Position numbers and translations under genes: made by a program. A stretch of DNA of 64,000 bases, taken from Streptomyces griseoviridis (GTDB lineage: Bacteria; Actinomycetota; Actinomycetes; Streptomycetales; Streptomycetaceae). Below are positions 1 to 64,000 of the stretch, piece after piece (position 1 is the first letter of the stretch; each line of letters opens with the position of its first letter). The stretch lies in the NCBI RefSeq assembly GCF_005222485.1, contig NZ_CP029078.1, forward strand, positions 3,376,001-3,440,000, given 5' to 3'. The notes below the pieces were generated by a model that was not told where the DNA came from, made no database searches, and saw nothing but the letters and a program-made list of their open reading frames with translations.

Positions 1-1778
1 AGGCCGCCGTCACCGCCGTCCTCGCGTTCGGCGTCACCTTCGTCATCGTCTCGGCGGGCATCGACCTGTCGGTCGGCTCGGTGGCCGCGCTGTCGGCGAC
101 CGTGCTCGCCTGGGGCGCCACCCAGCACGGGGTGCCCGTCGTCCTCGCGGTGGTCCTCGCCGTGCTCACCGGCACCGCGTGCGGCCTGGTCAACGGCTTC
201 CTGATCTCGTACGGGAAGCTGCCACCGTTCATCGCGACGCTCGCGATGCTGTCAGTGGCGCGCGGTCTGTCGCTGGTGATCTCCGGCGGTGTCCCGATCC
301 CGTTCCCCGACTCGGTCTCGCACCTCGGTGACACCCTCGGCGACTGGCTGCCGGTCCCGGTGCTGGTCATGGTGGTGATGGGGCTGATCGCCGCGTTCGT
401 GCTCGGCCGCACCTACATCGGCCGTTCCATGTACGCGATCGGCGGCAACGAGGAGGCCGCGCGCCTCTCCGGGCTGCGCGTCAAGCGGCAGAAGCTGGCG
501 ATCTACGCGCTGTCCGGTGTGTTCGCCGCCGTCGCGGGTGTCGTGCTCGCCGCCCGGCTCTCCTCCGCGCAGCCGCAGGCCGCCGACGGCTACGAACTCG
601 ACGCCATCGCCGCCGTCGTCATCGGCGGCGCCTCCCTCGCGGGCGGCACCGGCAAGGCGTCGGGCACCCTCATCGGCGCGCTGATCCTCGCGGTGCTGCG
701 CAACGGCCTCAACCTGCTGAACGTGTCGGCGTTCTGGCAGCAGGTCGTGATCGGTGTCGTGATCGCGCTCGCGGTGCTCCTCGACACGCTGCGCCGCAAG
801 GCCGGGGCGACCCCGGTGGCGGCCGGCACCGGCGGCGGCAAGGGCCGGCAGGCGGCGACGTACGGTCTCGCGGCCGTCGTCACGGTGACGATCGTCGGCG
901 CGACCTCCTTCCTGCACAACGGCTCCTCCGCGACGGCCGACCCGAAGATCGGCCTGTCGCTTTCCACCCTCAACAACCCGTTCTTCGTGCAGATCCGGGC
1001 GGGCGCCCAGGCCGAGGCCAAGAAGAAGGGCGTCGACCTGACCGTCACCGACGCCCAGAACGACGCCTCGCAGCAGGCCAACCAGCTCCAGAACTTCACC
1101 AGTTCGGGCCTCGACGCGATCATCGTCAACCCGGTGGACTCGGACGCGGCCGGCAACTCCGTGAAGGCCGCGGGCAAGGCGAAGATCCCGGTCGTCGCCG
1201 TCGACCGGGGCGTCAACCACGCCACCACGGCCACGCTGGTCGCCTCCGACAACGTCGCCGGCGGTGAACTCGCCGCGAAGACCCTCGCCGAGAAGCTCGG
1301 CGGCACCGGCAAGATCGTCATCCTCCAGGGCCAGGCGGGCACCTCCGCCGCCCGCGAGCGCGCCCAGGGCTTCGCCGCCGGGCTCAAGGCGTACCCCGGC
1401 ATCAAGGTCGTCGCGCAACAGCCCGCCGACTTCGACCGCACCAAGGGGCTCGACGTGATGTCGAACCTGCTCCAGTCCCACCCGGACGTGAAGGGTGTCA
1501 TCGCCGCCAACGACGAGATGGCGCTCGGCGCGATCAAGGCGCTCGGCGCCAAGGCGGGCGCCTCGGTGCCGGTGGTCGGCTTCGACGGCACGCCTGACGG
1601 CCTCACCGCCGTCAAGAAGGGCACGCTGTACGCGTCCGTCGCGCAGCAGCCCAGCCAGCTCGGCACGATGGCCGTGGACAACGCGCTCAAGGCCATCCGG
1701 GGCGAGAAGGTCGACGGGACGGTCAAGGTGCCGGTGAAGGTGGTCACCAAGGAGAACGTGGCCGGCTTCACCGGCTGA
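1..1778 (+). CDS. rbsCB: Ribose ABC transporter permease fused to substrate-binding protein (5' partial)
   Basis: The reading frame is already open at base 3, so the gene begins upstream of the window. The first ~270 visible residues are an RbsC-type permease: the GIDLSVGS motif near the start, several membrane segments, and the GGASLAGGTG loop. A short Gly/Ala linker and one extra hydrophobic segment (around bases 860-920) follow. The rest is an RbsB-type periplasmic-binding fold (IGLSLSTLNNPFF, then NPVDSDAAG and VGFDGTPDG). The extra membrane segment would place the binding domain outside the cell, tethered to its own permease. Separate rbsC and rbsB genes are usual; I recall the same fusion in S. 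coelicolor. rbsK and rbsD follow, which supports ribose as substrate. The ATPase gene should lie upstream. Confidence 0.9.
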   Translation, partial: AAVTAVLAFGVTFVIVSAGIDLSVGSVAALSATVLAWGATQHGVPVVLAVVLAVLTGTACGLVNGFLISYGKLPPFIATLAMLSVARGLSLVISGGVPIPFPDSVSHLGDTLGDWLPVPVLVMVVMGLIAAFVLGRTYIGRSMYAIGGNEEAARLSGLRVKRQKLAIYALSGVFAAVAGVVLAARLSSAQPQAADGYELDAIAAVVIGGASLAGGTGKASGTLIGALILAVLRNGLNLLNVSAFWQQVVIGVVIALAVLLDTLRRKAGATPVAAGTGGGKGRQAATYGLAAVVTVTIVGATSFLHNGSSATADPKIGLSLSTLNNPFFVQIRAGAQAEAKKKGVDLTVTDAQNDASQQANQLQNFTSSGLDAIIVNPVDSDAAGNSVKAAGKAKIPVVAVDRGVNHATTATLVASDNVAGGELAAKTLAEKLGGTGKIVILQGQAGTSAARERAQGFAAGLKAYPGIKVVAQQPADFDRTKGLDVMSNLLQSHPDVKGVIAANDEMALGAIKALGAKAGASVPVVGFDGTPDGLTAVKKGTLYASVAQQPSQLGTMAVDNALKAIRGEKVDGTVKVPVKVVTKENVAGFTG

Positions 1779-1848
1779 GCCGCCCCCGCCCGCCCTTGCC
1801 CCGCTTGCCCCCCCTTCCCTCGCTTCCCTCGCTTCCCAGGGAGTCCCC

Positions 1849-2832
1849 ATGTACGACTACGACCTGCTGGTCGTGGGATCGGCCAACGCCGATCTGGTCA
1901 TCGACGTCGAACGGCGCCCCGCCGCCGGTGAGACGGTGCTCGGCGGCGACCTCGCCGTCCACCCCGGCGGCAAGGGCGCCAACCAGGCCGTCGCCGCGGC
2001 CCGTCTCGGCGCGGCGACGGCGCTGCTGGCCCGGGTCGGCGACGACGGCCACGGGCGGCTGCTGATCGACTCGCTGCGGACGGCCGGCGTCGACACGGCG
2101 GGCGTCCTGGTGGGCGGGGCGCCGACCGGCGTCGCGCTGATCACCGTCGACCCGTCGGGCGACAACAGCATCGTGGTGTCGCCTGGCGCCAACGGCCGGC
2201 TGACACCCGAGGACGTGCGGGCGGCCGACGGCCTCCTCCGGACCTCGCGGGTCGTCTCGACGCAGTTGGAGATCCCGTTGGAGACGGTCGTGGAGGTCGT
2301 CAGGAGCCTGCCCGAGGGCGGCCGGTTCGTGCTGAACCCGTCGCCGCCGCGGCCGCTGCCGGGTGAAGTGCTCGCGGCCTGCGACCCGTTGATCGTCAAC
2401 GAGCACGAGGCGAAGGTCATCCTGGGCGACTCGGCCGCCGGGGACACCCCGGAGGACTGGGCGCGGCGGCTGCTCGCGGAGGGGCCGCGGTCGGTGGTCG
2501 TCACCCTGGGCGCGGAGGGGGCGCTGGTCGCGGAGACGCGGACGGAGACGGAGAGGCGGACGGACGAGTCCGGAGCCGGGGTCGGCGGCGGTGTCGGCGC
2601 TGTCGGTGGCGGTGTCGATGTCGAGGTGACGCGGGTGGCGTCGGTGCGGGTCGACGCCGTCGACACGACGGGCGCGGGGGACGCGTTCACGGCGGCGCTC
2701 GCCTGGCGGCTCGGCACCGGCGCGACCCTCGCGGAGGCGGCCGGGTACGCGGCGCGGGTCGGGGCGGCGGCGGTCACCCGGCGCGGGGCGCAGGAGTCGT
2801 TCCCGACCGGCGCCGAGGTCGAGGCGCTGTGA
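1849..2832 (+). CDS. rbsK: Ribokinase
   Basis: PfkB-family kinase that phosphorylates ribose to ribose 5-phosphate in the cytoplasm. The N-terminal half carries the sugar-binding GGKGANQAVAAARLG signature (about residues 42-56). The C-terminal signature DTTGAGDAF holds the catalytic aspartate. Just before it, at about residues 228-262, lies a low-complexity Thr/Glu/Arg then Gly/Val-rich insertion not typical of ribokinases; it falls between strands, so activity is probably kept. At 327 aa it is slightly longer than the usual ~300. The start ATG has an upstream CAGGGAG ribosome site. It lies 70 bp after the transporter and overlaps rbsD by 4 bp, so the three genes are probably one operon. Confidence 0.93.
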   Translation: MYDYDLLVVGSANADLVIDVERRPAAGETVLGGDLAVHPGGKGANQAVAAARLGAATALLARVGDDGHGRLLIDSLRTAGVDTAGVLVGGAPTGVALITVDPSGDNSIVVSPGANGRLTPEDVRAADGLLRTSRVVSTQLEIPLETVVEVVRSLPEGGRFVLNPSPPRPLPGEVLAACDPLIVNEHEAKVILGDSAAGDTPEDWARRLLAEGPRSVVVTLGAEGALVAETRTETERRTDESGAGVGGGVGAVGGGVDVEVTRVASVRVDAVDTTGAGDAFTAALAWRLGTGATLAEAAGYAARVGAAAVTRRGAQESFPTGAEVEAL

Positions 2833-3221
2833 GGCGGGCGGGCATCCTGAACCGTCATCTCGCGGGCGCCCTCGCGGAGTTGGGCCACGGGGACGGGGTG
2901 CTGGTGTGCGACGCCGGGATGCCGATACCGGACGGCCCGCGCGTGGTGGACCTCGCGTTCCGGGCCGGGGTACCGGCGTTCGCCGAGATCCTCGACGGGC
3001 TGCTCGCCGAGCTGGTCGTGGAGGGCGCGACGGCGGCGACCGAGGTGCGCGACGCCAACCCGGAGGCGGCGGCGCTGCTGGCGGGGCACTTTCCCGACAG
3101 CCTGTCGTTCGTGCCGCACGAACGGCTGAAGGAACTGTCGGCACGGACCCGGCTGGTGGTCCGCACGGGGGAGGCCCGACCGTACGCGAACGTGCTGCTG
3201 CGGTGCGGGGTGTTCTTCTAG
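2829..3221 (+). CDS. rbsD: D-ribose pyranase
   Basis: Interconverts the pyranose and furanose forms of ribose so that ribokinase receives the furanose. The 130-aa length fits the RbsD/FucU family. Visible family features are the N-terminal LNRHLAGALAELGHGD stretch, with the conserved histidine, and the DAGMPIP motif. The C-terminal RTGEARPYANVLLRCGV motif contributes the Tyr/Asn of the active site. Translation starts at a GTG that overlaps the rbsK stop (GTGA), implying translational coupling. A strong hairpin about 200 bp downstream (3422-3447) could end the operon. Confidence 0.92.
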   Translation: MRRAGILNRHLAGALAELGHGDGVLVCDAGMPIPDGPRVVDLAFRAGVPAFAEILDGLLAELVVEGATAATEVRDANPEAAALLAGHFPDSLSFVPHERLKELSARTRLVVRTGEARPYANVLLRCGVFF

Positions 3222-3421
3222 CCGACGGCGGGGAGGGGTGGGGCGGCTGGCGGGCGGACCGTCGGGCGCCGCACGGGTGACCGGCGGGTGGCTGACGGGC
3301 GCCTCACGGGCGCCTCACGGGTGACTGGGCGGGCGCCTGGCGGGCGGCTGTCGTGCTAGCCGGCGGAGGCCAGGTGCGCCGGCCTAGCAGGGGCGGGCGG
3401 CGAGGGCGCCGGCATGCGTCA

Positions 3422-3447
3422 GGGGCCCGGTCCGTCGACCGGGCCCC
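3422..3447 (+). terminator. Perfect 11-bp stem terminator downstream of rbsD
   Basis: GGGGCCCGGTC and GACCGGGCCCC form a perfect 11-bp stem around a CGTC loop, followed by a short T tract (TGCTTT). It separates the rbs operon from the next operon. The rest of the 3222-3589 gap is G-rich spacer with repeated GGGCGCCT-like runs; I see no gene there. Confidence 0.75.
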
Positions 3448-3589
3448 CGCTGCTTTCCCCTCCCCAGGACGTCTCCCGATCCCCCCGGATCCCCCTCCGA
3501 GACGTCCTGATGCCCAGTACGACAGGCGGGGTGGGGGGAGGGTTGTACGGGGAACCCGATTTTTTCGGGCCCGGCCGGCTGGACTCTTC

Positions 3590-3620
3590 TTGCGTGACCC
3601 ACGTCACAACTCGCTAGAAT
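3590..3620 (+). promoter_or_regulatory. Candidate promoter of the RLP operon
   Basis: TTGCGT (3590-3595) and TAGAAT (3615-3620) are separated by 19 bp and resemble a Streptomyces vegetative -35/-10 pair. Initiation would fall near 3626, leaving a leader of about 20 nt before the GTG at 3646. TGACCCACGTCA (TGAC-4-GTCA) lies between the two boxes and could be an operator. This is sequence resemblance only. Confidence 0.5.
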
Positions 3621-3645
3621 GCCATGGACCGTTGGGGAGCGCTTC

Positions 3646-4062
3646 GTGGATTCCGATCTCGCAGTACCGCTTCATGCTGTCAGCGTCACCGGCGTCGTCT
3701 TCAAGGACGACGGCCGTCTTCTGGTGATCAAGCGGGCGGACGACGGCACCTGGGTGCCCCCTGGCGGGCTGCTGGAAACGGACGAAGCGGTGGAGCGGGG
3801 AGTGGTCCGCGAGGTCTTCGAGGAGACCGGTGTCACCGTACGGCCCGTGAGGCTCACCGGCGTCTACAAGAACATCTCCCTTCGCACGATATCCATCGCC
3901 TTCCTCTGCCGTGCGGAGACGGGCGAACCCAGCGTCTCGGACGAGGCCGTGGACGTCAGGTGGATGACCCCGAAGGAGGCAGACGCCGTGCTGCCTCCGC
4001 TGCGTGCTCTCAGAGTGCGTGACGCGCTCGACCCGAACGGTCCGTTCGTCCGGTCCTACTGA
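3646..4062 (+). CDS. NUDIX hydrolase, first gene of RLP operon
   Basis: NUDIX-family pyrophosphohydrolase of 138 aa. The full NUDIX box is present (G41, E47, R55-E56, E59-E60, G62), so metal-dependent hydrolysis of a nucleoside diphosphate linked to another moiety is expected; the substrate cannot be read. I chose the GTG at 3646 because GGGGAG sits 6 bp upstream. An in-frame ATG at 3619 falls inside the apparent -10 box and would be upstream of the predicted transcript start. The stop lies 11 bp before the next gene. In this operon it may act on an activated nucleotide intermediate or be housekeeping; nothing in the sequence decides this. Confidence 0.85.
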   Translation: MDSDLAVPLHAVSVTGVVFKDDGRLLVIKRADDGTWVPPGGLLETDEAVERGVVREVFEETGVTVRPVRLTGVYKNISLRTISIAFLCRAETGEPSVSDEAVDVRWMTPKEADAVLPPLRALRVRDALDPNGPFVRSY

Positions 4063-4073
4063 CACGGTCGGAG

Positions 4074-4469
4074 GTGCGTACCACGTTCTACGCGCGCGTA
4101 CTGCGGATGCCCCTGCTGCTGATGGTCCTGGCCACTCTCGCCGTGCACGAGGGGACCGAGCGTCTCTCGATCAGCCGCGACCCCGACGTGATGGGGCTGC
4201 TCTCCCAGTTCGACGGCACGGCCACCACCGTCTTCGTGGCCCTGGCCACATTACGTACCTCGGTCAGATCCGGGACTCCGGAAGGAAGCGCGCGTATGTG
4301 GCGCCGCTCGGTACGGTTCCAGTTCGCGGCGGCGTTCGCACTCGCCGCGTTCGTCGTGGCGACCGCCGCGGCGCACTACACCGGCCTGGGCCCATGGGCC
4401 GTGGCCCTCAACGTCACCACGACAATCAGCGTGTTGTGGGCGCTCGTCGGCCCGATCGAGCCGGCATGA
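4074..4469 (+). CDS. Small integral membrane protein with TTA codon, RLP operon
   Basis: 131-aa protein that I do not recognise. Hydrophobic stretches at about residues 11-25, 49-60, 83-106 and 108-126 suggest three or four membrane helices. A basic, polar loop lies between the second and third. Codon 60 (bases 4251-4253) is TTA, the leucine codon read in Streptomyces by the developmentally regulated bldA tRNA. I noticed no other in-frame TTA in the window. Start choice is weak: GGAG abuts the GTG at 4074, and an in-frame ATG at 4107 is possible. Its stop overlaps the RLP start (ATGA), so failure to read the TTA could also reduce downstream expression. A role as transporter or membrane anchor is conjecture. 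Confidence 0.7.
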   Translation: MRTTFYARVLRMPLLLMVLATLAVHEGTERLSISRDPDVMGLLSQFDGTATTVFVALATLRTSVRSGTPEGSARMWRRSVRFQFAAAFALAAFVVATAAAHYTGLGPWAVALNVTTTISVLWALVGPIEPA

Positions 4470-5629
4470 CCCTGCGCCTGGAGTACGACCTCGCTCTCGG
4501 GCCGTCCTCGCACGTCGACCGGATCGTCGCCACCGTACGAGCCGGACTGCTGGCTCATCGGACCGACCGCCTGGCGGACATCGACATGACCTACCGGACG
4601 GACGCCCGTCAGGACGGGCTGAGGCTGTCCCTCAGCGTGGACCTCGAACTCGGCGACTTCGGGATGGCCGAGCGGGGTTCGGCGGGGCTGGTCGCCCTGC
4701 TCGGAGGCACGAGTTTCCGGGACCCCGCGATCAGGAACGTGACGCTCAGCGCGTTCGGCCCGCGTGGAAGCGATTCCTTCTTCCCCGGCCCGGTCCGCGG
4801 GACCGGTCTCCTGGAGGGGGCCGCCTCGCCCGCGCCCTGGCTCTCGGTACCCGTACCGAAGAGCGCGGCCAGCCAGTCCTGGAACGAGGTGAGCCGCACT
4901 CTGGTGCGGGCGGGAGTACAGGTCATCACCGACCTCAGTCTGAACGTGAACGACCAGGAACTGACCGCACGTGCCGCCGCCGTGGCCGAGGAAGCGACGA
5001 CGGCACGCCCCGTCGCGCTCTTCTTCAACGCGACGAGCAGACTTGAGTACGCGGTCAGGCTGGTCGAGAAGATCGCCACGACAGTGCAGCCCCGGACCCC
5101 CAACATCACCCTCGGAATCCGCCTGTGCCCGGTCGCCATGGGTTTCTCGGTCCTCGAGTACCTGCGTGCCTGGAACGTACCCATCTTCGCCTACACGCTC
5201 GCCTCCTACCCGTCGGGGCGTACCTCATGGAGCCAGTCGGCCTATGCCTCGATGATCCACGCCATGGGCGGCGACATCGTCAACGTCGGGCTGCTCAGCG
5301 TCCCCGCCCTGGAGAGCGGAACCCTCTACGAAGCCATCATGCCCCTGCTCAGCAGGGGGAACGGCGGAAAGGCCAGCCTGCCGGCGTTGACCGGGGGCGT
5401 CGAGCCGCGCGTCGCCTACGCCTACGCGGCCGCCGTCAACGATCCCGTGCTGCTCCACACCATGACCCCGGTCTTCCGAGGCGGCCTCGAACACCGAAGC
5501 ATCAGGAAACGGGTCAAGGCCATCCGCGAGGCGGTGGAGGCCGGGCGTCGGTCGCTGGACATCGAGCGCCTCTTCGCCGAGCGCAACTCCTCCGTGCGCA
5601 ACTGGCAGGAACTCGAAGAGGAAAGGTGA
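4466..5629 (+). CDS. Divergent RuBisCO-like protein (RLP), probably without carbamylation chemistry
   Basis: 387 aa. By eye it follows the RuBisCO large-subunit fold: an N-terminal alpha/beta domain (about 1-120), then a TIM barrel. Landmarks are PVPK at 129-132 (RuBisCO IKPK), TDLSLNVN at 155-162 (TKDDENVN), FFNAT around 186-190 (LNVTA), MGGDIVNVG at 267-275 (SGGDHIHSG) and LTGG at 308-311 (ASGG). In that alignment the carbamylated lysine becomes D156 and the metal ligands become S158 and L159. The first KPK lysine becomes V130, and the loop-6 lysine is absent. True carboxylase or the metal-dependent enolase chemistry of known RLPs is therefore unlikely. It starts at an ATG overlapping the previous stop. 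RLPs are normally found in sulfur salvage or sugar-acid pathways; this context is different. Confidence 0.8.
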   Translation: MTLRLEYDLALGPSSHVDRIVATVRAGLLAHRTDRLADIDMTYRTDARQDGLRLSLSVDLELGDFGMAERGSAGLVALLGGTSFRDPAIRNVTLSAFGPRGSDSFFPGPVRGTGLLEGAASPAPWLSVPVPKSAASQSWNEVSRTLVRAGVQVITDLSLNVNDQELTARAAAVAEEATTARPVALFFNATSRLEYAVRLVEKIATTVQPRTPNITLGIRLCPVAMGFSVLEYLRAWNVPIFAYTLASYPSGRTSWSQSAYASMIHAMGGDIVNVGLLSVPALESGTLYEAIMPLLSRGNGGKASLPALTGGVEPRVAYAYAAAVNDPVLLHTMTPVFRGGLEHRSIRKRVKAIREAVEAGRRSLDIERLFAERNSSVRNWQELEEER

Positions 5630-5639
5630 GAGAACCAGA

Positions 5640-6458
5640 GTGAACGACGGACGGCAGCACACGCAGAGAGAGCTGGGGGACGACGTGGATCAGCGCGCGG
5701 GCACACTCCATGTGCTGGGCAGCGGATCGGCCAGACCGAGCGCGGCGCGGGCGAACTCCTCGTACCTCGTCGAGGCCGCCGGTTCACTGCTGGCCGTCGA
5801 CTGCAGCGGCAGCCCCGTGCACGAGATCCTGCGCCGCGGTCTCGATCCCGGCGCTCTCCGCCATCTCCTCCTCACCCACGGCCACCCCGACCACGTCTAC
5901 GGGCTTCCCAGCCTGATCCACTCCCTGTGGATGCTGGGCCTGTTCACGGAGGAGCCGCTCACTGTCCACGGCACGCCGGAGACCCTCGGCGTCGGACGGT
6001 CGCTCCTCGCCGCCTTCGGGCTGGAGCAGCGGCGCAACGCTCCCCGCATCGAGTGGAGGCACGTCGAGCCGCACCGTCCCACCGAGTGCGAGGACATCGT
6101 GGAACTCGCCGTCGCCGCCTTCCCCGTCACCCATGGCGGCATGGAGGCCCTCGGCTACCGGGTGCTCAACACCGTGTTCTCCGGCGACGCCGTCTGCGAC
6201 GACCGGCTGGCGCGCGCGGTGGACGACTCCGCGCGGACACTCGTCGTCGACTGCGGCGGCGGACTGTCCGGGAACGCCGGGCACGCGGGCGCGACGGACA
6301 TCGCGGAACTCGTGCGCGAACGACCGGCGTTGGAGAGGGTCCTGCTGACGCACATCGGGTTCCCGGCCGCCGAGGAGACCGCGGTGCTGAGCGCGTTCCG
6401 CGGCTGCGGGGCCGAAGTCCGCGTCCTCGCGGACGGTGATCGCCTTGAACTCGTCTGA
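5640..6458 (+). CDS. Metallo-beta-lactamase-fold hydrolase (RNase Z-like), RLP operon
   Basis: 272-aa MBL-fold protein. The zinc motif HGHPDH (H80, H82, D84, H85) is intact. Later ligands are plausible at VTHGG (around 163-166), SGDAV (around 179) and LTHIG (around 239). The N-terminal GSGSARPSAARANSSYLV stretch resembles RNase Z/arylsulfatase-type MBL hydrolases that cleave phosphodiesters, sulfate esters or lactones. GTG 5640 is preceded by AAAGGTGAG; an in-frame GTG at 5685 with GGGGGA upstream would give 257 aa and is equally likely. It lies 10 bp after the RLP gene and overlaps the next by 23 bp. With a sulfotransferase next door, a sulfate-ester or phosphodiester substrate is attractive but unproven. 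Confidence 0.82.
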   Translation: MNDGRQHTQRELGDDVDQRAGTLHVLGSGSARPSAARANSSYLVEAAGSLLAVDCSGSPVHEILRRGLDPGALRHLLLTHGHPDHVYGLPSLIHSLWMLGLFTEEPLTVHGTPETLGVGRSLLAAFGLEQRRNAPRIEWRHVEPHRPTECEDIVELAVAAFPVTHGGMEALGYRVLNTVFSGDAVCDDRLARAVDDSARTLVVDCGGGLSGNAGHAGATDIAELVRERPALERVLLTHIGFPAAEETAVLSAFRGCGAEVRVLADGDRLELV

Positions 6459-7119
6459 TCCGACGGTCTTCTGCAGTATGGGCGGCTCAGGCTCGACGTA
6501 CCTGAGACATGCCCTGGGCCGGGCAGGGCTGGCCGTCCACAACAAGCCGGACATCGTGCACCACCGTCACTGGGTGAAGCAAGGCCGCGCAGCGCAACAC
6601 GCCGAGTTCATGCGGCGGGCCGACGGCTGCACGCTGGACACCACCGGTATCGCCGGCATACAGCGCTACCTCGACCGGCTCGCCTCGGCCCCGGCCACGA
6701 CGGCGGTCCTGAGCACCTGGGCCGAACAGCACCTTCTGCGGCACACCGGTCGACGACGTGTCGTCTTCCTCCTCCGTGAACCGGCCGCGGCCTACCGCTC
6801 GATGTGCGAGCCCGGTCGGCACGGAGACATCGCCGACGAGTACGGCGGTCCCGACTCCTGGTTCGCGGTCTTCTACGCGGAACGCTGGCGCAAGATCGCC
6901 GAGGAGTACCTGACGATGCGCGCGGCGGGTTGGGACGTCCTCCTGTGGTCCTACGAGCACCTGCCCGAGCATGCCCGCAGGGACGGCTACGGCGAGATCG
7001 TCACCGAGTGGCGGCGCTCCGCCCCTCGCCTGCGACCGGCGCTCCGGGACGAGACGATCGACCTGATCAGGCGATGCACGGGCGAGGTGCGCAAAGCCCT
7101 GGACATATCCGACTGGTGA
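6436..7119 (+). CDS. Sulfotransferase-family protein, RLP operon
   Basis: 227 aa with the layout of a PAPS-dependent sulfotransferase. A P-loop-like 5'-phosphosulfate-binding segment SMGGSGSTYL lies at 14-23. A 3'-phosphate-binding segment FLLREPAAAYRSM at 111-123 has the conserved Arg (R114) and Ser (S122). A WSYEHL motif is near 173-178. It would transfer a sulfuryl group from PAPS to a hydroxyl or amine of a small molecule. The start is the GTG at 6436, inside the end of the MBL gene, because the first downstream ATG (6478) would remove the residues before the P-loop. The family is diverse and the motif slightly unusual (GGSGS rather than PRSGT), so a related nucleotide-binding role remains possible. 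Confidence 0.72.
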   Translation: MIALNSSDPTVFCSMGGSGSTYLRHALGRAGLAVHNKPDIVHHRHWVKQGRAAQHAEFMRRADGCTLDTTGIAGIQRYLDRLASAPATTAVLSTWAEQHLLRHTGRRRVVFLLREPAAAYRSMCEPGRHGDIADEYGGPDSWFAVFYAERWRKIAEEYLTMRAAGWDVLLWSYEHLPEHARRDGYGEIVTEWRRSAPRLRPALRDETIDLIRRCTGEVRKALDISDW

Positions 7120-7131
7120 GAAGGAGCCGCC

Positions 7132-7875
7132 ATGGCCGCAGGGCCCTCAGTCATCGGCGATGTCGCGATCGGGAGACGGAACACCTTCGAGCACGGTGTG
7201 GTGATCTGCGGCCCCGCGTCCATAGGTGACGACAATTTCTTCGGCGCCTACTCCGTCATCGGCGGCCGGTGCCGCCAGGCCCATCGGCGGGACATCGCTC
7301 CCCAACGGACCGGAATGGTCCGCATCGGCGACGGCAACTACTTCGGCGAGCACTCCGTCGTGCACGGCCCGGTCGGCGACGCCACGGTGGTCCACGACCA
7401 CAGCTCGGTCGGGGCGGGAAGCCTGTTGGCCCATGACACCCGCGTCGGCTCCCACGTCACCGTGTCGGTCAACTGCACCGTGGGAGGCCACGGCGTCCTG
7501 CTCGACTGGAGTGGGCTCGGCATCGGGTGCACGCTGCACCCCCGCACCGTCATGGGTCACTGGTCCTACGCCGGCATGGCAGCCGTGGTCACCCGCACCG
7601 TGCGCCCGGGGCACCTCGTGATCGGCAGTCCCGCGCGCCTCCTCCGCCCGAACTACGAGGCGTTCGTCCGATCCGGTCTCGACGCCGCCTCGCTGGCCCA
7701 GCTCCGTGCGTTCCTCGATACCGGGGAGGTGCCGGACGGGCCCTCGCCGGTCTCTCGTGCCGTGACCGAATTCGAGGCCGCGGTGGCACGGACGATCAGG
7801 AACCGGGTGCTGCGCAGTTGGTCGGACGTGGATTCGGAACGGTCACGCGTGATCGCCCATGACCCACGCTCCTGA
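7132..7875 (+). CDS. LpxA-like left-handed beta-helix acyltransferase, RLP operon
   Basis: 247 aa. Hexapeptide repeats ([IVL]G-x4) run from about residue 7 to 165 and form a left-handed beta-helix. The overall pattern is closest to UDP-GlcNAc O-acyltransferase LpxA, including an LLAHDTRVG segment (H101, D102) that matches the LpxA catalytic histidine region, and GSPARLL closing the helix. LpxA itself uses acyl-ACP. Gram-positive bacteria do not make lipid A, so here it probably acylates another substrate such as an amino sugar. A helical C-terminal extension of ~80 residues follows. A strong AGAAGGAG ribosome site precedes the ATG; the end overlaps the next gene by 17 bp. Confidence 0.83.
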   Translation: MAAGPSVIGDVAIGRRNTFEHGVVICGPASIGDDNFFGAYSVIGGRCRQAHRRDIAPQRTGMVRIGDGNYFGEHSVVHGPVGDATVVHDHSSVGAGSLLAHDTRVGSHVTVSVNCTVGGHGVLLDWSGLGIGCTLHPRTVMGHWSYAGMAAVVTRTVRPGHLVIGSPARLLRPNYEAFVRSGLDAASLAQLRAFLDTGEVPDGPSPVSRAVTEFEAAVARTIRNRVLRSWSDVDSERSRVIAHDPRS

Positions 7876-9061
7876 CCCGGTCGGTCGGCCGATGCCGTTG
7901 TGGCTCGCCGCCCGCTACGTGTGCGGCCCGCACCGCGGCCACCTGACCCCGGCCACGGCGCCGCGCTTGAGCTGGGGAGCCGTCGTCACCGCGACGACCG
8001 GCCCGGGAGGCGCGGGCCGGGCGCTGCGCTCCTTGCTCTACGGCGTGCGCGGCGCGGCGGACGTGTGGCGTCACCGTCGGACGATCAGTGACGACCATGT
8101 GGTCCTCGACGCGGTGGTCCTGGCGCTCCGGACGAGTTGCGACAGCCGCGACATCATGGCCCTGCGCCGGTGCGGGCGACCGGACCTCGACGCCTTGCGC
8201 GGTGTGGTGCCCAGAGCGCGCCGGGCCGAACACCGTGACTGGAACAACTGTGCCGTGGCAGCCGCTCTGGTCAACGACAAGGCGGAGTGCAACCGACGTC
8301 TTGAGGCGGCGGACATCAAGGTCCCGCGCCAGTCCCTGATCCCTCCGGTGACCCGCGTCTGGACACCGGACGGGGGCGGGGCACGGCAGGTCCTGGAGTT
8401 CTGTCACGCGGACATCGCACCCGGCACCCTCTGTGTCCTGAAGGACCGCCACGGATTGCAGGGCGAGTCCGTGTGGGCGGCCCGCGCGTGCCGTGAGCCG
8501 CCGGCGGGGAGTCATGCGGCGCTGCGGGAACTGGTGCGCGGCGGCCGGCTCGTCGCTGAGGAACGGCTGCGGCCGCAGGACTGGTTCGCCGAGGCCGGCG
8601 ACACCGCCCTGCCGACCATGCGGGTGGTCACTTCCCGGCTCAGGGGACGCACGGAGGTGGTGGGAATGGTTCTTTTCCGTGGCGGGCCGGGTGCCGTCGC
8701 GGCCAATCGCAGACAGGGCGGCACCGCGCACCTGGTCGGCAAAGACGGTTCCTGTGGGAACGGGCTTGACGCACAGGGCACGGACCGAGGCCCATGCGCC
8801 TATGTGCTTCCGCCCCGTTGGGCGACGGCGATGCGCGAGATGTGTCTCAGGGCTCATCGACTGTTTCCGTGTCTCGGCTCGGTCGGCTGGGACGTGGGGC
8901 TGTCGGAGCGGGGTCCCGTCCTGTTGGAAGGCAACCCGAACTGGGGAATGAACGTGCCGCAGTTGATGCCGGGGCGACCCATGCTGGAGGAGTTCAGGCA
9001 GACCCGTCTTCGGGACACCTGGCGGAGCGGGCCAGGACCGCAGAAGGAGGGCCGGCCGTGA
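7859..9061 (+). CDS. ATP-grasp ligase, sugar-transfer-associated type, RLP operon
   Basis: 400 aa. The C-terminal GWDVGLSERGPVLLEGNPNWG-like segment (about residues 345-365) is the magnesium/ATP-binding end of an ATP-grasp domain. It best fits the family called sugar-transfer-associated ATP-grasp (PF14397). The mid-region VLKDRHGLQGESVW resembles the ATP-clamping part, and NDKAECNRRLEAADIKVP near 133-150 matches the segment preceding the lid. Such enzymes activate a carboxylate and join it to an amine or similar nucleophile. ATG 7859 lies inside the end of the acyltransferase gene; ATG 7892 is an alternative. It is coupled to the following GNAT gene by GTGA. A ligase next to two acyl-transferring enzymes suggests assembly of an amide- or ester-decorated small molecule. 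Confidence 0.78.
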   Translation: MTHAPDPVGRPMPLWLAARYVCGPHRGHLTPATAPRLSWGAVVTATTGPGGAGRALRSLLYGVRGAADVWRHRRTISDDHVVLDAVVLALRTSCDSRDIMALRRCGRPDLDALRGVVPRARRAEHRDWNNCAVAAALVNDKAECNRRLEAADIKVPRQSLIPPVTRVWTPDGGGARQVLEFCHADIAPGTLCVLKDRHGLQGESVWAARACREPPAGSHAALRELVRGGRLVAEERLRPQDWFAEAGDTALPTMRVVTSRLRGRTEVVGMVLFRGGPGAVAANRRQGGTAHLVGKDGSCGNGLDAQGTDRGPCAYVLPPRWATAMREMCLRAHRLFPCLGSVGWDVGLSERGPVLLEGNPNWGMNVPQLMPGRPMLEEFRQTRLRDTWRSGPGPQKEGRP

Positions 9062-9666
9062 AGGGAGCCGACCTGCGCATAGCCAGACTCGACGATCCAC
9101 GGTCGAGCGCCTTTCTCGCTTTCACCCGTCGGGCCACGCTCGACAGCCTCACCGCTCTGCGATCGATCCGCCGGACCGCCCCGGGGCAGACCTGCCTCTG
9201 CGCCTGGTACCGGGGCGAGGTGATCGGCTGTACCTCCTGGCACCAGAGGCGCAAGCTCGACTACACGGACCTGGACGGAGCACCCGCCCACATCACGAGC
9301 GTGTACCTGTGTTCGTCCGAAGTCCTGCCGGAGTTCCGTGGGAGGGGTGTGGGCGGTCTGCTCTACGAACGACGACTCACCGAATGCGGCGGCGACAACC
9401 GACCCGTCGCCGTCGAGATCCTGGGCCGCGGAACTCCTCTGTCCGTGGCCGACGATGCCTGGGCGGGCCTCGTCTGGCACCTCACCCGTGGCTTTCTGAT
9501 CGTCGGACACAGCAATGACGAGGACGCCGGTCCCGTACTGGCCCGTCGCTCCTCGGCGTTCTGCGTGGCCCCTGGTGCCCGATGTCGAACGCGTCATCTT
9601 CTGAACGGATTTGAACGGCACACCATCGCCACAGCTCGCCGCACGGTCACGAGCAGGGAAGAGTGA
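9058..9666 (+). CDS. GNAT-family N-acetyltransferase, last gene of RLP operon
   Basis: 202-aa GNAT-fold protein. The acetyl-CoA pyrophosphate-binding motif A is visible as LPEFRGRGVGGLLYERRL (about residues 91-108). It is preceded by a beta strand ending in ITSVYLCSSE. The N-terminal half has a WYRGEVIGCTSW strand typical of the fold. It probably acetylates an amine of the pathway intermediate or product. The start is a GTG overlapping the ligase stop, with an AGGAGGG site upstream. I recognise no closer subfamily. It ends the run of eight genes whose gaps are all 11 bp or less or overlaps. An AT-richer spacer follows. Confidence 0.8.
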   Translation: MKGADLRIARLDDPRSSAFLAFTRRATLDSLTALRSIRRTAPGQTCLCAWYRGEVIGCTSWHQRRKLDYTDLDGAPAHITSVYLCSSEVLPEFRGRGVGGLLYERRLTECGGDNRPVAVEILGRGTPLSVADDAWAGLVWHLTRGFLIVGHSNDEDAGPVLARRSSAFCVAPGARCRTRHLLNGFERHTIATARRTVTSREE

Positions 9667-10013
9667 TGCCATTCGCGATCAGTCCGTAACGACTTGAGCG
9701 CATTCGATGTCATCCCCAGGGTGTGATTTACGCAACGTGCGTCACGGGAACTGACACGCCGTAGTTTGGCCAACCGCGGCAAAAGCGCTGGCAGTTGCCT
9801 TGATCGCCACATACGTGGCATGCCGACCGCCCGGTTGGGCACGCCGTGCCACCCACGCACGCCCCGGACACCCCCAGGCCCGCGGCGCCCACACCGTGGC
9901 CGACGGTGCCGCCGGGTACTGTGTGGGGCTATCACCGCTCCTCTGAGGGTCCGCGACTACGGCGTGGACGCCCCGCGGGGTTCACGAACGTGGACCAGAA
10001 AGGGGGCGGCCCG
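9667..10013. other. Intergenic stretch with small inverted repeats
   Basis: About 350 bp without a convincing gene, less GC-rich than its surroundings. It contains two short inverted repeats: ACGCA-ACG-TGCGT (9730-9742) and GCCAC-ATAC-GTGGC (9806-9819). Either could be an operator for the small gene at 10014. No tRNA fold or attachment-site remnant was recognised. Confidence 0.4.
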
Positions 10014-10133
10014 ATGGCCGCACAGCCAGAGGGACACCAGAACACCACAGCGGACAAGATGTACCGTCGCGCCCGCTGGCTCGGACCGATCTTCATGATC
10101 TACAAGATCGTGCGTGAGTTCCTGAGCCACTAA
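10014..10133 (+). CDS. 39-residue basic, hydrophobic-tailed protein
   Basis: A very short gene preceded by AAAGGGGGC 7-8 bp before the ATG. The product has a polar N-terminal third (MAAQPEGHQNTTADK), a basic patch (MYRRAR), a hydrophobic segment (WLGPIFMIYKIV) and a REFLSH tail. This could be a small membrane-associated protein. A 6-bp GC hairpin (GCCCCG/CGGGGC, around 10143-10164) follows within 10 bp of the stop. The clean ribosome site, the compositional change from basic to hydrophobic, and the hairpin suggest a real gene. The family is unknown to me. Confidence 0.55.
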   Translation: MAAQPEGHQNTTADKMYRRARWLGPIFMIYKIVREFLSH

Positions 10134-10503
10134 AGGGAGCAGCCCCGACCCGAAGGCCGGGGCGCACCCGATCTGGTGTTGCCAGAGGGCCTCATCTCTG
10201 CATGCTTGGCGGCTTCGGAGATGGGGCTCTCGCCTTGTTCTGCGCAACGGCCCCCATCTTGCCCTGCTCTCAAGATCCTTCGCGACACTTGCGCGCCGGT
10301 TGGACCATAAGCGGGGTCTTCGGTTCCGGTCCGCATTTCAGCGTTCGACCTGCTCAGAAAATTCGTGCCCATGTGAAAGTGACGCAAGTCATAACTGAAA
10401 GCGTGACGCACAGCACACCATACTGTCCGATTCGCCCAGGTCTACTGACGCGTAAGCCCGGTGCCCGGTGGAGCGGCGGAAATCGTACAGGACGGCACTG
10501 ACA
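10134..10503. other. Intergenic stretch with hairpin and GTGACGCA repeats
   Basis: Nearly 370 bp with no convincing protein. An imperfect hairpin pairs GCCTCATCTC (from about 10188) with GAGATGGGGC (to about 10229). GTGACGCA occurs twice (10379-10386 and 10403-10410), each just after GAAA, 24 bp apart, upstream of a possible TACTGT -10 box near 10430. This could be a promoter region or an untranslated RNA; neither is established. Confidence 0.35.
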
Positions 10504-10533
10504 ACCCGGCCCCGCCAGCCACCGGGGCCGGGT
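10504..10533. terminator. 11-bp stem terminator at the 3' end of the sugar operon
   Basis: ACCCGGCCCCG and CGGGGCCGGGT form a perfect 11-bp stem with an 8-nt loop. It lies about 40 bp beyond the stop of the minus-strand isomerase gene and could also stop transcripts arriving from the left. Confidence 0.75.
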
Positions 10534-10575
10534 CGCATCGCCCCTTCGCGGAGGGAACGCGATGCACAGACCTCG

Positions 10576-11412
10576 TCAGGGCCGCGTGTGCGCCCTGAAG
10601 CGGTCCGTCGTTTCTGTCAGGACCTCTCGGCCGTCCCTCGCCCACAGGCCGTCGTTGAAGAGTTCCACCTCGATCGCGCCGGTGTACCCGGCCGCCTCCA
10701 CCAGTTCCTGCCAGGCGCGCATGTCGATCGCGCCGTCGCCGATCTGGCCCCGGCCGTTGAGGACGCCCTCGGGCAACGGGGTTGTCCAGTCCGCGAGTTG
10801 GAAGGTGTGGATGCGGTTGCCCGCGCCCGCTCGGGCGATCTGGGCGGGGGCCTGGTCGTCCCACCAGATGTGGTACGTGTCCACCGTGACGCCGACCTGG
10901 TGGGCCGGGAAGCGCTCCGCGATGTCCAGGGCCTGGGCGAGGGTGGAGACCACGCAGCGGTCCGAGGCGTACATCGGGTGCAGGGGTTCGATGGCGAGCC
11001 GTACGCCGTGCTCCTCGGCGTACGGGCCCAGTTCGGCCAGCGCGTCCGCGATCCGCTCGCGGGCGCCCGGCAGGTCCTTGGAGCCGGCCGGGAGGCCGCC
11101 GGAGACCAGGACCAGGGTGTCGGTGCCGAGGGCGGCGGCCTCGTCGACGGCCCGCTTGTTGTCGGCGACGGCCGTGGCCCGTTCGGCCGGGGAGATCGCC
11201 GTCAGGAAGCCGCCCCGGCACAGCGTCGTGACGGTCAGGCCCGCGTCGCGCACCAGCTTCGCCGCCGCCTCCACGCCGTACGCCTGGACCGGCTCGCGCC
11301 ACAGGCCGACCTGGGTGACACCCAACGCCTCGCAGGCGTCGGCCAGTTCGGGCAGGGACAGCTGCTTGACCGTCATCTGGTTGATGGAGAAGCGTTCGAG
11401 ACCGGTGCTCAC
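10576..11412 (-). CDS. Sugar phosphate isomerase/epimerase (TIM barrel)
   Basis: 278-aa AP-endonuclease-2-type TIM barrel. Metal-site features are visible: the AIEPLHP strand (Glu), the VTVDTYHIWW segment (Asp, His), HTFQLADW (His) and IEVELFN (Glu). This fits the IolE/IolI/hydroxypyruvate isomerase superfamily acting on sugars or inososes. The start is a GTG (complement 11410-11412) overlapping the stop of the upstream DUF993 gene, so the two are translationally coupled. With a DUF993 protein and a Gfo/Idh/MocA dehydrogenase in the same operon, oxidation then isomerisation of an unusual sugar or cyclitol is likely; the substrate is unknown. Confidence 0.85.
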   Translation of the reverse strand: MSTGLERFSINQMTVKQLSLPELADACEALGVTQVGLWREPVQAYGVEAAAKLVRDAGLTVTTLCRGGFLTAISPAERATAVADNKRAVDEAAALGTDTLVLVSGGLPAGSKDLPGARERIADALAELGPYAEEHGVRLAIEPLHPMYASDRCVVSTLAQALDIAERFPAHQVGVTVDTYHIWWDDQAPAQIARAGAGNRIHTFQLADWTTPLPEGVLNGRGQIGDGAIDMRAWQELVEAAGYTGAIEVELFNDGLWARDGREVLTETTDRFRAHTRP

Positions 11413-12560
11413 TGGTTCACCCCGTACAGCGACAGCAGGTTCCTCATCCGCTCCTCGGCCAGCTTCGGGTCGGGGAACAGGCCGAGTCCGTCGGCGAGTT
11501 CGTAGGCGCGCGCCAGGTGCGGCAGGGAGCGCGCCGACTGGAGGCCGCCGACCATCGTGAAGTGCGTCTGGTGTCCGGCCAGCCAGGCCAGGAAGACCAC
11601 GCCCGTCTTGTAGAAGCGGGTCGGCGCCTGGAAGAGGTGGCGGGACAACTCGACCGTCGGATCGAGGAGTTCGCGGAACCCCGCGGTGTCCCCGGTGTCC
11701 AGGACGCGGACCGCCTCGGCGCCCAGCGGACCCAGCGGGTCGAAGATGCCGAGCAGGGCGTGGCTGAAGCCCTGCTCGTCGCCCGCGATCAGCTCCGGGT
11801 AGTTGAAGTCGTCGCCGGTGTAGCAGCGCACGCCCTGCGGCAGCCGGCGGCGCAGCTCCACCTCGCGCCCGGCGTCGAGGAGCGAGACCTTGATGCCGTC
11901 GACCTTGTCCGGGTGGGCGGCGATGACGTCGAGGAAGGTGTCGGTCGCCGTGTCCAGGTCCGAGGAGCCCCAGTAGCCGTCGAGGGCCGGGTCGAACATC
12001 GGGCCGAGCCAGTGCAGGACGACCGGTCCGTCCGCCTGCCGCAGGAGGTGACCGTAGACCTCCAGGTAGTCCTCGGGTCCGGTGGCCGCGGCCGCCAGCG
12101 CCCTGGACGCCATCAGGATGGCCTGCGCGCCGGACTCCTCGACGAGCGCGAGCTGCTCCTCGTAGGCGGCCCGCACCTCGGCGAGGGTGCCCGCGGTCAG
12201 CTGGTCGGTGCCGACGCCGCAGGCGATCCGGCCGCCGGACGCCTTCGCCTCGGCGGCGCTGCGGCGGATCAGCTCGGCGGCGGTCGGCCAGTCGAGGCCC
12301 ATGCCGCGCTGGGCGGTGTCCATGGCCTCGGCGACCCCGAGGCCGTGCGACCAGAGGTGGCGGCGGAAGGCGAGGGTGGCGTCCCAGTCGACGGCGGCCG
12401 GTCCGTCGGGGGTGGTGTCGGCGAACGGGTCGGCGACGACATGGGCCGCCGAGAAGACCGTGCGGGAGGTGAAGGGGGCGCCGGGGGTGAGGGCGAGCGG
12501 CTCGGGGCGGGGCTCGTAGCTCCGCAACGTGCCGTCGGTGCCCGGGAGTCGGAGGGTCAC
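11409..12560 (-). CDS. DUF993 family protein (aldolase-like)
   Basis: 383 aa. It matches the actinobacterial DUF993 family, distantly related to dihydrodipicolinate-synthase-type aldolases. Recognisable parts are the FSAAHVVADPF opening, RIACGVGTDQL, the WLGPMFDPALDGYWG stretch, and DGIKVSLLDA, whose lysine lies where a Schiff-base lysine would be expected. It sits between the dehydrogenase (4-bp overlap upstream) and the isomerase (4-bp overlap downstream). A retro-aldol or related lyase step in sugar catabolism is reasonable, but no family member's reaction is known to me. Confidence 0.82.
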   Translation of the reverse strand: MTLRLPGTDGTLRSYEPRPEPLALTPGAPFTSRTVFSAAHVVADPFADTTPDGPAAVDWDATLAFRRHLWSHGLGVAEAMDTAQRGMGLDWPTAAELIRRSAAEAKASGGRIACGVGTDQLTAGTLAEVRAAYEEQLALVEESGAQAILMASRALAAAATGPEDYLEVYGHLLRQADGPVVLHWLGPMFDPALDGYWGSSDLDTATDTFLDVIAAHPDKVDGIKVSLLDAGREVELRRRLPQGVRCYTGDDFNYPELIAGDEQGFSHALLGIFDPLGPLGAEAVRVLDTGDTAGFRELLDPTVELSRHLFQAPTRFYKTGVVFLAWLAGHQTHFTMVGGLQSARSLPHLARAYELADGLGLFPDPKLAEERMRNLLSLYGVNQ

Positions 12561-13708
12561 AGCGTGATCTCCGGGACGTCGAGGCGGCGGCCCTCGGTGG
12601 ACGACTTAAGCCCCAGCTCGGCGAGTTGGACGCCACGGGCGCCGGCCAGCAGGTCCCAGTGGTAGGGCGCGTCGGCGTAGACGTGCCGCAGGAACAGCTC
12701 CCACTGCGCCTTGAAGCCGTTGTCGAACTCCTCGTTGTCCGGGACCTCCTGCCACTGGTCGCGGAAGGAGTAGGTGGCCGGGATGTCGGGGTTCCAGACC
12801 GGCTTGGGGGTCAGAGTGCGGTGCTGGACACGGCAGTTGCGCAGTCCAGCGACGGCCGAGCCCTCGGTGCCGTCGACCTGGAACTCGACGAGTTCGTCGC
12901 GGTTGACGCGCACCGCCCAGGAGGAGTTGATCTGCGCGATGGCGCCGCCGTCGAGTTCGAAGATGCCGTAGGCGGCGTCGTCGGCGGTCGCGTCGTAGGG
13001 CTTGTCGTCCTCGTCCCAGCGCTGCGGGATGTGGGTGGTGGCGATGGCCTGGACGGACTTCACCCGGCCGAACAGCTCGTGCAGCACGTACTCCCAGTGC
13101 GGGAACATGTCGACGACGATGCCGCCGCCGTCCTCCGCGCGGTAGTTCCAGGACGGGCGCTGGGCGCTCTGCCAGTCGCCCTCGAAGACCCAGTAGCCGA
13201 ACTCGCCGCGCACCGACAGGATCCGGCCGAAGAAGCCGCCGTCGATGAGGCGCTTGAGCTTGAGCAGGCCAGGCAGGAACAGCTTGTCCTGCACGACGCC
13301 GTGCTTGATGCCGGCCGCGTCGGCGAGCCTGGCCAGTTCCAGGGCGCCGTCGAGGCCGGTGGCGGTGGGCTTCTCGGTGTAGAGGTGCTTGCCCGCGGCG
13401 ATGGCCTTGGTGAGCGCTTCCTCACGGGCGGAGGTGACCTGGGCGTCGAAGTAGATCTCGACGGTCGGGTCGGCGAGGACCGCGTCGAGGTCGGTCGAGA
13501 CGTGCTCGATGCCGTGCCGCTCGGCGAGCGCGCGCAGGGCGTGCTCGCGGCGGCCGACCAGCACCGGTTCGGGCCACAGCACGGTGCCGTCGCCGAGGTC
13601 GAGGCCACCCTGTTCGCGGATGGCCAGGATGGAGCGGACCAGGTGCTGGCGGTAGCCCATGCGTCCGGTCACGCCGTTCATGGCGATCCGCACCGTCTTG
13701 CGTGTCAC
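12557..13708 (-). CDS. Gfo/Idh/MocA-family NAD(P)-dependent oxidoreductase
   Basis: 383 aa. The N-terminal Rossmann domain begins VRIAMNGVTGRMGYRQH, and the EKPTA motif (about residues 118-122) is the family hallmark that places the catalytic lysine. The C-terminal alpha/beta domain contains GGGIVVDMFPHWEY. These enzymes oxidise a hydroxyl of a sugar or inositol using NAD(P). The start is the GTG at complement 13706-13708, preceded by GAAGGGAA. It is the first gene of a three-gene minus-strand operon (oxidoreductase, DUF993, isomerase), divergent from a LacI-type regulator. An AAGCGCTT palindrome lies about 85 bp upstream, so control by that regulator is likely. Confidence 0.88.
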   Translation of the reverse strand: MTRKTVRIAMNGVTGRMGYRQHLVRSILAIREQGGLDLGDGTVLWPEPVLVGRREHALRALAERHGIEHVSTDLDAVLADPTVEIYFDAQVTSAREEALTKAIAAGKHLYTEKPTATGLDGALELARLADAAGIKHGVVQDKLFLPGLLKLKRLIDGGFFGRILSVRGEFGYWVFEGDWQSAQRPSWNYRAEDGGGIVVDMFPHWEYVLHELFGRVKSVQAIATTHIPQRWDEDDKPYDATADDAAYGIFELDGGAIAQINSSWAVRVNRDELVEFQVDGTEGSAVAGLRNCRVQHRTLTPKPVWNPDIPATYSFRDQWQEVPDNEEFDNGFKAQWELFLRHVYADAPYHWDLLAGARGVQLAELGLKSSTEGRRLDVPEITL

Positions 13709-13786
13709 GTCATTCCCTTCGCAGGTGTCGTACACAGCGTTGTACGCGGTGTGCGTGCCGCGTTCGCCCTCCTGATGAGCGTCACA

Positions 13787-13799
13787 GCAAGCGCTTTCT
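13787..13799. promoter_or_regulatory. Candidate LacI-family operator (AAGCGCTT core)
   Basis: The palindrome AAGCGCTT (13789-13796) sits in a GCAAGCGCTTTC context, typical of LacI/GalR-family operators with a central CG. It lies between the sugar operon and the divergent LacI-type gene, close to where a promoter for the minus-strand operon would be. Confidence 0.6.
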
Positions 13800-13916
13800 A
13801 TGTAAGGAGAAGCTAGCCTCTGAACAGTGGTCCGGACAAGACCGTGACCGCTTCGAGTTGTTCGAGGGGACGAACGGGCGGGCGCGGGGGCCGTAAGGTC
13901 TGCTCGGGGCGGCGGG

Positions 13917-14240
13917 CCCGGGGAACGGGGCACGTCACGCCACGGGAACGGGGTGTGTGACGTCCCGGGGAACGGGGGCGCGTCACGCCTCGGGGAACGG
14001 GGGCGCGTCACGTCCCGGGAACCATGGGCGGCGGTGGCCCGTCCCCGACGGGGTACGGACGCGCGCGCGGCGCTTCGCGCGGCCGGGCGGGCGGATGGAT
14101 GGGTGGATGAATGGATGGATGACGGCGAACAGACGTGCGGCCGCCGCGGACGTCCTGCCGTCCGGCCGTCCGCCCGACCGTCCGCGGCGGACGTCCTGCG
14201 GCGGACGTCCCGCGGCGGACGGGCGGGCGTACGGACAGGC
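13917..14240. repeat. Tandem and simple repeats upstream of the LacI-type gene
   Basis: Four head-to-tail copies of a 23-25 bp unit (consensus CCCGGGGAACGGGGGCGTCACG, broken here as CCCGGGGAACG and GGGGGCGTCACG) lie at 13917-14012, with a partial fifth to 14023. A GGAT/GGTGGAT-type simple repeat (14093-14121) and three GCGGCGGACGTCC-like units (14184-14220) follow. The whole 13800-14317 stretch has no gene that I can support. Confidence 0.7.
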
Positions 14241-14317
14241 GGAGGGTCCTGGCGGGCCCACGACGAGCAGAGGCACAACGAGGTGCGACGAGAGATGCGC
14301 GACCGGAGGACGACGAG

Positions 14318-15373
14318 ATGACGGTGACCCTGGCGGACGTGGCGGCCCGCGCGCAGGTCTCCCCCGCGACGGTGTCGCGCGTGCTGAACGGGAACTACCC
14401 GGTGGCCGCCTCCACCCGGGAACGGGTCCTGAAGGCCGTCGACGACCTGGACTACGTCCTCAACGGCCCCGCGAGCGCGCTGGCCGCGGCCACCTCGGAC
14501 CTGGTCGGCATCCTGGTCAACGACATCGCCGACCCGTTCTTCGGGATCATGGCGAGCGCGATCCAGTCCGAGATCGGCGGGCCCGGCGGGCGGGCCGGCG
14601 GCGAACGGCTGGCGGTCACCTGCAACACCGGGGGCTCACCCGAACGTGAACTGACCTACCTGACGCTGTTGCAGCGACAGCGCGCCGCGGCCGTGGTGCT
14701 GACCGGCGGCGCGGTCGAGGACGAACCCCATCTCGCCGCCGTGGCGGCGAAGTTGCGCAAGCTGTCGGAGGCCGGGACGCGGGTGGTGCTGTGCGGGCGG
14801 CCACCGGCCCCCGACACCGGCGCCATCGCCCTGACGTTCGACAACAGGGGCGGCGGGCAGCGGCTCACCGAACACCTGATCGGGCTTGGCCACCGGCGGC
14901 TCGGCTACATCGCGGGCCCCGAGGAGCGGACGACGACCCGGCACCGTCTGGAGGGCCACCGCGCGGCGCTCGCGGCGGCCGGGATCGCGGAGGACCCCCG
15001 CTGGACCGTGCACGGCCGCTACGACCGGCAGGCCGGTTACGAGGCCACGCTCGAACTGCTGCGCCGCGACCCGTCGCTGACGGCGGTCGTCGCCGCGAAC
15101 GACTCCGTGGCGCTGGGCGCCTGCGCCGCGCTGCGCGAGTCGGGACTGCGCATCCCCGACGACGTCTCGGTGGCCGGCTTCGACGACCTCCCGTTCAGCG
15201 TCGACGCGGTGCCCGCGCTGACGACGGTACGGCTGCCGCTCGCGGAGGCCGGCGCACGGGCGGGCCGGATCGCGATGGGCCGCGAGGAGGCACCGCCCGG
15301 CGGGATCACCACGGTGCGGGGCGAGTTGATGGTGCGGGGGTCCACCGGAAGACCTCGCGCGGACGGCGCCTGA
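14318..15373 (+). CDS. LacI-family transcriptional regulator
   Basis: 351 aa. The N-terminal helix-turn-helix reads LADVAARAQVSPATVSRVLNG (residues 5-25). The hinge follows, then a periplasmic-binding-type effector domain (VGILVNDIADPFF to VAGFDDLPFSVDAVPALTTVR). It should bind a sugar-derived inducer and repress the divergent dehydrogenase/DUF993/isomerase operon. The ATG is preceded by CGGAGGA. The long repeat-filled leader between it and the divergent operon is unusual. Effector identity is unknown. Confidence 0.9.
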   Translation: MTVTLADVAARAQVSPATVSRVLNGNYPVAASTRERVLKAVDDLDYVLNGPASALAAATSDLVGILVNDIADPFFGIMASAIQSEIGGPGGRAGGERLAVTCNTGGSPERELTYLTLLQRQRAAAVVLTGGAVEDEPHLAAVAAKLRKLSEAGTRVVLCGRPPAPDTGAIALTFDNRGGGQRLTEHLIGLGHRRLGYIAGPEERTTTRHRLEGHRAALAAAGIAEDPRWTVHGRYDRQAGYEATLELLRRDPSLTAVVAANDSVALGACAALRESGLRIPDDVSVAGFDDLPFSVDAVPALTTVRLPLAEAGARAGRIAMGREEAPPGGITTVRGELMVRGSTGRPRADGA

Positions 15374-15453
15374 CGCCTTCGGCCGATGTGACGGGGGTGT
15401 GGGGCGGCGCCTGACGGGGCCGGCGGCGCTCGGAGCAGGCGGGGCCGGGTGCC

Positions 15454-15509
15454 GCCGTTCCGCTGGGTCGCCGTTCCGCTGGGTCGCCGTTCCGCTGGGT
15501 CGCCGTAGC
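15454..15509. repeat. 16-bp perfect tandem repeat
   Basis: GCCGTTCCGCTGGGTC occurs three times in perfect tandem (15454-15501), with a partial fourth copy. It lies in the gap between the LacI-type and CPBP genes, which are convergent. The rest of the 15374-15654 gap holds no recognisable gene. Confidence 0.85.
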
Positions 15510-15654
15510 GCCGGGCCGCTGTGCCGGCGGGCCACCGTGTCGCCGGGCGGTGATCAGGGCGTCGGCGGGAGTCGGTGCCGCGGGACAGCCGTGCGCCGAC
15601 CGGCGCCAGGTGCGGTGGGGGCCGCTGGGCCGATCGGCGTGTGGGGCGGGGTCG

Positions 15655-16566
15655 TCAGCGCGGGGACTCGGCCCTCTTCCGGGGGTGGAGCAGGCCCGCC
15701 CGCGCCGCTCTCCGCAGGTACACCCACGTCGGGATCGCGCAGACCAGGATCGCCACGAAGCTCGACTCCGGGCCGAACGCGCCGCCGGTCAGGGCGTCAG
15801 GGCCGGAGAGGACGCCGTGGACCAGGCCCGTCGGGGCGTCGTCGTTGCCGGAGACCGTGGTGCCGAACAGGCCGCTCTCCGCGAAGTTCCAGCCGAAGTG
15901 GATGCCGATCGGCAGCCACAGGGAGCGGGTGGCGGCGTAGACGGCGCCCAGCATCAGGCCGCCCTCCACCGCGATGGCCAGCGCGCCCCACACCGTGGCA
16001 CCGGGGTTGAGCAGGTGCAGGCCGCCGAAGAGGAGCGCGGAGATCGCCAACGCGCCCCGGGTTCCGGTGAGTTCCTCAAGGACCCGGAAGATCACACCGC
16101 GGAAGAGGAGTTCCTCGGTGACGGCGACGCCCGCCATGATGCCGAGCAGCGTCAGCACGCCCCCGACGGAGACCCCGCCCTCGGTCCCGTAGCCGCCGAA
16201 GAGGGCGATCACCGCGAGGGTCGCCGTGAAGAGGGCGAGGCCGATGACCGTGCCGGTGCGCAGTGAGCGGACGGCGGTCCCGGGGTCGAGTTCGGTGACC
16301 TGGCGCCCGTCGAGACGCCGTACGACCGCCGCGTAGACGCCCGCGCCGCCCAGCGCGATCACGGCGCCCGCCAGCAGCGACAGCACCGGGTTCGACCCCG
16401 CGACCGCCCGTGTCCCGGCCGACACCGCGAGGACGACGGCGATGACCAGCACCGGCGCGCCGAGCCGCACCCACCTCGGGTACTCCCGGCCCGATGCCTC
16501 GACCGGGGTCTGCGCGAACAGACCCTCGTAACGGATCCTCAGCGACTGCGCGCTCCCGAGCGACAT
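15655..16566 (-). CDS. CPBP-family intramembrane glutamic endopeptidase
   Basis: 303 aa with about eight membrane segments. The three family motifs are intact: EELLFRG (E151, E152, R156), FGGLH (F180, H184) and HFGWN (H223, N227). They define the ABI/CPBP (Rce1-like) intramembrane protease superfamily, which cleaves within membranes and is linked to protein maturation or peptide self-immunity. The start is the ATG at complement 16564-16566, with GGGAGG upstream. The 155-bp gap to the response-regulator gene suggests its own promoter. No bacteriocin-like gene is visible nearby. Confidence 0.88.
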   Translation of the reverse strand: MSLGSAQSLRIRYEGLFAQTPVEASGREYPRWVRLGAPVLVIAVVLAVSAGTRAVAGSNPVLSLLAGAVIALGGAGVYAAVVRRLDGRQVTELDPGTAVRSLRTGTVIGLALFTATLAVIALFGGYGTEGGVSVGGVLTLLGIMAGVAVTEELLFRGVIFRVLEELTGTRGALAISALLFGGLHLLNPGATVWGALAIAVEGGLMLGAVYAATRSLWLPIGIHFGWNFAESGLFGTTVSGNDDAPTGLVHGVLSGPDALTGGAFGPESSFVAILVCAIPTWVYLRRAARAGLLHPRKRAESPR

Positions 16567-16721
16567 GACGTGCGTCCTCCCTGACTTCCGCGGCGCCGGA
16601 CCTTCCGTGCCCCGCTTCGACACGGTGAACGCTACGAACGGGAGGCCGGGCGGCACGTCACCCCGGGGTGGACAGTCGGGTGGTCGGGTGTAGCTCGCAC
16701 GGGGGACACCGGCGGCGGTCG

Positions 16722-17408
16722 TCAGGGTGACGGGTCCCGTGCGGCCATCAGGCCCACCCGGTGGGCGAGGACGACGGCCTGGACGCGGTCGCGCAGGTCG
16801 AGCTTGGTGAGGATGCGCGAGACGTACGTCTTGACCGTCTCGCGGCTGAGCACGAGGCGGTCGGCGATCTCCGCGTTCGACAGGCCCTCCGCGATCAGCG
16901 TCAGCACCTCCGTCTCGCGCGGCGCGAGGGCCGACAACTCCCTTGGCAGGGCCGGGCCTCGGCTCTCCGGGCGGATCCGGTCGGCGAACCTGCCCACCAG
17001 CGCGCGGGTGACGGCGGGCGCGAGCAGCGACTCGCCCGCGGCCACCGTGCGGATGCCGGCGACCAGTTCGCGCGGCGGCGCGTCCTTCAGCAGGAAGCCG
17101 CTGGCGCCCGCCCGCAGCGCCTCGTACACGTACGCGTCGAGGTTGAACGTCGTGACGACCAGGATCTTCACCGGGTCGACGGCCTCGGGCCCGGCCAGCA
17201 GCCGGGTCGCCTCGATGCCGTCGAGGCGGGGCATCCTGATGTCCATCACCACGACGTCGGGGCGCAGTCGGCGGGCCGCCTCCACCGCCGCGAGGCCGTC
17301 GGCGGCCTCTCCGACGACGTCCAGGTCGGGCTGCGCGGAGAAGATGGTGACGTAGCCGGTGCGGACGAGTTCCTGGTCCTCGCAGACCAGCACCCTGATC
17401 GGGGTCAC
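16722..17408 (-). CDS. NarL/LuxR-type response regulator
   Basis: 228 aa. The receiver domain has the acidic pair E10-D11 and phospho-acceptor D56 (in VVVMDIRMP). The C-terminal LuxR helix-turn-helix reads LAPRETEVLTLIAEGLSNAEIADRL and continues to SRETVKTYVSRIL. It starts with a GTG overlapping the stop of the histidine kinase gene, so the two are co-expressed and surely partners. The target is not evident; the neighbouring CPBP protease gene downstream on the same strand is a candidate. Confidence 0.93.
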   Translation of the reverse strand: MTPIRVLVCEDQELVRTGYVTIFSAQPDLDVVGEAADGLAAVEAARRLRPDVVVMDIRMPRLDGIEATRLLAGPEAVDPVKILVVTTFNLDAYVYEALRAGASGFLLKDAPPRELVAGIRTVAAGESLLAPAVTRALVGRFADRIRPESRGPALPRELSALAPRETEVLTLIAEGLSNAEIADRLVLSRETVKTYVSRILTKLDLRDRVQAVVLAHRVGLMAARDPSP

Positions 17409-18772
17409 GCGCCGCCTCCCGCCGGGATGCGGGCCAGGACGGCGAAGCCGCCGTCGGCGGCGGCGCCCGCCCGCAGTTCGCCGCCGAACACGCCGACCCG
17501 CTCCCGCAGTCCGACGAGCCCGTGCCCGCCGCCGCGCACTGGCGCCCTCCTGGGCGCGGGCACGGCACCCCGCGCCGGGGCCGGTTCCGTCGTCACCTCG
17601 ACCTCGATCTCCTCGTGCCCGTACCGGACTTGGACGTGGGTGGGGTGGCCAGGCGCGTGTTTCAGCGCGTTGGTCAGGGCCTCCTGGACGACCCGGTACG
17701 CGGCCAGCTCCACGGCCGACGGCATCGGCCGCCGCTCACCGTGCTCGGTCAGCCGTACCGGCTGGCCGGCCGCCCTGGTGTGCGCGACGAGTTCACCGAG
17801 GGTGCCGGGCGACGGCGCGGGCGCGCGGTCGCCTTCCCGGCCCGCGCCGGACGCGTTCAGCACGCCCAGCAGATGCTGGAGGTCGGTCAGGGCCCGGCGT
17901 CCCGAGTCGCTGATCGCCTCCAGGCCGGTGGCGACCCGGTCGGGGGCGTCGGCGAGCACGAACTGGGCGGCGTCGGCCTGGACCACCATCGCGGTGACGT
18001 GGTGGGTGACGACGTCGTGCAACTCCCGTGCGATACGGGCCCGTTCACGCGCCATGGCGGCCTCGGCACCGGCCCGCCGCCGCCCCTCCTCGGCGGCCCG
18101 CCAGGACCGCACCGCCCGGCCTCCGGCCCAACAGCACGCCAGGACCGCGTAGATGAGGACGAAGTCGGAGATCCCCTGCGGTGAGCCACGCCCGTGCAGA
18201 CCGATCGCGAACAGCACGTACAGCACGGAGGCGACGACGACACCGACGCCGACGCCGACGACCGGCGGGGCGCCTTGCCCGCGAGCACCCTCACTGCGGG
18301 CGTCCTCCCCGCGAACGTCTCCCCCACGGATGCCTTTCCCATCGTCGCCGTCGCCGTGGTCGCCGTCGCCGTGCGCGCCCGCCGTTCCGGCCCCGCGGTC
18401 CCTCCAGGCGCCGTGCGCGCCGACGCCGTACAGCGCGACGTACAGGCCGACGCTGGCGAACGTCGCTGGGTAGCCCGCCAGTTCACGGATCGCGAACGCC
18501 GTCGCGATCACGGCGAGGCAGGCTCCCGGCCACCGTCGCCGTACCGTGAGCGGCAGCCACAGGACGGCCGTAAGCAGCAGTCCTGGCAGGTCGTAGGGGC
18601 GGGTCGGCAGGTCGCCGAACTCCGCGCCGACGGGGGCCGTGAGCGGCGCGAACACGACGGGGGCGAGCAGCACGGCGAGCACGCCGTCCCGCGTGCCGAC
18701 CCCGAGCGCGGCCCACCGCTCGCGGCCGATTCGCACACCACGCAGCGCGGTTGAAACGGTCGCCTCGAACAC
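17405..18772 (-). CDS. Sensor histidine kinase (HisKA_3, NarL-partner type)
   Basis: 455 aa. The N-terminal half has four to six hydrophobic helices and a long charged Gly/Asp/Lys-rich loop (encoded around 18270-18400) before a final helix pair. The dimerisation segment ERARIARELHDVVTHH holds the phosphorylated histidine. The ATPase domain ends in GHGLVGLRERVGVFGGEL (split here as GHGLVGLRER and VGVFGGEL). This is the class that pairs with NarL-type regulators. The loop is poor in order and probably not conserved. Start GTG 18772 is the first possible; signal sensed unknown. Confidence 0.9.
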   Translation of the reverse strand: MFEATVSTALRGVRIGRERWAALGVGTRDGVLAVLLAPVVFAPLTAPVGAEFGDLPTRPYDLPGLLLTAVLWLPLTVRRRWPGACLAVIATAFAIRELAGYPATFASVGLYVALYGVGAHGAWRDRGAGTAGAHGDGDHGDGDDGKGIRGGDVRGEDARSEGARGQGAPPVVGVGVGVVVASVLYVLFAIGLHGRGSPQGISDFVLIYAVLACCWAGGRAVRSWRAAEEGRRRAGAEAAMARERARIARELHDVVTHHVTAMVVQADAAQFVLADAPDRVATGLEAISDSGRRALTDLQHLLGVLNASGAGREGDRAPAPSPGTLGELVAHTRAAGQPVRLTEHGERRPMPSAVELAAYRVVQEALTNALKHAPGHPTHVQVRYGHEEIEVEVTTEPAPARGAVPAPRRAPVRGGGHGLVGLRERVGVFGGELRAGAAADGGFAVLARIPAGGGA

Positions 18773-18892
18773 GGGGGCGAGCTTAGCGCCCAGGGCCTGC
18801 GTCGATCGCGGAGCTGGTCACGGAGGTCGTCGAGCGCGTCGTCCGGCGGGTGTGATGCGAGCCGGGTGCGATGAACCCGAGCCAGTTGTAGG

Positions 18893-19657
18893 TCAGTTGG
18901 GCTGGGGCGTGTCCAGGTCGCGGGTGGCCAGGAGGAGCAGGGCGACTGCCGGTAGCCACAGGACGATCACACCCAGGGGGCCCGTCCAGACGCCGAAGAG
19001 GCCGGCGGGGACGGCGAGCAGGGCCGCGCCCGCGGCCTGGACGCCGCGCAGCAGGAGCCTCGGTGGGACGCCCTCGGTGGCGAAGGCGCGGGCGCGGGCC
19101 ACGGCCGACTGGCCCGCGCGGAAGGCGAACAGGCCCAGCGCGGCCAGGGCGAGCGAGCCCGCCGTGGTGAACAGGGAACGGCCCTCGGGGGTGTCGTCGG
19201 TGGACTGGGTGACGCCGTCCTTGGTGACGGCGGGCGCGTAGTCGCGCCAGCGGGTGACGACGACCTCGTCGCCCGCGCGGAGATGGCGCAGCAGCGGGTC
19301 GGCGCCGCCCATCGGCAGGCTGCGGGGCGCCGCGGGGGCGCCGGTGAGGTGCAGGTCGTAGCGCGGGTTCTTGGGGTGGTCGCGGATCTCGGTGCCGCTG
19401 ACGGTGGCGGTCACCGGGCGCAGGCAGTCGTCCAGGGTGGCGACACCGCAGGGCAGCGCGGAGCGGAACGCCCGCTCCTCGGCGACCGACGCGGGCACCA
19501 CGGCGAGCCCGACCCCGGCGGCGGCCAGCAGCACCGCCCCGAGCAGCACGGCGCAGACGCCCCAGCCGCGGTGCCAGAGAACCCGCCCGCGCGGCGCGGG
19601 CGCCGCCGGCGTCCTCGCGGCCTCGTCCCGTCCCACCGGCCGGTCCTCGGGTTCCAT
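18893..19657 (-). CDS. Membrane protein of unknown function
   Basis: 254 aa. One hydrophobic segment lies near residues 30-50. A ~110-residue extracytoplasmic region follows, with two cysteines (PCGVATLDDC). Three more segments lie in the C-terminal half (SLFTTAGSLALAALGLF, then GVQAAGAALLAVPAGLFGVW and VIVLWLPAVALLLL). I do not recognise the family; this arrangement occurs in many Streptomyces membrane proteins annotated as hypothetical. The chosen start is ATG 19657, after GAGGGGCGGGGGAG. It is transcribed toward the histidine kinase gene but is separated from it by 120 bp. Confidence 0.7.
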   Translation of the reverse strand: MEPEDRPVGRDEAARTPAAPAPRGRVLWHRGWGVCAVLLGAVLLAAAGVGLAVVPASVAEERAFRSALPCGVATLDDCLRPVTATVSGTEIRDHPKNPRYDLHLTGAPAAPRSLPMGGADPLLRHLRAGDEVVVTRWRDYAPAVTKDGVTQSTDDTPEGRSLFTTAGSLALAALGLFAFRAGQSAVARARAFATEGVPPRLLLRGVQAAGAALLAVPAGLFGVWTGPLGVIVLWLPAVALLLLATRDLDTPQPN

Positions 19658-19852
19658 CTCCCCCGCCCCTCTCGGTCGCCCCGCCGCCATTGAGCCACAG
19701 GCGCCCCCATGACCGCCAAACCTTGCCCACCCTGGGGTGACTTCCCCGCCCCTTGCGGGTGTCCGGCGTTCCGACGATGACTTTTGGTACGACGATCGGT
19801 CTGGAGAGGGTGAGCGTCCGCTGGGGCGCCCCGATACCGAGGAGTGGTTGTC

Positions 19853-20446
19853 ATGCGGGTCGTGGTCAGTGAGTTCATGAGTCTCGACGGGGTCGTGCAG
19901 GCGCCCGGCGGTCCCGAGGAGGACACCGACGGCGGGTTCGCGCACGGCGGCTGGTCGCACCCGTACTTCGACCCGGAGGTCGTCGGCGGGGCGTTCGCCG
20001 CCGGTCTCCAGCAGGCGAGCGCGCTGCTGTACGGGCGTCGCACCTATCTGACGATGGCGGCGGCCTGGCCCGAGCGGGCCGGTGACCCGTTCGCCGATCT
20101 GCTGAACGGGCTGCCGAAGTACGTCGTCACGGACACGCTCGGCGACGCCGAGCTGACCTGGCAGAACACCACCCGGATCGCGGGCGGCGAGGCGCTCGCG
20201 CGGATCCGGGAGCTGCGCGCGGCCGAGGGCGGCGACCTCGCGATGATGGGCAGCCCCACCCTGGTGCGCGCCCTGCTCGCGGCGGGGCTCGTCGACGAGC
20301 TCCAGCTGATCGTGATGCCCGTGCTGCTCGGCGGCGGCAAGTCGATCTTCCCTACGGACGGGACGAAGCGCCCGTTCGACCTCGTCTCGACGACCACGGG
20401 GAAGACGGGCGTCCAGGTCTGCGTCTACCGGCCCGCGGCCGACTGA
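19853..20446 (+). CDS. Dihydrofolate reductase-family protein (RibD C-terminal-like)
   Basis: 197 aa. The opening VVVSEFMSLDGVVQAPGG is the usual start of this DHFR/RibD-C-like family. The LLYGRRTY segment and the GDLAMMGSPTLVRALLAAGLVDEL stretch (given as GDLAMMGSPTLVRALL and AAGLVDEL), followed by LLGGGKSIF, form the NADPH-binding Rossmann-like part. Substrates of these stand-alone proteins are mostly unknown; a flavin or pterin reductase role is guessed by homology. The ATG at 19853 is preferred because GAGGAG lies 9 bp upstream; the GTG at 19844 abuts it. Confidence 0.87.
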   Translation: MRVVVSEFMSLDGVVQAPGGPEEDTDGGFAHGGWSHPYFDPEVVGGAFAAGLQQASALLYGRRTYLTMAAAWPERAGDPFADLLNGLPKYVVTDTLGDAELTWQNTTRIAGGEALARIRELRAAEGGDLAMMGSPTLVRALLAAGLVDELQLIVMPVLLGGGKSIFPTDGTKRPFDLVSTTTGKTGVQVCVYRPAAD

Positions 20447-20564
20447 GCGGACGCGCGCGGGGACGGGACGGGATGAAAAAAAGGGGGAGGGAAAGAGGAG
20501 AGGGGAGGGGCGTCGTCGGCATGGACGGGCGGCGCCCTTCGTCCTAGGCTCGGGCCCGCCACAT

Positions 20565-20581
20565 CTCTGACTGAGTCAGAG
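20565..20581. promoter_or_regulatory. Candidate MarR operator
   Basis: CTCTGAC-TGA-GTCAGAG is a perfect 7-bp inverted repeat about 30 bp before the start of the MarR-GNAT gene. It fits a MarR dimer site for autoregulation. Confidence 0.6.
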
Positions 20582-20610
20582 GTTTCCCTCCGGATCATCG
20601 GGGCCGCACC

Positions 20611-21552
20611 ATGACCGTCCAGGACATCCGCGACGTCCGCGCCTTCAACCGCTTCTACACGAACGTCATCGGCGCACTCGACTACAGCCGTCACCTCTAC
20701 GCGCCCTACACCCTCACCGAGTCCCGGGTGCTGTACGAACTCGCGCACGCCCCGCGCACCGACGCCGCCGACCTGCGCACCGAACTCTCCCTGGACGCCG
20801 GGTACTTGAGCCGCATCCTCAACAAGTTCGAGGAGGACGGACTGATCGAGAGGTCCGCCTCCGCGACCGACCCGAGACGCCGCCGCGTCACCCTCACCGA
20901 CCGCGGCCGCGAGACCGCCGCGCTGCTCGCCGAACGCGCCGACCGGTCCGTCGGCGAACTGCTCGCCGGGGTGCCCGCCGCCGACAGGACCCGGCTCACA
21001 CAGGCGCTGCGCACCGTCAGGGAGATCCTCTCCGCGGGCCGGCCGCCGCGCCCCGAGGACGTCGTGCTGCGCGAGCCGCGCCCCGGCGACCTCGGCTGGA
21101 TCGTGCAGCGCAACGCCGCCCTGTACGCGGCCGAGTACGGGTTCAACGCCGACTACGAGGGCCTCGTCGCCCGGATCGTCGCCGACTTCGGGCAGGACCA
21201 CGACCCGCACCTGGAGCGGGTGTGGATCGCCGAACTCGACGGGCGCCCGATGGGCTGCGTGATGTGCGTGCGCGACGACGCGCCCGGCAGCGCCCGGCTG
21301 CGGCTGCTGCTGGTCGAACCCGAGGCGCGCGGGCTCGGCATCGGCGACCGGCTGGTCGGCGCGGTCGTCGACTTCGCGCGCGGGGCCGGCTACCGGGACG
21401 TCGTGCTGTGGACCAACGACGTCCTGACCGCCGCCCGCCGCCTCTACCAGCGGCACGGGTTCGCGCTCACCGCGGAGCGGGCGCACCGCTCGTTCGGAAA
21501 GGACCTGAACGGCCAGGACTGGCGCCTGGACCTGCACCGCACCCCCGAGTGA
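20611..21552 (+). CDS. MarR-family regulator fused to GNAT acetyltransferase
   Basis: 313 aa. Residues ~1-145 are a MarR winged helix (SLDAGYLSRILNKFEEDGLI recognition region, then RRRRVTLTDRG wing). Residues ~155-313 are a GNAT domain with the acetyl-CoA motif EARGLGIGDRLVGAVVDFA and the C-terminal LYQRHGF. The fusion is a known actinobacterial/proteobacterial architecture in which one polypeptide may both sense and acetylate a ligand. A perfect inverted repeat upstream suggests autoregulation. Only 11 bp separate it from the following isomerase gene, which may therefore be co-transcribed. Confidence 0.92.
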   Translation: MTVQDIRDVRAFNRFYTNVIGALDYSRHLYAPYTLTESRVLYELAHAPRTDAADLRTELSLDAGYLSRILNKFEEDGLIERSASATDPRRRRVTLTDRGRETAALLAERADRSVGELLAGVPAADRTRLTQALRTVREILSAGRPPRPEDVVLREPRPGDLGWIVQRNAALYAAEYGFNADYEGLVARIVADFGQDHDPHLERVWIAELDGRPMGCVMCVRDDAPGSARLRLLLVEPEARGLGIGDRLVGAVVDFARGAGYRDVVLWTNDVLTAARRLYQRHGFALTAERAHRSFGKDLNGQDWRLDLHRTPE

Positions 21553-21563
21553 CAGTAGGAATC

Positions 21564-22364
21564 ATGAAACTGGCCTTCTCCACCCTCGGCGTACCAGGAC
21601 TCCCCGTCCCGGACGTGATCCGGCTCGCGACCGCCCACGGCTACCACGGCGTGGAACTCCGCGCCCACCCGGAGGAGCCCGTCAACCCCGGCCTCGACCT
21701 GGCCCGGCGGACCGAGGTGGCCGACCGGTTCAGGACGGCCGGCATCGAGGTGCTCGGCGTCGCCGGATACCCGCGGGTGGCCGCGCCCGGCGACGACGGG
21801 CCGGTGATCGAGGAGATCCGCCGGCTCGTCGACCTCGCCCACGACCTCGGCGCCCGCTACGTACGGGTCTTCCCCGGCGCAGGACGCGAGGAGACCCGGG
21901 AGCGGGCCGACGCCACCGCCGCCCGGCGGCTCGGCACCGCCGCCGAGTACGCCGCCGACCACGACGTCCGGGTCCTCCTGGAGACCCACGACTCGCACCG
22001 CGCCGCCGCCGACGCGATCCGCGTCCTCGGCCGGGTCGGGCACCGCAACGCCGGGGCGCTCTGGGACGTCATGCACACCTGGCTGGCCGGCGAGCAGCCC
22101 GCCGAGTCGTACGCGGCGCTCGCGCCGTTCCTCGGCTATGTGCAGGTCAAGGACATCGCGTCCGCCGAGGACACGACCCCGCTCGCGCTCGGCGCGGGCG
22201 TGCTGCCGCTCGCCGAGTGCGTGGAGGTGCTGTCCCGGCACGGCTGGGACGGCTGGCTCTGCTGGGAGTACGAGAAACGCTGGTACGAGCGGGCGGCACC
22301 GCTGCCCGAACTGCTGGCGGCGGGACGCGACGAGCTGTCGAGGCTCCTCAACGAATCGGCGTGA
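21564..22364 (+). CDS. Sugar phosphate isomerase/epimerase (TIM barrel)
   Basis: 266-aa xylose-isomerase-like TIM barrel. Metal-ligand strands are visible: VRVLLETHDSH (Glu), GALWDVMHTW (Asp, His), GYVQVKDIAS (Lys, Asp) and LCWEYEKRW (Glu). The ATG follows 11 bp after the MarR-GNAT stop, with GTAGGA upstream. The substrate is not readable. Its 3' end overlaps that of the convergent EamA-family gene by 17 bp. Confidence 0.87.
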   Translation: MKLAFSTLGVPGLPVPDVIRLATAHGYHGVELRAHPEEPVNPGLDLARRTEVADRFRTAGIEVLGVAGYPRVAAPGDDGPVIEEIRRLVDLAHDLGARYVRVFPGAGREETRERADATAARRLGTAAEYAADHDVRVLLETHDSHRAAADAIRVLGRVGHRNAGALWDVMHTWLAGEQPAESYAALAPFLGYVQVKDIASAEDTTPLALGAGVLPLAECVEVLSRHGWDGWLCWEYEKRWYERAAPLPELLAAGRDELSRLLNESA

Positions 22365-23262
22365 CGGCCGGCGCGAGCCTCCCGCGCCCCACCCCGCGTC
22401 CCCTTCCGCGTCGCGAGGGCAGGGACGCCAGTGCCACCCCGCCCACCAGCAGGGCCGCCGCGCACCAGCGCGCCGGGGTCACCCCCTCGCCCAGGAACAG
22501 GGCGGCCGACGACATGCCGAAGACCGGGACCAGCAGCGAGAACGGCGCGACCGTCGACGCCGGGTGGCGGCGCAGCAGCCACCCCCACGCCCCGAACCCG
22601 AAGACCGTCGTCACCCACGCCACGTAGACGACGGTGCCGGCGCCCTGCCAGTCGAGCGCGGCCAGCGCCTCGCGGTCCCGGGACGGGCCTTCCACCAGGA
22701 GCGAGAGCGCCAACAGCGGCAGGATAGGGACCGTGCTGACCCAGACCATGAAGTTCAGGGCGTCGGGCGGGGCGGCCCTGCGGGTCAGTACGTTCGACAC
22801 CCCCCAGCAGGCCGCCGCCGCGACGACCAGCGCGAAGGCGCCCAGCGGCCCCGCGGCGCCCTCCTCGACGGCGGCCGTGCCGATCCCGGCCAGCGCCACC
22901 AGCATGCCCAGCAGCCGCACCCGGGCCGGGCGTTCACCGAGCACGGCGAACGCGACGACGGCCGTGAACACCGCCTGGATCTGGAGCACGAGCGAGGACA
23001 GACCGGCCGGCATGCCCGCGCTCATCCCGACGAACAGCAGCCCGAACTTGGCGACCCCGAGGGCCAGCCCGACCGACACGATCCACGTCCACGCCACCTT
23101 CGGGCGCCCCACGAGGAAGACCGCGGGCAGCGCCGCCACCAGAAAGCGCAGGGCGGAGAAGAGGAGCGGCGGGAAGTGGCCGAGGCCGACCTCGATGACG
23201 GTGAAGTTGACGCCCCAGACCGCCGTCACGAGGACGGCGAGGGCCACATGTGCGGGTCGCAT
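22348..23262 (-). CDS. EamA/DMT-superfamily transporter
   Basis: 304 aa with ten hydrophobic helices in two EamA repeats. Examples are VTAVWGVNFTVIEVGL at the start of the first and AAAACWGVSNVLTRRA at the start of the second, each with the conserved Trp-Gly. It is probably an exporter of a metabolite or amino acid. A basic tail ends the protein. ATG 23262 was chosen; an in-frame GTG at 23283 is possible and neither has a strong ribosome site. The divergent LysR-type gene probably controls it. Confidence 0.88.
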   Translation of the reverse strand: MRPAHVALAVLVTAVWGVNFTVIEVGLGHFPPLLFSALRFLVAALPAVFLVGRPKVAWTWIVSVGLALGVAKFGLLFVGMSAGMPAGLSSLVLQIQAVFTAVVAFAVLGERPARVRLLGMLVALAGIGTAAVEEGAAGPLGAFALVVAAAACWGVSNVLTRRAAPPDALNFMVWVSTVPILPLLALSLLVEGPSRDREALAALDWQGAGTVVYVAWVTTVFGFGAWGWLLRRHPASTVAPFSLLVPVFGMSSAALFLGEGVTPARWCAAALLVGGVALASLPSRRGRGRGVGRGRLAPAVTPIR

Positions 23263-23350
23263 GCGTCGAGGATCACGCCCCACGACCGTGAAGCACCAGC
23301 GATGATTACTGCACGGTCGGATGTAGCGTTACTGAAGAATCGGGGCCCTG

Positions 23351-24289
23351 ATGCTGGATCTCCACCGCCTGCGGGCCCTGCACGCCGTCTCCGTGCACGG
23401 CACCGTCGGCGCCGCCGCCACCGCCCTCGGCTACACCCCCTCCGCCGTCTCCCAACAGATCACCAAGCTGGAACGGGAGACCAGGACCGTCCTGCTCGAA
23501 CGCGCCGGACGCGGGGTGCGGCTCACCCCCGAGGCGCGTCAACTCGTCGCGACGGCGCAGGAGTTGCTGGCGATCATGGAGCGCGCGGAGACCCAGCTTG
23601 AGGAACGGCGCGGGGTGCCGTCGGGGCGGCTGACCATCGCCGCGTTCCCGTCCAGCGCACGCGGACTGCTGCCCGCCGTCCTCGCCGACCTCGCCGTACG
23701 GCACCCCGCCCTCGACGCCCGGCTCACCGAGGTCGACCCGCACCTCTCCGTCGACCTCGTCGCCCGGGGCGCGGTGGACCTCGCCGTCGCCCACGACTGG
23801 GACATCGCGCCGCTGCCGACCCCGGCCGGCGTCGAACAAGCCGTGATCGGCGACGACCACTGCACCCTGCTGGTGCCCGAAGGACACGCCTTCGCCGGAC
23901 GGGAATCCGTGCGGCGCGAGGAGTTGGGCGGACAACGATGGGTGTGCCAGCCGCCCGGCCGGGTCTGCCACGACTGGCTGATGCGGACCCTGCGCGCCGC
24001 CGGACACGAGCCGGACGTCGTCCACCAGGCCGACGAGAACCCCACCCAGGTCGCGCTGGTCGCCGCGGGGCTCGGCATCTCCCTGATGCCACGGCTCGGG
24101 CGCGGCCCGCTGCCCGCGGGGGTCGCGGAGGTACGGCTCGAACCGACACCTGTGCGGCGCCTGTACGCGCTGTGGCGCAGCGGGGCGGCGCGGCGGCCTG
24201 CGATCGCCGAGACGGTGGGTGCGCTGCGGTCGCACTGGGAACGGGGGGTTCGCCCACCCACCCGCCTGGCGCTGCCCGTCGACCCGTGA
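23351..24289 (+). CDS. LysR-family transcriptional regulator
   Basis: 312 aa. The N-terminal winged helix has AAATALGYTPSAVSQQITKLE and a GVRLTPEA wing. The C-terminal effector domain begins GRLTIAAFPSSARGLLP. LysR regulators usually act on the divergent neighbour, here the EamA exporter, whose start is only about 90 bp away. A T-N11-A-like box is not clear in the gap. A small effector bound between the two lobes is assumed from the family. Confidence 0.9.
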   Translation: MLDLHRLRALHAVSVHGTVGAAATALGYTPSAVSQQITKLERETRTVLLERAGRGVRLTPEARQLVATAQELLAIMERAETQLEERRGVPSGRLTIAAFPSSARGLLPAVLADLAVRHPALDARLTEVDPHLSVDLVARGAVDLAVAHDWDIAPLPTPAGVEQAVIGDDHCTLLVPEGHAFAGRESVRREELGGQRWVCQPPGRVCHDWLMRTLRAAGHEPDVVHQADENPTQVALVAAGLGISLMPRLGRGPLPAGVAEVRLEPTPVRRLYALWRSGAARRPAIAETVGALRSHWERGVRPPTRLALPVDP

Positions 24290-24385
24290 CCGCCGCCCCA
24301 CCGGGGCCGCCGGTATGCCGCCACCGGCGTGCCCCTGGGCAACGGCGCCGGTGGCGGCTCCCCGCTGGGTACCGTGCGCACTCCC

Positions 24386-24433
24386 TTGACTGGCGGAAAC
24401 TTCCCCGTTACTGCTGTCCGCACGGAAGTTTCC
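24386..24433 (+). promoter_or_regulatory. Promoter with paired GGAAACTTCC / GGAAGTTTCC operator
   Basis: TTGACT (24386-24391) followed 17 bp later by TACTGC could be a promoter for the GH3 gene. GGAAACTTCC (24395-24404) lies within it and its exact reverse complement GGAAGTTTCC (24424-24433) 19 bp further on, so two half-palindromic sites flank the expected transcription start. This suggests repression by a sugar-responsive regulator not encoded next door. Confidence 0.55.
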
Positions 24434-24463
24434 TTCAGTGGATCATCTCCGGAAGGAGCGCAC

Positions 24464-26266
24464 GTGCCCTCCAGACGTACCGTCCTCACCGCGACCATGG
24501 GCGCCGCCGCGTCCCTCGCGGTCACCGGCACCGCCCGCGCCGACGAACGCGGGCTCCGGTCCCTGCTCGGGCGGATGACGCTGCCCGAGAAGGTCGGCCA
24601 GCTCTTCGTCATGCGGGTCTACGGCCACTCCGCCACCGCCCCCGACCAGGCCGACATCGACGCCAACCTGAGCGAGATCGGCGTCCGCGACGCGGCCGAG
24701 CTGATCGCCGAGTACCACGTCGGCGGCATCATCTACTTCACCTGGGCCCACAACACCCGCGACCCGCACCAGATCGCCGCCCTCTCCAACGGCATCCAGC
24801 GGGCGTCCCTCTCCCGGCCGCGCGGGCTGCCCGTGCTGATCTCCACCGACCAGGAGCACGGCGCCGTCGCCCGGGTCGGGGCGCCAGCCACGATGCTGCC
24901 CGGCGCGATGGCCGTCGGCGCGGGCGGCTCCCGCGCCGACGCCCGGACCCTGGGCCGGGTCTCCGGCCGTGAGCTGCGCGCCCTCGGCATCCGCCAGGAC
25001 TACGCGCCGGTCGCCGACGTGAACGTCAACCCGGCCAACCCGGTCATCGGGGTCCGCTCCTTCGGCTCCGACCCGGACGCCGTCGCCGCGCTGGTCGCCG
25101 CCGAGGTGGCCGGCTACCAGCGGTCCGCCGTCGCGGCGACCGCCAAGCACTTCCCCGGGCACGGCGACACCGCCGTCGACAGCCACTTCGGGTTCCCCGT
25201 CATCACGCACAGCCGCGCCCTGTGGTCGACGCTGGACGCGGTGCCGTTCCGGGCCGCGATCCGGGCCGGCGTCGACTCGATCATGACCGGGCACCTCATG
25301 GTGCCGGCCCTCGACGGCTCGGGCGACCCGGCCACCCTCTCCCACCCGATCGTCACCGGCGTGCTCCGCGGCGAACTGGGCTACGACGGGCTGGTGGTGA
25401 CCGACTCGCTCGGCATGGAGGGCGTGCGCACCAAGTACGGCGACGACCGGGTCCCGGTGCTCGCCCTGAAGGCGGGGGTCGACCAGCTCCTCAACCCGCC
25501 GTCCCTGGAGATCGCCTGGAACGCCGTCCTCAAGGCCGTCGAGGACGGGGAGCTGACGGAGGCGCGGATCGACGCGTCGGTCCTGCGCGTCCTGCGCCTG
25601 AAGTCCCGGCTCGGCCTGTTCGACGAGCCGTACGTCGCCGAGGACGAGGTGGATCTGTTCGTCGGCACCCGGGCGCACCGCGCGACCGCCGACCGGATCG
25701 CCGAGCGGACCACGACGCTGCTGGCCAACGAGGGCGGAGTGCTGCCGCTGTCGCCGCGCACCCACCGCCGGCTGCTGGTGGCCGGCCCCGATCCGGCCTC
25801 ACCCTCGGGCACCACGGGGCCGCCGACGTCCGTCCTCGCGGCGGCCCTGACGCGGCTGGGCTTCACCGCGACCGCCCGCCCCACCGGGACCACCCCGTCC
25901 GCCGCCGACATCGCGGCCGCGGTGGCCGCCGCGCGGGACGTGGACGCGATCGTCGTCGGCACCTACAACCTGACGGCGGACAGCACCCAGAAGACCCTGG
26001 TCGAACGGCTCACCGCGACCGGGAAGCCGGTGGTGGCGGTGGCGATCCGCAACCCGTACGACCTCGCCCACCTGCCCGGCGTCCCCGCCGTCCTGGCCAC
26101 GTACTCCTGGACCGACGTCGAACTCCGGGCGGCGGCCCGGGTGATCGCGGGCCTCGCCCGGCCCAGGGGACGGCTGCCGGTCCCGGTCCCGGCCGCCGAC
26201 GACCCGACCCGGGTGCTGCGGCCCCTCGGCTACGGGCTGTCGTACCGGAACGGCCCGACGGCGTAG
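24464..26266 (+). CDS. Secreted glycoside hydrolase family 3 beta-N-acetylhexosaminidase
   Basis: 600 aa. The signal peptide has a twin arginine (PSRRTVLTATMGAAASLAVT, cut after TARA). The GH3 barrel contains KHFPGHGDTAVDSH, the Asp-His dyad motif of NagZ-type enzymes, and the nucleophile aspartate in VVTDSLGM. A second alpha/beta-sandwich domain follows residue ~400. It probably releases GlcNAc from peptidoglycan or chitin fragments outside the cell. GTG 24464 is preceded by GGAAGGAG. A paired inverted repeat in the promoter suggests regulation. A 10-bp stem hairpin lies just beyond the stop. Confidence 0.9.
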   Translation: MPSRRTVLTATMGAAASLAVTGTARADERGLRSLLGRMTLPEKVGQLFVMRVYGHSATAPDQADIDANLSEIGVRDAAELIAEYHVGGIIYFTWAHNTRDPHQIAALSNGIQRASLSRPRGLPVLISTDQEHGAVARVGAPATMLPGAMAVGAGGSRADARTLGRVSGRELRALGIRQDYAPVADVNVNPANPVIGVRSFGSDPDAVAALVAAEVAGYQRSAVAATAKHFPGHGDTAVDSHFGFPVITHSRALWSTLDAVPFRAAIRAGVDSIMTGHLMVPALDGSGDPATLSHPIVTGVLRGELGYDGLVVTDSLGMEGVRTKYGDDRVPVLALKAGVDQLLNPPSLEIAWNAVLKAVEDGELTEARIDASVLRVLRLKSRLGLFDEPYVAEDEVDLFVGTRAHRATADRIAERTTTLLANEGGVLPLSPRTHRRLLVAGPDPASPSGTTGPPTSVLAAALTRLGFTATARPTGTTPSAADIAAAVAAARDVDAIVVGTYNLTADSTQKTLVERLTATGKPVVAVAIRNPYDLAHLPGVPAVLATYSWTDVELRAAARVIAGLARPRGRLPVPVPAADDPTRVLRPLGYGLSYRNGPTA

Positions 26267-26280
26267 AAGCCACCGGCCAG

Positions 26281-26316
26281 CAGCCGCCGGCCACCGCACC
26301 CGGCGACCGGCGGCTG
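26281..26316 (+). terminator. Hairpin after the GH3 gene
   Basis: CAGCCGCCGG (26281-26290) pairs perfectly with CCGGCGGCTG (26307-26316) around a 16-nt loop, 15 bp after the stop codon. There is no T tract, as is common in Streptomyces. Confidence 0.55.
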
Positions 26317-26459
26317 CCTGAACGTCGGGGCGACGGCCGGGTCCTGAGGACCGGCGGCCCGAGCCCCAGGTCCCCAGGGCTGGGAGGGGACGCGAGCCCC
26401 TGTCTCACGGAGCCGCACTCCTGATCTCACGGAGCCGCGCCCCCGCCCCTCCCCCGATC

Positions 26460-27947
26460 TCAGTGCCGCAGCGTGGGTTCGCGTTCCACGTCCCGGACGT
26501 CCAGCTTCGCGTCGAACTTCGCGAGCGGCTTCGGCTGGGCGGTCGGGGTGGCGGGTGCCACTCCGGCCCAGTCCAGGATGCGGGCGGTGGCGAGCGTCTT
26601 CTCGTCGGCGGTGAGCCCCGCGACGTTCGCGCCGTGGTTCATGCCGGGCGCGGTCAGGACGTAGGAGTCCTTGGCGCCCTTGCCGAGGCGGAACCGCTCC
26701 GCTCCCCACGGGTCGTTCTGCCCGTACACGAACATCATGTGCCGGGCGTTGTGCCGCACCCAGGTGTCGACGTCACGCATCGCCAGCGGCTGGAACCGCA
26801 TCGGGATGGACCTCGGCACGAAGTTGCGCGGCGGCTGGTAGCCGTAGCGGACGTACTTCTTCTCGATGTACGGGAAGTGGATCGTCGGCGCCCCCAGCTG
26901 GGTGCCCGCCTGGTAGTAGTACGGCGTGTACGGGGACAGCCCCTGGTCGGTGTAGAACGAGAACCCGGAGATGGTGTCGACGGAGTTCCAGATGTCGTCG
27001 TCGCTCGCGTTCTTCGCGTCGGCCGGGACGGTGGCGCAGTCGGAGACCAGGCTGTACTGCCAGAAGCCCCAGACGTAGTCGAGGACGACCGCCTCGTAGG
27101 CCCGGTCGAGGCTGCCGATGGTGGTGAAGGTGTAGCCGTTCTCGGCCGCGTACGCCGCGTACTTCTCCTCAAGGCGCTCGCGGCGCACCAGCGCCTCCCG
27201 CTGGACGGCGTTCAGCCGGTCGCGGCACTCCTTGGTGCCGACCGTGGTGAAGAAGCGGTCGTAGGCGGAGTCCTCGTCGTTGACGACGTCGTTGGGGGCG
27301 ACGTACGCGACGACGCCGTCCATGTCCTTGGGGTAGAACCGCTCGTAGTAGGTGGCGGTCATGCCGCCCTTGGAGCCGCCGGTGGCGAGCCAGTTGGCGG
27401 AGTAGATCTTCTTCAGGGCCGAGAAGAGGCGGTGCTGGTCGCTGGCCGCCTGCCAGATGTCGAGCTTGGACCAGTCGGCCGGGTCGGGCCGCGACGGCGT
27501 GAAGTAGCGGTACTCCAGGGAGACCTGGTTGCCGTCGACGATCTGGGTCGGCTCCCGCCTGCTCGGGGTCGTCGAGACGTTGTAGCCGCCGGTGTAGAAG
27601 ACCGTCGGCCTGCTGACGTCCTTGTGCAGCACGGTGATCCGCTGCTGGAACGTCCCCTTGGACGGGTGCCGGTGGTCGACCGGCTGGGTGTAGCCGAGGA
27701 CGAAGAACCGGTACCCGGGGTACGGCTTCTCCTCGATCAGGCTCATCCCCGGAACGGCGAGCAGCCGGTCCTTGATGTCGGCAGCATCGGCGGTCGCGCC
27801 GTGTCCCGCGGTGGCGGCGGTGTCGGCCGCGCCGGTGGTGCCGGTCGTCCCGGTGGCCTCCGACCCGGCGGCGGTGGCCGCCTGGGCCGTCGTCAGCGTG
27901 CCCGTGAGCACGGTGAGCGCCAGCAGCCATCTGAGCGCCTTGCGCAT
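26460..27947 (-). CDS. Secreted S37-family (PS-10) aminopeptidase
   Basis: 495 aa. A Sec signal (RKALRWLLALTVLTGTLTTAQA) is followed by a Thr/Gly/Ala-rich linker to about residue 55. The catalytic domain then matches the Streptomyces prolyl-tripeptidyl aminopeptidase family S37. Visible features are the FVLGYTQPVDHRHP start, nucleophile serine in TGGSKGGMT, an aspartate in YGQNDPWGAE and the histidine in PGMNHG. The length fits the family. It would remove short peptides from the N-termini of substrates outside the cell. No close operon partner is seen. Confidence 0.88.
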   Translation of the reverse strand: MRKALRWLLALTVLTGTLTTAQAATAAGSEATGTTGTTGAADTAATAGHGATADAADIKDRLLAVPGMSLIEEKPYPGYRFFVLGYTQPVDHRHPSKGTFQQRITVLHKDVSRPTVFYTGGYNVSTTPSRREPTQIVDGNQVSLEYRYFTPSRPDPADWSKLDIWQAASDQHRLFSALKKIYSANWLATGGSKGGMTATYYERFYPKDMDGVVAYVAPNDVVNDEDSAYDRFFTTVGTKECRDRLNAVQREALVRRERLEEKYAAYAAENGYTFTTIGSLDRAYEAVVLDYVWGFWQYSLVSDCATVPADAKNASDDDIWNSVDTISGFSFYTDQGLSPYTPYYYQAGTQLGAPTIHFPYIEKKYVRYGYQPPRNFVPRSIPMRFQPLAMRDVDTWVRHNARHMMFVYGQNDPWGAERFRLGKGAKDSYVLTAPGMNHGANVAGLTADEKTLATARILDWAGVAPATPTAQPKPLAKFDAKLDVRDVEREPTLRH

Positions 27948-28047
27948 GCACCCTCCCCTGTTCGGTACAGATGTCCGCCGGAAGCTAACCGAGCAACCGG
28001 GTCCCGCACCAGGGGAGTTCAAGAATTGGCTGTGTGAAACCCGTGGG

Positions 28048-28455
28048 TCAGCAAAGGATCCACCCGGAACTGACGGTCCCGGCACTCATACTGCCCTTGA
28101 TCCACACGCAGCGGCGGCCGGCGTGCACGGTGACCGGTCCCGCGTGTCGCGTGTACCAGCCCTTGTCGACGACGGGCCGGTTGCCGCGCGCCTGGACGCT
28201 GACCGACATGGTGCGCCTCGCGCCGTTCTCGCGGGCCGGCACGGTGACGGCGCAGACGTAGCCGTCGCGCTTGTAGACGTGCACGGTGCCGGTCGAGAAC
28301 GGCAGGTCGAGCACGTGGCGCCCGGCGCAGTAGGGGGCCGCCCGGTTCTCGGCGGTGGCCTCGGCCGTCGCGGGGGCCGCGACCGTGAGCGCGCCGGCCG
28401 CGATCAGCAGCGCCGTGCCGAGCGCGAGCCGTCGTCGTGTCGCCCCGCCACCCAC
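28048..28455 (-). CDS. Small secreted protein, unknown function
   Basis: 135 aa from the GTG at complement 28453-28455, which has GGGAG 5 bp upstream. The same frame is open to an ATG at 28494 and one at 28563. A signal peptide (TRRRLALGTALLIAAGALTVAAP, seen as RRRLALGT then ALLIAAGALTVAAP) precedes a mature part of ~100 residues. The mature part has four cysteines (PYCAG, YVCAV, RRCVW, ILC), likely two disulfides, and a Lys-Gly-Trp motif. I do not recognise the family. Five copies of a TCCGTAC element lie just upstream. Confidence 0.68.
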   Translation of the reverse strand: MGGGATRRRLALGTALLIAAGALTVAAPATAEATAENRAAPYCAGRHVLDLPFSTGTVHVYKRDGYVCAVTVPARENGARRTMSVSVQARGNRPVVDKGWYTRHAGPVTVHAGRRCVWIKGSMSAGTVSSGWILC

Positions 28456-28483
28456 CGCCGCTCCCTTCGTCACCCGTGTGAGG

Positions 28484-28558
28484 TCCGTACACATCCGAGG
28501 TCCGTACGGGACGTCGGCTGTCCGTACGGGACGTCTGAGGTCCGTACTGATGTACGGA
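28484..28558. repeat. Phased TCCGTAC repeats upstream of the small secreted protein
   Basis: TCCGTAC occurs at 28484, 28501, 28521 and 28541, and once inverted (GTACGGA, 28552-28558). Three copies are spaced exactly 20 bp, about two helical turns, and TCCGTACGGGACGTC is duplicated perfectly (28501 and 28521). The array spans the likely promoter of the gene ending at 28048, so cooperative regulator binding is plausible. Confidence 0.7.
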
Positions 28559-28649
28559 CGCATGAGACCGGTGAAGGGTTGCCCTCCCGACCTCCGCCGG
28601 CCCGCGGCCCGCGGTCAGCCGCCCGCGGTCAGCAGTCAGCGGCCCGCGG

Positions 28650-31600
28650 TCAGGGCAGTTGCGGGGCCAGGACCGGCTCGCCCGGTTCGTCGTCCGAGCT
28701 GCCGACGAAGGTCCGCCACAGCCGCGCGTACCGGCCCTCGCGGGCGAGGAGTTCGGCGTGCGTGCCGTCCTCGGCGACCCGGCCGCGGTCCATGACGACG
28801 ATCCGGTCGGCGCGCGCCGCGGTGGTCAGCCGGTGCGCCACCACGAGCGTGGTGCGGCGCCCGGCCAGCCGGTCCGTCGCCTGGTTGACGAGGGCCTCGG
28901 TGGCCAGGTCGAGGGCGGCGGTCGCCTCGTCGAGGAGCAGTATGTCCGGGTCGACGAGTTCGGCGCGGGCCAGCGCGATCAGCTGGCGCTGGCCCGCCGA
29001 GAGGTTGCGGCCGCGCTCGGCGACCTCGTGCAGATAGCCGCCGTCGAGCGTGGCGATCATCTCGTGGGCGCCGACCGCCCTGGCCGCCGCCTCCACCTGG
29101 GCGTCGGTGGCGTCCGGGCGGCCGTAGGCGATGGCGTCCCTGACGGTGCCTTGGAACAGGTACGCCTCCTGCGGGACGACGCCGAGCCGGTGCCGGTAGG
29201 AGGTGAGGCCGAGGGCGCGCAGATCGGTGCCGTCGACGGTGATCCGGCCGCCCGTCGGGTCGTAGAAGCGGGCGACGAGCTTGACGACCGTCGACTTGCC
29301 CGCGCCGGTCTCCCCGACGAACGCGACGGTCTGCCCGGCCGGTATCCGCAGGTCGACGCCGCTGATGGCCTCCTCGTCGGTGCCGTACGCGAAGTGGACG
29401 TCCTCGAAGGCGATGTCGCCGCGCAGCGAGAGCACGTCGAGGGGCTCGTCCGCGGTCTTGGTGGAGGTGGGCTCCTGGAGGAGTTCCTGGATGCGGCCCA
29501 GCGAGACGGTGGCCTGCTGGTAGCCGTCGAAGACCTGGGAGAGCTGCTGGACGGGGGCGAAGAACAGGTCGATGTAGAGCAGGTAGGCGACCAGCGCGCC
29601 GGTGGTGAGGGTGGCGTCGTCGACCCGGCCCGCGCCGGTGATCAGGACGGCCGCCGCGGCGACCGACGACAGCAGCTGGACGAACGGGAAGTAGACCGAG
29701 ATCAGCCATTGGCCGCGGACGCGGGCCTGGCGGTAGCTGTCGCTGCGGTCGGCGAACCGGGCGCCGCCGTCGCGTTCGCGTCCGAAGGCCTGCACGATCC
29801 GCAGGCCCGACACCGACTCCTGGAGGTCGGCGTTGACCACCGAGACGCGTTCGCGGGCGAGTTCGTACGCCTTGACGCTGGCCCGGCGGAAGAAGTAGGT
29901 GGCGACGACGAGCGGCGGCAACGTCGCGAAGACGACGAGCGCGAGCTGCACGTCGATGGCCAGCAGGGCGACCATGATGCCGAAGAAGGTGACGACCGAG
30001 ACGAACGCGGTGACCAGGCCGGTCTGGAGGAACGTCGACAGGGCGTCGACGTCGGTGGTCATCCGGGTCATGATCCGGCCGGTCAGCTCCCGCTCGTAGT
30101 AGTCGAGCCCGAGCCGCTGGAGCTGGGAGAAGATCTTCAGGCGCAGCGAGTAGAGGACGCGTTCGCCGGTGCGTCCGGTCATCCGGGTCTCGCCGATCTG
30201 CGCCGCCCACTGCACGAGGACGGCGGCCAGGCCGAGCAGCGCGGCGGCCCAGACCGCGCCGATCGCCATCGCGGTGACGCCCTGGTCGATGCCGTGCCTG
30301 ATCAGCACCGGCAGCAGCAGTCCCATGCCGGCGTCGACGGCGACGAGGGCGAGGCTGATCAGCAGCGGGAGGCGGAAGCCGCGCAGCAGGCGGCGGAGTC
30401 CGTAGGAGTCCTCGGCGCGGACGGCGTGGCCCTCGTCGATGCCGGGGGTGTCGGTGGCCGGGGGCAGCGCGTCGACCTGGGCGAGCAGCCCCGGGGTGGC
30501 GGGCATGCCGGACAGGGCGGTGTCCTTGGGGGCCCGGTCGCCGGTCCACAGGCGGGGGGTGACGCCGCGTTCGGCGTCGAACGCGGCGTCGAGTTCGTCG
30601 CGGACGGAGGTGTCCTCGGGGCGGGCGGCGGGCCGGGGGTGGCCGGGTGAGACGCCGCCCAGCTCGTCGGGGTCGGTGAGCAGCCGCCGGTAGAGCGCGG
30701 AGCGGGCCTGGAGCTCCTCGTGGGTGCCGAGGTCGGCGAGGCGTCCGGCGTCGAGGACGGCGATGCGGTCGGCGAGCGCGAGGGTGGAGCGGCGGTGGGC
30801 GATCAGCAGGGTGGTGCGGCCCCGCATGACCTGTTTGAGCGCCTCGTGGATCTCGTGCTCGACGCGGGCGTCGACGGCGGAGGTGGCGTCGTCGAGGACG
30901 AGCAGGCGGGGGTCGGCGAGGATGGCGCGGGCCAGGGCGACGCGCTGGCGCTGGCCGCCGGAGAGGGTCAGTCCGTGTTCGCCGACCTTGGTGGCGTAGC
31001 CGTCGGGCAGCTCGCTGATGAAACGGTCGGCCTGGGCGGCGCGGGCCGCCTCGCGTATCTGCTCGTCGGTGGCGTCGGGGCGGCCGTAGGCGATGTTGTC
31101 GCGGACGGTCTCGGAGAAGAGGAAGGAGTCCTCGGGGACCAGGCCGATGGCGGACCGCAGCGAGGCCAGGGTCAGTTCGCGGACGTCGTGGCCGCCGACC
31201 AGGACGGCGCCGTGGCCGACGTCGTAGAAGCGGGGCAGCAGCAGTGAGACGGTGGACTTGCCCGAGCCGGAGGAGCCGACGACGGCGAGGGTCTCGCCCG
31301 CCCCGATCTCGAAGCTGAGTCCGGAGAGCACCGGGCGGCCGTCCGCGTAGCCGAAGGACACGTCGTCGAACTCGACGGTGGCGGGCGCGTCGGCGGGCAG
31401 GGTCTTCGTGCCGTCGCTCATGGACGGTTCGGTGTCGATCAGCTCCAGGACGCGTTCGGTGCCCGCCCGTGCCTGCTGGCCGACGGTGAGGACCATGGCG
31501 AGCATCCGCACCGGGCCGACGAGCTGGGCGAGGTAGGTGGAGAACGCGACGAACGTGCCGAGCGTGATGTGTCCGCGTACGGCGAGCCAGCCGCCGAACG

Positions 31601-32381
31601 CGAGCATGGCGACCTGCCCGAAGGCGGGCACGGCCTGGAGGGCGGGGGTGTAGCGGGAGTTCAGCCGGATGGTGCGCAGCCGCCCGGCGAACAGCCGCCT
31701 GCTGACCTCGCGGAGCTTGCCGGTCTCCTGCTCCTCCTGCCCGAACCCCTTGACGACCCGGACGCCGCTGACGGCGCCGTCCACGACGCCCGCGACGGCG
31801 GCGGCCTGGGCCTGCGCGTACCAGGTGGCGGGGTGCAGCCGGGAGCGGCTGCGGCGGGCGATCCACCACAGCGCGGGCGCGACGGCGAGGGCGACCAGGG
31901 TGAGCGGCGGGGAGAGCCACGCCATGATGCCCAGGGAGATCACGAAGAGCAGGACGTTCCCGATGGTCATCGGGAGCATGAACAGCAGGCCCTGGATCAG
32001 CTGGAGGTCGCTGGTGGCGCGGCCGACGACCTGCCCGGTGGAGAGTTCGTCCTGGCGGCGGCCGTCGAGCCGGGTGATCGTCGTGAACATCTCGGTGCGC
32101 AGGTCGTGCTGGACGTCGAGGGCGAGCCGGCCGCCGTAGTACCTGCGGATGTAGGTGAGGACGTACACGGCGCCGGCGGCGGCGAGCAGCGCCCCGGCCC
32201 AGGGCGCCATGGACCGGGTGTGGTCGCCGACGACGTCGTCGATGATCACTTTGGTGATCAGCGGGACGACGGCCAGGACCGCCATGCCCGCCAGCGAGGA
32301 GCCGAGAGCGAGGACGACGTCCTTCGGATACCGCCAGGCGTATCCGGCCAGTCGCCGTACCCATCCCCGTTGCGCTTCCAC
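28650..32381 (-). CDS. Two-in-one ABC exporter (TMD-NBD-TMD-NBD)
   Basis: 1243 aa containing two complete half-transporters. The first has six helices, Walker A GSSGSGKST and signature LSGGQRQRVALARAI with Walker B LLVLDDATSAVD, where the usual catalytic Glu is Asp. The second has its own six-helix domain, Walker A GETGAGKST, signature LSAGQRQLIALARAE and Walker B ILLLDEATAALD with Glu. One ATP site is therefore probably degenerate, as in heterodimeric type IV exporters, but fused. Residues ~575-660 form a Pro/Asp-rich linker. It starts at a GTG with GGGAGG upstream. The substrate could be a lipid or drug. A known fused relative is mycobacterial Rv0194; I infer kinship from architecture only. 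Confidence 0.9.
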   Translation of the reverse strand: MEAQRGWVRRLAGYAWRYPKDVVLALGSSLAGMAVLAVVPLITKVIIDDVVGDHTRSMAPWAGALLAAAGAVYVLTYIRRYYGGRLALDVQHDLRTEMFTTITRLDGRRQDELSTGQVVGRATSDLQLIQGLLFMLPMTIGNVLLFVISLGIMAWLSPPLTLVALAVAPALWWIARRSRSRLHPATWYAQAQAAAVAGVVDGAVSGVRVVKGFGQEEQETGKLREVSRRLFAGRLRTIRLNSRYTPALQAVPAFGQVAMLAFGGWLAVRGHITLGTFVAFSTYLAQLVGPVRMLAMVLTVGQQARAGTERVLELIDTEPSMSDGTKTLPADAPATVEFDDVSFGYADGRPVLSGLSFEIGAGETLAVVGSSGSGKSTVSLLLPRFYDVGHGAVLVGGHDVRELTLASLRSAIGLVPEDSFLFSETVRDNIAYGRPDATDEQIREAARAAQADRFISELPDGYATKVGEHGLTLSGGQRQRVALARAILADPRLLVLDDATSAVDARVEHEIHEALKQVMRGRTTLLIAHRRSTLALADRIAVLDAGRLADLGTHEELQARSALYRRLLTDPDELGGVSPGHPRPAARPEDTSVRDELDAAFDAERGVTPRLWTGDRAPKDTALSGMPATPGLLAQVDALPPATDTPGIDEGHAVRAEDSYGLRRLLRGFRLPLLISLALVAVDAGMGLLLPVLIRHGIDQGVTAMAIGAVWAAALLGLAAVLVQWAAQIGETRMTGRTGERVLYSLRLKIFSQLQRLGLDYYERELTGRIMTRMTTDVDALSTFLQTGLVTAFVSVVTFFGIMVALLAIDVQLALVVFATLPPLVVATYFFRRASVKAYELARERVSVVNADLQESVSGLRIVQAFGRERDGGARFADRSDSYRQARVRGQWLISVYFPFVQLLSSVAAAAVLITGAGRVDDATLTTGALVAYLLYIDLFFAPVQQLSQVFDGYQQATVSLGRIQELLQEPTSTKTADEPLDVLSLRGDIAFEDVHFAYGTDEEAISGVDLRIPAGQTVAFVGETGAGKSTVVKLVARFYDPTGGRITVDGTDLRALGLTSYRHRLGVVPQEAYLFQGTVRDAIAYGRPDATDAQVEAAARAVGAHEMIATLDGGYLHEVAERGRNLSAGQRQLIALARAELVDPDILLLDEATAALDLATEALVNQATDRLAGRRTTLVVAHRLTTAARADRIVVMDRGRVAEDGTHAELLAREGRYARLWRTFVGSSDDEPGEPVLAPQLP

Positions 32382-32499
32382 GCGGGTGCCTCCCTCTGCT
32401 GCCGTCTACGCCGCAGGTGCCAACGCCGACGGGCCGGGATTTCATCCCGCCGCAACAAATGAGGGGGCCGGGGCTCCGGTGACGGTCCCGGCCGGGGAG

Positions 32500-33534
32500 C
32501 TACGCGGTGCGGACGCGCAGGCGGTAGAAACGGGTCGTCTGGGCCGGGTTCTGGTTGTCGTCGCTGGCCAGCAGGACGTGCAGGGTCCCCCGGTCGCGGC
32601 CGGTGATCGCCATCGCCTCGATGTTGTCGAGGAGCGGGTTGGGCTGGGGCTGCTTGGCGGTGGCGCCCAGGGTCGGGCAGTCGGCGAGGTCCGCGAGCAG
32701 GGTCTTGGCGATCGGGCGGACCCGGGGCTGGCCGGTGAGGTGCTCGATCCGGCTGGTGTCGGTGGCGTGGCGCGGGTCGGCCAGGTAGAGGCGGACGGTG
32801 TTGCCGACGCCCGCGGTGAAGCCGCGTTCCAGGACCAGGAGGCGGCCGTCGGGGGTGGCCTGGACCTCGGGGACGCCGAGCCCGGCGTCGGTGCGGTAGG
32901 CGTACTGGGCGCCGAGCCCGAAGTGGCCGCCCTTGCCGCGCCGCCAGGTCTGGAAGCGGACGGTGCCCGCGCTGTCGCCGCTGATCGCGGACTCCATGGA
33001 CGCCAGCAGGGTCCGTCCGCCGGGCAGCAGTGTCAGGCCCTCGAAGGTGAGGTTGGCGGTGGCGCGGCCCTCGGGGGCCACCTGGAGGGACGGCGGGACG
33101 GGGAGGCGGTCGAGGATCCGGCCGTCGCGGCTGTAACGGCGGATCGACGGCTCGGTCTCGGAGGTGATGAGGCGGGTGCCGTCGCGGTCCACGGCCAGGC
33201 CCTCGGAGTCAAGCTCGGCGCCGTGCTCGTCGGCGAGGACGGTCACCGCGCGCGGGGCGAGGGTGCGGGCGTCGAGGGCGAAGAGCGAGGAACGGTCGGA
33301 GAGGGCGGCGAGGGAGCCGTCCCGGTCCACCGCGAGGGCGGAGAGGTTCCCGACGAAGGTGCCCTGGAACGTCGTCTTGTCGAGCGCGTCGGAGAAGCGG
33401 TCGAGGGTGACGGAGGGCGAGCAGCGGCCACCGCCGGCGGGGGTGGCCGCGGCGGGGGCGGGTCCGGCGGCGGTCAGGCAGGTGGCCGCCGCCAGGGCCG
33501 CGGCGGTGGACGCGAGTACGGTTCGCAGGCGCAT
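32500..33534 (-). CDS. Secreted phytase-like/esterase-like beta-propeller protein
   Basis: 344 aa. A signal peptide ends near PAPAAATPA. The mature protein belongs to the family described as esterase-like activity of phytase (PF13449). Features are NLSALAVDRDGSLAALSDRS near the start, LDSEGLAVDRDGTRLITSE in the middle, and DNIEAMAITGRDRGTLHVLLASDDN at the end (shorter pieces quoted: LDSEGLAV, NIEAMAI). Acidic loops would bind calcium. Enzymatic activity is not certain for this family. ATG 33534 was chosen over the GTG at 33543. It lies 49 bp downstream of the beta-lactamase-like gene on the same strand. Confidence 0.8.
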   Translation of the reverse strand: MRLRTVLASTAAALAAATCLTAAGPAPAAATPAGGGRCSPSVTLDRFSDALDKTTFQGTFVGNLSALAVDRDGSLAALSDRSSLFALDARTLAPRAVTVLADEHGAELDSEGLAVDRDGTRLITSETEPSIRRYSRDGRILDRLPVPPSLQVAPEGRATANLTFEGLTLLPGGRTLLASMESAISGDSAGTVRFQTWRRGKGGHFGLGAQYAYRTDAGLGVPEVQATPDGRLLVLERGFTAGVGNTVRLYLADPRHATDTSRIEHLTGQPRVRPIAKTLLADLADCPTLGATAKQPQPNPLLDNIEAMAITGRDRGTLHVLLASDDNQNPAQTTRFYRLRVRTA

Positions 33535-33582
33535 GGGCGTCACCGTAGGGCCGCGTGGTGACGGGCGGGAGTACGGGGGGCG

Positions 33583-34437
33583 TCAGCTCGCGGCCAGATC
33601 CTTGTGGACCGCCTTGGCGACGCCCTGGATGGTCGCGATGCCGTAGTTCATGGTGCTGTTGCCGTGGGTGAGCACCGTCATCGCGTAGTCGTGGCCGCCG
33701 CCGGTGAAGGTGCCGACGCTGTGCACCCGCCAGCCGTGGGTGGCCCGTGACAGCCAGCCGTTCTTGACGTGCCAGGCGACGCCCGCGGGTGCTCCGTACG
33801 GGGTGCCCCAGCGCTGGGCGGTGACGACCTGGCCCATCAGCTTGAGGGTGTAGGCGCGGGAGTTGTCGCTGAGGACCGTGTTCGGGGCGTTGACCAGCTT
33901 GAGCAGTTTCTGCTCGTCGGTGACGGTGATCTGGGTCAGGCCCCAGTAGCCGTTCGCGCCCGGCTTGGTCTGGGTCATGCCGGCGGCGGTGAGGAAGCCC
34001 TTGATCTTCGTCATGCCGAGCTGCTTCCAGAGCTTGCTGGTCGCGGCGTTGTCCGACTTGGTGATCATGGCTTTGGTGAGGGTGTTCTCGGTGGCCGTGA
34101 GATACCGGCCGTGCTTCTTCGCGTCCCAGAGCAGGGTGGCCAGGACGGTGACCTTGACGACGCTCGCCGAGTCGTAGGCGCTGGAGGCGCGGAGCGAGCA
34201 GGTCGTCCTGGTGGTGCGGTCGTAGAGGCCGACGGCGACCGTGCCCTTGCGGTGGGCGAGGGCGGCGGTGATGTCCTTCTGGAGCTTGGTCGCGAGACCC
34301 GCCTTCGCCGAGGTGCAGCTGACGGCGGGGGTGGCGGCGCTCGCGGGCGAGGCCGCCACGCAGGGTATGAGGAGGCCGGCGCCGAGCACGGCGGCGACGG
34401 CCGGCCCTCTGCGGCGGCGGGACGTCTGGTGAGTCAT
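33583..34437 (-). CDS. Secreted class A beta-lactamase-like serine hydrolase
   Basis: 284 aa. A signal peptide (to about residue 34) precedes a penicillin-binding fold. The active-site motifs are SVVK (S92-K95), SDN (S128-N130) and KNG (K225-G227, in place of KTG/KSG). The class A omega-loop glutamate motif is not clear. It may therefore be a DD-peptidase-like or non-hydrolytic relative rather than a true resistance enzyme. Direct and inverted CGATGTT repeats lie in the promoter region (34495-34530). Two cysteines (C41, C80) could form a disulfide. Confidence 0.82.
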   Translation of the reverse strand: MTHQTSRRRRGPAVAAVLGAGLLIPCVAASPASAATPAVSCTSAKAGLATKLQKDITAALAHRKGTVAVGLYDRTTRTTCSLRASSAYDSASVVKVTVLATLLWDAKKHGRYLTATENTLTKAMITKSDNAATSKLWKQLGMTKIKGFLTAAGMTQTKPGANGYWGLTQITVTDEQKLLKLVNAPNTVLSDNSRAYTLKLMGQVVTAQRWGTPYGAPAGVAWHVKNGWLSRATHGWRVHSVGTFTGGGHDYAMTVLTHGNSTMNYGIATIQGVAKAVHKDLAAS

Positions 34438-34494
34438 GCCGGGGTTGACTCACCAGTTCCCTCGAAGGGTTGTACGAACGGGTGAGTTTTTCGC

Positions 34495-34530
34495 CGATGT
34501 TTACCGATGTTTACCGAAGTTCAACATCGT
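34495..34530. repeat. CGATGTT direct/inverted repeats in a divergent-facing promoter region
   Basis: CCGATGTTTAC occurs twice in tandem, followed by CCGAAGTTCAAC and ending in AACATCG, the inverse of CGATGTT. It lies 60-90 bp before the start of the minus-strand beta-lactamase-like gene, where an operator would be expected. Confidence 0.55.
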
Positions 34531-34566
34531 TTTGTCCGCGGGTGCTCGGGATCGATCACTCGATGC

Positions 34567-34656
34567 GGGGGGGGGCGCGGGGAGGGGGGCGTTACGGCCG
34601 TGGCGTGAGCGGCCCGCCCCCGGGGCGTCACTGCCGTGGTGTGAGCGGCCCGCCCC
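34567..34656. repeat. G9 tract and duplicated 31-bp unit
   Basis: A run of nine G (34567-34575) is followed by two 31-bp copies that differ at three positions: 34590-34620 and 34626-34656. Each contains GTGAGCGGCCCGCCCC. CCCCTCGGCGG pieces continue into the terminator at 34701. No gene is supported in the 34438-34747 gap. Confidence 0.7.
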
Positions 34657-34700
34657 TCGGCGGGACCGACTCCGCCCCTCGGCGGGAGCCCTGTGCCCCC

Positions 34701-34734
34701 CCCCTCGGCGGTGCGGGCCCACACCGCCGAGGGG
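34701..34734 (-). terminator. 13-bp stem terminator of the DUF4232-like gene
   Basis: CCCCTCGGCGGTG and CACCGCCGAGGGG form a perfect 13-bp stem around an 8-nt loop, directly beyond the stop (34748) of the minus-strand gene. Confidence 0.78.
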
Positions 34735-34747
34735 ACGGGCGGGTGGA

Positions 34748-35251
34748 TCAGGCGCCGCGCCGGACCGGTCCGACGACGGTGCCCGGGGCGACCTTGAGCC
34801 GGCCCTCGGCGACGGACGTGCCCGGGATCACACCACCCGGCGCGCGCAGCGTGAACGACGCCTCGTTCGCGGCCTTGGCGCGGCGGCCGTTGGGCACCTG
34901 GATGTCGAAGTGCACCGGGTGGCCGGGGCCGAAGGTCACCACGGTCCGCTGGTCGCCGTAGCGTCCGGCGGTGACGGGGACCCTCCTGCCGTGCTCGGTG
35001 AACCGCACGTCCGTCGGCGAACCGGCGAGCCGGCAGGACTCGTAGCCGCGCGGCGCGGTCAGGGTGACCCGGTAGTGGCTGTGCCCGGCGCTGGCGGGGG
35101 CCGGGGTGATCTTCGCGAGGTGGTTGGCCGGACGGCACGCGGACGGCGCGCTGCCCGCCGCCGGCGCGGCCTGCGCGGCTCCGGCGGCGACCCCGCCCGA
35201 CAGCACGGCGGCGGCCAGCGTGACGGCGATCATCCGGTGGGTACGCATCAT
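34748..35251 (-). CDS. Secreted DUF4232-like protein
   Basis: 167 aa. A signal peptide (MIAVTLAAAVLSGGVAAGAAQA, seen as MIAVTLAAAVLSGG then VAAGAAQA) is followed by an immunoglobulin-like domain. It starts at SACRPANHLAKITPAPAS and has a second cysteine in YESCRLAGSPTDV. This pattern, with paired cysteines and a GxPxDV motif, is that of DUF4232 proteins common in Streptomyces; their role is unknown. Two successive ATGs (35251, 35248) with an AAGGAGCG site upstream mark the start. The gene has its own terminator. Confidence 0.72.
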   Translation of the reverse strand: MMRTHRMIAVTLAAAVLSGGVAAGAAQAAPAAGSAPSACRPANHLAKITPAPASAGHSHYRVTLTAPRGYESCRLAGSPTDVRFTEHGRRVPVTAGRYGDQRTVVTFGPGHPVHFDIQVPNGRRAKAANEASFTLRAPGGVIPGTSVAEGRLKVAPGTVVGPVRRGA

Positions 35252-35463
35252 GAACGCTCCTTGCCTGTTCGACGGCCCCGCGAGTGGTCACCGCGGAGCC
35301 GGGGTCGTCTCGACTGCTTCCCGACCCCTTCGCGAGAAATGTCCCAGGAACGTCACAGGCGCACACGGCGGACGGTGCCTCTATTACCGACCTCTCACCC
35401 ATCCACAGGCTGCCCCCAGGCTGGGCACAGCCGCCACCCAAGGCGCGTCTGCATGGTGCCCTG

Positions 35464-37755
35464 GTGACATCTGCCACCGATCCACTCCCCCACCCGAACG
35501 TGTCCCCCGACTGGGCGCCGCCGGCCCCGCCCGCCGCGCCCCCGGACCGGGCGCCACGCTGGTCGCTGCCCGCGCTGATCGCGATCCTGGTGCTGGCCGC
35601 CGTGCTGTACTCCTGGAACCTCTCGGGGTCGAGCCTCAACAGCTTCTACAGCGCCGCCGTCTACAGCGGGACCGAGAGCTGGAAGGCCTGGTTCTTCGGC
35701 TCGCTCGACGCCGGGAACTTCCTGACCGTCGACAAGCCGCCGTTCGCGCTGATGGTCATGGGCCTGTCCTGCCGGGTCCTCGGCTTCGGCACCTGGCAGA
35801 TGATGGTGCCCGAGGTCGGGGCCGCGCTCGGCACGATCTGGATCCTGCACTCCTCCGTGAAGCGGACGTTCGGGCACCCGGCGGCGGCGATCGCCGCGCT
35901 CGTCCTCGCCCTGACCCCCATCACGGTCGCCATCAACCGGGACAACAACCCCGACACCATCCTGGTGCTGCTGATGGTGTCCGGCGCGGCCCTCGCGCTG
36001 CGCGCCACCCGCGACGACCGGCTGCTGCCGCTGATCGGCTCGGCGGTCTGCTTCGGCCTCGCCTTCAACACCAAGATGCTCCAGGGCTACATCGCGCTGC
36101 CCGCGGTCTTCGCGGTGTACGTGGTCGCGTCGAGGCTCGGCTGGAAGAGGAAGGCCGTCAACCTGGCGCTGGCCGCGGTCGCGCTGGCCGTCTCCAGCTT
36201 CTGGTGGGCGACGGCCGTCTCCCTGGTCCCGGCCGACGACCGCCCGTACATCGGCGGCTCGACGGACGGCTCGGCCTGGAACCTGATCATGGGCTACAAC
36301 GGCCTCGGCCGGGTCCTCGGCGGCGAGGGCAACGGCGGCGGTGGCGGTGGAGGCGGCGGCACCTTCGCCGGCACCGCGGGCATCGGCCGCATGTTCAACG
36401 ACATCCTCGGCGGCCAGATCTCCTGGCTGATCCCCTTCGCGGGCATCGCGCTCGTGGCCGGCCTCGTCCGGTGCGGGCGGGCCCCGCGCACCGACCTCAC
36501 CCGGGCCGGGCTGATCCTGTGGGGCGGCTGGCTGGTCCTGCACTACCTGACCTTCGCGATGGCCGAGGGCACCATGCACCCGTACTACACGACCGCCCTC
36601 GCGCCCGGGATCGCGGCGCTCACCGGGGCGGGCGGAGTCATGCTGTGGCGCGCGTTCCGCGGCGGCGACGCCCGCTGGACGTGGGTGCTGCCCGTGGCCC
36701 TCGCGGTCACCGGCGGGTGGGCCGTCGTGGTGCTGCGCCGGGCCACCGACTGGAACACCTGGCTGTGGCCGGCCGTCGGCGTGCTGATGGCTCTCGCGGT
36801 CGCCGGTCTGCTGGTGTTCCGCTCCGGTGACCGGGCCAGGCTGCTGGCCGCGTCGGTGGCGGCGGCGATCGTCGCCGCGCTGGCGGGCCCGGCGGCCTAC
36901 GCGGCCTCACCCGCGCTCAGCTCCGCCTCGGGCGGCATGGGCGGCACCAACCCGACGGCGGGCCCGTCGGCCGGCGGCGGCTTCGGCGGCGGTCCTGGTG
37001 GCGGCCGCGGCGGCGGCCAGGGCATGCCGGGCGGCACCCGGCAGGACGGCGGCCAGGCGAACGGCGAGTTCCCCGGCGGCGGCCAACAGGGCGCGGGCCA
37101 GGGCGGAACGCCCCCGGGCGGCGACGGAACGGGCGAGGCCCCGCAGGGCGGCGGAGCCCCCAGCGGTGCCCCGAGCGGCGGAACGTCGGGCGGCGCGGGC
37201 GGGGAGTTCCCCGGCGGCGGGATGCCTGGCGGCGGTCAGATGCCCGGCGGCAACGGCGGCGGCGCGCCGGGCGGGATGGGCGGCGGCGGGATGGGCGGCG
37301 GCCCCGGCGGCGGGACGGGCGGCGCCGACAGCGGGCTGATCACGTACCTGGAGAAGCACCAGGACGGCGCGACCTGGCTGCTGGCGGTCTCCAACTCGCA
37401 GAGCGCGGGCCAGCTGATCCTCAGCTCGGGGAAGCCGGTCATCTCCATGTGGGGCTTCACCGGCTCCGACCGGGCGATGACCCTGGCCAAGCTCAAGGAG
37501 CTGGTGAAGAAGGGCGAGTTGCACTACATCCAGCTCGGTGGCGGCGGGATGGGCATGGGCGGCGACAACAGCCTGAGCCAGGAGATCACCACATGGGTGC
37601 AGAAGCACGGGACGGCGGTGAAGGAGAGCGCGTACAGCACGAGCGCGGGGACGGGGTCGGACTCGACGTCGGGCTCGAAGACGGAGAAGGAGTCGGGCTC
37701 CTCGACGTCGAACACGTCGACGGTCTACCGGCTGGACCCGGCGGACGTCGGCTGA
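35464..37755 (+). CDS. GT39/ArnT-like membrane glycosyltransferase with Gly-rich segment
   Basis: 763 aa. A Pro-rich cytoplasmic N-terminus leads into a GT-C membrane domain. Catalytic-loop residues are seen in FLTVDKPPFALM (Asp) and INRDNNPDT. About twelve helices extend to residue ~490. Residues ~490-625 are a Gly/Pro/Gln low-complexity segment. A ~110-residue soluble domain (YLEKHQDGATWLLAV onward) and a Ser/Thr tail follow. Family members transfer a sugar from a polyprenyl-phosphate donor to protein or lipid outside the membrane. The start is uncertain: GTG 35464 has no clear ribosome site, and the frame is open to 35284. A 13-bp stem terminator follows. Confidence 0.82.
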   Translation: MTSATDPLPHPNVSPDWAPPAPPAAPPDRAPRWSLPALIAILVLAAVLYSWNLSGSSLNSFYSAAVYSGTESWKAWFFGSLDAGNFLTVDKPPFALMVMGLSCRVLGFGTWQMMVPEVGAALGTIWILHSSVKRTFGHPAAAIAALVLALTPITVAINRDNNPDTILVLLMVSGAALALRATRDDRLLPLIGSAVCFGLAFNTKMLQGYIALPAVFAVYVVASRLGWKRKAVNLALAAVALAVSSFWWATAVSLVPADDRPYIGGSTDGSAWNLIMGYNGLGRVLGGEGNGGGGGGGGGTFAGTAGIGRMFNDILGGQISWLIPFAGIALVAGLVRCGRAPRTDLTRAGLILWGGWLVLHYLTFAMAEGTMHPYYTTALAPGIAALTGAGGVMLWRAFRGGDARWTWVLPVALAVTGGWAVVVLRRATDWNTWLWPAVGVLMALAVAGLLVFRSGDRARLLAASVAAAIVAALAGPAAYAASPALSSASGGMGGTNPTAGPSAGGGFGGGPGGGRGGGQGMPGGTRQDGGQANGEFPGGGQQGAGQGGTPPGGDGTGEAPQGGGAPSGAPSGGTSGGAGGEFPGGGMPGGGQMPGGNGGGAPGGMGGGGMGGGPGGGTGGADSGLITYLEKHQDGATWLLAVSNSQSAGQLILSSGKPVISMWGFTGSDRAMTLAKLKELVKKGELHYIQLGGGGMGMGGDNSLSQEITTWVQKHGTAVKESAYSTSAGTGSDSTSGSKTEKESGSSTSNTSTVYRLDPADVG

Positions 37756-37797
37756 TTCCAGGAGGCCATGCCGGCCCACCGCACCACTGAGCCCCTC

Positions 37798-37829
37798 AAC
37801 CGCCCCCGGCCGTACCGCCGGGGGCGGTT
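37798..37829 (+). terminator. 13-bp stem terminator after the GT39 gene
   Basis: AACCGCCCCCGGC and GCCGGGGGCGGTT pair perfectly around a 6-nt loop, 43 bp after the stop codon. Confidence 0.8.
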
Positions 37830-37974
37830 CCGTACGGTCAACTCGCGTAGACACGCCCCGATTTGCCGAACCCCGTCACCGAACGGTCACGCCGCGTTTA
37901 TTTACATGGCCGCATGTTCATGCCAATCTCCCGTCTGCCGCCTCATTCAACCCGCGTAGATGGGACCCCCCTTC

Positions 37975-38778
37975 ATGTTGGCGACGCGCATACGCAGCTG
38001 GAAGTCGGTGGCTCTGACGAGCGCCGCCGTTCTGGTCGGTCTGTCGGCCCCCACGCTGACGGCGACCCCGGCAGCGGCCACGACGACCGCGTACGACTCG
38101 ACGTACTACAAGAACGCGATCGGGAAGACCGGCACCAGCCTCAAGTCCTCGCTGCACACGATCATCAGCAGCCAGAGCAAGATCTCGTACTCCGCGGTCT
38201 GGGACGCCCTGAAGGCGACCGACCAGGACCCGAACAACAGCAGCAACGTGATCCTGCTGTACAGCGGGGTCTCCCGCGCCAAGTCCCTCAACGGCGGCGA
38301 CGTCGGCGACTGGAACCGCGAGCACACCTGGGCGAAGTCGCACGGCAACTTCGGCGAGGCGACCGGCCCCGGCACCGACCTGCACCACCTGCGGGCCGCC
38401 GACGTCCAGGTCAACAGCACCCGCGGCAACCTGGACTTCGACAACGGCGGCAGCTCGGTCACCAACGGCGGCGGCAGCAAGGTCGACTCCGACTCGTTCG
38501 AGCCGCGCGACGCGGACAAGGGCGACGTGGCCCGCATGATCCTCTACATGGCCGTGCGCTACGAGGGCGACGACGGCTGGGCGGACCTGGAGCCCAACGA
38601 GAAGGTCAACAACGGCAGCAACCCGTACATCGGGAAGCTCGCGGTCCTGAAGCAGTGGAACGAACAGGACCCGCCGAGCGCCTTCGAGGAGAAGCGCAAC
38701 GACGTCATCTACAACACGTACCAGCACAACCGGAACCCGTTCATCGACCACCCGGAGTGGGTCGAGGCGATCTGGTAG
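37975..38778 (+). CDS. Secreted endonuclease I-family nuclease
   Basis: 267 aa from ATG 37975; an in-frame ATG at 37960 adds five residues. A Sec signal peptide ends near TPAAA. The nuclease core has the DWNREHTWAKSHGNFG motif, with the catalytic His, and DLHHLRAADVQVNSTRGN, typical of the bacterial EndA/endonuclease I (beta-beta-alpha metal) family. A C-terminal NRNPFIDHPEWVEAIW matches the family end. It should cleave DNA, perhaps RNA, outside the cell for nutrient recovery. A strong terminator lies 17 bp downstream. Confidence 0.92.
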   Translation: MLATRIRSWKSVALTSAAVLVGLSAPTLTATPAAATTTAYDSTYYKNAIGKTGTSLKSSLHTIISSQSKISYSAVWDALKATDQDPNNSSNVILLYSGVSRAKSLNGGDVGDWNREHTWAKSHGNFGEATGPGTDLHHLRAADVQVNSTRGNLDFDNGGSSVTNGGGSKVDSDSFEPRDADKGDVARMILYMAVRYEGDDGWADLEPNEKVNNGSNPYIGKLAVLKQWNEQDPPSAFEEKRNDVIYNTYQHNRNPFIDHPEWVEAIW

Positions 38779-38794
38779 AGCGGCGGCAGCGACA

Positions 38795-38829
38795 CTGAAC
38801 TCCCCTGCCGAGCGGGGGAGTTCAGCTTT
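38795..38829. terminator. Bidirectional 11-bp stem terminator
   Basis: CTGAACTCCCC (38795-38805) and GGGGAGTTCAG (38815-38825) form a perfect stem followed by CTTTT. It lies between convergent genes, so it can serve both. Confidence 0.85.
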
Positions 38830-38832
38830 TCC

Positions 38833-39222
38833 TCAGGGCTGAGGACAGCCCCCAGACACCTCGGCGTCATCGCGGACGGAGAGCCGGGCACCCCTGCTCC
38901 GGGCGACGCGGTGCACGTCATGGAGTGATTCGGTCAACCGGGCGGCGAGGAGACGGAGCTGAGGGGCGGTGGCCGTGGGGTCACCGAGCAGATCAGCGGC
39001 GTGGTCGAGGAGGTCGTCCGCCATGCCGAGCTGGATGGCCTCGATGTTGTCCGCGACGCGGGAGAGGTGACTGGTGCCGCCGCTGCCGGTGAGGAGATAG
39101 CAGGGGTTGCCATCGGAGTTGGACCAAGGGAGCAGCCGCGGTGGTGGCGCTGGCGCTGGCGGTTCGATGATGCGGGCGACATGACACGACACGTCGTCAA
39201 CTCCCGTGTGGTTGAGAGCCAT
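38833..39222 (-). CDS. Hypothetical protein next to HTH-TPR regulator
   Basis: 129 aa, not recognised. The N-terminal third is Pro-rich and mentions a possible nucleic-acid or ligand segment WSNSDGNPCYLLTG. The C-terminal part is predicted helical (RVADNIEAIQLGMADDLLDHAADLL, quoted as NIEAIQLGMADDLLDHAA). Proteins of this shape are often found divergent from HTH-TPR regulators in Streptomyces, which suggests they work together. The start ATG at 39222 lies 172 bp from the divergent gene. Confidence 0.65.
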   Translation of the reverse strand: MALNHTGVDDVSCHVARIIEPPAPAPPPRLLPWSNSDGNPCYLLTGSGGTSHLSRVADNIEAIQLGMADDLLDHAADLLGDPTATAPQLRLLAARLTESLHDVHRVARSRGARLSVRDDAEVSGGCPQP

Positions 39223-39394
39223 GCCCCCGGCCGTCAGCGGCGTTGGGGGCTTTCCTTACGGCCGAGATCCTTCGGCGCCTGTGCAAGAGGTAACCGCTCG
39301 GACACCCTCCGCAGGTACCGTTGGATGACGGCGGGACCGTGAACGCCGTGAACGCCGTCGCCGGACACCACGCAAGCCGCCGGGAGTTGAGGAC

Positions 39395-40744
39395 ATGACA
39401 CGGAGGCGCACCCCCAACCTCGCCCTGAACCATCTGCTCGAACAGGCACGATGGACCAGGACCCAGCTCGCGCGACAGGTCAACCGCCTCGGCCCCCAAG
39501 CAGGACTCGACCTTACGTACGACCGCACCGCGGTCGCCCACTGGATTGCCGGAGTCCAGCCGAAACGGCAGGTCAGGGCCCTGATCGTCGAAGCCCTCTC
39601 GGCACGGCTCGGACGGCCCGTCACCCACGCTGAAGCCGGCCTGGCAGCCGCGCCGCCAGTCGCCGGGTCCCCGTCGGCCAACACCGTGGAGGAACTGGTC
39701 GACCTCGGAAGGGCAACCATGGATCCGTCCCGCCGCACCCTGCTGGCCGCCACGGTCTTCTCCGCCGCACTGTCGGTTCCGGCGTTCGCCCTCCCCGCGC
39801 GAGCGGCGGACGAATCGGCGACTCCCCACAAGAGGACCGTCCGTATCGGTGCGTCGCAGGTGCGGTCGATCCGCACCATGACCGACCGGATCGCGGACAT
39901 CCTCGACGAACTCGGCGCCGGGCACGCGATGCCCATGGCCTCCGCGTTCCTCGTCAACACCGTCGGCCCCTGGCTCCAGGCACAGGCCACGGAGCCCGTC
40001 CGCAAGGACATGCTGGCCGCCGCGTCCGACCTCACGTACCTGACCGGCTGGATGGCCATGTACGAGAAGGCACACGGCCTCGGCCAGCGCTACTACGTGC
40101 AGGCCCTCGACCTGGCGCGCGCGGCGGAGGATCACGCGACCTACTGCCGGACCCTGCGCGGCATGTCCCTCCAGGCGTCCAACCTGGGCTACGGCCCCAA
40201 GGCCCTGGAACTCGCGGACTCCGCGGCGGAGGCGGCCCCCTCCGCCGGCCCGCGCCTGGTGGCGTTCCTACGCGGCCAGCAGGCCCACTCCGCGGCCATG
40301 GTGGGCCTGCGGCAGCAAGCCCACACCCGCCTGAAGGAGGCGGAGGACGCGCTGTCGAAGGCCGACGACCAGAGAGACGCGATCGGCGGCTACGACCGGA
40401 CCGCCTACCTCTTCCACGTCTCCCACGTCCTCCACGAGGAGAAGGATCTCGCGGGCTCGATCAGAGCCCTGAAACAGTCGATCCGCCTCCAGCCGAAACA
40501 GGAACGCCAGGGCCGTGTGCACGCCTACGCCCTGCTCGCCCAACGCCAGCTCCGCATCGGCCACCTGGACGCGGCCTGCGAGAGCTGGTCACGGTTCCTG
40601 GACGAGTACGAACACGTCTCGTCGAACCGGGGTGACGACCACTTCCGCACGATGAGCACGGAACTGCGACGCCACCCGACCGCCCAGCCTGTACGCGAAC
40701 TCACCCTCCGCGCGAGGGATGTGGCCGCGGCCAAGGCGGCGTAG
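39395..40744 (+). CDS. XRE-like HTH regulator with TPR repeats
   Basis: 449 aa. Residues ~5-85 form an XRE-type helix-turn-helix (TRTQLARQVNRLG, then DRTAVAHWIAGVQPKRQV). Residues ~170-440 are helical TPR-like repeats (for example GLGQRYYVQALDLARAAEDH and LKEAEDALSKADDQRDA). Between them lies an odd hydrophobic stretch, DPSRRTLLAATVFSAALSVPAFA (quoted in part: SRRTLLAATVFSAALSV), resembling a twin-arginine signal inside the protein. TPR regulators of this kind commonly respond to peptides or partner proteins. A divergent small gene is the likely partner. Confidence 0.8.
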   Translation: MTRRRTPNLALNHLLEQARWTRTQLARQVNRLGPQAGLDLTYDRTAVAHWIAGVQPKRQVRALIVEALSARLGRPVTHAEAGLAAAPPVAGSPSANTVEELVDLGRATMDPSRRTLLAATVFSAALSVPAFALPARAADESATPHKRTVRIGASQVRSIRTMTDRIADILDELGAGHAMPMASAFLVNTVGPWLQAQATEPVRKDMLAAASDLTYLTGWMAMYEKAHGLGQRYYVQALDLARAAEDHATYCRTLRGMSLQASNLGYGPKALELADSAAEAAPSAGPRLVAFLRGQQAHSAAMVGLRQQAHTRLKEAEDALSKADDQRDAIGGYDRTAYLFHVSHVLHEEKDLAGSIRALKQSIRLQPKQERQGRVHAYALLAQRQLRIGHLDAACESWSRFLDEYEHVSSNRGDDHFRTMSTELRRHPTAQPVRELTLRARDVAAAKAA

Positions 40745-40890
40745 ACCGCGGGTCGCGGCGACCTCACATAAATCCGGGCAGCAAGGAGGCCGCCGTCCGA
40801 TGACAGCGGCCTCTCGATGCGCCGACGGCGTTCGCGATAGTGTCGAGACCGCCGCACACCGCACCGAACAGCGCATATGAGGAGATCCTG

Positions 40891-41190
40891 GTGGTCGACG
40901 CTCCCGTCCCCCCGCCGGACCGGCCTGCCGCACCGGACGACGCCGTGACCGTGAAACTCACCTACACCGGCAGCCAGGCCGAGGTGCTGCGCACGCTTGC
41001 CCTCCTGGAGGGGCGCACGCCCGAGGAGATCGCGCTCGACCACATCGCCCGCGGCATCCCGCTCTCCTTCTCCTCCTCGTTCGGAGAGGACTCGGACGCG
41101 ATGGCGGCACTGAACCGTGCCATGTTCGACGGCCCTTCCGATCTGGCCGCACAGTCCGGCCGGAACCTGTTCGAGGAAGGCGACCGTTGA
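40891..41190 (+). CDS. Putative antitoxin of a VapBC-type pair
   Basis: 99 aa from GTG 40891, with TGAGGAG 6 bp upstream. The upstream-open frame gives a longer but unsupported start. A Pro-rich N-terminus is followed by a VTVKLTYTGSQAEVLRTLALLE segment (quoted: KLTYTGSQAEVLRTLALL) that could be a strand-helix-helix DNA-binding unit, then an acidic C-terminal tail. It is not a recognisable VapB, Phd or AbrB sequence. The role is inferred only from its 4-bp overlap with the PIN-domain gene, the usual antitoxin-toxin order. Confidence 0.65.
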   Translation: MVDAPVPPPDRPAAPDDAVTVKLTYTGSQAEVLRTLALLEGRTPEEIALDHIARGIPLSFSSSFGEDSDAMAALNRAMFDGPSDLAAQSGRNLFEEGDR

Positions 41191-41648
41191 AGCGCCATCT
41201 CTTCGCCGTCGCGGACACGTCGGTTCTCCTGGCCGTCTACAACCGCAAGGACCATCACCACGAAACGTCCGTGCACGCGCTCTCGCTGGTCGATCGGATC
41301 GTGGTCTCGCCGATGGTCCTGGCCGAGCTGGACTATCACCTCACCAGGAAGATCAGCGGCAGAGCCGCCGCAGACGCCCTCGCCAGCATGCGGGCCTGGG
41401 CGGGCACAAACCGACTCACCCTCGCCAGCGTCGGGTGGCCGCTGCTCGCCGAGGCCGAGCGCCTGATGCGCAGGTACGCGGACCAGGACGCCATCGGCAT
41501 CACCGACGCGGTCAACGCCGCACTGGCGTGGACGCTGCCGCAGCCGGTCGTTCTCGCCCTCGACCACCACTACCGGGACGTCATCGCGCCGAGGACCGCG
41601 ACCGAACAGCCTCTTCAGGTGCTGCCGGCCCCTGACCGCTCCCGCTGA
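41187..41648 (+). CDS. PIN-domain ribonuclease toxin (VapC-like)
   Basis: 153 aa. The PIN-domain acidic residues are in place: D10 (VADTSVLL), E47 (VLAELDYHL), an Asp in GITDAVNAA and the Asp of LALDHHY. It should be a metal-dependent RNase of the VapC type. Translation starts at a TTG (41187) overlapping the antitoxin stop by 4 bp; no better start exists. The stop lies 7 bp from the end of the convergent ThDP-enzyme gene. Confidence 0.85.
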   Translation: MKRHLFAVADTSVLLAVYNRKDHHHETSVHALSLVDRIVVSPMVLAELDYHLTRKISGRAAADALASMRAWAGTNRLTLASVGWPLLAEAERLMRRYADQDAIGITDAVNAALAWTLPQPVVLALDHHYRDVIAPRTATEQPLQVLPAPDRSR

Positions 41649-41655
41649 GCCCCCC

Positions 41656-43341
41656 TCACCCCAAATGCGTAGCCGCGAACATCCGTAGCACCGCCGGGAG
41701 GACGACCACCGAGGGGCCGGGGGTGGCCAGGGCCTCGGTCAGGTCCGCCTCCAGCGACTCCGGGGTCGTCCTGACCCCCGGTACGCCGAACGACTCCGCC
41801 AGGGCCACGTAGTCCGGGCGGGTCAGTTCCGTCGCCGTCGCCTCGCCGAAGGCGCCCGTCATGTACTCGCGCAGGATGCCGTAGCCACCGTCGTCGACGA
41901 TCAACCAGGTGACGGAGAGGCCGAGTTGCTTCGCCGTCGCCAGCTCCGCGATCGAGTACAGGGCGCCGCCGTCGCCCGAGACGGCGAGGACCGGGCGGGT
42001 CGGGTCGGCCGCCGCCGCGCCCAGCGCCGCCGGGAAGCCGTAGCCGAGGCCGCCCGCGCCCTGGGCCGAGTGCATCTGGTTGGGGCCCTCGGGGTCGAAC
42101 GCCGACCACGCCCAGTACGCCAGGATCGTCATGTCCCAGAAGGACGGGGAGGTGGCCGGGAGGGCACGGCGGACCGACTGCAACACCTGTTGTTCCAGGG
42201 TCAGTTCCTGGGAGGCGATGCGGGTCGAGACCTTCGCCAGGACCTCGGCCACCCGGTCGGGCGCCGTCGGGTCCTCGCGTCGCTCCGCCGTCTCCAGCAG
42301 GGCCTGGAGGGCCAGGCGGGCGTCCGCGTGGATGCCGAGGGCGGGGTGGTTGGACTCCAGTTTGCCGAGGTCCGCCTCGATCTGGACGACCCGGCCGCGC
42401 GGGGCGAACGTGTGGTAGTTGGAGGAGAGTTCGCCCAGGCCCGAGCCGATCACCAGCAGGACGTCCGCGTCCTCCAGGAAGTCCGTGGTGTGGCGGTCCT
42501 CCAGCCAGGACTGGAGGGAGAGCGGGTGGGTCCAGGGGAAGGCGCCCTTGCCGCCGAACGTCGTCACCACCGGCGCGTCCAGCAGCTCCGCCAGCGCGCG
42601 CAGCTTGCCCGAGGCGTCCGCGCGGACCACCCCGCCGCCCGCGATGATCGCCGGGCGGGCCGCGCGGGAGAGCAGGTCGGCGGCGACGGCGGTGAGTTCG
42701 GGGCGCGGGACCAGCTCGTCCGGGGTCGCGTCCATCGCCGTCACCACCGGGAGGGCCGTCGGCGACAGCAGCACGTCCTGCGGGATCTCCACCCAGACCG
42801 GGCCGTGCGGGGCCGTCAGCGCCGACTTCCAGGCCGCCGCCAGCGCCGACGGGATCTGCGACTGCGCGCGGACCGTGTGGACGGACTTCACCACGCCCCT
42901 GAACGACGCCGCCTGGTCGGGGAGTTCGTGGAGGTAGCCGTGACGGCCGCCGCCGAGCCCCGCCGTCGGGATCTGGCTGCTGATCGCGAGGACCGGGGCG
43001 GACGCGGACGCCGCCTCCTGGAGCGCGGCGAGCGAGGTGAGCGCGCCGGGTCCGGTGGAGAGCAGCAGCGGCGCGGCCTCGCCGGTGATCCTGCCGTACG
43101 CGTCCGCCGCGAACCCGGCGTTGTTCTCGACCCGCAGGCCGACGTACCGCAGGTCGGAGCGGCGCAGCGCGTCGAACATGCCGAGGGCGTGCTGTCCGGG
43201 CAGGCCGAAGACGGTGGTCGCGCCGAGCCCCGCGAGGGTCTCCACGACCAGGTCGCCGCCGTTGCGCCCGGCGGGCGGGTTCAGGGCGGCGGTGATCTGC
43301 GCGGCCGTGGGGCGGAGTTCCAGGTCGTGGTCGTGCGTCAC
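41656..43341 (-). CDS. Thiamine-diphosphate-dependent enzyme (acetolactate synthase-like)
   Basis: 561 aa with the three ThDP-enzyme domains. The N-terminal pyrimidine-binding part contains [14 protein letters not shown], with the activating Glu. A central domain follows, and the C-terminal part has the diphosphate/Mg site [14 protein letters not shown]. Substrate specificity cannot be read; relatives decarboxylate 2-oxoacids or join two of them. Its GTG start overlaps the stop of the upstream ureohydrolase gene by 4 bp. It may handle the carbon skeleton left after guanidino-compound degradation in the same operon. Its end is nearly adjacent to the convergent VapC-like gene. Confidence 0.85.
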
Positions 43342-44306
43342 TTCGAGCGAGCCTCTGCAATCTGGCGGGACATGATGGTGGTCAGTTCGTACGCGGTGTG
43401 GGAGGCGGCGACCGAGGTGATCTCGGCGTGGTCGTAGGCCGGTGCCACCTCGACGACGTCCGCCGACACCAGGTTGCAGGATGCCAGGCCGCGCAGGATC
43501 TCCAGGAGTTCGCGGGAGGTCATGCCGCCCGCCTCGGGGGTGCCGGTGCCGGGCGCGTGGGCCGGGTCGAGGCAGTCGATGTCGATGGAGATGTACAGCG
43601 GGCGGTCCCCGATGCGCTGGCGGAGCTGGTCGGCGACCTCGTCGGCGCCGCGCCGGTAGACGTCCGCGGAGGTGACGATGCCGAAGCCCATCTTCTCGTC
43701 GTCGGTGAGGTCCTGCTTGCCGTACAGCGGCCCGCGGGTGCCGACGTGGGAGAGCGCCTCGGTGTCGAGGATGCCTTCCTCGACCGCCCGCCGGAACGGG
43801 GTGCCGTGCGTGTACTCGGCGCCGAAGTAGGTGTCCCAGGTGTCGAGATGGGCGTCGAAGTGCAGCAGGGCGACCGGGCCGTGCTTCTTCGCGACGGACC
43901 GCAGCAGCGGCAGCGCGATGGTGTGGTCGCCGCCGAGGGTCATCAACCGGGCGCCGGTGCCGAGGAGTTCGTCGGCGGCGGCCTCGATGGTGTCGACGGC
44001 CTCGTTGATGTGGAACGGGTTGGCGGCGATGTCCCCGGCGTCGGCGACCTGGGCCAGCGCGAACGGGGAGGCGTCCTGCGCGGGGTTGTAGGGGCGCAGC
44101 AGCCGGGACGCCTCGCGGATCGCGTTGCCGCCGAAGCGGGCGCCCGGCCGGTAGGAGACGCCCGAGTCGAACGGCACGCCCACGACGGCGACGTCGGCGC
44201 GGCCGACCTCGTCGAGGCGGGGCAGCCGGGCGAAGGTCGCGGGGCCCGCGTACCGGGGGACGCGGGAGGAGTCGACGGGGCCGCGGGGCGTCTCGTTGCC
44301 GCTCAT
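43338..44306 (-). CDS. speB: Agmatinase-family ureohydrolase
   Basis: 322 aa. All manganese-site motifs of the arginase/agmatinase superfamily are present: [21 protein letters not shown] and [14 protein letters not shown]. It hydrolyses a guanidino group to urea. Agmatine (giving putrescine) or 4-guanidinobutyrate are the likely substrates; by sequence alone they cannot be separated, so the gene symbol is the conventional one. It lies 53 bp after a sodium/solute symporter and is coupled to the ThDP enzyme by GTGA. A PucR-type regulator is divergent from this cluster. Confidence 0.9.
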
Positions 44307-44359
44307 GGGAACTGCTCTCTTTCCTACGCTTCGTCGCGTATGTGCTGCTGTCCTGGACC

Positions 44360-45826
44360 TTACTGGGGGGCCGGAACCGGTTCGGAGGGGGTTTCTTCGG
44401 GGGCGCCGCGTCCGGCCAGCCGCTCGCGCCAGGCGGCGAGGACGGCCGCGTCGGTCGCGGGGGTGGCGAGGGAGACGGCGACGTAGGCCACCAGGGAGGC
44501 GGTCAGGCCCAGGTAGACGGGCTCGTTGGCGAGGATGCCGTAGCCCGCCATCAGGCCGACGACGGTGAGGCCGCCGACGGCGACGGCGGCGAGGGCGCCC
44601 TGCGCGGTGCCGCGCTTCCACAGCAGGCCGCCGAGGATCGGCACCAGCAGTCCGCCGACCAGCAGGTTGTAGGCGACGGTGAGCGCCTCGACGACGTTGT
44701 TGAGGGCGATGGCCGTGCAGATCACGGCGACGCCCATGATCAGGATGAAGACGCGGTTGCCCTTGACCTCGTCGTGCTCGCCCTCGGAGCGGCGGACCGC
44801 GCCGCGCAGCCGCGACCAGATGTCGTTGTTGGCGACGGTGGCGCAGGCGATGAGCGCGCCCGAGGACGTCGACATCACCGCGGCGAGGGCGGCGGCCAGC
44901 ACCAAGCCGCGGACGCCGACCGGCAGTTCGTCCTTGACGATGGTGGCGAAGGCGTCGTCGGCGCTGGCCAGGTTCGGGTAGAGCACCTTGGCGGCGGTGC
45001 CGATGACGGCGCCTGCCACCGCGTAGACGAGACAGTAGGTGCCGGCGACGGTGCCGCCGAGGCGGGCGGTGCGGTCGCTGCGCGCGGTGAACACGCGCTG
45101 CCAGATGTCCTGTCCGATGAGCATGCCGAACGTGTAGATCAGCACGTACGTGAAGATGGTCTCGCCGCCGATGCCGAGCGGGTCGAAGTACTCGGTGGGC
45201 AGTTTCGCCCGCATCTCGGAGAAGCCGCCCGCCTTGACGACGGCGATGGGCAGGAGCAGCAGGAGCACGCCGATCGTCTTGACGACGAACTGCACCATGT
45301 CGGTGAGGGTGATCGACCACATGCCGCCGAGCGTGGAGTAGGCGACGACGATCGACCCGCCGAGGATGATCGCGAGGGTGCGGTTCATGTCGAAGAGGAC
45401 GTCGAAGATGGTGGCGTACGCGATGGTCGAGGTGACCGCGAGCATCAGGGTGTACGCCCACATGACGACGCCGGAGATGACGCCGGCCCGGCCGCCGTAG
45501 CGGAGGTCGAGCATCTCGGAGACGGTGTAGACCTTCAGGCGGGCGATGCGGGCCGAGAAGAAGACGGAGAGGGCGAGCAGGCCGAGGCCGATGGTGAAGA
45601 CCATCCAGGCGCCCGAGAGGCCGTACTTGTAGCCGAGGCCGACGCCGCCGATGGTGGAGGCGCCGCCGAGGACGATCGCGGCCATGGTGCCCGAGTACAT
45701 GGCGGGGCCGAGGCGGCGGCCGGCCACCAGGAACTCGCTCTTCGACCTGGCGCGGCGCATGCCCCACCAGCCCATGGCCAGCATGCCGGCCAGGTAGACG
45801 ACGATGACGGTGTAGTCGATGGCCAT
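44360..45826 (-). CDS. Sodium:solute symporter (SSS family)
   Basis: 488 aa with about thirteen membrane helices. The SSS family features [24 protein letters not shown] (quoted: [11 protein letters not shown]) and [16 protein letters not shown] at the N-terminus are clear. These are the sodium-site regions. It probably imports the substrate of the operon, perhaps a guanidino compound or other organic cation. The ATG start has AAGGAGG upstream. It is first in the symporter-ureohydrolase-ThDP enzyme operon, divergent from the PucR-type regulator, with 193 bp between. Confidence 0.9.
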
Positions 45827-46019
45827 GGGGGCCTCCTTCGCGCACTCTCGGTGGCGTGTCGTGAGAGGTGGGGACTGGTCGCTCGGCGGTTCGCGGGGAC
45901 ATCCGCCCGTACCCGCGGCCGGCGGTCGGCGGTCGGGACTGACACTAGGTGGCTGGAAAGCGACTGCGAAGTGTACGTTTCATCCAATCGAGGTGACGTG
46001 ACTGGAGGAAACGCACATC

Positions 46020-47702
46020 ATGCCCGAGCTGCCCGTGCCGCCCACCCCGCCGGTTCCGCTCGCCGCCCTGCTGGCCCGCGAGGACCTCGCGCTGCGGCGG
46101 ATCGCGGGCCCTTCGGACCCCGGGATCGTGATCCACTCCGCGCACACCTCGGAGATGGCCGACCCGTACCCGTATCTGCTGGGCGGCGAGCTGCTGCTGA
46201 CGGCGGGGGTGCACATCCCGGACGCGGCGGGCTCGGGCAGCTACTTCGACGACTACGTCGGCCGGATCGTGGCGGCGGGCGGCGCGGCGCTCGGCTTCGG
46301 GGTGGCGCCGGTGCACGACACGGTGCCGCGCGCCCTGGTGGCGGCCTGCGCGGCGTACGAGCTGCCGCTCGTCGAGGTGCCGCCGCAGACGCCGTTCGCG
46401 GCGGTGGCCCGCGCGGTGTGGCAGCTGATGGCGCAGGCCAGGCTGGCGGAGCTGCGCCGGGTCACGGAGGCCCAGCAGAGCCTGGCCGCGGCGGCGTCCA
46501 GGCCCGACCCGGTCCCCTCGGTCCTGCACCGCCTCTCCCGCCGTCTCGACGGCTGGGCGGTGCTGTACGGCCCGGAGGGCACGGAGATCGCCTCGGCGGG
46601 CCCGCGCCCCGCGGCGCCGGTGGCCCACGCCCTGGCGTCCCTGACGACGGTGGTCAGGCCGGCCGACGCCCAGGCGCCGCCCGTCCCGCCGGGCCAGGCC
46701 GGGGCGCAGGGGGTGGCGTCCGCGCCGTCCGGCGGCCCGGCGGGGTCCGGCGGTCCTGGCGCGCGGCCCGCCTCCGCGACCGACACCGCCGCCGACGGCT
46801 CCCGTCTCGCCGCCTACGCCCTCGGTGCCGGGCGGGGTTTCGTGCTCGGGGTGGCCGGGGGGCGGCGGGAGCCTGGGGACCACACCATCGCGTCGGTCGC
46901 CGCCGTGCTGCTCGCGCTGCTCACCGGCGAGCACCAGAGCGCCACCGGCGCGGCCCGGGTCTCCGCGCTGGTGCGGGTGCTGCTGGGGGCGGCGCCCGCG
47001 GACGTCGCGCCGCTGCTCGGGGCCGGGCCGTGGCTGGTGGTGCACGGGCACCCGAACGCCCGTGCGACCCGGCCGGCGGCCACCGCGCGAACCGGCCGAC
47101 AGGCCACCGGACGACAGGCCACCGCCGACCCGGACACCGCACGGCCCGGCGCTCCCCGCCCCGGCGCCCCCGGCTCCGACGCGCCCCTCCCCGACCCCGT
47201 GGCCGCCGCCGCGCTGGGCGCCGCGCTCGGGTCGGCGCTGGTCGACGGCGGGCCCGACGTCGTCCGGGTGCTGGTGCCGGGCGACCGGGAGATCGTCCCG
47301 CAGGACGGCTGGACCCTCGGGGTCAGCTCCCCGGCCGCCCCCGACGGCTGGCGGGACGCCGACGCGCAGGCCGCCCGCGCGCTGGCCCGCGCCCGCGCCA
47401 CCAGGGTCCCGCTGGTCGGGCACGGCGGCCCGGCCGGGTTCGCCGACCTGGTGGAGACCGGCGCGGCACGGGCGCACGCCCGCGCGCTGCTCGCCCCGCT
47501 GGCGGGCTCCCCCGCGCTCACCGAGACCCTGCGCGCCTGGCTGTCCCTGCACGGCAGCTGGGACCGGACGGCGGTGGCGCTCGCCGTGCACCGCAACACC
47601 GTCCGCCAACGGGTCGCCCGGTCGGCCGCGTTGCTCGGCGCCGACCTCGACGACCCCGACGTGCGGATGGAGCTGTGGTTCGCGCTGCGGCAGGGCGAGT
47701 GA
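46020..47702 (+). CDS. PucR-family transcriptional regulator
   Basis: 560 aa. The N-terminal PucR domain (LLAREDLALRRIAGPSDPGI) is followed by a central region with Ala/Pro/Gly-rich insertions (about residues 215-265 and 345-400). The C-terminal PucR helix-turn-helix reads SWDRTAVALAVHRNTVRQRV. Such regulators control purine or amino-acid degradation. It probably controls the divergent symporter/ureohydrolase/ThDP operon. The ATG is preceded by GGAGGAAA. The insertions look like coding GC-rich slippage tracts and are unlikely to be conserved. Confidence 0.9.
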   Translation: MPELPVPPTPPVPLAALLAREDLALRRIAGPSDPGIVIHSAHTSEMADPYPYLLGGELLLTAGVHIPDAAGSGSYFDDYVGRIVAAGGAALGFGVAPVHDTVPRALVAACAAYELPLVEVPPQTPFAAVARAVWQLMAQARLAELRRVTEAQQSLAAAASRPDPVPSVLHRLSRRLDGWAVLYGPEGTEIASAGPRPAAPVAHALASLTTVVRPADAQAPPVPPGQAGAQGVASAPSGGPAGSGGPGARPASATDTAADGSRLAAYALGAGRGFVLGVAGGRREPGDHTIASVAAVLLALLTGEHQSATGAARVSALVRVLLGAAPADVAPLLGAGPWLVVHGHPNARATRPAATARTGRQATGRQATADPDTARPGAPRPGAPGSDAPLPDPVAAAALGAALGSALVDGGPDVVRVLVPGDREIVPQDGWTLGVSSPAAPDGWRDADAQAARALARARATRVPLVGHGGPAGFADLVETGAARAHARALLAPLAGSPALTETLRAWLSLHGSWDRTAVALAVHRNTVRQRVARSAALLGADLDDPDVRMELWFALRQGE

Positions 47703-47764
47703 CCCGTGTCCCAGCGGACGGGACCGCGAGTGACCGCGCGGCCGGCTGCCTCACAATGGGAATC

Positions 47765-48553
47765 ATGCCGATACCCGGGACACCCAGCCGCGCCGAGCTA
47801 GTCGACCACCTCGTGAGAACCCGAATCGCGGGCGAGGTGGCGACCCCGCGCGAGAACAACCTCTCCCACTACCGCCAGCTCGCCAACGGCTCCCGCCACT
47901 ACTGGCTCGGGCTCGAACTGGGCGACCGCTGGAACGACGAGCAGGACGTCCTCGCGGTGATGGCGGAGCGGGCGGGCGTCAACGACGACCCGGAGCACCG
48001 GTACGGCCAGGACACCATCGATCCGGAGCTGACCGTCGACGCCCTGGAGCGGATGGCGGCCCGGCTGCGCACGGCGGCCGAGGAGCGACAGAGCGTGCTG
48101 TTCGCGACCGGGCACCCGGGCGGTCTGCTGGACGTGCACCGGGCGACGGCCGCCGCGCTGCGGACCGCGGGCTGCGAGATCGTCGTCATCCCCGAGGGGC
48201 TCCAGACGGAGGAGGGGTACGTCGTGCAGTTCGCGGACGTGTCCGTCCTTGAGCACGGCGCGAGCCTGTGGCACACCCACTCGGGGGAACCGATGAAGGC
48301 GATCCTGACGGGCCTGGAGCGGGCCGGGCGTCCGCTGCCCGACCTGGTCGTCGCCGACCACGGCTGGGCGGGCTACGCGGGCCAGCACGGCGTGGACTCG
48401 ATGGGGTACGCCGACTGCAACGACCCGGCCCTGTTCCTCGCGGAGGCCGAGGGCACCGTCCGGGTGACGGTCCCGCTCGACGACCACGTCGTCAGCCCCC
48501 GCTACTACGACCCGATGACGGCGTACCTGCTGAACGAGGCGAAGCTCGCCTAG
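47765..48553 (+). CDS. Conserved phosphatase-type protein
   Basis: 262 aa from ATG 47765; an in-frame ATG at 47756 adds three residues. The protein belongs to a highly conserved Streptomyces family annotated as phosphatase. Recognisable segments are VATPRENNLSHYR, VLFATGHPGGLLDVH, LWHTHSGEPMKAILTGLE, VVADHGWAG and YADCNDPALFLAE. The clustered His, Asp and Gly residues suggest a metal- or phosphate-binding site. The reaction has not been read from sequence. It lies 62 bp after the PucR-type gene and ends at a strong hairpin shared with the convergent thioesterase gene. Confidence 0.8.
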   Translation: MPIPGTPSRAELVDHLVRTRIAGEVATPRENNLSHYRQLANGSRHYWLGLELGDRWNDEQDVLAVMAERAGVNDDPEHRYGQDTIDPELTVDALERMAARLRTAAEERQSVLFATGHPGGLLDVHRATAAALRTAGCEIVVIPEGLQTEEGYVVQFADVSVLEHGASLWHTHSGEPMKAILTGLERAGRPLPDLVVADHGWAGYAGQHGVDSMGYADCNDPALFLAEAEGTVRVTVPLDDHVVSPRYYDPMTAYLLNEAKLA

Positions 48554-48569
48554 GGCCTGTCGGGCGGAG

Positions 48570-48592
48570 CCCGCGGGGTCACTCCCCGCGGG
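48570..48592. terminator. 9-bp hairpin between convergent genes
   Basis: CCCGCGGGG (48570-48578) and CCCCGCGGG (48584-48592) pair around TCACT. The right arm lies inside the last codons of the minus-strand thioesterase gene, so it can stop the plus-strand phosphatase transcript. Confidence 0.6.
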
Positions 48593-49454
48593 GGACGCGC
48601 ACCACGCCTTCCTGGACGACGGAGACGGCGAGCCGTCCGTCCTGGGTGTACATGCGGGCCTGGCCGAGGCCGCGGCCGCCGTACGCGGCCGGTGACTCCT
48701 GGTCGTAGAGGAGCCATTCGTCGGCGCGGAAGGGCCGGTGGAACCACATGGCGTGGTCGAGGGAGGCCCCGACGACGTCCCCGACGGCCCAGCCGCCGCG
48801 GCCGTGCGCGAGCAGCACGGAGTCGAGGAGGGTCATGTCGGAGACGTAGGTGGCCAGCACGACGTGCAGCAGCGGGTCGTCCTGCTCCAGCTTGCCGTTG
48901 GTGCGGAACCAGACCTGAGAGTGCGGCGGGCGCGGGGTGCCGTACTTCCCGTAGGGCGGCTCCTCGACGTAGCGCAGGTCGATGGCCTCGCGGGCCTCCA
49001 GGAACTTCTCGACGACGTCGGGCGGCAGGTGGTCGTAGCCGCGCAGCCGCTCCTGCGAGGTGGGCAGGGTGGCCGGGTCGGGCGCGGGCGGCATCGGGGC
49101 CTGGTGGTCGAGTCCGTCCTCGTACGTCTGGAAGGACGCCGACAGGGCGAAGATCGGCCGGCCGTGCTGGACGGCGACCGCGCGCCGGGTGGTGAAGGAG
49201 CGGCCGTCGCGGATGCGTTCGACGGTGTAGACGATGGGTGCGCCGGGGTCGCCCATGCGCAGGAAGTACGCGTGCAGGGAGTGCGCGTGCCGGTCGGCGG
49301 GGACCGTGCGTCCCGCGGCGACCAGCGCCTGCGCGGCGACCTGCCCGCCGAAGACCCGCGGGACGACGGCGGACCTGGACCGGCCGCGGAAGATGTCCTC
49401 CTCGATCTGCTCCAGGTCGAGCAGATCGAGGAGGTCCTGCAGTGCCTCGCTCAT
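48579..49454 (-). CDS. tesB: Acyl-CoA thioesterase II
   Basis: 291 aa double-hotdog thioesterase. Family landmarks are the RVFGGQVAAQAL segment, the HAHSLHAYFLRMGDPGAPI stretch (first hotdog helix region), RDGRSFTTRRAVAVQ and the C-terminal GASLDHAMWFHRPFRADEW with the catalytic Asp. It hydrolyses acyl-CoA to free acid and CoA. The ATG at 49454 lies 35 bp downstream of the acyl-CoA dehydrogenase stop, so the two are probably one transcript. Its position next to the leucine-degradation genes suggests it relieves excess acyl-CoA. Confidence 0.92.
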   Translation of the reverse strand: MSEALQDLLDLLDLEQIEEDIFRGRSRSAVVPRVFGGQVAAQALVAAGRTVPADRHAHSLHAYFLRMGDPGAPIVYTVERIRDGRSFTTRRAVAVQHGRPIFALSASFQTYEDGLDHQAPMPPAPDPATLPTSQERLRGYDHLPPDVVEKFLEAREAIDLRYVEEPPYGKYGTPRPPHSQVWFRTNGKLEQDDPLLHVVLATYVSDMTLLDSVLLAHGRGGWAVGDVVGASLDHAMWFHRPFRADEWLLYDQESPAAYGGRGLGQARMYTQDGRLAVSVVQEGVVRVPRGE

Positions 49455-49489
49455 GGCACCTTTTCTACTGTCAGGTGATTGCGGGGGCC

Positions 49490-50647
49490 TTACAGGCCCA
49501 TGTCCTTCGCGATGATCGTCTTCATGATCTCGTTGGTGCCGCCGTAGATGCGGTTGACGCGGTTGTCCGCGTACAGGCGGGCGATCGGGTACTCGTTCAT
49601 GAAGCCGTAGCCGCCGTGCAGCTGGAGGCAGCGGTCGATGACGCGGTGGGCGACCTCGGTGCAGAACAGCTTGGCGCTGGCGGCCTCGGCGGGGGTCAGC
49701 TCGTCGGCGTCGAGGGCTTCGAGCGCGCGGTCGGCGACCGCCTCGGCGGCGTCCACCTCGGCCTGGCAGGCGGCCAGTTCGAACTTGGTGTTCTGGAAGG
49801 AGGCGACGGACTTGCCGAAGACGGTGCGGTCCTGGACGTACTCCTTGGCGAACCGGACGGCGGCCTTGGCCTGCGCGTAGGCGCCGTAGGCGATGCCCCA
49901 GCGCTCGGAGGCGAGGTTGAGGCCGAGGTAGGAGAAGCCCTTGTTCTCCTCGCCGAGGAGGTCCTCGACGGGGACCTTCACGTCGACGAAGGCGAGTTCG
50001 GCGGTGTCGGAGACCTTCAGGCCCAGCTTGTCGAGCTTGCGGCCGACGGAGTAGCCCTCGGACCTGGTGTCGACGGCGAACAGCGAGATGCCGAAGCGGC
50101 GGTCCTCGGCGGTCGGCGCTGAGGTGCGGGCGCAGACGATGACCCGGTCGGCGTGGACGCCGCCGGTGATGAAGGTCTTGGCGCCGTTGAGGACGTAGTG
50201 GGTGCCGTCCTCGGAGAGCTTCGCGGTGGTCTTCATGCCCGCGAGGTCGGAGCCGGTGCCCGGCTCGGTCATGGCGAGCGCCCACATCTCCTCGCCGGTG
50301 ACGAACTTCGGCAGGTAGCGCTTCTTCTGCTCGTCGGTGGCGAGCATCTTGATGTAGGGCAGGCCGAGCAGGACGTGGACGCCCGAGCCGCCGAAGGAGA
50401 TGCCCGCGCGGGCGGTCTCCTCGGAGATCACGGCCTCGAACTTGTAGGAGTCGATGCCGGCGCCGCCGTACTCCTCGTCGACGCGGATGCCGAAGACGCC
50501 CAGCTCGGCGAGTTTGTAGTAGAAGTCGCGCGGCGCCTGTCCGGCCGCGAACCACTCGTCGTAGACGGGGACGACCTCGGCCTCGATGAAGGCCCGCAGG
50601 GTCTCCCGGAACGCCTCGTGGTCCTCGTTGAACACCGTACGGCGCAC
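49490..50647 (-). CDS. Acyl-CoA dehydrogenase
   Basis: 385 aa flavoprotein. The FAD/substrate motifs ALAMTEPGTGSDLAGMKTTA (quoted: AMTEPGTGSDLAG) and LQLHGGYGFMNEYPIARLYAD (quoted: HGGYGFMNEYPIARLY) are intact, and RIYGGTNEIMKTIIA closes the protein. It oxidises an acyl-CoA at the alpha-beta bond, passing electrons to ETF. I prefer the GTG at 50647 because GGAGGTGG lies just upstream; the frame is open to another GTG at 50656. It is paired with tesB and divided from the leucine operon by a TetR gene. Chain-length preference is unknown. Confidence 0.9.
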   Translation of the reverse strand: MRRTVFNEDHEAFRETLRAFIEAEVVPVYDEWFAAGQAPRDFYYKLAELGVFGIRVDEEYGGAGIDSYKFEAVISEETARAGISFGGSGVHVLLGLPYIKMLATDEQKKRYLPKFVTGEEMWALAMTEPGTGSDLAGMKTTAKLSEDGTHYVLNGAKTFITGGVHADRVIVCARTSAPTAEDRRFGISLFAVDTRSEGYSVGRKLDKLGLKVSDTAELAFVDVKVPVEDLLGEENKGFSYLGLNLASERWGIAYGAYAQAKAAVRFAKEYVQDRTVFGKSVASFQNTKFELAACQAEVDAAEAVADRALEALDADELTPAEAASAKLFCTEVAHRVIDRCLQLHGGYGFMNEYPIARLYADNRVNRIYGGTNEIMKTIIAKDMGL

Positions 50648-50751
50648 CGCCGCCACCTCCGCCTTGTCACCGACTCACGCCTAAGCGCTTGCTCAGCCAA
50701 CCGTACCGGCGAGTACGGACACCGTCCAGCCGTGGAGGCGGGTAACGCTCG

Positions 50752-51345
50752 TCACTCCTGCCCGGCCGCCGCGAAGGCACCCCTGGCCATCCGGTGCAGC
50801 AGCGCGGCCGTGGCGGCGCGGCCCGGCAGGGCGCCGGGGCGCGGCAGGTGCGGGGTGGAGTTCAGCAGGCCGAAGACGGAGTGGACGGCGGCCCGCGCGG
50901 CGGGCTCGGCGAGCGCCGGGTAGACCTGGCGCACCACCTGGACCCACAGCTCGACGTACTGCCGCTGGAGCTGCCTGACCAGCTTGCGGTCGCTGTCCCT
51001 GAGCCGGTCGAGCTCGCGGTCGTGCAGGGTGATCAGCGGCCGGTCGTCGAGGGCGAAGTCGATATGGCCCTCGACGAGCGAGTCGAGGAGCGCCCCGGGG
51101 TCGCCGTCGGCCTCGGCCACCCGGCGCTTGCCGCCGGTCAGCAGCCGGCCGCTGATGCCGACCAGCAGCTCGGCGAGCATCGCGTCCTTGCCCGCGAAGT
51201 GCCGGTAGAGGCCGGGGCCGCTGATGCCGACCGCGGCGCCTATCTCGTCGACCCCGACCCCGTGGAAGCCGCGCTCGGCGAAGAGGCGGGCGGCCTCCTT
51301 GAGGATCTGCTCGCGGCGGGTGGGGGCGTCGGTTCTGGTGGTCAT
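50752..51345 (-). CDS. TetR-family regulator of acyl-CoA metabolism
   Basis: 197 aa. The N-terminal helix-turn-helix is ILKEAARLFAERGFHGVGVDE then GISGPGLYRHFAGKDAML. A helical ligand-binding domain follows. Its divergent position, 110 bp from the carboxylase operon, and two TTAACG-type inverted repeats in the gap suggest it represses the leucine-degradation genes and perhaps itself, in the manner of LiuR/SaiR-type TetR proteins. The ligand may be an acyl-CoA intermediate. Confidence 0.9.
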   Translation of the reverse strand: MTTRTDAPTRREQILKEAARLFAERGFHGVGVDEIGAAVGISGPGLYRHFAGKDAMLAELLVGISGRLLTGGKRRVAEADGDPGALLDSLVEGHIDFALDDRPLITLHDRELDRLRDSDRKLVRQLQRQYVELWVQVVRQVYPALAEPAARAAVHSVFGLLNSTPHLPRPGALPGRAATAALLHRMARGAFAAAGQE

Positions 51346-51368
51346 GCGAACAATTCTAGACAGGGAGG

Positions 51369-51410
51369 TTAGCGGTCGTTAACCTGTGAGCGATGGTTAA
51401 CGCTCATTAA
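51369..51410. promoter_or_regulatory. Paired TetR-type operators TTAGCG-TC-GTTAA and TTAACG-CT-CATTAA
   Basis: TTAGCGGTCGTTAA (51369-51382) and TTAACGCTCATTAA (51397-51410) are two similar imperfect palindromes, 28 bp centre to centre, in the gap between the divergent TetR and carboxylase genes. The AT-rich ends stand out in this GC-rich DNA. They fit two dimers of the adjacent TetR protein. Confidence 0.65.
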
Positions 51411-51413
51411 CAG

Positions 51414-51441
51414 TTCGACCACTGGGTTTCGACCACTGGGT
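51414..51441. repeat. Perfect 14-bp tandem duplication before the carboxylase start
   Basis: TTCGACCACTGGGT occurs twice head to tail (51414-51427, 51428-51441), ending 14 bp before the ATG. It occupies the expected 5' leader of the leucine operon. Confidence 0.75.
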
Positions 51442-51455
51442 GAGGGGACCGCAGG

Positions 51456-53072
51456 ATGCAGGAGGCACCGGAGCTGACGAGCGCGGAGGACCCCGCGTCG
51501 GAGGCCTGGCAGGCCAACGAGAGGGCCCATCGGGCGCTCGCCGACGAGCTGCGCGGCAAGCTGGCCGCGGCCCGTCTCGGCGGCGGCGAGAAGGCCCGCG
51601 CCCGGCACACCGCGCGCGGCAAGCTGCTGCCGAGGGAGCGGGTGGACACGCTGCTCGACCCGGGCTCGCCGTTCCTGGAGCTGGCCCCGCTGGCGGCCGA
51701 CGGCATGTACGAGGGCCAGGCACCGGCCGCCGGGGTGATCGCCGGGATCGGCCGGGTCGCGGGCCGGATGTGCGTGATCGTGGCGAACGACGCGACCGTC
51801 AAGGGCGGCACCTACTACCCGATGACGGTCAAGAAGCACCTGCGCGCCCAGGAGGTGGCCCTGGAGAACCGGCTGCCGTGCGTGTACCTGGTCGACTCCG
51901 GGGGCGCCTTCCTGCCGATGCAGGACGAGGTGTTCCCCGACCGCGAGCACTTCGGGCGGATCTTCTACAACCAGGCCAGGATGTCCGGCGCGGGCATCCC
52001 GCAGATCGCCGCGGTCCTCGGCTCGTGCACGGCGGGCGGCGCCTATGTGCCCGCGATGAGCGACGAGGCGGTGATCGTGCGCGGCCAGGGCACCATCTTC
52101 CTGGGCGGCCCGCCGCTGGTGAAGGCCGCGACCGGCGAGGTGGTGACCGCCGAGGAGCTGGGCGGCGGCGAGGTCCACGCGCGCGTGTCGGGCGTCACCG
52201 ACCACCTCGCCGAGGACGACGCGCACGCGCTGCGGATCGTCAGGGACATCGTCGCGACGCTCCCCGCGCCCGCCGAGCCGCCGTGGGAGCTGCGCCCCGC
52301 GGTGGAGCCCAAGGTCGACCCGTACGGCCTCTACGGCGCCGTCCCGGTCGACTCCCGCACCCCCTACGACGTGCGGGAGATCATCGCGCGCGTGGTCGAC
52401 GGCTCGCGGTTCGCCGAGTTCAAGGCGGAGTTCGGGCCGACCCTGGTCACCGGGTTCGCCCGGATCCACGGCCACCCGGTGGGCATCGTCGGCAACAACG
52501 GCATCCTGTTCTCCGAGTCCGCCCAGAAGGGCGCCCACTTCATCGAGCTGTGCGACCAGCGCTCCATCCCGCTGCTGTTCCTTCAGAACATCTCCGGGTT
52601 CATGGTCGGCAAGGACTACGAGGCGGGCGGCATCGCCAAGCACGGCGCCAAGATGGTGACGGCGGTCGCCTGCACGCGGGTGCCGAAGCTGACGGTCGTC
52701 GTCGGCGGCTCCTACGGCGCGGGCAACTACTCGATGTGCGGGCGGGCCTACTCCCCCCGCTTCCTGTGGATGTGGCCCAACGCCAAGATCTCCGTGATGG
52801 GCGGCGAGCAGGCCGCGTCGGTCCTCGCGACCGTCAAACGGGACCAGTTGGAGGCACGCGGCGAGCAGTGGTCCGCGGCCGACGAGGAGTCCTTCAAGGC
52901 GCCGGTCAGGCAGCAGTACGAGCGGCAGGGCAGCGCCTACTACGCCACCGCCCGGCTCTGGGACGACGGCGTCATCGACCCGCTGGAGACCCGGCAGGTG
53001 CTGGGCCTCGCACTGACCGCCTGTGGCAACGCCCCGCTGGGAGACCCCCAGTTCGGCGTCTTCCGGATGTGA
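51456..53072 (+). CDS. accD1: Acyl-CoA carboxylase beta subunit (methylcrotonyl-CoA type)
   Basis: 538-aa carboxyltransferase with two crotonase-fold halves. Visible are [48 protein letters not shown] (quoted: [15 protein letters not shown]) and [26 protein letters not shown] (quoted: [11 protein letters not shown], the oxyanion-hole loops). In context it acts on 3-methylcrotonyl-CoA in leucine degradation, with the biotin subunit encoded next (11 bp downstream). The ATG follows GAGGGGACC. The gene leads the operon carboxylase beta-alpha, HMG-CoA lyase, acyl-CoA dehydrogenase. Confidence 0.9.
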
Positions 53073-53083
53073 GGAGGGGACCC

Positions 53084-55018
53084 GTGTTCGACACCGTGCT
53101 CGTGGCCAACCGCGGCGAGATCGCCGTCCGCGTCATCCGGACCCTGCGCGCGCTCGGCGTGCGCTCGGTGGCCGTCTTCTCCGACGCGGACGCCGACGCC
53201 CGGCACGTCCGCGAGGCCGACACCGCCGTCAGGCTCGGACCCGCGCCGGCCGCCGAGAGCTATCTGTCGGCCGAGCGCATCCTGGGCGCCGCGGCCCGCA
53301 CCGGCGCCCAGGCCGTCCACCCCGGCTACGGCTTCCTCGCGGAGAACGCGGCCTTCGCGCGCGCCTGCGCCGACGCCGGGCTCGTCTTCGTGGGGCCGCC
53401 CGCCGACGCCATCGCCCTGATGGGCGACAAGATCCGCGCCAAGGAGACGGTCGCGGCGGCCGGGGTGCCGGTGGTGCCGGGCGGCCGCGACCCCGACCTC
53501 GCCGACGCCGCCCGCGCCCTGGGCGCCCCGGTGCTGCTCAAGCCGTCGGCGGGCGGCGGCGGCAAGGGCATGCGGCTGGTGCGGGAGCTGTCCGCGCTCG
53601 ACGAGGAGATCGCCGCCGCCCGCCGTGAGGCGCGCGCCTCCTTCGGCGACGACACGCTCCTGGTCGAGCGGTGGATCGACCGCCCCCGGCACATCGAGAT
53701 CCAGGTCCTGGCCGACGGCCACGGCAACGTCGTGCACCTGGGCGAGCGGGAGTGCTCGCTGCAACGGCGCCACCAGAAGGTGATCGAGGAGGCGCCGAGC
53801 GTCTTCCTCGACGAGGCGACCCGCGCGGCGATGGGCGAGGCGGCCGTGCAGGCGGCCCGCTCGTGCGGCTACCGGGGCGCGGGCACCGTCGAGTTCATCG
53901 TGCCGGGCGCCGATCCGTCGTCGTACTGCTTCATGGAGATGAACACCCGCCTCCAGGTGGAGCACCCCGTCACCGAACTGGTCACCGGGCTCGACCTGGT
54001 GGAGTGGCAGCTGCGGGTGGCGGCCGGGGAGCCGCTGTCGTTCGGGCAGGCGGACGTCCGGCTCAGCGGGCACGCGGTCGAGGCGCGGCTGTGCGCGGAG
54101 ACGGTGTCGGTGAAGGAGGGCGCGCGCGGCTTCCTGCCGTCGGGCGGCACGGTCCTGCGGCTGCGCGAGCCCGCCGGGGACGGCGTGCGCACCGACTCCG
54201 GGCTCGCCGAGGGCACCGAGGTCGGCAGCCGGTACGACCCGATGCTGGCCAAGGTGATCGCCCACGGCCCCGACCGGGAGACGGCGCTGCGCAAGCTGCG
54301 CGCCGCCCTCGCCGAGACGGTCACCCTGGGGGTGCCGACCAACGCCGGGTTCCTGCGCCGGCTGCTCGGCCATCCGGACGTGGTGGCGGGCGAGTTGGAC
54401 ACCGGCCTGGTGGAGCGGGTGATGGACGACCTGGTCGACACCGAGGTGCCCGACGAGGTGTACGCGGCGGCCGCGGCCGTCCGGCTCGACGCGCTGCGGC
54501 CCGCGGGCGGCGGCTGGACGGACCCGTTCGCGGTGCCGAGCGGCTGGCGGCTCGGCGGTGAGCCGCGCCCGGTCGTCTTCCCGCTGCGGGTGCCGGGGCT
54601 CGAACCCGTCACGCGCGGTGTCGGCGGCGCCCACACCGTCACCCCCGACCAGGTCTGCGTCACCCTCGACGGCGTGCGGCACACCTTCCACCGGGCCGCC
54701 GACTGGCTCGGCAGGGACGGCGACGCCTGGCAGGTCCGCGACCACGACCCGGTCGCCGCGGCCCTCACCGGCGCGGGCCACGCGGGCGCGGACTCGCTGA
54801 CCGCGCCGATGCCCGGCACGGTGACGGTGGTGAAGGTCGCCGTCGGCGACGAGGTGAGCGCCGGGCAGAGTCTGCTGGTCGTCGAGGCGATGAAGATGGA
54901 GCACGTCATCTCCGCCCCGCACCCGGGCACGGTCACCGAGCTGGACGTGACGCCGGGCACCACGGTCGCGATGGACCAGATCCTGGCCGTCGTCACCCCG
55001 AAGGAGGAGCAGCGGTGA
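53084..55018 (+). CDS. accA1: Acyl-CoA carboxylase alpha subunit (biotin carboxylase plus BCCP)
   Basis: 644 aa. The biotin carboxylase domain begins [18 protein letters not shown], contains the ATP loop [14 protein letters not shown], and the [23 protein letters not shown] (quoted: [17 protein letters not shown]) and [15 protein letters not shown] motifs. The C-terminal biotinyl domain has [11 protein letters not shown] with the biotin-accepting lysine. It carboxylates biotin and delivers it to the beta subunit. GTG 53084 follows GGAGGGGA. Its stop overlaps the HMG-CoA lyase start by 4 bp. Confidence 0.92.
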
Positions 55019-55959
55019 GCGTCGAGGGACTGCCCATGGTGGTGCCGGCCCAGGATCTGCCCATGCGGGTGCGCGTCCACGAGGTCGGCGCCCGCGACGG
55101 CCTCCAGAACGAGAAGTCGACCGTCCCGACGGAGGTGAAGGCGGAGTTCGTGCGCAGGCTCGCCGACGCGGGCCTGACGACGATCGAGGCGACCAGCTTC
55201 GTCCGCCCCGAGTGGGTGCCCCAACTCGCGGACGCGGAGGCCCTGTTCCCGCTGGTGCGGGACCTCAAGGGGGTGTGCCTGCCGGTGCTGGTCCCCAACC
55301 AGCGCGGTCTGGAGCGGGCGTTGGCGCTCGGCGCCGACCGGGTCGCCGTCTTCGCCAGCGCCACCGAGACCTTCGCCAAGGCCAACCTCAACCGCACGCT
55401 CGACGAGTCGCTCGCGATGTTCGAGCCGGTGGTGCGGCGGGCGAAGGACGAGGGCGCGCACGTGCGCGGCTATGTCTCGATGTGTTTCGGCGACCCCTGG
55501 GAGGGCGCCGTCCCGCTCCACCAGGTCGTGCGGGTCTGCACGGCGCTGCGGGACATGGGGTGCGACGAGCTGAGCCTCGGCGACACCATCGGCGTCGCCA
55601 CCCCCGGCCATGTCCTCGAACTGCTCTCCACCCTCAACGAACAGGGCGTGCCGACGAACGTCATCGGCGTGCACTTCCACGACACCTACGGCCAGGCCCT
55701 CGCGAACACCTACGCGGCCCTGGAACACGGCGTGACCACCGTCGACGCCTCGGCGGGCGGCCTGGGCGGCTGCCCGTACGCCAAGTCCGCCACCGGCAAC
55801 CTCGCCACCGAGGACCTCGTCTGGATGCTCCAGGGTCTCGGGGTGGAGACCGGGATCGACCTCGGCCGGCTCGTCGCCACCAGCGCGTGGATGGCCGAAC
55901 ACCTGGGCCGACCCAGCCCGTCCCGCACCGTCCGGGCCCTCTCCCACAAGGACCAGTGA
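55015..55959 (+). CDS. hmgL: Hydroxymethylglutaryl-CoA lyase
   Basis: 314-aa TIM-barrel lyase. The active-site opening [12 protein letters not shown] holds the catalytic Arg and Asp. The metal strand [14 protein letters not shown] carries two His. The [15 protein letters not shown] loop has the conserved cysteine. It splits HMG-CoA into acetyl-CoA and acetoacetate, the last step of leucine degradation. It starts at a GTG overlapping the carboxylase stop and ends 6 bp before the acyl-CoA dehydrogenase gene. Confidence 0.94.
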
Positions 55960-55965
55960 TCAGTC

Positions 55966-57126
55966 ATGGACTTCCGGCTCTCCCCCGAACTCGAAGAACT
56001 CCGCCGTACCGTCGAGGCGTTCGCGCACGACGTGGTGGCGCCGAAGATCGGCGACTTCTACGAGCGGCACGAGTTCCCGTACGAGATCGTCCGCGAGATG
56101 GGCCGCATGGGCCTGTTCGGGCTGCCGTTCCCCGAGGAGTACGGCGGGATGGGCGGCGACTACCTGGCGCTCGGCGTGGCCCTTGAGGAGCTGGCCCGGG
56201 TCGACTCGTCGGTGGCCATCACCCTGGAGGCCGGGGTGTCGCTCGGCGCGATGCCGGTCCATCTCTTCGGCACCGAGGAGCAGAAGCGCGAGTGGCTGCC
56301 CCGGCTCTGCGCGGGCGAGATCCTCGGCGCGTTCGGCCTGACCGAGCCGGACGGCGGCTCGGACGCGGGCGCCACCCGCACCACCGCCCGCCTCGACCCC
56401 GACACCGACGAGTGGGTGATCAACGGCTCCAAGTGCTTCATCACCAACTCGGGCACCGACATCACCGCCCTGGTCACGGTGACGGCGGTGACCGGCCGCA
56501 AGCCCGACGGCAGGCCGCTGATCTCGGCGATCATCGTGCCGTCCGGCACCCCCGGCTTCACGGTCGCGGCGCCCTACTCCAAGGTCGGCTGGAACGCGTC
56601 GGACACCCGCGAGCTGTCGTTCACGGACGTCCGGGTCCCGGCCGCCAACCTGCTGGGCGAGGAGGGCCGCGGCTACGCCCAGTTCCTGCGCATCCTGGAC
56701 GAGGGCCGGATCGCCATCGCCGCGCTCGCCACCGGGCTGGCGCAGGGCTGTGTGGACGAGTCGGTGCGCTACGCGAAGGAGCGGCACGCGTTCGGCCGCC
56801 CGATCGGCGCCAACCAGGCGATCCAGTTCAAGATCGCGGACATGGAGATGAAGGCCCACACCGCGCGGCTCGCCTGGCGGGACGCGGCGGCCAGGCTGGT
56901 GAGCGGCGCCCCCTTCAAGAAGGAGGCGGCGCTCGCCAAGCTGCACTCCTCGACGGTCGCGGTGGACAACGCCCGTGACGCCACCCAGATCCACGGCGGA
57001 TACGGCTTCATGAACGAGTACCCGGTGGCCCGCATGTGGCGCGACTCCAAGATCCTGGAGATCGGCGAGGGCACCAGCGAGGTGCAACGGATGCTGATCG
57101 CGCGGGAGTTGGGCCTGCCGGGCTGA
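55966..57126 (+). CDS. acdH: Acyl-CoA dehydrogenase, isovaleryl-CoA type by context
   Basis: 386 aa. The motifs FGLTEPDGGSDAGATRT and IHGGYGFMNEYPVARMWRD are complete, with EGTSEVQRMLIARELG at the end. It is the last gene of the leucine operon, so isovaleryl-CoA is the expected substrate; branched-chain specificity may be broader, as reported for Streptomyces AcdH. The operon has no 3-methylglutaconyl-CoA hydratase gene, which must lie elsewhere. A 19-bp perfect stem terminator starts 20 bp after the stop. Confidence 0.9.
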   Translation: MDFRLSPELEELRRTVEAFAHDVVAPKIGDFYERHEFPYEIVREMGRMGLFGLPFPEEYGGMGGDYLALGVALEELARVDSSVAITLEAGVSLGAMPVHLFGTEEQKREWLPRLCAGEILGAFGLTEPDGGSDAGATRTTARLDPDTDEWVINGSKCFITNSGTDITALVTVTAVTGRKPDGRPLISAIIVPSGTPGFTVAAPYSKVGWNASDTRELSFTDVRVPAANLLGEEGRGYAQFLRILDEGRIAIAALATGLAQGCVDESVRYAKERHAFGRPIGANQAIQFKIADMEMKAHTARLAWRDAAARLVSGAPFKKEAALAKLHSSTVAVDNARDATQIHGGYGFMNEYPVARMWRDSKILEIGEGTSEVQRMLIARELGLPG

Positions 57127-57145
57127 CGGCACCCGCCACCGAGGA

Positions 57146-57188
57146 CCGGACGCCGGGCCCGCTCACACCGAGCGGGCCCGGCGTCCGG
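57146..57188 (+). terminator. 19-bp perfect stem terminator of the leucine operon
   Basis: CCGGACGCCGGGCCCGCTC and GAGCGGGCCCGGCGTCCGG form a perfect 19-bp stem around a 5-nt loop (ACACC). It is the strongest hairpin that I found in the window. The remaining gap to 57456 holds no clear gene. Confidence 0.9.
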
Positions 57189-57456
57189 CGTGCGGGGAGC
57201 CGCGCGGGGAGGAGGGGCGCACCGGCAGCGCGGCGCCCGATGAACTCCCCCTGCGCCGTGCGGGGTCGGCGGCGGCCGAGGGGCGGGTCAGGGGCGGAGC
57301 CGGGAACAGGGCCGGAATATCCGGCGTGAATACGCCAAAACGTAGGCAGCGCAGGGCAGTTGCCGCAGAATCGTCTCCGGTCGCGCAGCCGGTGACGTCC
57401 TCCGGCACCTGTCTCCCGCGCCCGGTTCTCCCCCTTCGGCGAAAGCGAGCCCCGGC

Positions 57457-59694
57457 ATGGCCGACGAGATGGTGGTCCGCGCCCAGCGGTTCATCAACAC
57501 CACCTACCCCAACATGCTCGGCATCCCTCCGCTGGAGGAGAACGGCCGCACGAGCTGGACCGTGATGTACGCCCTCACCCGGGCCCTCCAGCTGGAGATC
57601 GGCATCAGCTCGCTCTCCGACAACTTCGGCCCCACCACGCTGAACACGCTGAAGTCGAAGTACCCGGTGCTCAACGCCGGCACGGTGCCGTCCGCGAACT
57701 TCGCCCGCATCATCCAGTCCGCGCTGTACTGCAAGGGGTACGACGGCGGCGAGATCGACGGGAAGTACAACGCCCGGGTGGCCGCCTCGATCGGCCGCCT
57801 GATGAGCGACATGGGCGTGCAGGGTTCGTTCCCCGACAGCGGCAGCCTCTACCCGAAGGTCTTCAAGGGCCTGCTCAACATGGACCCGTACGTCGTCGTG
57901 AGCGGCGGCAGCGCGAGCATCCGTTCCATCCAGCAGTGGATCAACGGCCGTTACATCTCCCGCGCGGACTTCTACGTCGTCGCCTGCGACGGCAACCACT
58001 CGAGGACCATGGCCGCGGCCATGCTGTACGCCGTCCAGTACGAGCTGGGCATGGCCGACGGCGTCGCCAACGGCGTCTTCGGCCCCGGCACCCAGGCGGG
58101 GCTGAAGGACCACACCCTCTCCATCGGCTCGACCGGCACCTGGCCGCAGCTGTTCAGCGCCGCGATGATCCTCAACCAGCGCCCGGGGGTGGCCTTCAGC
58201 GGCAGCTTCGACAGCTCCCTGTCGAGCGCGACCTCGGCGTTCCAGGACTTCGCGAAGCTCCCGGTCACCGGCAGGGGCGACTTCTCCACCTGGGCGTCGC
58301 TGCTGGTGTCGTACGGCGACCAGAGCCGCAGCGGCGAGGCGTGCGACGGCGTCACGACGATCACCGCGGCACGGGCGGCGGCCCTGAAGGCGCAGGGCAT
58401 CAAGTACGTCGGCCGCTATCTGCTCAACCCGAGCACGACGAGCCTGCCGGAGAAGGAGATCCAGCCGGGCGAGCTGAAGACCATCGCCGACAACGGACTG
58501 CGCTGCTTCCCGATCTACCAGACCTACGGACGCGACGCCGACGGCTTCAAGTACCCGGCGGGCGCCGCGGACGGCCTCGCCGCCGTCAACGCCGCCCAGC
58601 GGCACGGGTTCAAGAACGGCGCCCGGATCTTCTTCGCGGTCGACTTCGACGCCTACGACTACGAGGTGACCGACAGCATCCTGCCGTACTTCAAGGGGGT
58701 CGAGGACGCCATGGCGCTCTCCGGCAACCCCTACCGGATCGGCGTCTACGGTCCGCGCAACGTGTGCATCCGGGTCTCCGAGGCGGGCCACGCCACGGCC
58801 AGCTTCGTCTCCGACATGTCCAGCGGCTTCTCCGGCAACTACGGCTACCCGCTGCCGCCCAACTGGGCCTACGACCAGATCGTCACGAAGACGGTCGGCT
58901 CGGGCTCGGGCTCCATCAACATCGACATCGACATCGCCTCCGGCCGCGACACCGGCGAGAACTCGTTCAACCCGTCGGTGCTCGACAGCGCGGACACCGC
59001 GTTCGACGGCGCGTACTACCCGGCGCTGCGCAGCGACACCAGCTCGTACATGCGGTCGATCGGCTTCCCCGACGAGGACTCGAACCGCATCTTCACGCAC
59101 AGCGAGTGCCTGGAGACGATCATGTCCCACGACGAGCTGATCACCGACCTGTCGCACACCTTCAGCATGCGCAAGGCGCTCATCCAGACGTCCGCCTACT
59201 GGGAGATGCGCCACTACGACGCGGTGGACCTGGCCGTCGACGCGGCGGTCGTCTACTACCACACCGGGGTCGGCGGCGGCGTGATCTCGCCGGTCCGCGA
59301 CTCCTCCACGGGCATCGCGCAGATCAGCGGCGAGGTCGGCATCCGGGCCTGGAACCACTGCATCGCCAAGGGGTTCGTCACGGGCACCACCCTCGACCCG
59401 GCCAAGGACGCCGACATCTGGACGATGTGGCACCGCGTCAACCAGGACAACGCCTACGCGGTCAGGACCGTATCCTTGATCCACCTGTGGGACGCGGGCG
59501 GCAAGCCCGGCGGGAAGAACCCGCCCGCCGGGGAGACGGTGATGCGGCCCATGAGTCTCGGGTACACCCAGTCGGAGATATTCCAGGTACTGCGCCGCTA
59601 CCAGGGGTGGGGCGACGAGGCCGAGGAGCACGCCACCAAGCGCATGGGGCTCTATCAGCTGTTCGAGAAGTACAACGGACTCTCCCGAATGTAG
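57457..59694 (+). CDS. Rv2525c-like glycoside-hydrolase-fold protein with N-terminal peptidoglycan-binding-like repeats
   Basis: 745 aa without a signal peptide. Residues ~1-150 and ~150-290 are two related helical regions of peptidoglycan-binding type; each mentions a built-in FGP segment (DNFGPTTLN, GVFGPGTQ). Residues ~297-497 match the Rv2525c-like GH25-type barrel (DUF1906): KYVGRYLLNP, PIYQTYG, FFAVDFDAYDYE (acidic D396, D398) and GVYGPRNVC. A further ~245-residue C-terminal domain, with DSSTGIAQISGEVGIRAW resembling a lysozyme-like segment, is not assigned. It probably acts on the cell wall; how it leaves the cell is unclear. Two co-oriented genes follow closely. Confidence 0.8.
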   Translation: MADEMVVRAQRFINTTYPNMLGIPPLEENGRTSWTVMYALTRALQLEIGISSLSDNFGPTTLNTLKSKYPVLNAGTVPSANFARIIQSALYCKGYDGGEIDGKYNARVAASIGRLMSDMGVQGSFPDSGSLYPKVFKGLLNMDPYVVVSGGSASIRSIQQWINGRYISRADFYVVACDGNHSRTMAAAMLYAVQYELGMADGVANGVFGPGTQAGLKDHTLSIGSTGTWPQLFSAAMILNQRPGVAFSGSFDSSLSSATSAFQDFAKLPVTGRGDFSTWASLLVSYGDQSRSGEACDGVTTITAARAAALKAQGIKYVGRYLLNPSTTSLPEKEIQPGELKTIADNGLRCFPIYQTYGRDADGFKYPAGAADGLAAVNAAQRHGFKNGARIFFAVDFDAYDYEVTDSILPYFKGVEDAMALSGNPYRIGVYGPRNVCIRVSEAGHATASFVSDMSSGFSGNYGYPLPPNWAYDQIVTKTVGSGSGSINIDIDIASGRDTGENSFNPSVLDSADTAFDGAYYPALRSDTSSYMRSIGFPDEDSNRIFTHSECLETIMSHDELITDLSHTFSMRKALIQTSAYWEMRHYDAVDLAVDAAVVYYHTGVGGGVISPVRDSSTGIAQISGEVGIRAWNHCIAKGFVTGTTLDPAKDADIWTMWHRVNQDNAYAVRTVSLIHLWDAGGKPGGKNPPAGETVMRPMSLGYTQSEIFQVLRRYQGWGDEAEEHATKRMGLYQLFEKYNGLSRM

Positions 59695-59706
59695 GCAGGA
59701 GCAGTC

Positions 59707-60198
59707 GTGACATCCGATCCGTACGCGGGGCACAACCCGTTGGCGCTGGTGGTCATCATCCTCGTCGGCCTGGCGGGCGCCGCCGCGCTTGCCGTCCTCG
59801 GCTGTGTGACGCTGGCCAGGCACGGGGTCAGGCGCGGGAGCCTGCTGACGACGCTGCGCGCCGTCGCCGCGCTCACCGCGGCCTGCGCGGCGGCCCTCTT
59901 CGCCTGGGGCGCCGTGCATCTGATGACCCTGGACGAGACGAGGCGGGACACCGCCTGCAAGGAGGCGGTCGGGCCGGCGCACGTGCTGGAGATCGACTCC
60001 TACCGCCCCAGCTACATCCCGCTCGCCCTCGGATGCCATGTCGAGAACGGCACCACCTATACCACCGGCGTGCCCGGCTACCTCAACCCCGCGGTGGGCG
60101 CCCTCGCCTTCAGCGCCGCCGTGCTGGGCGGGTTCAGCGTGCTGGAGTCCGAGCGCCGGGTCACCAGGGACCACAAGAGAGAGACAACGCGTCCATGA
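59707..60198 (+). CDS. Small membrane protein in cell-wall cassette
   Basis: 163 aa. Hydrophobic helices lie at about 12-38, 53-75 and 126-143. Between the second and third is an extracytoplasmic region with two cysteines (DTACKEAV, LGCHVENG) that could pair. GTG 59707 is preceded by AGGAG and lies 13 bp after the previous stop. Its own stop overlaps the next start (ATGA). No family is recognised. Being locked between a wall-hydrolase-like gene and a Tat-exported peptidase-like gene suggests a role in the same process. Confidence 0.7.
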   Translation: MTSDPYAGHNPLALVVIILVGLAGAAALAVLGCVTLARHGVRRGSLLTTLRAVAALTAACAAALFAWGAVHLMTLDETRRDTACKEAVGPAHVLEIDSYRPSYIPLALGCHVENGTTYTTGVPGYLNPAVGALAFSAAVLGGFSVLESERRVTRDHKRETTRP

Positions 60199-60953
60199 CG
60201 ACATCCCGCCGTACCTTCCTCACCAGGACCGCCGTGATCGTGGGCGCCGCCGCAGCGGCGTCGCTGCCCTTCTCGCAGTACCTCGCCTCCCCCGCGTACG
60301 CGGCGGACAGCACCGGCGGGACCCGGCAGTTCCGGGACGCGGCCCGGCGCGCGCTGGCCCGCAGAAAGCTGACGCACACCGGTGAACCAGGCCCCAACGG
60401 CTGGGAGTTGGAGCTGGCCGCCGACAAGGGCGGCTCGGTGTGGACCCGGCCGGTGCCCGGCACCCCGATCAGGGGCGTCACCGTGCGGATCGGCGACGCG
60501 GAGACCGTCCTGGTGCATGTCGTGCGCCGGTTCCACTACGAGGTGGACGCGCTGCGCGCGGGCGACGTCGTCGGCTGGCGCGCGCCGGCCGACGTCCGCA
60601 GGCGGCTGCCCGAGGCCAACCAGGCGTCCGGGACGGCCGTGCAGATCCGTCCTGGCCACTACCCGTCCGGGGTCACGGGCGGGTTCTTCCCGGCCCAGCT
60701 GCTGGTGATCCGCGACATACTCGCCGAGCTGGAGGGCGTCGTGCGCTGGGGCGGCGATGACCGCAAGCCCGACGAGTCGCTGTTCTATCTGGCGGTGCCG
60801 CCGGGCGACCCGCTGCTCGCGTCGGTGGTCGGCAGGCTCCGCGGCTGGCGCGAGGTGCCGGGCAAGGGCGCCGGGGGTCCGGTGGACGTGCTGTCGGCCA
60901 GGCGCCGGGGCGCGGCACGGGAACTGGCACGCCGTCAGGGGGCGGCAGCCTAG
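60195..60953 (+). CDS. Tat-exported M15C-peptidase-like protein lacking zinc ligands
   Basis: 252 aa. A twin-arginine signal (SRRTFLTRTAVIVGAAAAAS) ends near residue 36. The mature part follows the actinobacterial peptidase M15C (VanY-like) layout: RRFHYEVDALRAGDV, ASGTAVQIRPGHYPSG (144-159), then EGVVRWGGDDRKPDE (180-194). In active relatives the second segment reads NHASGTAID and the third ends in MHFE. Here the zinc His becomes Q143, the zinc Asp Q150, and the final His is missing (SLFYLAV). It is therefore probably a non-catalytic binder of wall peptides. It is translationally coupled to the membrane protein. Confidence 0.72.
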   Translation: MTTSRRTFLTRTAVIVGAAAAASLPFSQYLASPAYAADSTGGTRQFRDAARRALARRKLTHTGEPGPNGWELELAADKGGSVWTRPVPGTPIRGVTVRIGDAETVLVHVVRRFHYEVDALRAGDVVGWRAPADVRRRLPEANQASGTAVQIRPGHYPSGVTGGFFPAQLLVIRDILAELEGVVRWGGDDRKPDESLFYLAVPPGDPLLASVVGRLRGWREVPGKGAGGPVDVLSARRRGAARELARRQGAAA

Positions 60954-60954
60954 C

Positions 60955-61003
60955 CCGGACTCCGGACTCCGGACTCCGGGCTCCGGGCTCCGGACTCCGG
61001 ATG
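60955..61003. repeat. 7-bp tandem repeat CCGGACT/CCGGGCT
   Basis: About seven head-to-tail copies of CCGGACT or CCGGGCT start at the stop codon of the preceding gene. The array can fold into GC-rich hairpins and may act as a terminator. The unit length of 7 bp suggests slippage-driven growth. Confidence 0.75.
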
Positions 61004-61134
61004 ACGAGTTCCGGCTCCGTGGCTCTGGCGCCGGCGGGCGGTCTTCCGCGGGCCGGGGCGGGTGGACGACAGGTCCGCGCGCCCCGGCCCGCGCGTGTGC
61101 GGACTTCCGGGGCGGCCTGGTCATCGGTGATCCA

Positions 61135-61156
61135 TAAGGTTAGGCTACCCTAAGCC
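61135..61156 (+). promoter_or_regulatory. Iron box upstream of desE
   Basis: TAAGGTTAGGCTACCCTAAGCC contains TTAGGCTA-CCCTAAGC (quoted in parts), close to the 19-bp iron-box consensus of DmdR1/DtxR-type repressors. It lies 65-85 bp before the siderophore-binding protein gene and should repress it when iron is plentiful. Confidence 0.82.
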
Positions 61157-61220
61157 TGATCACGGTCACCGCGGGAGCGGACCCCACTGACCCCGTACGC
61201 AGCGAAAGCGGACCCCACCC

Positions 61221-62267
61221 ATGTCGAACGCCACCAACGCCACCTTCTCCCGCCGCGGACTGCTCGCCACCGGCGGCGCACTCGGCCTGGGCGCCTTCCT
61301 GGCCGCGTGCGGTGACGGCGACACGGGGAGCGGCAGCGGCTCGGGCTCCACGGCCGCCGCCGCGTCCGGCCCCTGGTCCTTCAAGGACGACCGCGGCACG
61401 ACCGTGAAGCTGGACAAGGTGCCCACCAGGATCGTCGCCTTCGTCGGGGTCGCCGCAGCGCTGTACGACTACGGCGTCACGGTCGACGCGGTCTTCGGCC
61501 CGACCACCGTCAAGGGCGGCAAGGCCGATGTGCAGGCCGGCGACATGGACGTCAGCAAGCTGAAGGTCCTCGGCAACACCTACGGCCAGTTCAACGTGGA
61601 GCAGTACGCGGCCTTCGGCCCCCAGGTGCTCATCTCCACGACCTTCGACAGCGCCGGCACCCTCTGGTACGTCCCCGAGGAGTCCGCGAAGAAGATCGCC
61701 GCGCTCGCCCCCAGCGTCGCCGTCTCCGTCTACGACCGGCAGCTGACCGAGCCGCTCCAGCGGGTGTGGGCGCTGGCGGAGTCGCTGGGCGCGGACATGA
61801 AGGCCGCCAAGGTCGTCGACTCCAAGAAGCGTTTCGAGGACGCCTCCGAGCGGCTGCGCAAGGCCGCCAAGGCGCGCCCCGAGCTGAAGGTGATGGCCGG
61901 CTCGGCCGCCGACTCGCTCTTCTACGTCTCCGGCAGCAACCTCTCCGTCGACCTGGAGTACTTCAAGGCGCTCGGCGTGAACTTCGTGGAGCCGCCCGCC
62001 AAGGCGATGGCCGAGGGCGGCGGCTGGTACGAGAGCCTCAGCTGGGAGAACGCGGACAAGTACCGGGCCGACATCATCATGATGGACGACCGCTCCTCGA
62101 CCATCCAGCCGGCCGACATCACCAAGCCGACCTGGAAGAAGCTGCCGGCCGTCAAGGCGGGCCAGGTCATCTCCCGTTCGCCCGAGCCGATCCTGTCCTA
62201 CGACAAGTGCACGCCGCTGCTGACCACCCTCGCGGAGGCGCTGGAGACCGCCAAGAAGGTCAGCTGA
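61221..62267 (+). CDS. desE: Ferrioxamine-type siderophore-binding lipoprotein
   Basis: 348 aa. The signal has a twin arginine (FSRRGLLATGG) and the lipobox LAAC with lipid-modified C30. The mature part is a class III (FepB/FhuD-like) binding protein: TRIVAFVGVAAALYDYGV, GQFNVEQYAAFGPQVLIST (quoted: VEQYAAFGPQVLI) and the C-terminal YDKCTPLLTTLAEAL. It captures iron-loaded siderophore at the membrane. An iron box upstream and the desF/desA genes downstream identify it as the desferrioxamine-locus binding protein by context. Confidence 0.9.
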   Translation: MSNATNATFSRRGLLATGGALGLGAFLAACGDGDTGSGSGSGSTAAAASGPWSFKDDRGTTVKLDKVPTRIVAFVGVAAALYDYGVTVDAVFGPTTVKGGKADVQAGDMDVSKLKVLGNTYGQFNVEQYAAFGPQVLISTTFDSAGTLWYVPEESAKKIAALAPSVAVSVYDRQLTEPLQRVWALAESLGADMKAAKVVDSKKRFEDASERLRKAAKARPELKVMAGSAADSLFYVSGSNLSVDLEYFKALGVNFVEPPAKAMAEGGGWYESLSWENADKYRADIIMMDDRSSTIQPADITKPTWKKLPAVKAGQVISRSPEPILSYDKCTPLLTTLAEALETAKKVS

Positions 62268-62333
62268 CCGCGCGGGGCGCCGCCCCCGCCCCCCTCTTGC
62301 CGCCCGCCGCCCGACCGCGTCTCAGGAGCACTG

Positions 62334-63176
62334 ATGACCACGGCCGTTGCCGCCCCGTTCCGTTTCTTCTCCCTCCAGGTCGTACGGACGAGGCGGCTCG
62401 GCCCGTCCCTGGTCCGGGTCACCTTCGGCGGGGACGAGCTGTGCCACTTCCACTCCGACGGCCGCGACCAGTCGCTGTCGCTGTTCCTGCCGCACCCGGG
62501 TCAGGACGAGCCCGCCGTCCCCCACCACCTCGGCGACGGCTGGTGGCAGGGCTGGCGCGAACTCCCCGACGGGGTACGGGCCGTGATGCGCTCGTACACC
62601 CTGCGGGCGCTGCGCCGGATGCCCGGCGGGGCCGACGAGATCGACGTCGACTTCGTGCTGCACACCCCGGCGGGCCCCGCGTCGGCGTGGGCCGCGCGGG
62701 CCGCGGCCGGTGACCGGGTGGTGCTGCTCGGTCCGGCCGTCGCCGACAACCGGGCAATCCGCTTCCGGCCGCCCGAGGACACCGATCTCGTCGTGATCTG
62801 GGGCGACGAGACCGCGCTGCCCGCCGTCGCCGCGATCCTTCAGTCGCTGCCGGCCGGCACCCGCGCCCGCGTCTGGCTGGAGGTGACCGACCCGGGGAAC
62901 GTCCTCGACCTGGCCGCCGGGCGGGACGTCGAGGTCACCTGGCTGGTCGGGGACGGCGGCCGGGCGGCCGGCCCCCTCGCGCTGGACGCCCTGCGGACGG
63001 CCGGACTCCCCCGCGCCGAGCGGCCCTATGTCTGGCTGGCCGGCGAGTCGGGGGCCGTGAAGGCGCTGCGCCGGCATGTCGTGGGCGTCTGCGGCGTCGA
63101 CCGCCGCCGGGTCACCTTCGTCGGCTACTGGCGGCGGGGGCTGAGCGAGGAACAGCTGCGCGAGCGCGGCGAGTAG
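62334..63176 (+). CDS. desF: Siderophore-interacting ferric reductase
   Basis: 280-aa flavoprotein of the ViuB/FAD_binding_9 type. The FAD motif RSYTLRALR, the VDFVLHTPAGPASAWAARAA (quoted: LHTPAGPASAWA) segment and the NAD(P)H-binding LVVIWGDETALPAVAAIL motif are visible, followed by a C-terminal SIP domain (WLAGESGAVKALRRHV). It reduces ferric siderophore inside the cell to release iron. ATG 62334 follows CAGGAG. It lies 66 bp after desE and probably shares its transcript. A terminator follows. Confidence 0.92.
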   Translation: MTTAVAAPFRFFSLQVVRTRRLGPSLVRVTFGGDELCHFHSDGRDQSLSLFLPHPGQDEPAVPHHLGDGWWQGWRELPDGVRAVMRSYTLRALRRMPGGADEIDVDFVLHTPAGPASAWAARAAAGDRVVLLGPAVADNRAIRFRPPEDTDLVVIWGDETALPAVAAILQSLPAGTRARVWLEVTDPGNVLDLAAGRDVEVTWLVGDGGRAAGPLALDALRTAGLPRAERPYVWLAGESGAVKALRRHVVGVCGVDRRRVTFVGYWRRGLSEEQLRERGE

Positions 63177-63193
63177 CAGGGCACAACCGGCGT

Positions 63194-63237
63194 CCACCGC
63201 CGCACCCGAAGGCCAATCCCCTTGTGTGCGGCGGTGG
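63194..63237 (+). terminator. 12-bp stem terminator between desF and desA
   Basis: CCACCGCCGCAC (63194-63205) and GTGCGGCGGTGG (63226-63237) form a perfect stem around a 20-nt loop. It separates the desEF transcript from the desA promoter. Confidence 0.75.
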
Positions 63238-63311
63238 TTGCCGTGCGCCCGGGGCCAACTGGGCCTGGAGTGACGGCCGTCACCCGTAGCCTCTCGTTTC
63301 CGCTGCGTTAC

Positions 63312-63330
63312 TTAGGTTAGGCTAACCTAA
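63312..63330 (+). promoter_or_regulatory. Perfect iron box upstream of desA
   Basis: TTAGGTTAGGCTAACCTAA is a perfect 19-bp palindrome that matches the DmdR1/IdeR consensus. It lies about 65 bp before desA, where it would cover the promoter and repress siderophore biosynthesis in iron-rich conditions. Confidence 0.92.
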
Positions 63331-63393
63331 GTCGTGATCACGCGGCTCCGTCCCACCCCCGCACGGCCCCGTCCCCGACCGGAGGACCCCCAC

Positions 63394-64000
63394 ATGCGCT
63401 CGCACCTGCTCAACGACTCGACCGCGGAGCACTACCGCCGCTCCGTGACCGAAGGGATCGAGCGGGTGGCCGCCAAACTCGCCGCCACCGACCGTCCGTT
63501 CACCGGCGTCTCCGTCGACGCCCTCGCCCCCCGCATCGACGGCATCGACCTGGACCGCCCGCTGCACGACACCGCGGCCGTCCTGGACGAGCTGGAGGAG
63601 GTCTACCTCCGCGACGCCGTCTACTTCCACCACCCCCGCTACCTCGCCCACCTCAACTGCCCGGTCGTCATCCCCGCCGTGCTCGGCGAGGCGGTGCTCT
63701 CCGCCATCAACTCCTCCCTCGACACCTGGGACCAGTCGGCGGGCGGCACCCTGATCGAGCGGAAACTGATCGGCTGGACCACCGAGCGGATCGGCCTCGG
63801 CCCCGCCGCCGACGGCGTCTTCACCTCGGGCGGCACCCAGTCCAACCTCCAGGCGCTGCTGCTCGCCCGCGAGGAGGCCAAAGCGGAGTCCCTGGCCGAC
63901 CTGCGCGTCTTCGCCTCCGAGGCCAGCCACTTCAGCGTGAAGAAGTCCGCGAAACTGCTCGGCCTCGGCCCCGACGCCGTCGTGTCCGTCCCCGTGGACC
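63394..64000 (+). CDS. desA: PLP-dependent lysine decarboxylase for desferrioxamine (3' partial)
   Basis: The first ~202 residues are visible and the gene runs off the window. The sequence is a group II pyridoxal-phosphate decarboxylase: HPRYLAHLNCPVVIPAVLGE, the NSSLDTWDQSAGGTLIE segment and the GVFTSGGTQSNLQALLLAR cofactor-binding motif. The PLP lysine lies beyond the end. It converts lysine to cadaverine, the first step of desferrioxamine synthesis. The ATG follows GGAGGACCC, and a perfect iron box lies upstream. Confidence 0.92.
   Translation, partial: MRSHLLNDSTAEHYRRSVTEGIERVAAKLAATDRPFTGVSVDALAPRIDGIDLDRPLHDTAAVLDELEEVYLRDAVYFHHPRYLAHLNCPVVIPAVLGEAVLSAINSSLDTWDQSAGGTLIERKLIGWTTERIGLGPAADGVFTSGGTQSNLQALLLAREEAKAESLADLRVFASEASHFSVKKSAKLLGLGPDAVVSVPVD

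Follow-up and report, generated by a model that had tools for sequence, protein, structure and literature searches.

Enolisation in the RuBisCO superfamily rests on metal- and carbamate-binding residues, which in RuBisCO itself comprise the carbamylated Lys201 and the metal ligands Asp203 and Glu204. The relatives of RuBisCO studied so far are described in PMC6404388 as enolases, isomerases and transcarboxylases. A RuBisCO-like protein (RLP) encoded in the 64,000-nucleotide stretch of Streptomyces griseoviridis DNA analysed in this work (hereafter, the window) is 14 and 18% identical to two form IV RLPs, the 2,3-diketo-5-methylthiopentyl-1-phosphate enolase MtnW (2zvi) and the Burkholderia fungorum RLP (3nwr), respectively, and differs from them in the replacement of the carbamate lysine and of both metal carboxylates and in lacking any match to the Pfam RuBisCO families. 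Compared with the form III archaeal RuBisCO of Pyrococcus horikoshii (2cwx), it keeps only K177, G380, G381 and G404 among the mapped catalytic and ligand-binding positions, with S379 replaced by Thr. The operon in which its gene lies resembles Streptomyces specialised-metabolite clusters in being compact, patchily distributed, transferable and endowed with a TTA codon, but it has no polyketide, peptide-synthetase or glycosyltransferase core, and its combination of families was not found described in openly licensed PubMed Central papers. The same literature yielded no described pathway with this gene set, in agreement with the preliminary description of the locus.

The operon comprises genes for a NUDIX hydrolase, a small membrane protein, the RLP, a metallo-beta-lactamase (MBL)-fold hydrolase, a sulfotransferase-like protein, an LpxA-like acyltransferase, an ATP-grasp ligase and a GNAT N-acyltransferase. 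All eight were located at the place previously given, on the + strand, tightly spaced and in one direction, with intergenic gaps of 10, 11 and 12 bp and overlaps at the remaining junctions; the 12 bp gap, which precedes the LpxA-like gene, is a trivial departure from the 11 bp or less reported earlier. Pfam families were matched above cut-off by five of the products, but not by the membrane protein, the RLP or the sulfotransferase-like protein, and Pfam likewise bore out the reported absence of polyketide, peptide-synthetase and glycosyltransferase genes among the eight.

The RLP gene (4466..5629, +) encodes a protein that has the RuBisCO fold but lacks the metal ligands of RuBisCO. Its assignment to the superfamily proved correct, even though the protein is invisible to Pfam and NCBIfam: none of the 11 RLP members matched the Pfam RuBisCO families at E-values up to 1, a search of the whole genome with PF00016 gave nothing at E up to 0.001, the protein was not recognised by NCBIfam and PDB sequence searches returned nothing useful. 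The evidence for the fold comes from a full-length structural match to RuBisCO, encompassing the N-terminal alpha/beta domain and the TIM barrel, and from a profile-profile comparison that scored 55.7 against 23.6 for the best of 40 column-shuffled controls. A probability of 90.7 was obtained in this comparison only with the joint set of 27 RuBisCO-type sequences; it fell to 72.5 with 17 of them alone and to 0.2 with the other ten, labelled form-I-like by score and by eye. Eleven members of the family were found, and a second, profile-based search returned the same 11, with the 7996 candidates sharing most words being scored in both searches; among the members is a Nocardiopsis algeriensis protein (P0011) that could not be placed in its genome. 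A weak match in genome G288 (E 8e-4), bearing one internal stop, was not counted as a member. The RLP is under strong purifying selection (dN/dS 0.12 and 0.16), and its gene is truncated in one lineage in which six other operon genes are still open.

Residues were compared with 27 of 30 RuBisCO-type loci, all from the phylum of the window, after setting aside L047 (no long frame) and L048 and L049 (second matches of genomes already used). The comparison sequences keep the carbamate lysine (27/27), the aspartate (27/27) and the glutamate (26/27), whereas the positions of Lys201, Asp203 and Glu204 are occupied by T155, L157 and S158 in 11/11 RLP members. The equivalents of K175, H294 and H327 are V/I130, Y243 and N273, H327 being itself variable (13/27 comparison sequences), and a glycine within a phosphate loop has also been replaced. 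K132 and T309-G310-G311 occupy the positions of K177 and S379-G380-G381, respectively, and E60, T65, N123, R295 and loop-6 K334 have no mapping to the RLP in the profile alignment. Among the 11 RLP members, 11/13 mapped active-site positions are invariant, compared to 160/387 overall (P 0.0016). The replaced residues led us to reject a RuBisCO-type carboxylase or a Mg-dependent enolase and make enolisation of the RuBisCO or MtnW type unlikely, so that the earlier suggestion of an enol step supplied by the RLP is not supported. With the metal-holding parts lost, the RLP may perform new chemistry or none, and both a reaction that needs no metal and a role outside catalysis have to be weighed.

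The NUDIX gene (3646..4062, +; GTG start; Pfam NUDIX 74.9 bits) encodes a NUDIX box that, by its usual definition, is complete in the 6/6 loci compared. The frame is also open from an ATG further upstream, at 3619, and the longer form also aligns in L004, but 3646 is the favoured start: this residue is where the L005 and L050 matches begin, and the L006 match begins one residue before it. The membrane-protein gene (4074..4469, +; start codon uncertain) encodes about three hydrophobic segments, as judged from hydropathy, was found in 6/6 loci and matches no NCBIfam family above cut-off. The MBL-fold hydrolase (5640..6458, +; Pfam Lactamase_B 54.2 bits) is RNase Z/PhnP-like, with a best E of 7.1e-11 against RNase Z structures and the HxHxDH motif intact, as it is wherever the MBL gene itself is unbroken (5 loci); at 79.8 bits it falls below the Ribonuclease Z equivalog cut-off of 292.95, while reaching that of the MBL fold family itself. 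For the sulfotransferase-like protein (6436..7119, +), a sulfotransferase fold is supported and sequences fitting the usual 5'- and 3'-phosphate-binding motifs of PAPS sulfotransferases are present. The window's own protein has no Pfam match, and a PDB sequence search with the sulfotransferase profile returned nothing useful; this assignment was borne out more weakly than that of the RLP.

Streptomyces is Gram-positive and is not known to make lipid A. The LpxA-like left-handed beta-helix protein (7132..7875, +; Pfam Hexapep 50.1 bits) matches LpxA-type structures with a best E of 4.1e-18, and has in common with the UDP-GlcNAc O-acyltransferase LpxA the beta-helix and the start of the C-terminal part, but its 76.5 bits lie below the NCBI equivalog cut-off of 226. 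Comparison to the catalytic and UDP-pocket residues of Pseudomonas aeruginosa LpxA, as named in PMC7072397, revealed that it keeps the catalytic histidine and 3/4 named UDP-pocket residues, with His at the positions of H121, H140 and H156 and conservation of N194, E196 and R200 (P. aeruginosa numbering); Gln157 and Arg201 are replaced by Pro and Ser. The H140 position, corresponding to the second pocket histidine, is Tyr in the Herbidospora copy. The ATP-grasp ligase (7859..9061, +) belongs to the "sugar-transfer associated" family ATPgrasp_ST (PF14397; 68.2 bits, gathering score 31.4) and the GNAT N-acyltransferase (9058..9666, +) to Acetyltransf_1 (26.8 bits, cut-off 20.7); PDB sequence searches with both returned nothing useful.

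The same eight genes were identified in the same order in five further loci (L004, L005, L006, L050 and Herbidospora L085), with a deletion in L006 and with the Herbidospora copy residing in another family than that of the window. Co-occurrence in six loci led to the rejection of chance adjacency, and the scattering of the genes in other genomes, named beforehand as grounds for refutation, was not borne out. Of the eight proteins, the RLP has the highest identity to its Herbidospora counterpart (65%); the values are 53% for the membrane protein, 50% for the ATP-grasp ligase and 47% for the GNAT protein. The occurrence of the operon is very patchy. Signals for the ATP-grasp gene came from 12 genomes, but 9/12 were not counted as operon copies because their matches reach 28-34% identity and are not accompanied, within about 1.5 kb, by any further gene of the operon at E up to 1e-3.

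The eight genes appear to form a horizontally moving unit. A block at 3588..9547 (+), which marks the module ends, is shared (blastn, 78.5% over 6000 columns) with Streptomyces G895 (L050), in whose genome it occupies a different site, and comparison of window positions 1-16000 with 19.5 kb of L050 revealed no other match above 80 columns. Since this block is the only DNA in common and the Herbidospora matches also fall within it, the module appears to travel alone; the Herbidospora copy is flanked by ORFs that read, by eye, as transposase- and recombinase-like. In the window and L004 the operon has rbsKD on one side and iol-like genes on the other; it adjoins iol-like genes in L005 and rbsKD in L006. 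A pattern scan detected a terminator-like hairpin just upstream of the module, at the end of the rbsKD unit (3540..3557, +). In Streptomyces G661 (L088), rbsD is directly followed by an iol-like gene, and similarity to the window ends at 3565 and resumes at 10609. Because of this empty site a resident core locus was rejected, and the view that the block interrupts a core region is supported. Third-position GC also behaves as claimed, averaging 0.843 in the eight genes versus 0.935 in 34 flanking ORFs that were picked automatically and may include a few in the wrong frame. The proposed acquisition of the operon, as one co-inherited unit, is supported.

TTA codons can serve as control points for bldA in Streptomyces. 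Codon 60 of the membrane-protein gene (4251..4253, +), a candidate bldA control point, is TTA in the window, L004, L005 and L050 (4/5 Streptomyces copies), CTG in L006 and CTT in Herbidospora. It is the only TTA among 205 leucine codons of the operon, and none occurs among 1480 leucine codons in 35 flanking ORFs (the former 34 plus rbsD), also when six doubtful ORFs are omitted. The codon pattern indicates that the operon is probably bldA-gated.

The order kept in six loci, the purifying selection and the intact catalytic motifs of the NUDIX, MBL and LpxA-like enzymes form the basis for a biosynthetic reading. The LpxA-like enzyme would acylate a sugar linked to a nucleotide, or a molecule of that sort, the NUDIX enzyme could cut a nucleotide diphosphate link and the MBL enzyme might hydrolyse an ester or phosphodiester. 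Amide formation and N-acylation would fall to the ATP-grasp and GNAT proteins and sulfate transfer from PAPS to the sulfotransferase, and the membrane protein may provide export or protection. The RLP would act on a sugar-like intermediate with neither metal nor carbamate, its likeliest activity being that of an isomerase, lyase or epimerase, and the product would be a sulfated, acylated, amide-bearing sugar-type metabolite. Of the acylated, possibly sulfated small metabolite originally envisaged, the acyl-transfer and probably the sulfo-transfer steps are upheld, while the product class is something we infer. We consider the chances evenly balanced that this operon is biosynthetic, moves horizontally, is probably gated by bldA and yields such a product, with the RLP acting through a remodelled pocket. 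More tentatively, and with the balance tipping against it, the RLP could represent a metal- and carbamate-free branch of the RuBisCO superfamily, to our knowledge the first, carrying out new chemistry on a sugar-like intermediate within a transferable, developmentally gated operon for a sulfated acylated metabolite of an undescribed class.

A biosynthetic operon could also employ the RLP as a non-enzymatic scaffold, carrier or regulator binding an intermediate or partner. The replacement of the three metal ligands, of the K175 and H294 equivalents and of a phosphate-loop glycine is consistent with this role, as is the truncation of its gene beside six open ones, but strong purifying selection, the invariance of 11/13 mapped active-site positions and the presence of K132 and T309-G310-G311 at the K177 and S379-G380-G381 positions argue against it, and we regard it as improbable, if worth keeping in view. 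Less probable still is that the target of the operon is a lipid or polysaccharide in the producer's own cell envelope and not a released metabolite: its very patchy occurrence, its TTA codon and the lack of a glycosyltransferase among the eight genes speak against such a role, despite the LpxA-like, ATPgrasp_ST and membrane proteins belonging to envelope-type families.

An anti-phage or conflict system, built from hydrolases and a membrane effector and carried on a mobile island, would account for the mobility, for the DruA-like gene near the L050 copy and for the match of the NUDIX protein to a candidate PADLOC family. The other seven proteins, however, have no PADLOC match at E up to 0.01, searches of viral contigs with the RLP and the sulfotransferase and of plasmids with the RLP returned no relatives, and we know of no defence logic accommodating four transferase- or ligase-like genes, making this a very remote prospect. 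Just as little weight attaches to a role in degrading or salvaging a sugar in concert with the adjoining rbs and iol genes. Adjacency to rbsKD and/or iol-like genes holds in the window, L004, L005 and L006, but no rbsK or rbsD match was found in the L050 stretch or in the Herbidospora stretch, which there covers 2.7 kb upstream on the contig; the transferases are of biosynthetic type and the terminator-like hairpin separates the operon from rbsD. Methionine-salvage and apiose-breakdown pathway genes were likewise absent among the eight conserved genes according to Pfam and NCBIfam.

The preferred reading, a mobile biosynthetic operon with a remodelled RLP, portrays a biosynthetic unit that is small, has sharp limits and lacks a classical core enzyme; software that finds clusters by their polyketide or peptide-synthetase genes would probably miss it. 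For the RuBisCO superfamily, the preservation of the whole fold with replaced metal ligands under strong purifying selection makes metal-free catalysis on an ancient scaffold directly testable.

The operon stands on an 8.96 Mb Streptomyces chromosome and comprises eight genes, all on the + strand, which overlap or stand 10-12 bp apart. It is flanked on the left by rbsK-rbsD (1849-3221) and on the right by iol-like genes, which start at 10579 on the opposite strand, and its mean GC3 is 0.843 versus 0.935 in the flanks. NUDIX, Lactamase_B, Hexapep, ATPgrasp_ST and GNAT families were detected above the Pfam cut-off, and no Pfam family passed it for genes 2, 3 and 5; none of the NCBIfam families listed reached its cut-off (best ≤25 per operon protein). 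In the openly licensed PubMed Central literature, no paper describing this eight-gene set was found. Two neighboring ORFs were also observed. The gap separating the operon from the iol-like genes holds a 39-residue, membrane-peptide-like ORF (by eye; 10014-10133, + strand) with 87% conservation in L004, and in front of rbsK-rbsD a single ORF (81-1778) carries a periplasmic binding protein domain fused to an ABC sugar-permease domain (BPD_transp_2).

The same gene order was identified in Streptomyces sp. SolWspMP-5a-2 (L004), S. aurantiacus (L005), S. fuscichromogenes (L006), Streptomyces G895 (L050) and Herbidospora (G1134, L085; H. mongoliensis RuBisCO-like protein (RLP) P0010). In S. fuscichromogenes a deletion joins RLP residues 1 to ~134 to the second half of the metallo-beta-lactamase-fold protein in a single ORF (L006:10001-10783), and the six remaining operon genes are open. 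RLP and sulfotransferase relatives also appear paired in T028, bgisy034, CWNU-52B and NPDC001634 and on two metagenome contigs, six additional assemblies in all, which is consistent with the same operon. The sulfotransferase search traced no match to the Nocardiopsis RLP assembly, a result carrying little weight given that it equally missed Herbidospora, where the gene is present.

The RLP is rare: 297 genomes from the family to which the window belongs yielded two clear matches (G000, G286), 394 from its class yielded one (G000), and 341 from the family of G364, presumably Streptosporangiaceae, also yielded one. One further weak match in the window's family was not counted (L003, Streptomyces G288; E 8e-4, 38% over 81 residues, one stop) and may be a chance hit or a remnant. 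The ATP-grasp search returned three strong matches (G000, G286, G895; E below 1e-178) in 392 genomes of the genus, and nine more genomes matching at 28-34% identity. The rbs/iol site is shared on at least one side by the window, L004, L005 and L006, and in an empty site from another Streptomyces (L088) similarity ends at 3565 and restarts at 10609. Compared with window positions 1-16000, L050 shares only 3588-9547. Around the G895 copy (L050:4661-6556 and 15275-17449) lie a DruA-like (Druantia) gene and, upstream, a SulP transporter adjoined by a carbonic-anhydrase-like ORF (by eye); ORFs adjoining the Herbidospora copy are transposase- and recombinase-like (by eye).

The RLP (4466..5629) matches P0002 of S. 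griseoviridis at 99%. In a profile alignment of its family with 27 RuBisCO-type proteins of the phylum (spinach numbering), every comparison sequence has K175, K201, D203 and H294, and all but one have E204; the RLP family, which has lost the metal ligands (K201, D203, E204), carries V/I130, T155, L157, Y243 and S158, respectively, at these positions. The H327 position is His in 13/27 and N273 in the RLP family, K177 is Lys in 10/27 and corresponds to K132, G403 corresponds to R338, and S379-G380-G381 reads T-G-G. The sole exception at E204 is an actinobacterial protein (L046) with His (KDDH). E60, T65, N123, R295 and K334 were unmapped. Among the 13 positions that could be mapped, 11 show no variation within the RLP family, compared with 160 of the 387 columns as a whole (P 0.0016 by a hypergeometric test that ignores relatedness and burial). 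NG86 dN/dS values were 0.042/0.336 against L004 and 0.095/0.607 against L050, and identity to the Herbidospora copy is highest for the RLP among the eight genes (65%; remaining genes 47-61%). It follows that the RLP is neither decaying in the lineages compared nor a standard RLP. Enolase, isomerase and transcarboxylase activities have been described for RLPs (PMC6404388; PMC6302742).

Leucine is encoded 205 times in the operon copy of the window, and only once by TTA (4251-4253), in the membrane-protein gene (gene 2); no TTA was found among 1480 leucine codons in 35 flanking ORFs. The tRNA that decodes TTA in Streptomyces is the product of bldA and constitutes a developmental gate. L004, L005 and L050 share this TTA with the window, L006 has CTG and Herbidospora CTT. 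L050 carries further TTA codons in the RLP gene (codon 3) and the ATP-grasp gene (codon 353), L006 has one in the RLP gene (codon 52), and the Herbidospora copy has them at 15 places. Because the four TTA-bearing copies keep the same codon at only 49/94 conserved amino-acid positions, and at 7/12 leucines, the retention of this rare TTA is a suggestive, candidate sign of bldA control, short of proof. The putative start of the gene (4074-4090) is a GTG immediately after GGAG, which is replaced by GGA in S. aurantiacus; in Herbidospora an ATG lies two codons on.

Several roles can be considered for this gene set. The RLP could be an inactive scaffold, and the operon as a whole could serve in envelope modification, act as a defence island or have a sugar-salvage role. 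The presence of an LpxA-like acyltransferase, NUDIX, ATP-grasp and GNAT proteins and a probable sulfotransferase (gene 5), together with the absence of a chain-building enzyme, makes tailoring of a small metabolite the simplest reading. Under the tailoring reading, the RLP would act in a metal-free pocket on a sugar-type core, perhaps nucleotide-linked, which the other operon enzymes would convert into a sulfated, acylated, amide-bearing metabolite.
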